A stretch of DNA of 35,745 nucleotides from Pirellula sp. (lineage in GTDB: Bacteria; Planctomycetota; Planctomycetia; Pirellulales; Pirellulaceae): assembly GCA_021300155.1 (NCBI GenBank), contig JAJTID010000122.1, forward strand, positions 1 through 35,745. Direction: 5' to 3'. Each line of letters opens with the position of its first letter. Within the stretch, counting starts at the first letter, position 1. The notes beneath the pieces were generated by a model. That model did not search any database. It was not told the DNA's origin and saw only the letters and a program-made list of their open reading frames with translations. The position numbers and the translations under genes are program-made. Below are positions 1 through 35,745 of this stretch, piece after piece.

Positions 1-65
1 GGACAGAGACGAACGTAGTGGACGTCAAATGCTCAAAAACCACCGAAACACTGGGTAAATAGCAA

Positions 66-93
66 AAAAGCCGAGATTCTCATCTCGGCTTTT
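66..93. terminator. Bidirectional Rho-independent terminator
   Basis: A perfect 8-bp GC-rich stem, GCCGAGAT (70-77) and ATCTCGGC (82-89), closes a TCTC loop. It is preceded by an A-run and followed by a T-run, so the arms extend to 12 bp. This is the standard intrinsic terminator form and can work on both strands. It could end a gene beyond the left edge on the plus strand and back up the leftward efflux operon on the minus strand. Confidence 0.8.
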
Positions 94-103
94 GCTGATT
101 ACC

Positions 104-256
104 GAATTGGTCGCAGTTTCGAACCAATTCTGAAAGGCTCCGCGAGCGCAACCCTCTTCGTAACAATACTCTCTGCGCTCGACATTCGCAAACCCTTTAC
201 TTGAAAGGACTTGCGGATTTCGAGACCCGCTCGGTCTGTTTCTCTACGAAGAGGTT
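104..256. repeat. Cluster of nested inverted repeats
   Basis: Several inverted repeats are packed together. GAATTGGT (104-111) pairs with ACCAATTC (123-130). A three-tier imperfect hairpin follows: outer arms CCTCTTCGTA (153-162) and TACGAAGAGG (245-254), middle arms 178-191 and 211-224 (14 positions with one mismatch and one G-T pair), and innermost arms CCTTT (194-198) and AAAGG (204-208). A small GACC/GGTC hairpin at 224-236 sits between the tiers. The result is compatible with a structured RNA or a folded recombination site. No known family was recognised. Confidence 0.6.
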
Positions 257-520
257 CGAACAATGGGTTAACACCCTCTGTTGATGATTTTAGCGACGAT
301 GCTCTTTCGCATCAAGAGGAAGACGCGATCTGTTAGCCATTTCCCCGTTTGTCTTCACCAGCCTATTGCCAAGCCATTCGATCAAAGCGACGCTCTGAAT
401 TGCTATTCTTTCCATAGTTGGGAAGCAACGCTTGTTGGAAAGCAGCTAGATTAGCGTGCATGTTTCGGATTCTCCACGCTCGCCACCGGGCGAGCCAACC
501 TGGTATCGATCGATTCGACG

Positions 521-1624
521 CTACTTGACTAACTGGCACTGGATAGATACTTGGTCGCCGGACCGCTGCTCCCAAAACACGAAAACTTGCGATTCATTTC
601 CGTCACCAACCGCGACGATTGGATCTCGAGCGTTTTCAGAAATTATTCTCGAGTTGCCATTTCCAAGCTTCACCAGTCGCAATTGGCCGTCGCGTTTGGT
701 GAGCCAAACGACGTAAGTCCCGCTCGGGCCGCTTGCGATCCACGGTTGTTCACCGTGCTCCAACATGGTTTCCAGCGAGGCCTCTCCAACGGACGTGAAG
801 ATAGTACCGCCACGACGCCAAGCGGAAACAACTTCGCCCTTCGGTGCGATCGCCAACATGCCTCCGTCCATTGGGCAAGCATTTAAGCTCCAATGTTGGA
901 GTCCAAGTCGTTCTCCGATGCCAAATGTCTCTCCTTGATTGTTGGAAGAAACAAGATACATGTCACGATTCCCCTTTAAAGAGTTTCGAAACAAGATGTG
1001 AACGAAATTACCTTCGGCCACAACCGATGGATGGCAACACTCACAGATACTTCCATCGGGCGATTGGTAAACCAACTGATTCTTACTCCAACTTGCCCCT
1101 TGATCGATCGATTTCGAGGCAAAGAGCTGAGTCCGCTTCGCACGGAGGTCAAGCCAAACGCACCACAATGTTCCATCGTTACTCGATGTCATTGCGTGCA
1201 GGCCCTCCCGCGCCGAGGCCTCAATGTCGTTGACCTTTACTGGGCCAAGCCAGCTCTTTCCACCGTCCAGTGTGCGGTACGCCAAAACGTCCCCATCAGT
1301 GCCTTTACCCTTCGGACCTCCAATTGCAGTGATGACAATAGAATCGCCGGCATGAGCAATCCGAGGACCTCTTCGCATTCCGAGAGACATGTTAGGTACC
1401 CTAAAGGCGACGAGCGGTGAGGGCTTCTCGTCCGATCCAACTCTGCAGTAATAAACGTCATCTCCAACGCCGAATGTAACATGTGCGACACCCCTCGAGT
1501 CCATACTCGCTTGCGGTTGTTTCGGTGATCTCTCGCTGCTTCCCGAGAAGATCGTGAAAGGTTCGGAACCAGAGACCAAAGCGGGAACAAATATTAGAAG
1601 AGCTGCCAAAGTAGTCTTAAGCAT
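521..1624 (-). CDS. Exported sialidase-fold (BNR repeat) protein
   Basis: This 367-residue protein has an N-terminal signal peptide (about 1-20) and looks like a six-bladed beta-propeller of the sialidase/BNR superfamily. Three Asp-box-like motifs are visible: TLDGGKSW at 118-125, SIDQGASW at 172-179, and a degenerate one near 227-234. A CECC cluster at 194-197 followed by His-Pro, and an NACPMDGG segment near 249-256, suggest metal or thiol chemistry. Sialidase activity cannot be claimed because the catalytic residues were not identified. The start overlaps the 3' end of the upstream RND pump gene by 8 nt (ATGCTTAA), which points to translational coupling. It is the last gene of the ECF-led efflux operon. 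A role as a periplasmic scaffold or metal ligand is inferred from context only. Confidence 0.8.
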   Translation of the reverse strand: MLKTTLAALLIFVPALVSGSEPFTIFSGSSERSPKQPQASMDSRGVAHVTFGVGDDVYYCRVGSDEKPSPLVAFRVPNMSLGMRRGPRIAHAGDSIVITAIGGPKGKGTDGDVLAYRTLDGGKSWLGPVKVNDIEASAREGLHAMTSSNDGTLWCVWLDLRAKRTQLFASKSIDQGASWSKNQLVYQSPDGSICECCHPSVVAEGNFVHILFRNSLKGNRDMYLVSSNNQGETFGIGERLGLQHWSLNACPMDGGMLAIAPKGEVVSAWRRGGTIFTSVGEASLETMLEHGEQPWIASGPSGTYVVWLTKRDGQLRLVKLGNGNSRIISENARDPIVAVGDGNESQVFVFWEQRSGDQVSIQCQLVK

Positions 1625-4600
1625 TCGGTGAACTCACTTGGTCTGACCTGGATAGCCCAGAGCCAAAAAGGTGAAAAAGTGCAGGAGTAACGATTTGGTC
1701 TAGAACGGTTGATGCAATCATGCCACCAAACAATACGACGGAAAGCGGATAAAGAATCTCCTTGCCAGGTTCGCCGTACCCGAACAATAAAGGAAGCAGT
1801 CCTACAAAGCTGGTCATCGCTGTCATCATCACTGGTGCAAGGCGCTCTAGGCTTCCACGGATAATCATTTCTTTCCCAAATGGCATGCCGTCAACCTCCA
1901 TCAAGTGTTGATAATGCGAGATCATCATGATGCCGTTACGACTAACAATGCCTATGAGCGTGATGAATCCAACCCAATGCGCCAAAGATAAATGAGTTGC
2001 CTGTATCCAGATACCAGGCCAGAGATACCATGCTTGGCCCGCGAACTCCGAAGCTTCCGGTTTATTCACAATCAGGAGCGCCACAATCGCGCCCAGCGCT
2101 GCCAATGGAACGTTCACAATTACCTGAAGTGCAGAACGCTGCGAGCCGAGGGCTTTCATCAGCAGCAGATAGACGCCGACGATACTCAGTAGTGCAAATC
2201 CCCATAGTCTATAGGTGGCTTGCTGCTGAGCTTCGAATTGTCCGCTGTAGTCGAGATAATACTCACCTGGCAGCGCATGAAGAGATTGCTCAACCGGCTG
2301 GAGTGCTAGTTTGATATCGCGTACAACACTCGCCAAGTCTCGCCCCTGGACATTGCAGAAAACGGCGACTCGTCGTTGAACATGTTCACGATTGAGCACA
2401 TTAGGACCAGTCGTATCCAGGATTTCTGCAACTTGTGACAGCGCGACTTTCGCTCCTGAGGGCGTTTCGAGAATTGTCTCTTCAATCACGTTCGGATCGC
2501 GACGAGACTCCTCGTCGTACCAAACAACCAAACCAAAGTATTTATCCTCTTCAATGATCTGCGAAACGATGGTGCCTTTGAATGCCGTTTCTAAAATTTC
2601 GGCGACATCGCCGGGTGCGAGACCGTAACGCGAAGCTTCTTCACGCTTCACCCGCATTTGCAATTGGGAGATCTCGATCTGAGGTTCGATTTGAAGGTCA
2701 ACTACCCCTTCGATCTCTTGCATGCGTGCCTGGACGTCGTATGCCGCAGTTCGCAATTCTCGTAAGTCCGGGCCAAACACCTTCACAGCGATCTGAGCAC
2801 GAATTCCAGACATCATGTGATCCAGTCGGTGCGAGATCGGTTGGCCGATATTTACTGCCGCACCAGGAATACTCGATATTCGTTCTCGCAGATCGGCGAT
2901 CACAACTTCCTGTGGTCGCCCATGGTACTCAAAACTCCAAAGATGCGCGATCGGAATGGCTCGCAGGATAGTGTTCAGCCAACCTGCTTTCTCTGTCTTG
3001 TGCTGAGCGAATCGCACCTCGAACTCTGTATTGTTCACACCTTCTGCATGCTCATCCAATTCTGCGCGCCCCGTCCTGCGTGCAACTGACAGTACTTCGG
3101 GTACTTCAAGCAAAATCGATTCTACCCCACTAGCGATTCGCTGGCTCTCATCCAGCGAAGTACCCGGTTCAAGACGTAAATTGATAGTTGCTGTTCCTTC
3201 ATTGAACGGAGGCAGAAATTCGCCTCCCATCCATGGCAGTGTTAGACAACTCAATAAGACGAAAACACTAACACCAGCAAGTACGGTTCGAGGGCGGTTA
3301 AGCGTCCAGCGAAGTACGCGCTCGTCCCAGTGTTTCAACCAACGCATGATGAATGGTTCGCGTTTTTCAGCGAGAAACGGTGCGCGAGGTAGTAGAACGC
3401 TTGCAAGTACGGGTGTGAAAGTTAATGAAACCACCAAGGAGCAGAGTAATGCCACGATGTAAGCGACCCCAAGAGGAGCGAACAATCGTCCTTCGATGCC
3501 TGCCATCATAAACAACGGCAATACTACCAGAACCACAATTAGCGTCGCATAAACAATGGAGTTACGGACTTCACTGGAAGCCAAGAAGATAACTTCTAGA
3601 GCCGGTTTCTGAGAATCTGAAGGTAACTGCTTATTCTCACGCAATCGTCGGTAAATGTTCTCAACATCAACGATTGAGTCATCCACTAGGTCGCCAATCG
3701 CAACGGCAATCCCCCCCAAAGTCATCGTGTTGATCGTGATTCCAAACATATAGAAAACGATTACTGTCAATAGGATCGATAGCGGCATAGACGTTAGTGA
3801 GCTGATGCTAGTGCGAAAGTTGCCCATCAAAAGGAACAGAATCACTACGACCCAAATCGCACCGTCGCGTACCGCTTCGCTGACGTTGTCAACCGCTGCT
3901 TCAATGAAGTGACTTTGGCGAAAAATCTCGGATTCAATTTTGATATCGTCTGGTAATTCTTTTTGAAGCGAGACGAGCACCTCATTGATCCTGTGATCAA
4001 GTTTGATCGTGTCAGCCTCTGGCTGTTTCTGTATCGTCAGCATGACCGCCGTACCGCCTCGCAACTCTTGGTAGGGCTTTGCATGGGAATGCGACTGTTG
4101 ACTTGACGACTTGGGAGAAAGGTGCGAACCATCGTTCATGTGCGCATGGGTAGCGTCATGACTCACCGCAAAGTTCACGTCCGGTTCGATCTTCACTACA
4201 GCGGAAGCATCGCCGCGTTTAACTGGCCCACCGAGCCTCACGTCAGCCACATCGCCGATGCGAATTGGCACTTGGTCGCGCCAGAGAATGGGAGTCGCTG
4301 CTACTTCGTCCAGCGTTAGAGACTGCCCTTGAATTCGAAGCAACGATTCTTTCTCACCGCGGCTCATCACACCACCGCCAGCGAGAACGTTGGCTTTCGT
4401 CGTTGCATCTGTTAGTTGTGCCAATGTCACGTTGCGAGCAGCTAGACGCGAGGGGGAAGTTAGCACTTGGAACTGCTTCAGAATTCCTCCCATTACGGAG
4501 ACTTGAGACACGCCCTCAACCGCTAGTAGACGATTTCGGACCGTGAACTCGCCAATCGTCCGAAGTTCCATCGCTTTCGCATTGGCTTCATCCGGTGTGT

Positions 4601-5051
4601 TTGGTTTGAAATCGCTACGCAATGCTAACAGCATGATTTCGCCCATGATTGACGAAATGGGTGCAAGAGTAGGATTCGTGTTAGGTGGTAGTTTCGACTG
4701 GGCTAGTTGAAGCTTTTCGTTGACGATCTGACGGTCTATAAATATGTCCGTGCCCCACTCGAATTCGACCCAGATGATTGATAAACCAATCGCTGAAGAA
4801 GAGCGAACGCGTTTTACACCCGTCGCACCATTTAGCAGCAACTCGATGGGGCGAGTTACTAGCACCTCCACTTCTTCTGGCGCGAATCCCGGTGCCTCGG
4901 TCATAATCGTGACCGTCGGGCGATTTAGATCGGGGAAAACATCGACTGGCATTGTCTGAAGTAGTGATGCTCCAATTAACATCACCAGCAAAGACGCAAT
5001 CGCGACGATGGCGCGGTTTTGAAGTGAAAAACGTATAATGGTATCGAGCAA
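1617..5051 (-). CDS. CzcA/CusA-family RND metal efflux pump, His-rich insertion
   Basis: This 1144-residue inner-membrane proton antiporter belongs to the heavy-metal-efflux RND family. It has one N-terminal membrane helix, two large periplasmic loops and C-terminal helix bundles. The helix-4 proton-relay motif reads LVDDSIVDVEN near residues 448-460, the same subtype as the third pump of the window and unlike the DFG subtype of the second. The start is TTG at 5051: the N-terminus (LDTIIRFSLQ) matches its paralogue, and GAGG lies about 8 nt upstream, overlapping the adaptor's stop. Residues about 297-325 of the first periplasmic loop form an extra segment with six histidines. The family's usual length is about 1030-1070, so the excess is largely this insert. 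The substrate is probably a divalent or monovalent soft metal; the exact ion cannot be read from the sequence. Confidence 0.93.
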   Translation of the reverse strand: MLDTIIRFSLQNRAIVAIASLLVMLIGASLLQTMPVDVFPDLNRPTVTIMTEAPGFAPEEVEVLVTRPIELLLNGATGVKRVRSSSAIGLSIIWVEFEWGTDIFIDRQIVNEKLQLAQSKLPPNTNPTLAPISSIMGEIMLLALRSDFKPNTPDEANAKAMELRTIGEFTVRNRLLAVEGVSQVSVMGGILKQFQVLTSPSRLAARNVTLAQLTDATTKANVLAGGGVMSRGEKESLLRIQGQSLTLDEVAATPILWRDQVPIRIGDVADVRLGGPVKRGDASAVVKIEPDVNFAVSHDATHAHMNDGSHLSPKSSSQQSHSHAKPYQELRGGTAVMLTIQKQPEADTIKLDHRINEVLVSLQKELPDDIKIESEIFRQSHFIEAAVDNVSEAVRDGAIWVVVILFLLMGNFRTSISSLTSMPLSILLTVIVFYMFGITINTMTLGGIAVAIGDLVDDSIVDVENIYRRLRENKQLPSDSQKPALEVIFLASSEVRNSIVYATLIVVLVVLPLFMMAGIEGRLFAPLGVAYIVALLCSLVVSLTFTPVLASVLLPRAPFLAEKREPFIMRWLKHWDERVLRWTLNRPRTVLAGVSVFVLLSCLTLPWMGGEFLPPFNEGTATINLRLEPGTSLDESQRIASGVESILLEVPEVLSVARRTGRAELDEHAEGVNNTEFEVRFAQHKTEKAGWLNTILRAIPIAHLWSFEYHGRPQEVVIADLRERISSIPGAAVNIGQPISHRLDHMMSGIRAQIAVKVFGPDLRELRTAAYDVQARMQEIEGVVDLQIEPQIEISQLQMRVKREEASRYGLAPGDVAEILETAFKGTIVSQIIEEDKYFGLVVWYDEESRRDPNVIEETILETPSGAKVALSQVAEILDTTGPNVLNREHVQRRVAVFCNVQGRDLASVVRDIKLALQPVEQSLHALPGEYYLDYSGQFEAQQQATYRLWGFALLSIVGVYLLLMKALGSQRSALQVIVNVPLAALGAIVALLIVNKPEASEFAGQAWYLWPGIWIQATHLSLAHWVGFITLIGIVSRNGIMMISHYQHLMEVDGMPFGKEMIIRGSLERLAPVMMTAMTSFVGLLPLLFGYGEPGKEILYPLSVVLFGGMIASTVLDQIVTPALFHLFGSGLSRSDQVSSPNA

Positions 5052-5056
5052 GTGAA

Positions 5057-7282
5057 CTACCTCAAAGATGCGAAGGCCGTCTGCAGCTCTCGACTACCAA
5101 CGGTTACAACCGACTCACCAGCTTCGATACCAGAAACAATCTCGGTATACTGTCCATCGGTCTGACCAATAGTTACGCGTCGTCGCTCCATATTGCCGTC
5201 GTTCTTTCGAACAAAGCTAAAAAGGTGCAGTCCATCACGGAGAATTGCAGATGCAGGAATTGCTAAACGCGAACTCTTGGTTCCCACTGGCAGGCCGACT
5301 GTCATTAACGCGCCGGAGCTAAATTGTGGGATATTGGAATCGTCTACGCGGGGAGTTTTTGGAGTGAACCATATTCGCTGCGTTCTTGTGGACTCGCTTA
5401 GCGTTGGCCCAATTCGCGAAAGAACGACTGGAAGCCTTACTTCTGAGTCGGCGAGCAGGGATGCTACTCCAACTGCATCGACAGACATAGAAGCAACCTC
5501 TCTCGAAGGTACCTGGGCCTCGATCCAAAACGATTGCAAATCTTGGATTTCTACAAGAGGTTGATTGGCCGTTACGGTTTCACCGAGCGTGACCACAGAT
5601 GAGGCAATTCTCCCACTGATATTGGCACGAATTGGCAGGTAGTCTAGTATCCGTCGTTGATTGGCGATGGAGTCGATTTCGCTATCTGATAAACTCAACG
5701 TGGCGAGTTGTCGTCGCAGGCTTTGGGCACGTATCTCAAGTTGCTCCGCTTGTGCGCGTGTCTCCAAAACCAAGCGCATCGAGACCGCGTCTCCCTTGAC
5801 GCTTTCCAGCCGATCGGCGCGACGACGGGACAAGTCTGAGTCCAACGAGGTACTAATCAAGTCAAGCTGTAGCTTGTAGAATTCAGGTGAGGTGATCTCC
5901 ATTAGTTTATCGCCTTTTTTCACAGACCGGCCAGGACTTAGCGAATGGGACTGAACAGTTCCGTTCAACTGCGTCGTAAGGACACTTCGATTTTCGGGAG
6001 GCAAGGTAACTACCGCAGGAAGTTGAAGTGTTTTTGATACATCGCGATAACCAGCAGCCTCCGTTCGGATTCCCAAGCGTTGCTGTTCTTGGGCTGAGAG
6101 TCTTAGCACACCGAGGAAGAATAAACTCGAAAGCTCGTGGCCGCCTCTAACAACGACTCGATCGCCGGGAAATATCTCCCCTTGAATTACTTCAACCATT
6201 GATTCGGAGCTATGACCATCCGTCAATTTGCGACTACCAAGCCGCACGGTCCTCTTACGATACTCAGCGGTCGACCGAGTCGATGCTTCCTCGACAAAAA
6301 GATAGCTTTGTAGACCGTCGCTGTGTATAGCCCGTTGCGGAACTGCAATCGTGTCCGCTTGTTCCGATGTGTATATCGTTGCCGAGCCTACAAGCCCTGG
6401 AATGACCGAAGGATGATTCAATGTCACCCATGCTGATATCACTTGCGTTTTTGAGTCGAGAACCGCGTCCATTCGATCGATGACTCCCTCTACAGATAGG
6501 GATGAACTCGGAAAATGGACGCTTACTCGATTGCCCACTTTAACGTTGAATATGTCCTTCTCAAGTAATTGGAGGCGTACCCAAACTTCGTCGGTATTCA
6601 CGATTTCAAAAAGATGCTCGAACGCTTCAACGTACTTACCTTCAGCTAAGTCGGAGTGGAGAATGCGTCCGCCAATCGGTGATCGAAGAGGGAAAAGCAG
6701 TTCGCTCGAGGGATCGAGTTGAGAACTTTGAAGTGAAACTCCGAGCGTGCGCGCTCGCAGTTCCGATACCTCCAAGCGATTTCGGCTTTGCTCTACCGCA
6801 TTCTCGATATCCAAAAGACGCTGCATTGGTACTGCGCCCGCTTGCGCAGAAGGTCTTGTCATCTCCAACAGGCGAAGGTTTAAAGCTAAATCATTCTTTG
6901 CCTGGAGAAAATCAAGTCGTACCAACTCAAGTTCTCTGCTACTCATCTCGGCGACTACCTGATTCTTTTCAACCAAATCTCCTGGTCGAACAAGAAGTTT
7001 GGAGATGCGTCCAGCTATCTGAGCTGACCCAAACGCTTTGGCCTGCCAAGGAGTCACTGATTCCGCATATACGTTCATTTTCGAAGCAACTGTGCCAACA
7101 ACAACCTCTTCTGACAGAAGCCCAATCGCACTTCGCGCTTGCCCAGAAAGCGTCACATAACCGTTCTGAGTATCGACTTGAACTCCTTTTGTCGGAAGTG
7201 GTTGATGACCCTCGTGGGCATAGCATATTGAACTTGTAGTTAGCCAAAATATGCTCAAAAGACCGCTCTTCAATATGCTCAC
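5057..7282 (-). CDS. Tandem-fused double RND periplasmic adaptor
   Basis: At 741 residues this is about twice the usual length of a membrane-fusion protein (CzcB/CusB family). It reads as two complete adaptor modules in series. Module 1 (about 30-370) and module 2 (about 375-741) each begin with a short beta segment ending in a GI/GL step, followed by a lipoyl half (SAQIAGRISKLLVRPGDLVEKNQ; TQLNGTVQSHSLSPG), a helical hairpin, a second lipoyl half (LRSPIGGRIL; IRANISGRIASSVV), a beta-barrel and a membrane-proximal domain. A signal peptide ends near residue 22, followed by HEGH. The start is GTG at 7282, with GAGG 6 nt upstream. It ends 5 nt before the RND pump gene. Adaptors normally work as six subunits per trimeric pump, so a fused pair implies three chains per pump (inference). 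Confidence 0.9.
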   Translation of the reverse strand: MSILKSGLLSIFWLTTSSICYAHEGHQPLPTKGVQVDTQNGYVTLSGQARSAIGLLSEEVVVGTVASKMNVYAESVTPWQAKAFGSAQIAGRISKLLVRPGDLVEKNQVVAEMSSRELELVRLDFLQAKNDLALNLRLLEMTRPSAQAGAVPMQRLLDIENAVEQSRNRLEVSELRARTLGVSLQSSQLDPSSELLFPLRSPIGGRILHSDLAEGKYVEAFEHLFEIVNTDEVWVRLQLLEKDIFNVKVGNRVSVHFPSSSLSVEGVIDRMDAVLDSKTQVISAWVTLNHPSVIPGLVGSATIYTSEQADTIAVPQRAIHSDGLQSYLFVEEASTRSTAEYRKRTVRLGSRKLTDGHSSESMVEVIQGEIFPGDRVVVRGGHELSSLFFLGVLRLSAQEQQRLGIRTEAAGYRDVSKTLQLPAVVTLPPENRSVLTTQLNGTVQSHSLSPGRSVKKGDKLMEITSPEFYKLQLDLISTSLDSDLSRRRADRLESVKGDAVSMRLVLETRAQAEQLEIRAQSLRRQLATLSLSDSEIDSIANQRRILDYLPIRANISGRIASSVVTLGETVTANQPLVEIQDLQSFWIEAQVPSREVASMSVDAVGVASLLADSEVRLPVVLSRIGPTLSESTRTQRIWFTPKTPRVDDSNIPQFSSGALMTVGLPVGTKSSRLAIPASAILRDGLHLFSFVRKNDGNMERRRVTIGQTDGQYTEIVSGIEAGESVVTVGSRELQTAFASLR

Positions 7283-7297
7283 GACTTACCTCGCAAA

Positions 7298-8212
7298 CTA
7301 CTTCACAAACGAATCGGGTTCAGGCAACGCATCGGATGAAGCTTTGGCTGTTTTGAGATACTCGTCAACGCAGGGTGGACAGCAAAACTGGTAAGGTTTG
7401 CCGTCAATAACCCAAGTAAAGTTCGGGTTCGCCTTGGTCTCTGTGATGGGACAGATTCGATCACCAGGCTTTGGATTCATATCGTGTGCGGACTTGATCC
7501 CCTTGAACTTCTGGGACGCTGTTACGTTTCCGTTAGCCGTAATATCAGCCGCTGTGTATCGTCCGCCGGGAGTAAGATAGAGTTCCCTCTCCGCATCATC
7601 CGCCAGCTTATCGGGCATATCGGGAGAATTTCCATGGCTCTCTTCACCCGAGACAAATCCAAGCCGGAATCGTTCGCCATCAATTCGAATATTCGGAATG
7701 GTCACGTCCAGTTTTCGGCCGACTAATTCCTTTGGCAACTTGCCAACGAAAAGCGACGTTTTTCCATTGCCATCGCCATCCTGCGGAGTCGGCTCGAAGG
7801 CAATGGCTTTAGAATCCGCATCACCGTCCGCTTTCACGAATCCCTTCAGCGTTTGACTCTCGACATCGATGACGCGACTCTCGTCCTTTCCAAGAGTGTA
7901 TAGTCGAATCGCCCCTTCAGAGTCGACAACTGCTTCAACATGGTAACTGTCTCGCCCTAACGAAACCATGATTCCACCATGTGCACCGGCTTTGTGCCCG
8001 TGTTCGGCGTCGGAATCTCCCGGCACGGACGAAGCCAGCGACGCTTCGGATGTCTTGTTGTTCGCAGTTAGGCTTGTTCGAGCCATATCTTTCTGAGAAT
8101 TCTTAGCGGCCGAAACGTCCTGTTGATTCGTTGGTTTGCATCCAGCGAGGAACAGCACGCCTAGAGCCGAACTCGCAACCAAACTTAAAAGAAGACATTT
8201 GCTTTTTGTCAT
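7298..8212 (-). CDS. Lipoprotein with beta domain and C-terminal TRASH-like motif
   Basis: This 304-residue lipoprotein has the lipobox LFLAGC (Cys at about 25). The middle region contains an H-x3-A-H-G-G motif followed by a beta-rich domain that resembles the lipoprotein at 33445-33975. Such small proteins recur beside planctomycete RND metal pumps. The C-terminus carries a TRASH/YHS-type metal-binding pattern: Cys254 in CPIT, then CCPPC at 277-281, with 22 residues between Cys254 and Cys277. It lies 15 nt upstream of the double adaptor and 30 nt downstream of the two-TRASH protein, so it belongs to the same operon. The likely role is metal capture or hand-over at the periplasmic face of the pump. 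The start codon is supported by the signal peptide; the ribosome-binding site is weak. Confidence 0.85.
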   Translation of the reverse strand: MTKSKCLLLSLVASSALGVLFLAGCKPTNQQDVSAAKNSQKDMARTSLTANNKTSEASLASSVPGDSDAEHGHKAGAHGGIMVSLGRDSYHVEAVVDSEGAIRLYTLGKDESRVIDVESQTLKGFVKADGDADSKAIAFEPTPQDGDGNGKTSLFVGKLPKELVGRKLDVTIPNIRIDGERFRLGFVSGEESHGNSPDMPDKLADDAERELYLTPGGRYTAADITANGNVTASQKFKGIKSAHDMNPKPGDRICPITETKANPNFTWVIDGKPYQFCCPPCVDEYLKTAKASSDALPEPDSFVK

Positions 8213-8242
8213 TTTTGGACCCTGGTTATTTGTGGAATGGAA

Positions 8243-8713
8243 CTATTTCTTGAGCGAGGCTTCGTAAAGATCGTCAAGCTTGGCAAGAAATTTCTCTGGC
8301 GCAGCCGTCATTTTCTTTACACAGGGAGGACAGCAAACATAAAAGAAATGACCTTCCACAATCCCATGCTTGGACTTCTCGGAGACTTCATTGTCGGTCA
8401 TCACGAGACAATGCCCTTGAGCCTTCGCAAAGTTACTCCGAATCTTGTCGAGATACTTTGCGTCGGGCTTTGACTTCAAACAATCTGCGCAACAGACATA
8501 GAGAATTTCCTTGGTCTCTGGATCAGTCATCTTGACTGGCTTTGCATGGCTAGTCAGCGATTCGCCGGAGACTGGACAGATTGCTTGTACTGAGATTCTT
8601 AGTCGCTCGCGGCGTTGCTCTGGACTTTCCTTTTGTGGTTCATCCGCAAAGGAAAATCCAACCAGACAAACCGAAACAGCGATCACAAAAAACTTACCAA
8701 ATGCACGAATCAT
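8243..8713 (-). CDS. Exported protein with two TRASH-like metal-binding motifs
   Basis: This 156-residue secreted protein has a signal peptide at about 1-23. Two copies of a Cys pattern are seen: C46 PVSG ... C74 C75 xx C78, and C102 LVM ... C127 C128 PP C131. This is the arrangement of TRASH/YHS domains, which bind soft metals in metal-resistance proteins. An in-frame ATG 30 nt upstream (8743) is rejected because AAGAGG lies just before the ATG at 8713 and the signal peptide begins there. The second motif closely matches the C-terminus of the next gene (YxxCCPPCV in both), suggesting that the two proteins share a motif by duplication. A periplasmic metal-binding function is inferred. Confidence 0.85.
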   Translation of the reverse strand: MIRAFGKFFVIAVSVCLVGFSFADEPQKESPEQRRERLRISVQAICPVSGESLTSHAKPVKMTDPETKEILYVCCADCLKSKPDAKYLDKIRSNFAKAQGHCLVMTDNEVSEKSKHGIVEGHFFYVCCPPCVKKMTAAPEKFLAKLDDLYEASLKK

Positions 8714-8746
8714 CTTAACCTCTTCATACTTGAAAACGAACACTAA

Positions 8747-9574
8747 CTACAACTTCGTTGAAGCCACCCACTGGTTGACTTCGGCAATATCGTTTGCGCC
8801 AATCATTGTCAACTGACGATCTTCGTTCTTCCAGCTCACGGCGAGCTGTCCTGCGGCTTCAATAATCTTGCATGTCTTGCCGCTACACTGGGTCTCAATG
8901 GCTGGCAGACTGCCAAACCAAACAGGTTGTTCATCTTTGTGCTCAAACAGGATCAGCGATGTACCATCATTACGTTCGCATATCGACGCCGAACATTTGC
9001 AACAAGGCATATTGAGCACATGCGTTGATACTCGAGTGAAACCTTCGGGAATGCCCTTAAAAACAGCCGGCTCATAGCCAAGGTAGCTCTCGGTTGCATT
9101 GGCATCGAGTTCCTTTCCTTGATACTTTGATACCAACTTTGCGATTGCTACCTTAGGCTCCGACTTAGCTGCACGGATGACCTCTTGAAAGTCAACAGCC
9201 AATGCAGCATGTTCATGAGAAGCTTCTCCTGCATCATGATCCGACGTCGGATTCCTCGCAAAAAACCAGATCAGTGATACAGAGGCGGCCGTCACTAGAA
9301 CCGCATAGATCCAGCTTTTCGGCAACGGCTTAGAAGGAATCGAGACGATTCGATCACTATCCAGTCGTGGAGCAACCTGCTCCCAAAGGGAATTGGTGTC
9401 AACACTCGCCTCGGACTGCCGCATGAGCGTACCTATCGCTTGAAACTCGACAATCGACGCGCGGCAGGCGTTGCAATGATCACAGTGCGACTCGAAATTC
9501 GTTCGCTCTTGTGCATCGAGTTCGTTATCGATGTACGCCGACAATCGTTCTTCAATCCAATCGCAATTTTTCAT
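8747..9574 (-). CDS. ZAS anti-sigma factor with Cys-rich outer domain
   Basis: This 275-residue protein has an N-terminal zinc-binding anti-sigma domain with H30-x3-C34-x2-C37, one membrane helix at about 88-106, and an extracytoplasmic domain. The outer domain begins with a His-containing stretch (HDAGEASHEH, 113-122) and carries two Cys clusters, C191 C192 K C194 ... C199 and C230 ... C235. The ATG at 9574 overlaps the sigma gene's TAA by one base (TAATG) and GGGAGG lies directly upstream, so an ATG 12 nt earlier is not used. Anti-sigma factors of this class hold their ECF sigma at the membrane until a signal arrives. Here the outer Cys/His clusters make a metal signal plausible. That role is inference from motif and operon position. 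Confidence 0.88.
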   Translation of the reverse strand: MKNCDWIEERLSAYIDNELDAQERTNFESHCDHCNACRASIVEFQAIGTLMRQSEASVDTNSLWEQVAPRLDSDRIVSIPSKPLPKSWIYAVLVTAASVSLIWFFARNPTSDHDAGEASHEHAALAVDFQEVIRAAKSEPKVAIAKLVSKYQGKELDANATESYLGYEPAVFKGIPEGFTRVSTHVLNMPCCKCSASICERNDGTSLILFEHKDEQPVWFGSLPAIETQCSGKTCKIIEAAGQLAVSWKNEDRQLTMIGANDIAEVNQWVASTKL

Positions 9575-10167
9575 TATGCCTCCCAACCCAGTTGGATTAG
9601 CGAAGTCCTAAGTTCTTTTCTTGCTTTGTTCAGTCTTGAACCTACCGTTCCTTCAGGAATACCAAGCACACTTGCAATTGCCTCGTATCCTAACCCTTCG
9701 ACTTCCTTCATGTGCAGAATTGCCCTCTGTTCGCCCGAGATTTTCTCCATCGCAAGGTTCAAAATCTCTGCCTCATCGACTTGGGTTTGGCGGTTTGGAT
9801 TTTCAGACATTTCGGTTCCCAATGCGACTTTATATGCTCTCTGTGCCTCTCGATTGGTCTTTCGTAAGTACTGCAAACTTTGATTGACCGCCATTCGATG
9901 AGCCCAAGTCTCTAGCGAGGATTCAAATCGGAACTGATCAAGCTTCGAAAACAACTGGATGACAAAATCTTGCATCACATCGTCCGCGTCGCTGGTCCCT
10001 ACAATCTTTCGAATCACTCGATAAATCCTCGAAGCCAGAAGCTCATAAATTCGCTTCTGGTACTCGCGACTTCCGCTCGTTGCATTTTTGATCCAAACTG
10101 CCAACTCGTCATCGGGCGGTCTGCCAGATGTCGAATCTGAAAAGTTGGATGACTCTGCTCGATGCAT
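9574..10167 (-). CDS. ECF-type RNA polymerase sigma factor
   Basis: This 197-residue protein shows region 2 (DDVMQDFVIQLFSKL with the following W-A-H-R-M-A-V-N core, about 61-101) and region 4 (EQRAILHMKEVEGLGYEAIA then a GTVGSRLNKAR helix, about 145-185), with no region 3. This is the two-domain form of extracytoplasmic-function sigma factors. GGAG lies 6 nt upstream of its ATG. It is the first gene of a seven-gene operon that continues through anti-sigma, TRASH proteins, adaptor and RND pump to the sialidase-like protein. It is the only DNA-level regulator recognised in the window. By analogy with CnrH of Cupriavidus, it may activate its own operon when metal relieves the anti-sigma. Confidence 0.92.
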   Translation of the reverse strand: MHRAESSNFSDSTSGRPPDDELAVWIKNATSGSREYQKRIYELLASRIYRVIRKIVGTSDADDVMQDFVIQLFSKLDQFRFESSLETWAHRMAVNQSLQYLRKTNREAQRAYKVALGTEMSENPNRQTQVDEAEILNLAMEKISGEQRAILHMKEVEGLGYEAIASVLGIPEGTVGSRLNKARKELRTSLIQLGWEA

Positions 10168-10183
10168 TCTTCACTCCATGCTG

Positions 10184-10230
10184 CAAAAAAAGTGAAACCT
10201 GCCCGAAGTTCTTTTGAGACTTCAGGCAGG
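10184..10230 (-). terminator. Rho-independent terminator before the sigma gene
   Basis: On the minus strand a 12-bp stem (10219-10230 paired with 10198-10209, one G-T pair) is followed by a T-rich tract ending in seven T (10184-10190). It lies between the 57-residue gene and the ECF sigma gene. It should separate the two Cys-rich genes from the sigma-led operon, or act as a read-through control. Confidence 0.75.
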
Positions 10231-10253
10231 CTGACCTTAGCTATGCCGTAGGT

Positions 10254-10427
10254 TTAACGGCGACAGCAGGAACGATTGTCGAGACAGCAGTACGCATTCT
10301 TCATGCAGCAGATGGGTTGCCCCTTTGCCGACATCGAAGACGCGTTCGCTGCGATTGCGTTATCGCTGAAAGAAAGACCGATCGAAGCCAACGTGACGAG
10401 ACCAAGCAATGCAATTTTCGTAAACAT
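10254..10427 (-). CDS. 57-residue exported protein with three Cys pairs
   Basis: This small gene has ATG preceded by AGGTGA at good spacing, an uninterrupted 57-codon frame, a clear signal peptide (about 1-26, ending ANAIAA-like) and a tail with three CC pairs (PICC, YCC and SCCRR). It is followed at once by a terminator, which supports a real, separately ended transcript. Six cysteines in the last 20 residues suggest soft-metal binding or a disulfide-rich miniprotein. No family was recognised. It sits between another exported Cys-rich protein and the ECF sigma gene, all on one strand. Confidence 0.75.
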   Translation of the reverse strand: MFTKIALLGLVTLASIGLSFSDNAIAANASSMSAKGQPICCMKNAYCCLDNRSCCRR

Positions 10428-10531
10428 GATTCACCTATGGTTTTTGAATTAACTGAGAGAGATATGTTGCCATCCAATAGCGGATGAGCAACGCTTCCAA
10501 ACAAACTCGCAAAGAGAATTTATTTGGACTC

Positions 10532-11017
10532 TCAATTCCTCCAAACACAGGCAATCGACTGCCAAGAGTGTCCGCCAAAGCGAATGGGTACTTCGAACTT
10601 TCCAAAGCTCGATACGGCGGTCGCTGTAGGTTTAATCGATGCAAATGCAACGCATGCCCAAGCGATGGACTTCGCGGGTACAGAAACCGACTTTGGTGGC
10701 TCGCTTGCACTCAGAACTTGCTTGCTGCAAATACATTGAGCACCCTGACAGATTAAACACGACGGAAACAACGATTTCGCCGCCGACCGGACAGAATCAC
10801 TCGTTTTTACTGTCGGACGAGCAGTACATTTGGGGCATCGGGCCGGCTGACTGGCAAGTGATTTCGATGACGCAACATCTGCTTCAGCAGTCGCAGACTG
10901 CTTTCCGCTAATGCTCTCGAGGAACGATCGACCTAAGCAGCAACACGAAACCCCACCCAGAATTTGGCTGTAGGCAACCGCCATCAGCAAAACAGAATGA
11001 AGAATCGTTCGGAACAT
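10532..11017 (-). CDS. Exported Cys-rich protein heading the first efflux module
   Basis: This 161-residue protein has a hydrophobic signal region (about 1-22), then CCC at 25-27, CPKC at 61-64, and a cluster at C87, C90, C95 and C97. The remaining C-terminal half is low in recognisable motifs. The architecture (signal, early Cys group, long linker, second CxxC/CxC group, featureless tail) resembles three other genes of the window at 14561, 24284 and 27080, each lying just upstream of an efflux gene set. It reads leftward toward the 57-residue gene and the ECF operon. No clear ribosome-binding site precedes the ATG. A metal-binding role is inferred. Confidence 0.7.
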   Translation of the reverse strand: MFRTILHSVLLMAVAYSQILGGVSCCCLGRSFLESISGKQSATAEADVASSKSLASQPARCPKCTARPTVKTSDSVRSAAKSLFPSCLICQGAQCICSKQVLSASEPPKSVSVPAKSIAWACVAFASIKPTATAVSSFGKFEVPIRFGGHSWQSIACVWRN

Positions 11018-11464
11018 AACGCACGTCAGATACAGGTTTTCTCGGGGGCGACACAGATTGGATGCTGCCGGACGCCGTTTCCTTCACGAGCGTTGCATAA
11101 TTTTAGCTACGGCGCGTGGAAGTCTCCATCGATCGTAGGGATTACGGCTAATCTACCCGTTTTCAAGAAACTCAGGACTTCCAATTTCAAGAAAGCTCGA
11201 AAATCAGCGCATTCTCAATCGCTTCGAACTTCGGAAGTCTTATGAAGATTCGGCAGTTTCGGGCATCTAAGCCATTTTGGTCAAATTCTCTGCCAAAGAC
11301 AGAAGCAAAGAGAGCAAGCTGGTTGAAACTCAAACGTAGCTGGTGGTTGGGCACAGAAAGAAAATCGATCTATTGCGTGAAGAAACAGCTTTGCAGTTGC
11401 ATCAGACTAATGTGAAGCCTAGGTGCTTCGAAAGAATCGAGTCTGTTTACAAGGAAAAATTGAA
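11018..11464. other. Divergent intergenic region
   Basis: This 447-nt stretch separates the leftward Cys-rich gene from the rightward metallothionein-like gene and must hold promoters for both. No gene was found in it. The segment GCTTCGAAAGAAT at 11426-11438 recurs as GCTTCCAAAGAAT (14075-14087) before the second metallothionein-like gene, so part of the leader is duplicated. No clear ECF or sigma-70 promoter could be assigned by eye. Confidence 0.5.
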
Positions 11465-11800
11465 ATGAAGATTGCCGCATCGTTCGTGTTGTTGTGTCTG
11501 ATTGGACTTGGCGTGGCTATGGGGGCAAACTATGTAAGCAAGTCAAGTTTGTCTGTCGAATCGAAGGTTTGTGCCTGTGAATCCTGCTGCCCAGATGGCG
11601 GATGCTGCTGTGAAACGGGTGTCTGTACTTGCGAAGACTGTAAGTGCGATTGCTGCGCGGCTGATTCCAAGGGCTGCAATGCAGGTTGCTGTGATAACAA
11701 GTCTGGCGCATCCCATTCGAACGATTCTAGTGTTGAGCAGGGCACTTGTCCGAAGTGCCCTCCCAAATCACCAACCAAAGGCCCCAAGAAGCTGAGTTAG
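11465..11800 (+). CDS. Exported metallothionein-like protein, copy 1
   Basis: This 111-residue protein starts with a signal peptide or membrane anchor (MKIAASFVLLCLIGLGVAMG) followed by a domain with about 18 cysteines. They occur in CxC, CC, CCC and CxxC groups between residues about 34 and 75, plus a C-terminal CPKC. Asp, Glu, Lys and Gly fill the gaps and His is nearly absent. An upstream in-frame start is rejected because AAGGA precedes the ATG at 11465 and the paralogue aligns from there. Known bacterial metallothioneins (SmtA, MymT) are cytosolic, whereas this one appears exported. The close paralogue lies at 14126. The likely role is binding soft metal ions outside the cytoplasm. Confidence 0.85.
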   Translation: MKIAASFVLLCLIGLGVAMGANYVSKSSLSVESKVCACESCCPDGGCCCETGVCTCEDCKCDCCAADSKGCNAGCCDNKSGASHSNDSSVEQGTCPKCPPKSPTKGPKKLS

Positions 11801-11871
11801 TTTTCTCGAAAGTGTCTTGTGATTCGACTTTCCCAGGGCAACTGTTTCAAAGCAAACCCCTTAAGTACAGG

Positions 11872-11907
11872 TGTCCCAGTTGCTCTGTCTAATTCAGTTG
11901 TGGGACA
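11872..11907. repeat. Inverted repeat upstream of the lipoprotein-GNAT pair
   Basis: TGTCCCA (11872-11878) and TGGGACA (11901-11907) are perfect 7-bp arms about 22 nt apart. They lie in the 207-nt gap between the first metallothionein-like gene and the lipoprotein gene. They may mark a terminator without a T-run or a protein-binding site. Nothing further supports either reading. Confidence 0.35.
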
Positions 11908-12007
11908 TCATCACGGAAGCGATTTCTGCAGGACATATTTCTCTACTACATGGGTGCTACGGAGTGTACCCATTTGCTAATGCTGATTAAACACTAGGAA
12001 GGTGACT

Positions 12008-12277
12008 ATGCAAAGTTTCAAGAGAGGGATGCTCTTATTTTTCGTAGTAGCGATAACGCACAACGCTGGATGCCGATCAAATTGGCCAGGCTACAAGTCG
12101 ATTGCGGCATCGCCAGTACCAATTGCCTCCTTTTCATCGACCGCATCAACCGCAGGCGAGTTGTCTTTCTCAAAGCCGCCTTCGATTGCTGATGCGAGCA
12201 CATCCGTGTCTCCTGGGAAAAGCGAGATGCCTGCTCAGTCGTCGAGCGAATCTTGCGGTTCCAGTTGTTGTCGATGA
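12008..12277 (+). CDS. Small Ser-rich lipoprotein
   Basis: This 89-residue protein has a signal peptide ending in NAGC and a Ser/Ala/Pro-rich body, closing with a Cys group (SCGSSCCR). AAGG lies 5 nt before ATG 12008; a GTG 6 nt upstream is less likely. A GNAT gene follows 22 nt downstream in another frame. The tail Cys cluster matches the theme of the neighbouring exported proteins, but no family was recognised. The lipobox is weak (Asn at -3), so plain secretion is possible. Confidence 0.65.
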   Translation: MQSFKRGMLLFFVVAITHNAGCRSNWPGYKSIAASPVPIASFSSTASTAGELSFSKPPSIADASTSVSPGKSEMPAQSSSESCGSSCCR

Positions 12278-12299
12278 ACTTTCTGGAGGCAAGCTGGAA

Positions 12300-12962
12300 A
12301 TGCCAAGCTTGAATGGTCTTGTGTCAAAGCTCGATACCTTCGCCTACTCGCTATCGAGACGTATTGGCATTGCGGATCGAAGTCTGCTATTTGGTTGCGA
12401 CACGACAACAATAGCAAATCTACCGTACGTACTTCCAAGCGGCCAGGAGTTTTGTATGCTTCGGCAGGATCAATGCGGCTCACTTAGGGAATGTAACCCT
12501 GAGTTCCGATTAGCCGACTTTCAATCGCTCGATGGTACGCGATTTCGCTGCTATACAGTACGAAAAGACGGACGCACGGTAGCGTACGCTTGGCTTGGCA
12601 GTGGTGATATTCCTGCGCTGCACAATTGTAATGGACACGAATGGACTGGGCTTCCCATCTACCTTGATCAGGAGACCGCTTACCTGTTCTCAGTCTATGT
12701 GACTTCGTCCAGCAGAGGCCAACGACTGTACCAAGTATTAGCTTCTGGAATCGCTTCAACGATCCTTGGTGACGGCATCCGCCGAATTATTCTTACGACC
12801 GATATAAGGAACAGTTCTTCGATTAAAGCAGTACAACGAATGGGGTTTGAGCTTTACGGAAGAACTAGCTTCTCAGCTTTTTCTGGTTGGAAACGAGCAC
12901 GGTACGAGGTAAGTGCATCTTTTCTGCCAAGCAAACTCGGCAAATACGTTGGCGATTGCTAA
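12300..12962 (+). CDS. GNAT-family N-acetyltransferase
   Basis: This 220-residue protein has the acetyl-CoA-binding part of the GNAT fold: a beta strand LFSVYVTSSS, then the pyrophosphate-loop variant RGQRLYQVLASG, a later strand RRIILTT, and the typical ending SSIKAVQRMGFELYGR. The frame is open further upstream, but that part overlaps the lipoprotein and has no coding character. ATG 12300 has GGAGG 10 nt upstream. The acceptor substrate is unknown. It is likely co-transcribed with the preceding lipoprotein. A link to metal resistance is only by position. Confidence 0.75.
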   Translation: MPSLNGLVSKLDTFAYSLSRRIGIADRSLLFGCDTTTIANLPYVLPSGQEFCMLRQDQCGSLRECNPEFRLADFQSLDGTRFRCYTVRKDGRTVAYAWLGSGDIPALHNCNGHEWTGLPIYLDQETAYLFSVYVTSSSRGQRLYQVLASGIASTILGDGIRRIILTTDIRNSSSIKAVQRMGFELYGRTSFSAFSGWKRARYEVSASFLPSKLGKYVGDC

Positions 12963-13158
12963 CACCCACCGCTGGCTGTTTGGTCTTGGATCGCAGCTTC
13001 GACTTGCAAAACTGATTCTAAATCATCCGTTTTGTTGAAGGAAACAATCTCTTTGGGCATCTAACAGATATTCATGGGCCGAGTGGCGGCTCAATGTCCA
13101 TTTCATTCGGTATCTCATCACAGATGGCACCGAAGGCATGTTCTCGAAAGGAACGATG

Positions 13159-13758
13159 ATGAGTATTGCGAGTATCGGAAAATTTGTGCTTTCGTTAGCG
13201 TTTGTTGCGGGCTTGGCTTTAGCTATTCCGCAAGCAGTACACGCTCAGTCTGGAGTCAATGACAAGGTATCCAGAAACAATGGAGCACCTTTCTTCGCGA
13301 ACCAGCGCACTTCGCGAAACATCCAACATGCGAGAGATTATTCTCGCGGGATTCAACGTTATGCAACTCAAGCCCAGGTCATCCAGCCAACGGTGACTCA
13401 AGCGGAATCGCAGATGCTTGGGCAACAACTCCAAGCGATCCAGCGTGACATGGCAATCGTACGCCAAGAATACGCATCCAATCCAAAAGTTGTCGAGCAA
13501 GTCAAGAAGATTGAGACGCAACTTGGGCAGGCAACCACCGTGCAAAAATCTCTCCATGAAGAGTGCTGCAAAACATCGCCAGATGGAAAAATGTGCGCAG
13601 AGATGTGCAGCAAAATCCATACATCGCTCGATCAAATGAAAGTAGAGCACGATAAGCTTCTGAAGGAACTTGGTCACGAAGACGCGGCTCATGAACACCA
13701 AGCATCGGACCATGAGCATCACGATCACGGCGGTACTGAAAACAAAAACAGTAAGTAG
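13159..13758 (+). CDS. Secreted coiled-coil protein with His-rich tail
   Basis: This 199-residue protein has a signal peptide (about 1-30, ending VHAQ), a Gln/Arg-rich linker and a helical coiled-coil region (about 85-165). Within this lies a Cys cluster (EECCKTSPDGKMCAEMC). The last 30 residues hold about nine histidines in HxH and HH groups. ATG 13159 is preceded by AAGGA at 6 nt; earlier in-frame ATGs at 13138 and 13156 have poorer spacing. The layout suggests a periplasmic metal-binding protein with helical form, in outline like CnrX/ZraP-type proteins, but no homology to these can be claimed by eye. Confidence 0.8.
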   Translation: MSIASIGKFVLSLAFVAGLALAIPQAVHAQSGVNDKVSRNNGAPFFANQRTSRNIQHARDYSRGIQRYATQAQVIQPTVTQAESQMLGQQLQAIQRDMAIVRQEYASNPKVVEQVKKIETQLGQATTVQKSLHEECCKTSPDGKMCAEMCSKIHTSLDQMKVEHDKLLKELGHEDAAHEHQASDHEHHDHGGTENKNSK

Positions 13759-14125
13759 CATTTTTTGCCAAGTCTGTTTGGGGTGGGCTTCTGCTCTTGC
13801 GACAGACTATGCAATGTCTAGCATTCAGCGGGTTGACTATTCAATCCGCTGATTTGCTTTTTGGGAATTCCTGGAGGCTTCAACGAGTTGGCTTGCTTGC
13901 GGGAGACGTTAAGTCAAACCAAGGAATTTTAAACTGGTTTGTGGGTAATTACCCGCAAGCACGATGTGAGCTTTTCCGATGATCAGAAGAAGGATGCGAA
14001 GTAGATGGCAACGGATCGAAATTTCCGTGAAGTATTGCAGCCTTCTCGGCATCCAACACTTGAGAAGCACTAAAGCTTCCAAAGAATGATATCATATACC
14101 AGTGCCATTTTTACGGGAAAATGAA
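13759..14125. other. Intergenic region with nested inverted repeats
   Basis: No gene is supported in these 367 nt. They hold outer arms GCTTGCGGG (13895-13903) and CCCGCAAGC (13952-13960), inner arms AAACCA (13916-13921) and TGGTTT (13935-13940), and the perfect palindrome GGGTAATTACCC (13943-13954). The right part shares GCTTCCAAAGAAT with the leader of the first metallothionein-like gene. Promoter and operator functions for the next gene are plausible. Confidence 0.5.
13943..13954. promoter_or_regulatory. Perfect 12-bp palindrome, candidate operator
   Basis: GGGTAATTACCC is identical on both strands and sits about 170 nt before the second metallothionein-like gene, overlapping one arm of a larger 9-bp inverted repeat. 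Such sites often bind dimeric regulators. No cognate regulator gene was seen in the window, so this is a structural observation only. Confidence 0.4.
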
Positions 14126-14422
14126 ATGAAGATTGCTGCATCGTTGGTTGTGTTGTGTTTGATTGGTCTTGGCGTGGCGATGGGGGCAAACTACGCATGC
14201 AAGTCAAGCTTGAATGCCGAATCGAAGGTTTGTGCCTGCGAAACCTGCTGTCCCGATGGCGGTTGCTGCTGTGAAACCGGCGTTTGCTCTTGTGATGATT
14301 GCCAATGCGATTGCTGCGCCGAGGGAGCAACCGGCTGCTTGGCTGGTTGCTGCACCGACAAAGTCGCAACCAACCCCACAGATAAACCAGCGACTTGCAC
14401 CAAGGGTTGTTGTAAGGAGTAA
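14126..14422 (+). CDS. Exported metallothionein-like protein, copy 2
   Basis: This 98-residue paralogue of the protein at 11465 has the same signal/anchor segment (MKIAASLVVLCLIGLGVAMG) and about 20 cysteines after it, ending in CTKGCCKE. The block from KVCAC to CDCC is nearly identical to copy 1, while the tails differ, so the copies have diverged after duplication. GGGAAAATGAA precedes ATG 14126; an in-frame start 24 nt earlier is not preferred. A Cys-rich exported protein and the second RND system follow. Binding of soft metal ions outside the cytoplasm is the likely role. Confidence 0.85.
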   Translation: MKIAASLVVLCLIGLGVAMGANYACKSSLNAESKVCACETCCPDGGCCCETGVCSCDDCQCDCCAEGATGCLAGCCTDKVATNPTDKPATCTKGCCKE

Positions 14423-14454
14423 ATGGTCAGCAGGTTTCTGGCGGGCTGGGAAAT

Positions 14455-14481
14455 CACTCTGACCCTGACTCAGTCAGAGTG
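14455..14481. repeat. 9-bp hairpin after the second metallothionein-like gene
   Basis: CACTCTGAC (14455-14463) and GTCAGAGTG (14473-14481) are perfect arms around a 9-nt loop. The hairpin begins 33 nt after the metallothionein-like stop codon and precedes the TTG start of the next gene. No T-run follows on the plus strand. It could be a weak terminator, an mRNA-stabilising stem or an operator. Confidence 0.5.
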
Positions 14482-14560
14482 GGAACGAAACAGGAGAAGC
14501 GCAACAGTAACATTGACTCGTAACCGACGGTCAAGTACTATCGATGCAAGGAGTTTAGCT

Positions 14561-14971
14561 TTGGTTCGAAATCTGCTCGCAATTTTGATGTGTCTTCAAG
14601 TGCTGGTCTGTCCAGCGCTCTGCATCGACGTTTGCCAGCTCCACGAACAGGCTAACGGCCCCTCGTCCCATCTGGAGGGTTCTCTCCAATGTCATTGTTG
14701 TGGCTCTGACGCGAGTCCTGAGAATGAATCGAACGCTCCCTGTGATCCCTCGTCCGAATGCTGCAATTGCTTTTGCGGTGGTGCTGTTGTTTCGGAGACC
14801 GATTCGGTTTACCTTCCGATTCACTTTGCTGTATCAGATGTTGCTACGATCGCACAATGTGCGTTTACGACGGAGCACACTGACTGCGTTCAGCCTGCCG
14901 AGCATGTGGCGGACGGGGCGTTGATTTTTGGGCGCGCGATTCTCTGCGCCTATTGCGTCCTTCAAATCTAG
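14561..14971 (+). CDS. Exported Cys-rich protein heading the second efflux module
   Basis: This 136-residue protein starts at TTG 14561, chosen because AAGGAG lies 7 nt upstream and the signal peptide begins there. The open frame extends 46 codons further up to an ATG at 14423, but that part crosses a hairpin and looks non-coding. After the hydrophobic N-terminus, cysteines occur at about 11, 17, 21 and 25, then CHCC at 44-47 and CDPSSECCNCFC at 61-72, followed by a plain tail. It precedes the adaptor-pump pair on the same strand by 160 nt. It shares architecture with the Cys-rich proteins at 10532, 24284 and 27080. Metal binding is inferred. Confidence 0.68.
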   Translation: MVRNLLAILMCLQVLVCPALCIDVCQLHEQANGPSSHLEGSLQCHCCGSDASPENESNAPCDPSSECCNCFCGGAVVSETDSVYLPIHFAVSDVATIAQCAFTTEHTDCVQPAEHVADGALIFGRAILCAYCVLQI

Positions 14972-15045
14972 CGAATCTCTTTCTTCGCGGCTCAAACGCA
15001 CGTTGGTGTTTGGGAAAGTCAAATTCATGTAGCTCGTCTAGCGTT

Positions 15046-15088
15046 CTGTCCGTCTTCATTTAATGAGGGTGCTACAGACTGCGGACAG
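15046..15088. repeat. Inverted repeat upstream of the second adaptor gene
   Basis: CTGTCCG (15046-15052) and CGGACAG (15082-15088) are perfect 7-bp arms with a 29-nt gap. They lie within the 160-nt leader of the adaptor gene at 15132. This may be a regulator-binding site or leader structure; no further support is visible. Confidence 0.35.
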
Positions 15089-15131
15089 GGCAATCTACAT
15101 CGCGTCAATTATTAAACATATGGAGTTAGCT

Positions 15132-16808
15132 ATGATTCGCTATCCCTCCGGTTCCGTTTTGCAGGAACCAGACAATGCACTTAAAAGCCAAAATGGCGGT
15201 GAGTCGTTGTTGCCAGCGAGCGAGACGTTTCCATCTACGAAGCCGAACTATACAAAGCAAACGCTGGCGAAATTCCTTAACGCGTTGGGGCCGACGCTCG
15301 TTCTGGTTGGATTCGCGGCGGTCTTTTACTTCGGACACCATAACGATTGGAAGATCCCCAAGTTTGGAGCTCTAACTGGAACCGTAAAACCTACAGCCAA
15401 GGATTGGTGCGAGGAACATGGTGTGCCAGAATCGATTTGCGTCGAGTGCGATCCTTCATTGATGTCTAAGGGCCCTGACTTTGGATGGTGCCCTGAGCAT
15501 GGAATTCACAATTGTCCTTTGCATCACCCGGAAGTTGCACAACTCAAAGAGGTACCCAGTGTACTTCCGTCTGACCTTGAACGGGCGGCACGTGCGATGT
15601 CCGTCGTCCCACGAAAAGAGAACAATAGTGCCTGCGAAATCTACAAAACGCGCATCCAATTCGCTTCGGTAGAATCGGTTCGGCAAGCGGGTGTGGACGT
15701 AGAGTTGGTCGAGCGTCAGCCTATTGCTGAATCGATTCATACCAGTGGGGCGATCGTTTATGACCCAACTCGAAAGGCTAGTTTGGCTTCTCGCGTGGCC
15801 GGTAGTGTCTGGACTGTCGAAAAGAATGTTGGCGATTCCGTGGCGAAAGGCGAAGTGCTTGCAATTATCGATGCTGCTGAAGTCGGCGGACTAAAGACTG
15901 CATTGATGCGATCACTTGCTGAGCGAAAACTACAAAGTCAAAACGTCTCTCGACTTACCGAAGCCCGAGAAGCAATCGTGGGATCTCGAATTTTTGACGC
16001 CCAAGCTGCTTATTCGAAAGCCCAAGCTGATGTCTTGAGTGCGGAACAATCTCTTAGAAATCTTGGCTTGCCCGTGCAAGTGACAGCGTTGCAGACGCTA
16101 TCCGAACAAGAGGTTCTTGACCAACTGCGATTGATCGGAATCCCGGACTCATTTCGTGCTCGACTCAACGGTCAATTGAGCTCGTCGAATCTGATGCCGA
16201 TCTTTTCGCCGCTGGACGGTGTCGTCCTCGAACGCACGGTTGCACCGGGAGAAGTAGTCGACTCGACCCGCATCCTTTTTCAGATTGCCGATGTTCGCCA
16301 AATGTGGATGACACTGAATGTCCCGCTAGAAAACATGAATCAATTGGCGATCGGGCAAACCGTCACGTTTCGTGCCGACGGAAGTCGCGAAATGATCAAG
16401 GGCAAGCTGGATTGGATCAGTACTTCGGCGGATAAAACGACACGTATGCTGCAAGTCCGCGCGGTGCTAAACAATTTCGACGGAAGGCTTCGTAATGAAA
16501 CGTTTGGAACCGGGGAAGTCATTTTGCGTTCGGAATCCGACGCAATCGTCATACCCGCCGGTTCGTCACATTGGGAAGGATGTTGCCAAGTGGTATTCGT
16601 TCGTGACAAGCACTACTTCGACAGTCCCGATAGCTACAAAGTCTTCCACGTCCGATCGGTTCGCTTGGGGGCAACCAACGGTAAGTACACCGAAGTGATT
16701 GCTGGTGTATTACCAGGTGAAGTAATCGCAACTGCCGGCAGCGACGTGTTGCGGGCTCAACTTCTTAAGAACAATCTCGGCGCGGGCTGCGATTGCGTCG
16801 CTAAATAG
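15132..16808 (+). CDS. RND periplasmic adaptor with N-terminal WCxEH metal motif
   Basis: This 558-residue CzcB/CusB-type adaptor is anchored by one membrane helix (about 52-68). After the helix comes a Cys/His module: WCEEHGVPESICVEC at 92-106 and a degenerate second copy WCPEHGIHNCPLHHPEV at 119-135. The lipoyl halves (SRVAGSVWTVEKNVGDSVAKG and FSPLDGVVLERTVAPGEVV), a helical hairpin, a beta-barrel and a C-terminal domain follow. GGAG at 6 nt supports ATG 15132; an ATG 69 nt upstream is rejected. It ends 9 nt before its pump gene, whose ribosome site overlaps this gene's stop. The Cys/His module probably collects metal for the pump, a role similar to N-terminal metal sites in other CusB/CzcB proteins. 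Confidence 0.9.
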   Translation: MIRYPSGSVLQEPDNALKSQNGGESLLPASETFPSTKPNYTKQTLAKFLNALGPTLVLVGFAAVFYFGHHNDWKIPKFGALTGTVKPTAKDWCEEHGVPESICVECDPSLMSKGPDFGWCPEHGIHNCPLHHPEVAQLKEVPSVLPSDLERAARAMSVVPRKENNSACEIYKTRIQFASVESVRQAGVDVELVERQPIAESIHTSGAIVYDPTRKASLASRVAGSVWTVEKNVGDSVAKGEVLAIIDAAEVGGLKTALMRSLAERKLQSQNVSRLTEAREAIVGSRIFDAQAAYSKAQADVLSAEQSLRNLGLPVQVTALQTLSEQEVLDQLRLIGIPDSFRARLNGQLSSSNLMPIFSPLDGVVLERTVAPGEVVDSTRILFQIADVRQMWMTLNVPLENMNQLAIGQTVTFRADGSREMIKGKLDWISTSADKTTRMLQVRAVLNNFDGRLRNETFGTGEVILRSESDAIVIPAGSSHWEGCCQVVFVRDKHYFDSPDSYKVFHVRSVRLGATNGKYTEVIAGVLPGEVIATAGSDVLRAQLLKNNLGAGCDCVAK

Positions 16809-16817
16809 GAGACTGTA

Positions 16818-19800
16818 ATGCTGAACTGGATTATTGATGCCTCACTTAAACATCGTGCTCTCGTCATCCTTGTGACAGTATTGTTCGCGGTCATCGGTGG
16901 ATTCTCGCTCCAACAACTTGACATCGATGCGTTCCCCGATACGACGCCGGTGATGATTCAAATCAACACCGTTGCTCCGTCGCTAGCGTCCGAAGAAATT
17001 GAACGCCAAATCACGTTCCCAGTTGAACAGGCAATCAGTGGCCTCCCAAAATTGAGTCAACTCCGTTCGATATCTAAATTCGGGTTGTCACAAGTCGTAG
17101 TCATTTTCGATGATGGCGTTGATGTCTACTTTGCGAGACAGTTGATCAACGAGCGTCTTTCGACGGTCGTCCTTCCGGATGGTATTCAGCGTCCTCAGAT
17201 GGGGCCGGTGTCGACCGGATTGGGTGAGGTATTCCACTATGTATTGGTTTACGATGGCGTTGACTTCTCAAAGGTTTCGCAGGAAGAACGCATAAAGCGG
17301 TTTACAGAACTGCGAACTATACATGACTGGATCGTCAAGCCTCAGTTGCGGTCCGTACGCGGAGTCGCGGAAGTGAATAGTTGGGGTGGCTACGAGAAGC
17401 AGTACCAAATTAGGCTCGATCCCGAACGGTTATTCAAATTCGGCCTGACCTTTGAACAGGTTTCTGACGCAATTGAGTCCAACAACGAAAATGTCGGCGG
17501 TGGAACCGTCAACGACGGAAGCGAAATGCTGCTCGTTCACGGAATCGGTAGAACGGTAAACCTCAAAGAGATCGAAGACATCGTCATCACTTCCGAGGAT
17601 GGCGTACCCGTCCGCATTCGTGATGTTGCAGATGTGGAGATTGGTCACGAAATTCGTCGCGGTGCGGTTACTGCAAACGGTCGCGGTGAGGCAGTACTGG
17701 GTCTGGGTTTCATGTTGATGGGCGAGAATAGCCACCATGTCACGTGGGCCATTAAAGACAAAGTGAATGCCATTCGAGAGAGTTTGCCTCCGGGAGTAAA
17801 GCTGCAAACTGTCTACGATCGGACCGAATTGATCGATCATGTTATTCACACCGTTCAAAAGAATCTGTTCGAGGGCGGTCTACTCGTCGTGGCTGTTTTG
17901 TTTGTCTTTCTTGGCAATCTACGCGCGGGAATCATTGTGGCGATGGCGATACCACTTTCAATGTTGTTCGCCTTCTCGGGGATGCTGAAGTTTGGGATCG
18001 CAGCCAGTCTGCTCAGCTTGGGTGCGATCGACTTTGGGTTGGTTGTCGATAGCTCGGTCGTGATGATCGAAAACTGTGTTCGCCACTTGGCACACAATCG
18101 AGATGGACGAAGCCGACTGCAAATCATTCGCGATGCAGCAATTGAGGTCCGCAAACCAACCATGTTTGGGGAGTTGATCATCATGATCGTCTACCTTCCG
18201 ATCCTAACTTTGGAAGGAGTCGAAGGTAAGCTGTTTCGCCCTATGGCTATGACAGTCATTTTGGCATTGGCTGGTTCGATGGTGTTATCGCTGACGTTGA
18301 TGCCGGTGTTGGCAAGTCTTTTCCTGCCGAAAAAGATCGAAGAAAAAGAACCGCTGCTGATTCGAGTACTGAAGCGGCTCTATGCACCGGTGCTCCGATT
18401 TACGATGCACCATAAAACGATTGTGATCGGATCGGCGCTTTTGCTGCTCGTGAGTGTATTCGCTCTCGTTGCTCCTAACCTTGGCTCAGAGTTCATTCCT
18501 CGCCTTTCTGAAGGTGCCATCACACTCAACGTTGTGCGACTTGCTGGAACGACGATGGAGGAGTCGATTCGATACAACACTAAAATGGAGCAAGTGCTGC
18601 TGGAGAAGTTTCCGGACGAGATTGCTCAGATTTGGAGTCGGATCGGAACGGCGGAGGTAGCCACGGACCCGATGGGAACGGAGTTGACGGACCTGTTTAT
18701 CACACTGCATCCACGAAAACAATGGAAGCGAGCTTCGACACAAGAGGAACTGACGACGCTCGTTCAAGAAGAATTACGAGATCTCCCTGGCCCTCGGCTT
18801 GCGATGTCGCAACCCATTGAAATGCGGATGAACGAAATGATCTCGGGAGTCCGTTCAGACGTTGCCGCTATCCTCTATGGTGACGATCTGGATCTGATGG
18901 TGGCCAAAGCATCGGAGGTCGAACGTGCTTTGAACTCGATACGAGGTGCGGCAGAGGTCAAAGTCGAACAAGTCTCTGGCCAACCGGTGTTGCAAATCCG
19001 AGTCAAGCAAGATGAAATTGCTCGATACGGTGTTACCGCGAGCACCGTTATGAATATCGTCCGCGCTCTGGGAACTCACAATGTCGGCGAAGTCTACGAA
19101 GGACAATTGAGATTTCCTTTGATCATTCGATTGCCCGAAAAGGCAAGGGCCGATCCTGAAGCAATCAGTCAAATACTCGTGGCGACCCCCAGTGGCGAAC
19201 GAATACCGCTTTCGCGTCTGGCGACGATCGAGAAGGTCCAAGGCCCGAACACGATCAAACGCGATTGGTATCAAAGACGGATCACGATCGAAGCCAACGT
19301 TCGTGGTCGCGATCTGGGCAGTTTCGTTGCCGAAGCCCAACAAGTCATCTCACAGAGAGTGCAATTGCCTGCCGGTCGTTACCGAATCGAATGGGGCGGG
19401 CAGTTTGAAAATCTTCAACGAGCACAAACGCGACTGATGATTGTCGTCCCCATTGCACTGTTGATGATCTTGTCGCTGCTGTATATGACCTATCGCAATT
19501 GGGTTGATTCCCTGAGAGTATTCACTGGCGTACCGTTCGCTTGGATCGGCGGCATTCTTGCACTTTGGGTTCGCGACATGCCGTTCTCGATCTCGGCGGC
19601 CGTCGGTTTCATTGCTTTGTCTGGGGTCGCCGTTCTCGACGACATGCTGTTGGTCTCTACGATTCGGCAGTTGCGCCGCCAAGGAAAATCACTTGATGAC
19701 GCTGTTGAAGAGGCAGCAATGACCAGGCTTCGACCAATCCTCATGACGACGTTGGTAGCTAGTCTCGGTTTTGTTCCTATGGCGTTTAGCGATGGCATGG

Positions 19801-20054
19801 GTTCAGAAGTACAAAGGCCCCTTGCTACCGTTGTCATCGGAGGTGTGTGCAGTGCGATGGTCATGAGCTTACTTGTTTTACGAGTCTTGTACGTAGTCTT
19901 TAATCTTCCGAGTGCTAGCCACGACGAAGATGGTGGAAACGATGATGGTCATCGTTTCAAACCTGTTCCCCCGACTGAACCAGAGGTCTCGCACGAATGG
20001 AGCTTAGACGGTCCGTCTGAAGCTTCTTACAAGCGAGAGCGATCGACAGTCTAA
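16818..20054 (+). CDS. czcA: CzcA-type RND metal efflux pump
   Basis: This 1078-residue inner-membrane pump belongs to the heavy-metal-efflux RND family. The helix-4 motif GAIDFGLVVDSSVVMIEN at about 402-419 is of the DFG type found in CzcA-like divalent-cation pumps (Zn, Co, Cd), with Ser-Ser in place of the usual Gly-Ala. The N-terminus (LDIDAFPDTTPVMIQINT) is typical of the family. It has no insertion in the first periplasmic loop, unlike the other two pumps here, and ends with an acidic/His tail (DEDGGNDDGHRF). AGGAG lies 6 nt before its ATG. It is followed by a WCxEH lipoprotein and, further on, a Zn/Cd-type ATPase, which fits a divalent-cation module. Confidence 0.92.
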   Translation: MLNWIIDASLKHRALVILVTVLFAVIGGFSLQQLDIDAFPDTTPVMIQINTVAPSLASEEIERQITFPVEQAISGLPKLSQLRSISKFGLSQVVVIFDDGVDVYFARQLINERLSTVVLPDGIQRPQMGPVSTGLGEVFHYVLVYDGVDFSKVSQEERIKRFTELRTIHDWIVKPQLRSVRGVAEVNSWGGYEKQYQIRLDPERLFKFGLTFEQVSDAIESNNENVGGGTVNDGSEMLLVHGIGRTVNLKEIEDIVITSEDGVPVRIRDVADVEIGHEIRRGAVTANGRGEAVLGLGFMLMGENSHHVTWAIKDKVNAIRESLPPGVKLQTVYDRTELIDHVIHTVQKNLFEGGLLVVAVLFVFLGNLRAGIIVAMAIPLSMLFAFSGMLKFGIAASLLSLGAIDFGLVVDSSVVMIENCVRHLAHNRDGRSRLQIIRDAAIEVRKPTMFGELIIMIVYLPILTLEGVEGKLFRPMAMTVILALAGSMVLSLTLMPVLASLFLPKKIEEKEPLLIRVLKRLYAPVLRFTMHHKTIVIGSALLLLVSVFALVAPNLGSEFIPRLSEGAITLNVVRLAGTTMEESIRYNTKMEQVLLEKFPDEIAQIWSRIGTAEVATDPMGTELTDLFITLHPRKQWKRASTQEELTTLVQEELRDLPGPRLAMSQPIEMRMNEMISGVRSDVAAILYGDDLDLMVAKASEVERALNSIRGAAEVKVEQVSGQPVLQIRVKQDEIARYGVTASTVMNIVRALGTHNVGEVYEGQLRFPLIIRLPEKARADPEAISQILVATPSGERIPLSRLATIEKVQGPNTIKRDWYQRRITIEANVRGRDLGSFVAEAQQVISQRVQLPAGRYRIEWGGQFENLQRAQTRLMIVVPIALLMILSLLYMTYRNWVDSLRVFTGVPFAWIGGILALWVRDMPFSISAAVGFIALSGVAVLDDMLLVSTIRQLRRQGKSLDDAVEEAAMTRLRPILMTTLVASLGFVPMAFSDGMGSEVQRPLATVVIGGVCSAMVMSLLVLRVLYVVFNLPSASHDEDGGNDDGHRFKPVPPTEPEVSHEWSLDGPSEASYKRERSTV

Positions 20055-20087
20055 CCCCTTGTTTCGGCAAAGCCGATGGAGATTTAA

Positions 20088-20441
20088 ATGCGTTTGATTA
20101 CTGTAACCCGCTGCTTGGCAATCGGATTGCTCGCAATGGGCGCGATTGGACTGAGTGGATGCAACGGCAAGACAACGTCCGATGGCGCAAAAACGACGAC
20201 CGCGTCTGACGTGGATCACAGTCATGGTGGCTGGTGGTGCGTCGAGCACGGTGTACCGGAGAGTGAATGCGCCCGATGCGATTCAACTTTGGTCGCCAAA
20301 TTCAAAGCGGCCGGAGACTGGTGCAAGGAACACGATCGCCCAGAGTCGCAGTGTTTCCTCTGCGGTCCAAAGCGATTCGAGAAATTTGCCGCGACTTACG
20401 AAGCAAAAACCGGACACAAGCCACCAAAACCTGCTGAATAG
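20088..20441 (+). CDS. Lipoprotein with two WCxEHxxPESxCxxC motifs
   Basis: This 117-residue lipoprotein has lipobox GLSGC (Cys25) and carries two exact copies of W-C-x-E-H-x-x-P-E-S-x-C-x-x-C, at 50-64 and 78-92. The same motif appears once in the adaptor at 15132. An HSHGG segment precedes the first copy. Each motif provides three Cys and one His, a plausible single-metal site. GGAG precedes its ATG, and it follows the pump gene by 33 nt. It probably acts as a membrane-tethered metal donor to the adaptor. Both the shared motif and the gene order support this, but the function is inferred. Confidence 0.85.
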   Translation: MRLITVTRCLAIGLLAMGAIGLSGCNGKTTSDGAKTTTASDVDHSHGGWWCVEHGVPESECARCDSTLVAKFKAAGDWCKEHDRPESQCFLCGPKRFEKFAATYEAKTGHKPPKPAE

Positions 20442-20449
20442 ATCCAGTA

Positions 20450-20512
20450 CGAATCATTGCAAAATCGCGGTCCTGCGGAGGAGTCCTAAATGGCCGCATT
20501 TTGCATGATTCG
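20450..20512 (+). promoter_or_regulatory. Long mRNA hairpin overlapping a strong ribosome site
   Basis: CGAATCATTGCAAAAT (20450-20465) pairs with ATTTTGCATGATTCG (20498-20512) with a single bulged T, and GCGG (20467-20470) pairs with CCGC (20494-20497). The 23-nt loop contains GGAGGAG followed by TCCTAA and ATG at 20490, so the best ribosome-binding site of the region lies inside this hairpin. A T-run occurs about 17 nt downstream. It may control translation of the HMA gene or act as a terminator/attenuator. Confidence 0.6.
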
Positions 20513-20558
20513 AAAGCTAAACTTATGTTTTTTTCCACCCAATGAAAGGATTCTGAAA

Positions 20559-20900
20559 ATGCACCGTGTTTCCCTATGTCTCTTGTTCGTTTTGGCAACG
20601 ACTGCTATCGCGATCCAGCCATCCGAGGCATTAGCTGCGAATACGAAAGGTTCAACGACGATTACCTTGAAAACGCTCGACTGCGAGAGTTGCGCCAAGA
20701 AGATTGCTGCAAAGCTGTCTGAAGTGGAAGGCGTTGATTCGGTCAAAACGGATGTCAAGTCGAAGGTAGTTGTCGTGACTCCAAAGAAGAATTTAGGATT
20801 GTCGCCGCTACAGCTATGGGAAGCGATCGAGAAAGCAGGCAAGGAGCCCGTGAAACTGACTGGCCCTGGTGGAACTTTCACATCAAAACCAAAGAAATAG
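20559..20900 (+). CDS. Exported MerP-like HMA-domain protein
   Basis: This 113-residue protein has a signal peptide (about 1-27) followed by one heavy-metal-associated domain with C42-x-x-C45 (LDCESC) and the beta-alpha-beta pattern EGVDSVKTDVKSKVVVV. It resembles periplasmic MerP and CopZ-type carriers. The start is taken at 20559 because the signal peptide begins there and AAAGGA precedes it; an in-frame ATG at 20490 has a stronger GGAGGAG but would add 23 residues before the signal peptide. It lies between the lipoprotein and thioredoxin-like genes. Its job is probably to bind and carry metal ions in the periplasm. Confidence 0.85.
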   Translation: MHRVSLCLLFVLATTAIAIQPSEALAANTKGSTTITLKTLDCESCAKKIAAKLSEVEGVDSVKTDVKSKVVVVTPKKNLGLSPLQLWEAIEKAGKEPVKLTGPGGTFTSKPKK

Positions 20901-20997
20901 TGGTTGTCACTGCGTGCATCCTTCGTCCTGTGCTTCACAGGGTGAAGGGTGTACGAGTGCGTCCGTTCGGAGTGCTTACATTTTGAGAATCCTAACT

Positions 20998-21474
20998 GTG
21001 CAAAGAAACTTCTCGCGATTTGCATTTCCTCAAACCGTTTTGGCTATAACGTTATCGCTTTGCCAGTTTGGATGTGTGAATCGTCAGGAAAAGTTATACA
21101 CCGAACAAGATTCTTCACCTCGCGTCGAACCTCTTCAACTCACCGACCGGACGTTTCAAGACACGATCAGAGGAGGTGATCAACTTGTGTTGGTCGACAT
21201 GTGGGCACCATGGTGTAGGCCATGCATTCGAATGAAACCTACGATTCAAGAGCTTGCCCAGCAATTGACGGGTAAAGTAATTGTTGCTGAATTGAACGTC
21301 GATCAAAACCCATTCATCAAGGAGAAGTATCAGGTCAACCACTATCCAACGGTATTGATTTTTAGTCGAGGGATCGAAGTGAAACGACTCATTGGTACTC
21401 AATCCTCAAGCATCCTTCTCGATGCCTTGGAGGCTGCAAAGATCGTTGACGATGGTATAGGCATCGAGAGATGA
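20998..21474 (+). CDS. Thioredoxin-like exported protein
   Basis: This is a thioredoxin-fold protein with the active site WCRPC (APWCRPCIRMKP), the cis-proline segment YPTVLIFSRG and a conserved DVDQNP-like strand. From GTG 20998 it has 158 residues with a hydrophobic N-terminus ending QFGC, a possible but non-canonical lipobox. No good ribosome site is visible and the frame stays open upstream, so the start is uncertain. It probably keeps exported Cys-rich proteins of this locus in the right redox state. That role is inferred from the neighbours. Confidence 0.8.
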   Translation: MQRNFSRFAFPQTVLAITLSLCQFGCVNRQEKLYTEQDSSPRVEPLQLTDRTFQDTIRGGDQLVLVDMWAPWCRPCIRMKPTIQELAQQLTGKVIVAELNVDQNPFIKEKYQVNHYPTVLIFSRGIEVKRLIGTQSSSILLDALEAAKIVDDGIGIER

Positions 21475-21514
21475 TGCCGACATTGTGGACAAATCAACAA
21501 GAGAAGCATACTTT

Positions 21515-23638
21515 ATGAAACTGCAATATTATATTAAGGGAATGGACTGCGCTGAAGAAGTTGCGCTTTTGAAGCGTGAACTTGTTCCACTGGTTGGAGA
21601 AGAATCGATAGCTTTCGACTTGCTCAATGCAAAGCTTACGGTAACGACGAATGATTCAAAGATTGGACAACGTGAGATCGTGGAGGCGATCGCGAGAAGT
21701 GGGCTAAAGGCAGTACGCTGGTCAGCAAAGTCTGAGACGACAGTCGATTCGTATTGGACTAGGAATCAACGAACGCTTTTAACGTTTGCGAGTGGACTGG
21801 CTGGACTGATTGGATTTCTGATCGAGTGGCTTGGAAGCGGGACTACAAACCTTGCTTTGTTATGGTTCGCAAACGCCTTTTATGCGGTTGGGATCTTGGC
21901 TGGCTGCGGTATGGTCTTTCCTAAAGCATGGCAGTCTTTGGTATCTCAACGACCGGACATGAATCTTCTAATGACGGTTGCTGTCATCGGTGCGGCGGCG
22001 ATCGGTGAATGGTCCGAAGGAGCTACGGTCGCCTTTCTGTTCTCTCTGTCGTTACTGCTGGAATCATGGAGCGTTGGGCGTGCTCGCAATGCCATTAGCA
22101 AGCTGATGGACCTCAGTCCGCCGATGGCCAATGTCAAGCTACCGGATGGTCGATCGAAAGAAGTAGCCCCCACCGAAGTCGAAGTGGGTTCCATCGTCGT
22201 CATTCGCCCCGGCGATAAATTGCCGCTGGATGGTAAAGTCGTATCGGGTGCAAGCAGTATCAACCAAGCATCGATCACCGGCGAAAGCGTGCCTGTCGAA
22301 AAGAAGCTGGGCGACATGGTCTTTGCGGGAACGGTCAATGGTGATGGATTGCTCGAAGTGCAAACGACCAAACTAGCCGAAGATACGATGCTGGCTCAGA
22401 TCATCAACATGGTCGGCGATGCCCAGTCAAAACGTGCTCCTTCGGAGATGTGGGTCGAGAAGTTCGCCGCGATCTACACACCGGCCGTTATGATCGCGGC
22501 GCTCTTGATCTTTGTCATTCCGCCAACATTTTTTGGCGGCTGGTGGTCGGATTGGTTTTATCGATCCCTGGTGTTGTTGGTAATCGCTTGCCCGTGTGCG
22601 CTGGTGATCTCTACGCCGGTCAGTATCGTCGCGGCGCTTGCTTCGGCTGCAAAACACGGTGTGCTCATCAAGGGAGGGTTGTATGTGGAAATCCCGTCGC
22701 GGTTGAAAGCGATTGCACTCGATAAAACTGGAACCATTACGCAAGGCAAACCAACGGTCGTAGAAATCGTCCCGATGAACGGACATGACGAAACCGAACT
22801 GCTTATACGGGCGGGTGCTCTTGAGCAAAGCAGCTCGCATCCTCTTGCCCAAGCGATCCTCGCCGAAATCTCGAAGCGAGGGCTCGCGCTTCCGTTGCCT
22901 GAACAGTTTGAGATCATTCAAGGCAAGGGGGCACGAGGCACCATCGATGGCAAAGCCTATTGGCTAGGTTCGCATCGCTATCTTGAAGAGCGCGGTCAAG
23001 AAACGCCCGAGGTTCACAATCGGTTGGAAGCTTTGCAAAACGCCGGTCGCTCGATCGTCGTGGTAGGCAATGACGAGCATGTTTGCGGGTTCATTGCGTT
23101 GGGTGATGCAATTCGCGAGGAAAGTGTCGAAGCCATCAAGGAACTTCACCGGCTCGGGATTGAAAAGGTCGTAATGCTGACGGGCGACAATGCGGGGACA
23201 GCGCAAGTGGTCTCAAAAGCAGTCGGCATCGACGAAGTTAAAGCTGAATTGCTACCGGAAGACAAGGTAAACGCAGTCGCCGATTTGGTCTCGCGATATG
23301 GACAGGTCGCCATGATCGGAGACGGCGTGAACGACGCACCAGCATTGGCGAGAGCTTCACTAGGAATTGCGATGGGTGCCGTCGGTAGCGACGCGGCGAT
23401 CGAGACCGCCGATATCGCCTTGATGTCGGATGAACTGGCCAAGGTGCCATGGCTGATTGGTCATTCCAAACGAACGATGCAAATCATCCGTCAGAACATC
23501 ATTTTTTCCCTTGCCGTCAAAGCAATATTTGTTGCGCTCACATTGATGGGAACATCGTCGCTGTGGGGAGCTATTGCCGCCGATACGGGTGCATCACTGT
23601 TGGTTGTCGCCAACGGGCTGCGATTACTCAAAGCGTAA
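21515..23638 (+). CDS. zntA: Zn/Cd-type P1B-ATPase
   Basis: This is a 707-residue inner-membrane ATPase that exports soft divalent ions from the cytoplasm. It shows an N-terminal HMA domain with GMDCAEE (the second Cys is replaced by Glu), the actuator TGES, the membrane CPC at 359-361, DKTGT with Asp403, an SSSHPLA phosphate-site motif, and GDGVNDAP near 603-610. Two membrane features match the P1B-2 (Zn, Cd, Pb) class: N-x7-K in RQNIIFSLAVK and DTG in AADTGASLLVV. ATG 21515 is preferred to GTG 21485 because the HMA domain starts there. It closes the second module and would feed metal to the periplasmic proteins and the pump. Confidence 0.93.
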   Translation: MKLQYYIKGMDCAEEVALLKRELVPLVGEESIAFDLLNAKLTVTTNDSKIGQREIVEAIARSGLKAVRWSAKSETTVDSYWTRNQRTLLTFASGLAGLIGFLIEWLGSGTTNLALLWFANAFYAVGILAGCGMVFPKAWQSLVSQRPDMNLLMTVAVIGAAAIGEWSEGATVAFLFSLSLLLESWSVGRARNAISKLMDLSPPMANVKLPDGRSKEVAPTEVEVGSIVVIRPGDKLPLDGKVVSGASSINQASITGESVPVEKKLGDMVFAGTVNGDGLLEVQTTKLAEDTMLAQIINMVGDAQSKRAPSEMWVEKFAAIYTPAVMIAALLIFVIPPTFFGGWWSDWFYRSLVLLVIACPCALVISTPVSIVAALASAAKHGVLIKGGLYVEIPSRLKAIALDKTGTITQGKPTVVEIVPMNGHDETELLIRAGALEQSSSHPLAQAILAEISKRGLALPLPEQFEIIQGKGARGTIDGKAYWLGSHRYLEERGQETPEVHNRLEALQNAGRSIVVVGNDEHVCGFIALGDAIREESVEAIKELHRLGIEKVVMLTGDNAGTAQVVSKAVGIDEVKAELLPEDKVNAVADLVSRYGQVAMIGDGVNDAPALARASLGIAMGAVGSDAAIETADIALMSDELAKVPWLIGHSKRTMQIIRQNIIFSLAVKAIFVALTLMGTSSLWGAIAADTGASLLVVANGLRLLKA

Positions 23639-24283
23639 TGCTACCAAAGATACTGAAATGCAAATCCATGGGACGTCGACGTAGATTGCGAGATAACGCT
23701 CCAACCTTTTTTTCCGGTATCGGTTTGTTGAATCGCTGAAGCGGATTGAAACACAATGGCTCAATCAAGGCCGATTTGCGATGTATCGTGCGCATCGTCG
23801 TTGACGCGAGAGAGTGGCCCAAACGCAGAGACAGCATACTATCCTGTTTTTTTCCATGTTTCGTCCGTCATCTTCGCCGCCGTTATGAACGGTCGAGCAG
23901 ACATAAATGCGTGGCCGCTGACGCCGTTATTTATTTCGAAGCGGATGCCAATTGGCTGAGTGTCCTGTTTCGTATGGTCGAGATCCGCCCGTCAACCGTT
24001 GGGTGGCGACCAGTGGTGCTGCGCCGACGAAAAAGGCGCTCATCGAACGCTCGCCACACATGCCCTCACCAGCCAGTGTTGCTGATTGGCAAGTAGAATC
24101 GCAATAGCGATCTGCGAGTGAAATTAGGAAAGCCTGGTAAGATGAACACAAACAGCAAAGAATTTTAGAATCAAAGAGATGTTCCAAACTGATGACTGAC
24201 TTCGGGCATGCCGAAGAAGATGAGAGAAATGTTTCTCGCACCAGAGGGACAAAAGACTTCCTACCTAGCAAAGGAATGCTGGC
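23639..24283. other. Long intergenic region before the third module
   Basis: These 645 nt contain no gene that can be supported. Open frames on both strands lack ribosome sites, domains or signal peptides. The palindrome ACGTCGACGT lies at 23673-23682, a T7 run at about 23706-23712, and a 6-bp-arm hairpin CTTCGG/CCGAAG at 24200-24216. The next gene begins at GTG 24284 with AAAGGA upstream. The region may be a decayed gene, or it may hold promoters for the third module. Confidence 0.5.
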
Positions 24284-24697
24284 GTGTTTTATCGGTCACT
24301 GGGATTATCGCGATGGCTTACAGCTTGGATGCTGATATGCTTTATTGCGCCCCAGGACGTTTGTTTGTCTTGCTTGGTCACGCGGCTGGCGGCGAGCGAT
24401 CGCGTGGAAGACACCTATTGCGATTGCTGCGGCGTTGTTGGTGCAATGGATGAGACTGGCGATGATTACGGATCGCCTATCCAAATTCCATATGATGATT
24501 CCAATTGCCCATCATGCATCATGAAGAGCATGGGGATTATTTTGAATCCTGCCGTTGAGGTCCAACGTCAGCCCGAAGAATTCAGTGCGTTCTCAGGCGT
24601 ACTGAGCTTCGAAGCAGTAGCTTTCGGTTGCAGACTTGTGGAATCCGCAAACAGCCCGCCTTCAGACTCGCATCAGGTCTTTCATCTGCGCATTTGA
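24284..24697 (+). CDS. Exported Cys-rich protein heading the third module
   Basis: This 137-residue protein starts at GTG 24284, with AAAGGA about 8 nt upstream. A hydrophobic N-terminal segment (about 8-24) is followed by DVCLSC at 25-30, YCDCC at 45-49, an acidic linker and NCPSCIM at 74-80, then a tail of about 55 residues without motifs. The pattern repeats that of the Cys-rich proteins at 10532, 14561 and 27080. It lies 69 nt before the outer-membrane factor gene. No family was recognised, and metal binding is inferred. Confidence 0.68.
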   Translation: MFYRSLGLSRWLTAWMLICFIAPQDVCLSCLVTRLAASDRVEDTYCDCCGVVGAMDETGDDYGSPIQIPYDDSNCPSCIMKSMGIILNPAVEVQRQPEEFSAFSGVLSFEAVAFGCRLVESANSPPSDSHQVFHLRI

Positions 24698-24766
24698 GCG
24701 GAGCCTCACTGTATCAACGTTTTATGGTGTGAGCGATTGTCTTGATGTTGGCTGGATGTGGACAAA

Positions 24767-26275
24767 ATGAAAAACAACCTCTTTTATTTAGCAGCCGCCT
24801 TGTTGGCCGGCTGCGGCGGATGCGCGTCAGATAACCATCGTCGATCAATGGATCGACGATCCACACATGCCTCGCATGTCACGCCGGCAGAAACCCAAAC
24901 GGCGATATCGAGAAGTGACCTATCGCCTTTGGCAGAACCGGCGGTGATACCAGCCAGTGGGTTGTTGGACGATAACGCTTCGGGCGAAGGCAACGCAGTG
25001 GTCGCAGCCGTGGATACGATTCCACAAAACACGCCGATCGAGCCGCCGTTGCCTACATCAAATGGCATGACGTTAGAGCAGTTAGTGACTCTTGCGCTCG
25101 ATAACAATCCCGCCGTGAAAGAGCTTGCGGCTACGACTCAAAAGGCGGCTGGATATCGAACACAGGTCGGCCTTTACGCGAACCCTACGGTCGGCTACCA
25201 GGGACAACAGCTTGCTGATCGTGGGACAGACCAACATACCATATTTGCTGAGCAAGAATTCGTAACTGCTGGAAAACTCGAGCTCAATCGTCGCGTTCAA
25301 AACGAAGCGTTGCGAGCTCAATTGCAAGAACTGGAAGCTCAAAAGCTGCGAGTGTCGACCGATATCCAGACTCTTTACTATCAGGCCCTTGGTTATCAAA
25401 AACAGCTTGACTTAATCAAGGAATTTCGCGCCTTGATGGACAAGGGTTTTGAGCTGGCTCAACAGCGATTGAAAGCGGCCGAAGGGTCGAAGATTGATGT
25501 TTTGCAAACCAAAGTCCAACGTAATGAGATTGATCTTGCATATCGACAAACCCAAGCTCGCTACGACGCAGCCTGGCGGGAAATCGCGGCAACTGCCGGT
25601 ATGCAAGGACTCACGCCAATGCCACTGGTCACCGAATTTCCATTGACGTCCGAAACGATGAGCTGGGATAGTGTGGCATCGACCATAGTTGCTTCCAGCC
25701 CAGAGTACGCAGCGTCCCAGGCTAGGATCAGCCAAGCACGGGCGGAACTCGCTCGACATGGAGTTCAAGCGGTGCCCAATGTTACGACTCAGTTTGGTGC
25801 AGGGTACGATAATGGCACGGACTCGGGCATGATGAACTTGCAAGTTGGCTTACCGATTCCAGTCTTTAATAAGAATCAAGGGAATATCGCAGCCGCAAGG
25901 GCAGAATACTGCCGAGCTGTGATGGAAGCCAAACGGATCGAGAATGCGATTCGAGCTAGGCTCGCCATCGTTTCAAGCGATTTCGAGACATCGTTGGAAG
26001 CGGTAAATGTTTATGGAGCGGACATTCTACCCGGTGCCAAAGAGGCTTTGACGCTCGCGGAAACGGCTTACAAAGCCGGCGAGATGGATTTCATCCAATT
26101 GTTGGTTGCGCGGCGAACGTACTTCGAATCGAATCTTCAGTATGTGAATGCTCAATCGCAACTTGCTTCGGCGCGAGCCAAAGTTGATGGCTTCGTTCTC
26201 TCAGGATCTTTGGACGCGGTTATCGATCGAAGCGGCAGTGATTCGCTTCGCGGATTGACGTTCGGACAGAAGTAG
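24767..26275 (+). CDS. TolC/CzcC-family outer-membrane efflux lipoprotein
   Basis: This 502-residue protein has lipobox LLAGC (Cys about 16), a low-complexity N-terminal spacer to about 100, then two outer-membrane-efflux repeats with long helices. The first repeat starts at LEQLVTLALDNNPAVKELAATTQKA-like sequence and the second includes ASSPEYAASQARISQARAEL. Glycine-rich strands (TTQFGAGYDNG, MMNLQVGLPIPV) fit the beta-barrel hairpins of TolC proteins. ATG 24767 is preferred to GTG 24758. It is the only outer-membrane factor in the window, although three RND pump/adaptor sets are present, so it may serve all three. Confidence 0.9.
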   Translation: MKNNLFYLAAALLAGCGGCASDNHRRSMDRRSTHASHVTPAETQTAISRSDLSPLAEPAVIPASGLLDDNASGEGNAVVAAVDTIPQNTPIEPPLPTSNGMTLEQLVTLALDNNPAVKELAATTQKAAGYRTQVGLYANPTVGYQGQQLADRGTDQHTIFAEQEFVTAGKLELNRRVQNEALRAQLQELEAQKLRVSTDIQTLYYQALGYQKQLDLIKEFRALMDKGFELAQQRLKAAEGSKIDVLQTKVQRNEIDLAYRQTQARYDAAWREIAATAGMQGLTPMPLVTEFPLTSETMSWDSVASTIVASSPEYAASQARISQARAELARHGVQAVPNVTTQFGAGYDNGTDSGMMNLQVGLPIPVFNKNQGNIAAARAEYCRAVMEAKRIENAIRARLAIVSSDFETSLEAVNVYGADILPGAKEALTLAETAYKAGEMDFIQLLVARRTYFESNLQYVNAQSQLASARAKVDGFVLSGSLDAVIDRSGSDSLRGLTFGQK

Positions 26276-26335
26276 TTGAAGGTTGAGCGTTGAAGGTTGA
26301 GGGCAAGGACGCGTCTCAGCTCTAAACCTTCAACT
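26274..26335. repeat. Heptad-period repeat and inverted repeat
   Basis: Immediately after the outer-membrane factor gene, the 14-bp unit GTTGAAGGTTGAG+C/G occurs twice in tandem (26275-26288, 26289-26302) and breaks down into four 7-nt units of the form GTTGARS. AGTTGAAGGTT (26274-26284) also pairs perfectly with AACCTTCAACT (26325-26335). The element may act as a terminator or be a repeat family of this genome. Related sequence appears within the third pump gene. Confidence 0.75.
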
Positions 26336-26451
26336 GTCAACTTGACGACATCAATGTCAAAGTGATGACGACCGTGATTGCAGAGAGTTGGCAATCGGCT
26401 ACGATTGAGCCAAAACACTTGCTTTTCAACAAATTTCTGGTTCATCGACGA

Positions 26452-26468
26452 TTGGTACGCCTCTTGCG
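26452..26468 (+). promoter_or_regulatory. Candidate sigma-54 promoter
   Basis: TTGGTACGCCTCTTGCG has the GG and GC elements of a -24/-12 promoter, with GG at 26454-26455, GC at 26466-26467 and exactly 10 nt between. It is close to the consensus TGGCACG-N4-TTGC. It lies about 70 nt before the Tyr/His-rich gene. A 7-bp hairpin TGGAAGC/GCTTCCA (26484-26505) follows in the putative leader. One match by eye could be chance. Confidence 0.45.
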
Positions 26469-26538
26469 ACTGATGCTAAGCACTGGAAGCGATTTCTTGC
26501 TTCCAACATCCCTTGGTGGTGCTTTGAGGAGCAATCGA

Positions 26539-26889
26539 ATGAAAACACTCTACGGTTTGGCGGTCTTTGGTTTGGTGTTGTTGTTCTCCACGACTGACGC
26601 GAAAGCTCAATATCCTTCGTACGGCGGCTATGGCCAAAGCTACGGCGGACATCACTGGCATGGTGATCATCACGTCTCGCTGCCGCAAAGCTATGTTCAA
26701 GGCTATGGTAATGGCATTTCAGCTTACGGCTTCAATAACTCGATTCCCCAGCAGTACAGCAGCAACTACGCCTACCCGCAGGCAGGCGTTCCTCAGGTTT
26801 CGTCGTTCTATTCCAACAACTATTACGTTCGCCCAACGTATTCCCATCACAGTTGGCATCCAGGGCATTACTTGTTCGGACACCACTAA
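26539..26889 (+). CDS. Secreted Tyr/Gly/His-rich protein
   Basis: This 116-residue protein has a signal peptide (about 1-23, ending AKAQ) and a mature part rich in Tyr, Gly, Ser and His (GGYGQSYGGHHWHGDHH, and a C-terminal HHSWHPGHYLFGHH). GAGGAG lies upstream of ATG 26539; the frame stays open further up without coding character. It contains no Cys. The composition is typical of flexible secreted or surface proteins and offers many His ligands for metal. A possible sigma-54 promoter lies upstream. No family was recognised. Confidence 0.8.
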   Translation: MKTLYGLAVFGLVLLFSTTDAKAQYPSYGGYGQSYGGHHWHGDHHVSLPQSYVQGYGNGISAYGFNNSIPQQYSSNYAYPQAGVPQVSSFYSNNYYVRPTYSHHSWHPGHYLFGHH

Positions 26890-26903
26890 GATTCGGAACA
26901 GAA

Positions 26904-26931
26904 AATGGGGAATTGAGAATGGGGAATTGAG
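26904..26931. repeat. Tandem 14-bp repeat
   Basis: AATGGGGAATTGAG occurs twice in perfect tandem (26904-26917, 26918-26931) and continues with GGAATTC. It has 7-nt sub-periodicity and lies in the 190-nt gap after the Tyr/His-rich gene, 15 nt past its stop. It is a second member of the heptad-period repeats seen at 26274 and 30211. Confidence 0.75.
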
Positions 26932-27079
26932 GAATTCGCTAAACGCCAATCAACGACAAGCACTCAACGTCCCAGATTTTGAGTCAATTTGCAGCCTTTG
27001 GCCGTCCGATCAATATAGCAGTCGTACGGTGGATTTGGTACGATCAGACGATCGAGTCGTTTACTTCAGAGACTAGTTT

Positions 27080-27568
27080 GTGTTCGCAGCAGCAATTCAT
27101 TACCTTACGCTCTTCGCCTTCTCCGTACATGCGGCGATGGGCTGCTGCGCTCACCACCATCATCATGCCGAGACTGATGCTTGCTATGCAGTCCATGCAC
27201 AGGGCGCTTGTCACCACGAGAATGATGACTCAAAGATCCAAATAGAGGCTGGAGGTCACGAAGGCTGTTGCCACCACGGGCAGATCGAAACTCATGGAAA
27301 TGAAGGTGACAATGAGCATCAAGATCAATCGCCCTGTGATGGTTCACACGATTGCGACGAACCAGGCTGCAACTTCATCGCTGCTACACCGGAAACGCTC
27401 GACGTCGTATCATCGTTCACCTGGGTAGTCGCTTACATCGGTGAGCAGTCGTTATTGTCCCAAAGCGTATTGGTTGGAAATACCTTTGGCGTCCAGCGAC
27501 GCGACCAATGCGTGTTGCCTGGGAGCTCACGTGTCCATTGCATTCTCATGCAATCCTGGCAGATTTGA
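27080..27568 (+). CDS. Exported Cys/His-rich protein before the third adaptor
   Basis: This 162-residue protein has a short hydrophobic N-terminus (about 1-19) followed by GCCAHHHHHAE, then further Cys/His groups (GACHHE, GCCHHG, PCDGSHDCDEPGC) up to about residue 97. A tail without motifs follows. It has about ten Cys and sixteen His in the middle part. The start is GTG 27080; the ribosome site is weak. Its layout matches the Cys-rich proteins at 10532, 14561 and 24284, with many His added. It precedes the adaptor-pump pair by 277 nt. The likely role is binding metal outside the cytoplasm. Confidence 0.72.
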   Translation: MFAAAIHYLTLFAFSVHAAMGCCAHHHHHAETDACYAVHAQGACHHENDDSKIQIEAGGHEGCCHHGQIETHGNEGDNEHQDQSPCDGSHDCDEPGCNFIAATPETLDVVSSFTWVVAYIGEQSLLSQSVLVGNTFGVQRRDQCVLPGSSRVHCILMQSWQI

Positions 27569-27845
27569 TTTCTTTCTATCGTTACAGTGCTCCTGATTTA
27601 GCTAGCCCACGCTAACTTTCGAGCGCTATCTTCGAAATCAGCAAGCTTGATCGTCCCGTGGACTTTCGTTCTGAATCACATTGATGCGGACGAGCCTTGG
27701 AGACGTCGTTCGAGCAAGTACAACCGTGAATTAGCTTTTCGCCAGTGCGATCGCTAGCCACGATTCAACAGATTCCATTTACAACCTGATGTCGTGTGAA
27801 CCGCGCCTTGGCACTCAGGAAATCTACGGCTAGGAGAAAAACCAA

Positions 27846-29351
27846 ATGAGATGGATTGTTGCCAGACTCAACACGAAGAAGACCCTAGGTATGGCCAGTG
27901 TTTTGGTGGTGATCGCCTTGGGAGCGACGTACTCACTATGGTGGCCGACTTTCTCAAGCTTCATCGATCGCACGCTACAGCAGCGGCGTGCCGTGAATGC
28001 ACCAGTTGATGAACATGCCGGCCATGACCATGGTGCTGAAGGTCACGAGGATCACGCTGGGCATGATCATGCTGCACACGACGAAAGCACGGCCCTCGAA
28101 TTGAACGCTCAATCGCTCAAAAATCTTGGGCTGTCCAGTGACTATTTGAAGCCAATCGAGCTCAGCGACTACAAACGCACGATAACGATCCCTGCTATCG
28201 TCGCCGCAAAGCCAGGACGAACACAAATTCGAGTTTCGTCACCGCTCAGTGGGGTGGTGACCCATGTTCATGCTGTTACTGGCGAAGCAGTTACTGCAGG
28301 GACTCTACTCTTTGAAGTCCGATTGACCTATGAAGATTTGGTCGACACGCAAACCCAGTTCCTTAAAACGCTTAGCGAGCTTGATGTCGAACGACGCGAG
28401 ATCGCCCGATTGGAAGAAGTGACCCAATCGGGAGCTATCTCGGCGAAGACTCTGCTAGAGCGAAAGTATTCAAGGGACAAAACGGAGTCGTCACTTGCCG
28501 CTACCCGTGAAGCACTCAAGCTTCACGGACTTTCTGCGGCACAGATCGCAACCATTGAAACCGAACGCAAATTACTTCGTGATCTTGCCATTGTGACCCC
28601 AGACATTGATTCACATGACAAGACCGAAGAAATGCGATTGAGTCGATTACCTTTCCGGCCTGTGTCGTTCCAAACCGAGCAAGCACGTCGACCGGACCTC
28701 ACGTCGCGCCCACTCATCATAGAGGACTTGAAGATCCAAAAAGGGCAAGGCGTGATGTCAGGCGAAATGCTTTGTTCTTTGTCCGATTTTTCGCAGCTCT
28801 ACATTGAGGGTCAGGCGTTTGAACAAGACGCACCGACAGTCACTCGAGCGGCACAGAATGGTTGGATGATCGATGCGATCGTTCAATCGACTTCAGGACA
28901 GGAAGTTGTCCAAGGACTAAAACTGGCTTTCGTCGGCAACTCAGTTGATCCAGCCACTCGAACGTTATCGTTCTTCGTTGAACTTCCCAATCAAATACTC
29001 CGCGATGATACCAATGCCGACGGCCAACGCTTTCTCACTTGGAAATTCCGGGTTGGACAAAGGCTTCAATTGCAAGTCCCAGTAGATGTCTGGAAAGACC
29101 AAATTGTTCTTCCAGTCGATGCAGTGGTGAAGGACGGAGCCGACTGGTATGCCTTTCAACAAAACGGAGATCACTTCGATCGAATCGCTGTGCATGTCAA
29201 GCATCGCGACCAATCCTCGGTAGTGATCGATAACGACGGCGTGCTCTTCCCTGGTGACGTTGTGGCTTTGCGAGCCGCCCATCAATTGCAGATGGCTCTC
29301 AAGAATAAATCAGGCGGTGGTGTTGATCCTCACGCCGGGCACAACCACTAG
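27846..29351 (+). CDS. RND periplasmic adaptor with His-rich linker
   Basis: This 501-residue CzcB/CusB-type adaptor has an N-terminal membrane helix (about 14-33), a His-rich linker with about nine His between 57 and 78 (EHAGHDHGAEGHEDHAGHDH), lipoyl halves (VSSPLSGVVTHVHAVTGEAV and, later, IIEDLKIQKGQGV), a helical hairpin (about 160-235), a beta-barrel and a membrane-proximal domain. It ends HAGHNH, so His groups lie at both ends. AGGAG precedes its ATG and the pump gene follows by 14 nt. The His groups are probably metal-collecting. Confidence 0.9.
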   Translation: MRWIVARLNTKKTLGMASVLVVIALGATYSLWWPTFSSFIDRTLQQRRAVNAPVDEHAGHDHGAEGHEDHAGHDHAAHDESTALELNAQSLKNLGLSSDYLKPIELSDYKRTITIPAIVAAKPGRTQIRVSSPLSGVVTHVHAVTGEAVTAGTLLFEVRLTYEDLVDTQTQFLKTLSELDVERREIARLEEVTQSGAISAKTLLERKYSRDKTESSLAATREALKLHGLSAAQIATIETERKLLRDLAIVTPDIDSHDKTEEMRLSRLPFRPVSFQTEQARRPDLTSRPLIIEDLKIQKGQGVMSGEMLCSLSDFSQLYIEGQAFEQDAPTVTRAAQNGWMIDAIVQSTSGQEVVQGLKLAFVGNSVDPATRTLSFFVELPNQILRDDTNADGQRFLTWKFRVGQRLQLQVPVDVWKDQIVLPVDAVVKDGADWYAFQQNGDHFDRIAVHVKHRDQSSVVIDNDGVLFPGDVVALRAAHQLQMALKNKSGGGVDPHAGHNH

Positions 29352-29365
29352 GAAGGAACCGATTC

Positions 29366-32300
29366 ATGTTAAATGCAGTTATAAGATTTGCACTCCAACA
29401 ACGTTTGCTTGTCATAGCCGTCTCCATTTTCTTGGTTGCGTTCGGCGCTTGGCAAACGATGCAGATGCCGATCGATGTTTTTCCGGACCTCAATCGTCCG
29501 CGAGTCGTCATCATGACAGAAGCGCTCGGGATGGCACCCGAGGAAGTTGAGTCACTGATTACGTTTCCTATCGAAACTACGATGAACGGGGCCAACGGTG
29601 TCGAAGCAGTGCGGAGTTCGTCGGGTGTTGGAATCTCAGTGGTTTATGTGGAGTTTGCCTACGGTACTGATATCTACACCGATCGCCAGATCGTTGCGGA
29701 ACGAATGCAGATGGTACAGGATCGTTTGCCACAAGGCATCCAGCCACAGCTTGCTCCGATCTCGTCGATCATGGGCCAAATCTTAATGCTCGGAATGTGG
29801 AGTGAAGATGGACAAGTCAAACCGCTCGAACTCCGCACTGCAGCAGACTGGACCGTGCGTCAAAGGCTTCTGACTATTCCTGGCGTGTCACAAGTTTTCA
29901 CGATGGGGGGCCAGCGAAAACAGTTTCAAGTGCTGGTTGATCCGGAGGCAATGACACGCTTCGGCGTAACGCTCGACCAAATCGAGCAAGCCGTTCGTGA
30001 AAGCAATGAGAATGGAACGGGTGGTTACCTCGATCGACAGGGACCCAGTGAACTCCTTGTCCGTTCACTTGGTCGCATCAGTTCGCTCTCTGATTTGGAA
30101 AACTTGCCAGTCACGATTCGAAACGGTAGACCAGTTCTCCTGTCCCAAGTTGCGAAAGTGCAAGAAGGAGCCCAGATTAAGCGAGGTGATAGTTCTTGCT
30201 TTGTTCGAAAGTTTGAGAGTTCAGTGTTGAATGATGAGAGTAAAACTTCCAACTCTGAACCCACAAGTTCCGGCGCTCGACTTTTCTCCGGTGGTCCGGC
30301 CGTTGTTCTGACCGTGAACAAGCAACCTGGTGCGGATACTCGACGCGTGACCGATGACGTGATGCGTGCGATTGAAGAGCTGAAGCCATCGCTTCCACCA
30401 GGAGTCCGAATTGAAGCAACGTACTCACAGAAGTCGTTTATCGAACGAGCGATCAAAAACGTCGAAGAGGCTCTTCGCGACGGCGTTATTCTGGTTGTTA
30501 TCATTCTGTTTCTATTCCTGATGAATATCCGCACTACCTTTATCACGCTCACAGCGATTCCACTCTCGCTATTCATGACGGCAATCGTGTTCGCAGTCTT
30601 TGGGCTGTCGATCAATACCATGACGCTCGGCGGCATAGCGGTCGCGATGGGGGAACTGGTCGATGATGCCATCGTCGACGTCGAAAACATCTTTAGACGC
30701 CTCAAGGAGAATCGACTGGCGGGAAATCCAGTCAATCCTTTGGTTGTCGTGTTCCGAGCGAGCGCCGAGGTGCGACGTTCGATCGTCTTCAGCACGATGA
30801 TCGTGATCTTAGTATTTTTGCCGTTGTTTGCATTGTCAGGTATGGAGGGCAAGTTGTTTGCACCACTCGGAGTTGCTTACATCGTTTCGATTCTGTCGTC
30901 GTTGGTTGTGTCGTTAACAGTGACACCCGTGCTCTCTTATTGGTTACTTGGATCAAGCACAAGCAAGGCTCACGAGTCGGATGGGTTTGTGCTGCGTGGC
31001 TTCAAATGGCTCGGCGAGCGAATCATTCGATTCAGTCTTGCTTTCCCCTATCTGAACTTGGGAATCACGTTATTGCTCGTCGCGATAGCTGGCTTATTCT
31101 TATCGCGATTAGAACGCGACTTCTTACCACCCTTCAATGAAGGAACGATCCAGCTCAATGTCGTTCTGCCGCCGGGTACTTCGCTAGCAGCATCGAATGA
31201 AATCTCACGCACGGTCGAGCAATCGCTCATGGCGATCGAAGACGTGCAGCGATTTGTGCGTCGAACTGGTCGGGCGGAACTGGACGAACATGCGGAAGGG
31301 GTCAACATGAGCGAAATGCTCATTGAGCTTGATCCAAAATCGCCTCGTTCGAGAGAAGAGCAGCTCAATGAAATTCGTACAGCGATGGAAAATATACCTG
31401 GAATTGTAACCGCTGTCGAGCAACCGATCGCGCACTTGATCTCACACATGCTCTCGGGCGTCAAGGCGCAAGTAGGAATCAAGATCTATGGTGACGATCT
31501 AGACTTGCTTCGCCAAAAAGCCGAAGCGGTAAAAGCGAAAATGCAAAACGTACCTGGCGTGACCGATCTTTTGATTGAACCGCAAGTCATCATTCCACAG
31601 CTAAGGATTGAGCTAAACCGTGCGGCCCTCACACAGTACGGAATCAGTGCTGCAAAAGTCAATGATTATGTGCAAACAGCTATGAATGGAGCAGTGGTCT
31701 CCGAAGTGCTCGACGGGATGCGAACATTTGATTTAGTCGTCCGCATGAAAGACGAGGTTCGCGAAGATATCGAGGGCCTCAAGCGACTTGCGATCCACCT
31801 GCCTGAAGGCGGAACTGTTCCATTGGGAAGTCTTGCCAACATCTACGAATCGGGCGGACCGAATACCGTTAATCGCGAAAACGTGCGGCGGCGAGTGGTG
31901 ATCCAGTGCAACGTCAAGGATCGCGGCGTCGTCGATGTCGTTAAGGATATTCAAACAGCGATTCAGCCAGTCGTCGCGACTTTACCTGCGGGATACTATC
32001 CGACCTACGAAGGGCAGTTTCAGAGCCAAAAGTCGGCAAGTCAGATGATCGGCATCCTGTTCGCCGTTGCTCTCATCGGAGTATTCCTGGTTCTCTACAC
32101 GCTGTTCCGATCGGTCAATCTGGCGCTGCAAGTCATGGCAGCGCTACCGATGGCTTTTATTGGCTCGGTTGCGGCGCTCGTCTGGACAGGTCAAACGGTC
32201 ACGATCGCGGCCATGGTTGGATTTATCTCTCTCGCAGGTATTGCGTCGCGTAACGGAGTGCTGTTGCTGCAACATTACTTACACCTAGTCGAGTTCGAGG

Positions 32301-32611
32301 GCGAAAGCTTTAGCAAGCCGATGATCGTTCGCGCTGGGCTTGAGCGATTGGCTCCCGTGCTCATGACCGCTTTGACGGCGGGCATTGCTTTGGTGCCACT
32401 TGTTCTTGCAGCGGGCGAACCTGGTAAAGAAATTCTCTATCCCGTAGCTACGGTCATTTTGGGTGGAGTCATTAGTTCAACGATGTTGGATTTCTTCGTT
32501 CATCCAGCATTGTTTTGGTTGTTTGGACTGCGATCGGCTGAACAAGTCGTTCGCAGCTCCAAGCAACGCATTGAGTTGAACGAGGAATCAGAGGCAGCCA
32601 AGACGCATTAG
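29366..32611 (+). CDS. CzcA/CusA-family RND metal efflux pump with repeat-derived insert
   Basis: This 1081-residue pump is of the same subtype as the first one, with LVDDAIVDVEN near residues 431-441 and a matching N-terminus (NRPRVVIMTEALGMAPEEVE). AAGGA precedes its ATG. In the first periplasmic loop, residues about 280-308 form an extra Ser/Asn-rich segment not seen in the second pump. It stands at the site where the first pump has its His-rich insert. The DNA of this segment (30211-30260) has a 7-nt period and an inverted repeat, like intergenic repeats of the window. The substrate ion is not readable from the sequence. Confidence 0.92.
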   Translation: MLNAVIRFALQQRLLVIAVSIFLVAFGAWQTMQMPIDVFPDLNRPRVVIMTEALGMAPEEVESLITFPIETTMNGANGVEAVRSSSGVGISVVYVEFAYGTDIYTDRQIVAERMQMVQDRLPQGIQPQLAPISSIMGQILMLGMWSEDGQVKPLELRTAADWTVRQRLLTIPGVSQVFTMGGQRKQFQVLVDPEAMTRFGVTLDQIEQAVRESNENGTGGYLDRQGPSELLVRSLGRISSLSDLENLPVTIRNGRPVLLSQVAKVQEGAQIKRGDSSCFVRKFESSVLNDESKTSNSEPTSSGARLFSGGPAVVLTVNKQPGADTRRVTDDVMRAIEELKPSLPPGVRIEATYSQKSFIERAIKNVEEALRDGVILVVIILFLFLMNIRTTFITLTAIPLSLFMTAIVFAVFGLSINTMTLGGIAVAMGELVDDAIVDVENIFRRLKENRLAGNPVNPLVVVFRASAEVRRSIVFSTMIVILVFLPLFALSGMEGKLFAPLGVAYIVSILSSLVVSLTVTPVLSYWLLGSSTSKAHESDGFVLRGFKWLGERIIRFSLAFPYLNLGITLLLVAIAGLFLSRLERDFLPPFNEGTIQLNVVLPPGTSLAASNEISRTVEQSLMAIEDVQRFVRRTGRAELDEHAEGVNMSEMLIELDPKSPRSREEQLNEIRTAMENIPGIVTAVEQPIAHLISHMLSGVKAQVGIKIYGDDLDLLRQKAEAVKAKMQNVPGVTDLLIEPQVIIPQLRIELNRAALTQYGISAAKVNDYVQTAMNGAVVSEVLDGMRTFDLVVRMKDEVREDIEGLKRLAIHLPEGGTVPLGSLANIYESGGPNTVNRENVRRRVVIQCNVKDRGVVDVVKDIQTAIQPVVATLPAGYYPTYEGQFQSQKSASQMIGILFAVALIGVFLVLYTLFRSVNLALQVMAALPMAFIGSVAALVWTGQTVTIAAMVGFISLAGIASRNGVLLLQHYLHLVEFEGESFSKPMIVRAGLERLAPVLMTALTAGIALVPLVLAAGEPGKEILYPVATVILGGVISSTMLDFFVHPALFWLFGLRSAEQVVRSSKQRIELNEESEAAKTH
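30211..30260. repeat. Heptad-period repeat inside a pump gene
   Basis: The stretch reads in 7-nt steps as GTTTGAG-AGTTCAG-TGTTGAA-TGATGAG, and GTTCAGTGTTG (30219-30229) pairs with CAACTCTGAAC (30250-30260) with one mismatch. It resembles the intergenic repeat at 26274-26335 but lies in frame within the RND gene, where it encodes a Ser/Asn-rich loop. Confidence 0.65.
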
Positions 32612-32639
32612 CGTCCGTTTGGTTCGAATATTCCTAAAA

Positions 32640-32660
32640 CCGCGTGCTGTCGCACTGCGG
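32640..32660 (+). repeat. Intercistronic hairpin between pump and repeat protein
   Basis: CCGC-GTGC (32640-32647) pairs with GCAC-T-GCGG (32652-32660) around a TGTC loop, with one bulged T. The GC-rich stem stands in the 85-nt gap between the pump gene and the next gene. It could stabilise mRNA ends or partly terminate transcription. No T-run follows. Confidence 0.5.
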
Positions 32661-32696
32661 CAGATTCAAATAGTTTCACAAAAAAGGATTGCAGAA

Positions 32697-33404
32697 ATGA
32701 AAAGGTCTTTTGGCAACTTGGTTGTTGGTTCGCTTGCAGTGATCGCCCTTGGATTCACAACATCTACTGTTTCGGCGCAGGTTCAAGCTCAACCTGCTAG
32801 CCGAGCACAACCAGTTCAACCTGGACATGAAGGGCATTCTCATGAAGGCCACTCGCACGACGGCCACGATCACGGCAAGGAAACCATTGCGTTTCAATTG
32901 CCACAGTGGAAGACGATGCACTTTGAAGATGCTACGAAAGCTAAGCAACATGCAGAAATGGTCAAAAAGCTCGGATGTGAAGTCAAGCAAGGTCAACACT
33001 CGGGGCATATTGACTTGACCTATCGTTGCGTCGAATGGAGTTCAATGACGGTCGAAACACACGCACTCGCCGAGCAATGGATCGGATGGCTGAAAGGTTC
33101 CGGTTTCGATGTATCCCATGCTCACGCAGATCCCATTTACGCCGAGGGAAAAGAGGTAGTCGAGTTCCGTATGGTGAATTGGAAGTCGATTCACGGAAAA
33201 GGGACGGCAGACGAACAGCAATTCATCGAATTGCTCGGAAAAGTCGGCTGTGAAGTCGTCGTTGCTGAACACTCCGGACACAAAGACATCAAATTCCGTG
33301 CACCAACTTGGCGCGACGTTCATGTCGCCGAACACAAAGCTGCTGATGAGCTCGGAGCGTGGCTCAAGAAGAGCGGTTTCGAAGTCGCACCTCACAAACA
33401 TTGA
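32697..33404 (+). CDS. Exported protein with two ~80-residue repeats and His-rich linker
   Basis: This 235-residue protein has a signal peptide (about 1-28, ending VSAQ), a His-rich linker (GHEGHSHEGHSHDGHDHG, 43-60) and two copies of an ~80-residue module (about 61-141 and 152-233). Each module contains an aromatic W-K strand, a helix ending KLGCEV or KVGCEV (93-96, 184-187), the motif HSGH (101-104, 192-195), a second strand with W, then xWLKxxGFxV. Cys and HSGH stand 7 residues apart in both, which suggests a metal site. AAAAAGGA precedes ATG 32697; an in-frame start 78 nt upstream is rejected. The module was not recognised as a known domain. Confidence 0.82.
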   Translation: MKRSFGNLVVGSLAVIALGFTTSTVSAQVQAQPASRAQPVQPGHEGHSHEGHSHDGHDHGKETIAFQLPQWKTMHFEDATKAKQHAEMVKKLGCEVKQGQHSGHIDLTYRCVEWSSMTVETHALAEQWIGWLKGSGFDVSHAHADPIYAEGKEVVEFRMVNWKSIHGKGTADEQQFIELLGKVGCEVVVAEHSGHKDIKFRAPTWRDVHVAEHKAADELGAWLKKSGFEVAPHKH

Positions 33405-33444
33405 TCCCGATTCCCATATTCAACTGAAAAGATAGGACATGAAA

Positions 33445-33975
33445 ATGATGAGTAAGCCATTCGTAAAAATTGTGGTCGTGAGTCTTTCAATGTTAGTGGG
33501 TTGCGACAAGGTAGGTTCGAAACCAGAATCATCCAATACTCCAGCATCATCGCTCAGTATGGATATGCCTCCGCCAGCAACGGTCGAGATTCACGCCCAT
33601 CCAAGCGAAGGTCCTCATCATGGATCGCTGGTCGAATTGGGAAAGGAAGAGTTTCATGCCGAGCTTGTGCACGATTCAAAATCAGTCACGATTTATATCT
33701 TAGATAGCGATGCGAAAGCTGCCGTCCCGATTGATTCGCCTGAGTTGGTGATCAACATCGTACACGATGGTAAGCCAGAACAGTTTAAGCTGACCGCCGT
33801 TCCAGACGACGGCGATCCAAGCGGCAGGTCTTCGCGATTCGTTTCCAATGATACAGAGCTAGCCAGTCATGTTGACGACGAGAAAGCTCTACCGAAACTA
33901 AGTGTTTCGATCAACGGCAAATCATATCGCGGTTTCATCAGTCACAATCATTCAGGCCATGATCATGCGCATTAA
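33445..33975 (+). CDS. Metal-locus lipoprotein with His-rich ends
   Basis: This 176-residue lipoprotein has lipobox MLVGC (Cys20), then HAHPSEGPHHGSLVELG, a beta-rich domain and a C-terminal HNHSGHDHAH. It resembles the middle of the lipoprotein at 7298 (HxxxAHGGxxVxLGxxxxHVE), so each of the first and third modules has one. AGGA stands 7 nt before ATG 33445; ATG 33439 is possible. It is the last gene of the third module and converges on the glycosyltransferase gene only 13 nt away. It probably binds metal and assists the pump. Confidence 0.82.
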   Translation: MMSKPFVKIVVVSLSMLVGCDKVGSKPESSNTPASSLSMDMPPPATVEIHAHPSEGPHHGSLVELGKEEFHAELVHDSKSVTIYILDSDAKAAVPIDSPELVINIVHDGKPEQFKLTAVPDDGDPSGRSSRFVSNDTELASHVDDEKALPKLSVSINGKSYRGFISHNHSGHDHAH

Positions 33976-33988
33976 ATCGCGGGAATTC

Positions 33989-34996
33989 TTACGTGGAACC
34001 TGAGATATTGATTCGTCGCGAATTCGGACCGAGCCGAAGAAGGAGTTTTGGAAGACAAAGGTAGGAGGTATGAGTTGCATTGAACTGTTGATTTCGATCG
34101 ACATTTCTAACTTCGTCCGTTTGGCGTGGCGACTGATCGAGAACTTGCATTATCTCGATTCGCATCTGAGGATAAATTGCAAGCAGGTTCGCAATTGTGT
34201 CAGATTGCAAACAATTGGATGCTTGCCAAATGCGAGGTGGGTTTTCACCGAATCTATTGGCTAAAGCATTTGCCTTAGCGTCCCAGGGATAAGGTAACTC
34301 GGGCGGAATAGTTCGTTGCCATCTGCACTGGTCAAGGTGCTTCTTGGTTGGTCCGACGAAGTGATAGATGAAGCTTTGCATCACGGGGTTGTTTGCCCAC
34401 GCTGGCGTCTGATGCAAGTTGATGTTGAAGTCTGGCGGAAGAAAGCGAATGGAGCGGCGATGAAAAGTCCACAAGTGATTGACAATCAAGCACTCATCGC
34501 AGCCGAGATCGTGCTTGCCACCGGTTGGCAATAGATTGCTGATGATTTCTGCGAACATCAAACCGAAGGCATCGGTTCCATAGAGGTACAAGCCTCCGTT
34601 CGGATGCGTCCAGGCTGGCGCTGCCAGGACGTCACAGCGTCGGGCCCATTCTTCATGTGCCATCTGATTCCAACTGGCTCGATCGACGCGTCGTTGCGGG
34701 CTCTGGCGACCCGAGACCATTGCGAAGTCTGTTGGTTCGACGAGGTCGAACGGCGATGGGCAGTCACTGCGGATTACCATGTCGTTGTCAAGCTGGAGAA
34801 CATGACTGGAACCGAAGAGCGATTGCACGTGTTCGCAGACAAACATCTTCTGCCAGAACGGATGGCAAGAATGCAATGGGTTGGTGATCCAAAGAACCTG
34901 AGCGCCCCATCGCTTGGCAGCGGCTTTGTAGCTGGCTCGAACATTTGGTAGGCTTCGGCGCGGTGGCAAGTCGAGTACTGCAATCACTCGCTTCAT
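33989..34996 (-). CDS. GT8-like glycosyltransferase
   Basis: This 335-residue protein has an N-terminal Rossmann-like half with LQLDNDMVIRSD at about 67-78, giving a DxD-type motif that binds a nucleotide-sugar through a divalent ion. A later TGGKHDLGCDECLIVNHLW segment and a HFVGPTKKH motif resemble the C-terminal metal/phosphate site of GT8-like enzymes. AAGGAG lies upstream of its ATG, and its start overlaps the end of the radical SAM gene (ATGA), so the two are coupled. There is no signal peptide, which suggests cytoplasmic action. Sugar and acceptor are unknown. It seems unrelated to metal resistance. Confidence 0.7.
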   Translation of the reverse strand: MKRVIAVLDLPPRRSLPNVRASYKAAAKRWGAQVLWITNPLHSCHPFWQKMFVCEHVQSLFGSSHVLQLDNDMVIRSDCPSPFDLVEPTDFAMVSGRQSPQRRVDRASWNQMAHEEWARRCDVLAAPAWTHPNGGLYLYGTDAFGLMFAEIISNLLPTGGKHDLGCDECLIVNHLWTFHRRSIRFLPPDFNINLHQTPAWANNPVMQSFIYHFVGPTKKHLDQCRWQRTIPPELPYPWDAKANALANRFGENPPRIWQASNCLQSDTIANLLAIYPQMRIEIMQVLDQSPRQTDEVRNVDRNQQFNATHTSYLCLPKLLLRLGPNSRRINISGST

Positions 34997-35745
34997 CGTT
35001 TTTGCTCCTTGTTGGTAGGATCCTGGTGATGGAACGGGATCTTACGTGCTGGACATAGACCACATTGGGGAATTTCCTGAGTCGCAAAGAACTCCCGGAC
35101 CTCAGCGTCGGTTGCGCTCGGTGGACAAGCCTTGTAGTTACGAAAGAGCTGCCAAGCTGGGATCGCTTCCAGTCGAAGTTTTCGCTCCATATTGGCGAAG
35201 TACGCGAGAGCTGGGCATTTCCAAAGGTGGCCTTTGAATAGTTGCGTGCATGATCTTTGGAGGCAGATTTTCCAAGCTGCTTTGGGGCCGCTGTCGAATG
35301 GCATTGGTTTGCCATCGATCATGCGATACTGCTGTCGCCAGCCCTTGTGCGATTCACGGACTGCAATCTGTAGAGCTGGATACGCAGCTCGCCATTCGTT
35401 GAGTCTTTGAAGCACTTCGTTGAATTTCTTTCGATATGCTGGTGCGTTGCCATGTTGCGACACATCCATGCGAAAGCCGTTGTCGATGAGCGCTCTCGGC
35501 AAAGCTGGGTGGCGATCTAAGAAGAAGCCGTTAGTGACAAAGAGCCCAGGCGAGTCCGGAAATGCGCGACGAGAAAGCTCGATGATTTGAATCAAATCGG
35601 GATTGAGCGTTGGTTCTCCACCTAGGATTGCGATTTGCTTCGGTGCAAGTCGCCCTTGCCATGCTTCAAAGTTAGCATGTGCTTCGTCAACACTGACGAT
35701 GCCACCTAGGTGGAAGTTGGAATAATGCGAGCACTGTGCGCAGTA
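34993..35745 (-). CDS. Radical SAM/SPASM protein, truncated at right edge
   Basis: The frame is open from the right edge (250 codons in the window). At the edge stands YCAQCSHYS, the last two cysteines of a CxxxCxxC iron-sulfur motif whose first Cys would lie outside. GGEPTLNP at about 42-49 is the SAM-binding GGE motif. Cysteines near the C-terminus (CLQRSC, WKCPAL, YKACPP, CGLCPAR) form a SPASM/twitch-like region. It is therefore the C-terminal part of a radical SAM protein. It overlaps the glycosyltransferase gene by 4 nt, so the two probably act in one pathway, perhaps modification of a peptide or sugar. Confidence 0.82.
   Translation of the reverse strand, partial: YCAQCSHYSNFHLGGIVSVDEAHANFEAWQGRLAPKQIAILGGEPTLNPDLIQIIELSRRAFPDSPGLFVTNGFFLDRHPALPRALIDNGFRMDVSQHGNAPAYRKKFNEVLQRLNEWRAAYPALQIAVRESHKGWRQQYRMIDGKPMPFDSGPKAAWKICLQRSCTQLFKGHLWKCPALAYFANMERKLRLEAIPAWQLFRNYKACPPSATDAEVREFFATQEIPQCGLCPARKIPFHHQDPTNKEQKR

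Follow-up and report, generated by a model that had tools for sequence, protein, structure and literature searches.

Organization of the locus

On its minus strand, the window (the whole 35,745-nt stretch of DNA analysed here) carries a run of genes that includes an adaptor gene and the gene of its partner pump:

9574-10167, minus strand: ECF-type sigma factor, probable operon regulator (Sigma70_r2, r4_2)
8747-9586, minus strand: anti-sigma factor with a zinc finger and a further Cys-rich part (zf-HC2, RseA_N)
8243-8743, minus strand: 166-aa Cys-rich protein, in the same operon by position
7298-8212, minus strand: 304-aa His-rich protein with a Cys-rich (TRASH-like) C-terminal part (weak match to PF24273, below cut-off)
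5057-7282, minus strand: double RND periplasmic adaptor, GTG start, 741 aa (open reading frame, profile stretches, model with pLDDT 89.4)
1617-5051, minus strand: partner CusA/CzcA-like RND pump, TTG start, 1144 aa, 5 nt past the adaptor stop
521-1624, minus strand: 367-aa BNR-repeat-like protein past the pump, with an 8-nt overlap (BNR_2 just below the Pfam cut-off)

The first-pass annotation had put the fusion and the pump 5 nt apart, without naming their strand, and the open reading frames confirm this spacing. The partner pump scored 758.7 against ACR_tran, over the cut-off of 28, and 693.9 bits against TIGR00914 (CusA/CzcA), just below the cut-off of 701.45; it is therefore called CusA/CzcA-like only and is not filed as a member of that family. 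The pump is a candidate exporter of metal ions and lies in a metal context, as the window also encodes a P-type ATPase, an HMA protein and two more RND pumps. CnrYXH is a metal operon under sigma/anti-sigma control, and the operon in the window can be likened to it: judged from sequence, the locus looks like a metal operon controlled by a sigma/anti-sigma pair, in which both the metal and the regulation are putative.

Several features of the surrounding genes were observed in addition. The weak PF24273 match of the 304-aa protein falls in its C-terminal part and is its sole Pfam match, and the 166-aa Cys-rich protein has no match in Pfam or NCBIfam. Apart from its zinc finger, the anti-sigma factor has another Cys-rich segment, CCKCSASIC, which is a possible metal sensor. 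A metal island at 15063-33975 holds two more RND systems with single adaptors (15063-20054 and 27846-32611), an HMA-domain protein (20490), a P-type ATPase (21485-23638) and an outer-membrane efflux protein (24758-26275). By eye, the N-terminal parts of the 304-aa protein and of a 178-aa protein at 33439-33975 are similar and His-rich; both lie near RND pump genes, and the 178-aa protein has no Pfam match. Two small, secreted-looking and very Cys-rich proteins (11423-11800 and 14102-14422) are metallothionein-like and, again by eye, alike; the one at 11423-11800 has no Pfam match.

Two complete adaptor modules in one chain

Within the adaptor gene the following parts were delimited:

7217-7282, minus strand: putative signal peptide, residues 1-22, with cleavage between CYA and HEGH predicted from the -3/-1 rule
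7205-7216, minus strand: HEGH, predicted mature N-terminus, residues 23-26 (conservation)
6113-7186, minus strand: module 1, residues about 33-390, with hairpin 116-179 and H209, H223 and H382 (half-to-half alignment, model)
5060-6112, minus strand: module 2, residues 391-741, with hairpin 466-528 (half-to-half alignment, model)

The Pfam profiles HlyD_D23 and HlyD_3 each matched two stretches of the 741-aa chain, HlyD_D23 with a score of 176.6, over its cut-off of 30. Likewise, the NCBIfam profile TIGR01730 (RND_mfp) matched two stretches and reached 212.2 bits, over its cut-off of 94.9. Aligned with each other, modules 1 and 2 were 25% identical over 358 columns (E 3e-22). An AlphaFold2 model of the double adaptor, built from an alignment of 71 family members (A3), had a mean pLDDT of 89.4; both modules are individually well modelled, and the only figure for their overall placement is a pTM of 0.80. 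The predicted hairpin helices span residues 116-147 and 153-179 in module 1 and residues 466-494 and 502-528 in module 2, and each hairpin lies between lipoyl strands and is followed by barrel and C-terminal strands, the lipoyl, barrel and C-terminal domains being assigned from strand order. By this order of strands and helices, the domains required of an RND adaptor (lipoyl, hairpin, barrel and membrane-proximal) are all present twice.

The top PDB folds found with Foldseek were ZneB (3lnn, E 2.1e-21) and CusB (3ne5), with moderate TM-scores by target of 0.52-0.54 for ZneB 3lnn_A and CusB 3ne5. The target lengths near 340 and the TM-scores by query of 0.25-0.27 indicate that a single module was matched per hit. 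By sequence, the best PDB match to module 1 was ZneB, and module 2 was best matched by both adaptor copies of 6vej, a 695-residue chain whose match to module 1 was not significant and which we take to be an engineered TriA-TriB fusion.

The gene at 5057-7282 encodes two complete RND adaptor modules in one chain. The first-pass annotation had read the 741 residues as a fusion of two adaptor modules, which the double profile stretches, the 25% alignment and the model bear out, and had described the full adaptor plan as present twice, as the AlphaFold2 model confirms. It had also proposed looking for a half without a lipoyl or barrel domain; both halves are complete in the model, and the idea of one degenerate half was rejected, as neither half lacks any domain there.

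The fusion is real and recurs in planctomycetes

An identical protein is encoded on three other MAG contigs (L040, L041 and L051), in which the DNA of the gene differs from that of the window at 0, 9 and 1 of 2226 positions, respectively; since the protein is unchanged, these differences are silent. The same genome encodes two further fused paralogs, 70% and 54% identical, and a full-length double was found in 87 loci, 74 from a genome scan and 13 from genome searches, a count that includes the repeat-record pairs L058/L011, L105/L013 and L109/L015. That an assembly error or a frameshift had joined two separate genes, as the first-pass annotation had cautioned, is refuted by the three MAGs with the identical protein, the two paralogs and the 87 loci, and the chance of such an artefact is negligible. 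The same loci supply what the annotation had expected, namely adaptors of more than 650 residues elsewhere in planctomycetes.

The genome scan covered all phyla with two strict peptide patterns, one of which used HEGH and so biased this set toward HEGH; the best 80 of 88 matches gave 79 loci. The whole fusion was present in 74 of these, the other five running off contig ends, and 78 of the 79 loci from the best 80 of 88 matches were recorded as planctomycete. Judged by record titles and kinship, all doubles come from planctomycetes, the scan of other phyla having used strict patterns only. With even sampling of the phylum, at least 11 of 392 genomes carried a double, the own genome included; the two phylum searches, each of 392 genomes and seemingly of one and the same sample, scored the top two candidates per genome and may therefore under-count. 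In one of them the scores of doubles (at least 738.9 bits) and singles (at most 237.2 bits) did not overlap. A search of the family gave a full-length match in 6 of 60 genomes, again with the own genome included, and a partial match in three more.

Other candidates for doubles were rejected. A tblastn search of a plasmid collection gave 458 records, 39 of them covering at least 80% of the query; the 15 matches listed span about 1 kb each, which indicates single adaptors matched twice. Single modules throughout were also found in 14 regions with long open frames matching one module and in 20 regions of other single-adaptor matches.

The double adaptor is paired with one clade of RND pumps

We analysed the neighbourhood of the double adaptor in the 74 loci with the whole fusion. 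A pump of the window's type lay directly downstream in 72 of them, on the same strand and with its frame starting within 800 nt of the double; the two exceptions were L059, where a P-type ATPase gene lies between, and L072, where the contig ends. An outer-membrane factor was present in 14 of the 74 loci, and the window's own lies at 24758-26275. A His-rich, Cys-ended protein of about 300 aa was encoded upstream in 67 loci, in 32 of them at a distance of 200 nt or less. A search for further adaptor frames of 150 aa or more, reaching out 3.7 kb or as far as the contig extends, found none in any of the 74 loci.

In a FastTree phylogeny of pumps (120 rows), the 63 full-length pumps of double-adaptor loci formed one group with a starred support of 100; outside it fell the remaining 57 pumps, among them the other two RND pumps of the window. 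Frames of less than 900 aa or cut by the locus end were left out of this tree and identical rows were dropped (from 61 to 59 double-adaptor pumps), so that the window's pump stands in it as the identical copy L040_9190; the label for pumps of single adaptors (single_adaptor_pump) also takes in L155, a double without hairpins. Adaptor frames cut by a locus end were likewise dropped. Of 20 regions selected among the matches to the next most similar pumps, 19 have single adaptors and one is L155.

The L155 protein (9824-11866, minus strand, genome G004) is a different double adaptor: its open frame of 680 residues comprises two modules that are 28% identical and both lack a helical hairpin, and its neighbours are an RND pump of the pump3 type and an outer-membrane factor. 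Among the matches listed from 244 genomes of the phylum, with the top four candidates scored in each, there was no further full-length relative of it. Another unusual adaptor, at L143:4379-6583 in genome G130, is a 734-residue frame with one module, whose two matched parts lie about 270 residues apart; an exceptionally long hairpin may account for the gap.

As both modules lie in one chain and no other adaptor gene accompanies them, the protein is best read as a pre-made dimer. An equal dose of two unlike adaptors would also account for the fusion and the missing adaptor genes if the chain were a single precursor cleaved between module 1 and module 2, near residues 385-395, to give two ordinary adaptors at 1:1, in effect a polyprotein TriAB. 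The junction argues against this: it is short and well conserved (HELSSLF, then G-LRLS), in the model it consists of two short helices (381-388 and 397-403) with eight residues between them, where block pLDDT dips to 81 and 73, and by eye the alignment shows neither a second signal peptide nor a lipobox where module 2 begins. We therefore regard cleavage as improbable.

Modules 1 and 2 conserve different residues

In an alignment of 71 doubles, H23 and H26 were conserved in all 71 and E24 in 69. All 70 relatives have a signal-peptide-like start with HxGH (x being E, A, D or G), and in 68 of them the residue just before H23 is Ala or Gly. An Ala or Gly at position -1 fits cleavage by signal peptidase before H23, so that the mature chain probably starts with HEGH. 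Among 12 relatives from genome searches that used no pattern, 11 had HEGH and one HAGH. We compared this start with that of 59 other frames, comprising 58 single adaptors and the L155 double. HxGH was found anywhere in the N-terminal region in 19 of these, and a signal-peptide-like stretch ending at HxGH in only three (L154, L156 and L157); it is thus only the position at the end of the signal peptide that is particular.

Two further histidines mark module 1. H209 was His in 33 of 36 first modules, 2 of 36 second modules and none of 60 single adaptors, and H223 in 34 of 36, 1 of 36 and none of 60, respectively. The exceptions among the first modules were L016 and L078, which have neither histidine, and L014, which lacks H209. 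A third position, H382, was His in 31 of 36 first modules and no second module (0 of 36), and also in 14 of 60 singles, and is no special mark. Conservation of H23, H26, H209 and H223 suggests that they may act as metal ligands, and the extra histidines of module 1, together with the conserved free N-terminal histidine, favour it as the better candidate for metal binding. The suggestion of the first-pass annotation that the two modules might specialise gains support at the sequence level from the histidines restricted to module 1 and from the N-terminal HEGH.

Overall, the two modules were conserved to a similar extent, with a mean column entropy of 1.91 for module 1 and 1.97 for module 2 and a mean pairwise identity of 40% and 39%, respectively. 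This, together with the hairpins in both modules, indicates that neither module is a relic. Similar overall conservation and two complete hairpins would also be expected had redundant adaptors been joined by chance, with no specialisation and with either module sufficient. However, the modules conserve different residues, the fusion has been kept across very divergent planctomycetes, and no split form was seen beside this pump clade, and we consider such a neutral fusion unlikely, if somewhat less so than cleavage of the chain.

Origin of the double adaptor

A tree of modules was computed from 36 module pairs (of the 87 doubles) and both halves of L155, together with 60 single adaptors. In it, module 1 formed one side of a branch with a starred support of 99. 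Modules 1 and 2 together with three singles made up one group of 75 with a support of 92, below the starred level. The free search placed the three singles inside the module-2 group, and constrained searches then scored better: a tree holding module 2 together was 24.5 log units better than the free search (p-AU 0.884), and one holding modules 1 and 2 together without the three singles was 28.5 log units better (p-AU 0.912). The higher likelihood of the constrained trees favours one duplication followed by fusion, though it does not prove it. Fusion of adaptors from different families is not favoured, as modules 1 and 2 group together against the 60 singles.

The HEGH start is shared by L154, L156 and L157, the three single adaptors that adjoin the doubles in this tree, which makes a single adaptor with HEGH the likely ancestor. 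Such an adaptor would have been duplicated in tandem and then fused, the second copy losing its signal peptide. The family is patchy (11 of 392 genomes), and losses or horizontal transfer would be needed to explain its distribution.

Discussion

In Cus-type metal RND pumps, six CusB form a trimer of dimers on CusA, according to PMC4446572 and PMC13328181. The first-pass annotation had matched the double adaptor to this arrangement, and the match agrees both with these sources and with the absence of further adaptor frames near the double in the 74 loci. We think it likely that the protein is a natural covalent dimer of RND metal-efflux adaptors, three doubles replacing the six singles per pump. 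In the arrangement that we infer, in stoichiometry, pairing and positions as well as in metal binding and the metal itself, three copies of the double would sit on the pump trimer, with modules 1 and 2 at the two non-equivalent adaptor positions. The six-membered adaptor ring would then be assembled from three pre-paired units, giving a complex of three pump, three double-adaptor and three outer-membrane protein subunits. Module 1, with its HEGH N-terminus, H209 and H223, may serve in metal binding or sensing, and module 2 mainly in ring building and in contacts with the pump and the exit duct. A sharper version, in which the ring is asymmetric by covalent design, with module 1 a dedicated metal binder through the mature N-terminal histidine of HEGH, perhaps a histidine-brace-like copper site, together with H209 and H223, and module 2 structural, is tentative and in our judgement doubtful. 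If true, the double would make this the first RND system in nature to encode both unlike adaptor positions in one polypeptide and to give them different jobs.

Each module shares its domains and fold with CusB, ZneB and CzcB, and the partner pump is CusA/CzcA-like; in contrast to these adaptors, the planctomycete protein has two modules per chain and histidines specific to one module. TriABC-OpmH of P. aeruginosa likewise uses two unlike adaptors for one pump, and PMC4446572, PMC4338810 and PMC13328181 report that TriA and TriB are both required and that pumps with two adaptors, together with linked AcrA dimers, favour a dimer as the working unit. However, nature encodes TriA and TriB by two separate genes (PMC8277102), and the pump they serve is a drug pump, whereas the planctomycete double is a natural fusion beside a metal-type pump. 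Tandem fusions of AcrA are also linked adaptor dimers and are functional (Xu et al. 2011a, as cited in PMC4446572 and PMC4338810), but those are laboratory constructs. The same two sources describe DSY0927 of Desulfitobacterium hafniense, in which two membrane fusion proteins are naturally fused; it belongs to an ABC-type transporter, is treated under Gram-positive bacteria in PMC4338810, and has an N-terminal half without a coiled coil. The planctomycete double has hairpins in both halves and its adjacent transporter is an RND pump, so that it is not an ABC membrane fusion protein of the DSY0927 type. Fused adaptors from nature (DSY0927), adaptor pairs encoded by two genes (TriAB) and engineered fusions are thus already known, and what is new is an RND double that is natural, conserved and built of unequal modules; searches of the open-licence PMC literature showed no description of a natural RND double adaptor.

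The double adaptor unites within a single molecule what other bacteria produce as two separate parts. When six identical adaptors sit on a three-fold pump they fill two unlike kinds of position, and as the subunits do not differ, the role of either position is difficult to test. If the pairing proposed here holds, each position would have its own sequence, which would allow mutation position by position and make adaptor asymmetry testable. Both modules and the pump have diverged greatly while the linked form persisted, which speaks for a dimer as the working unit.
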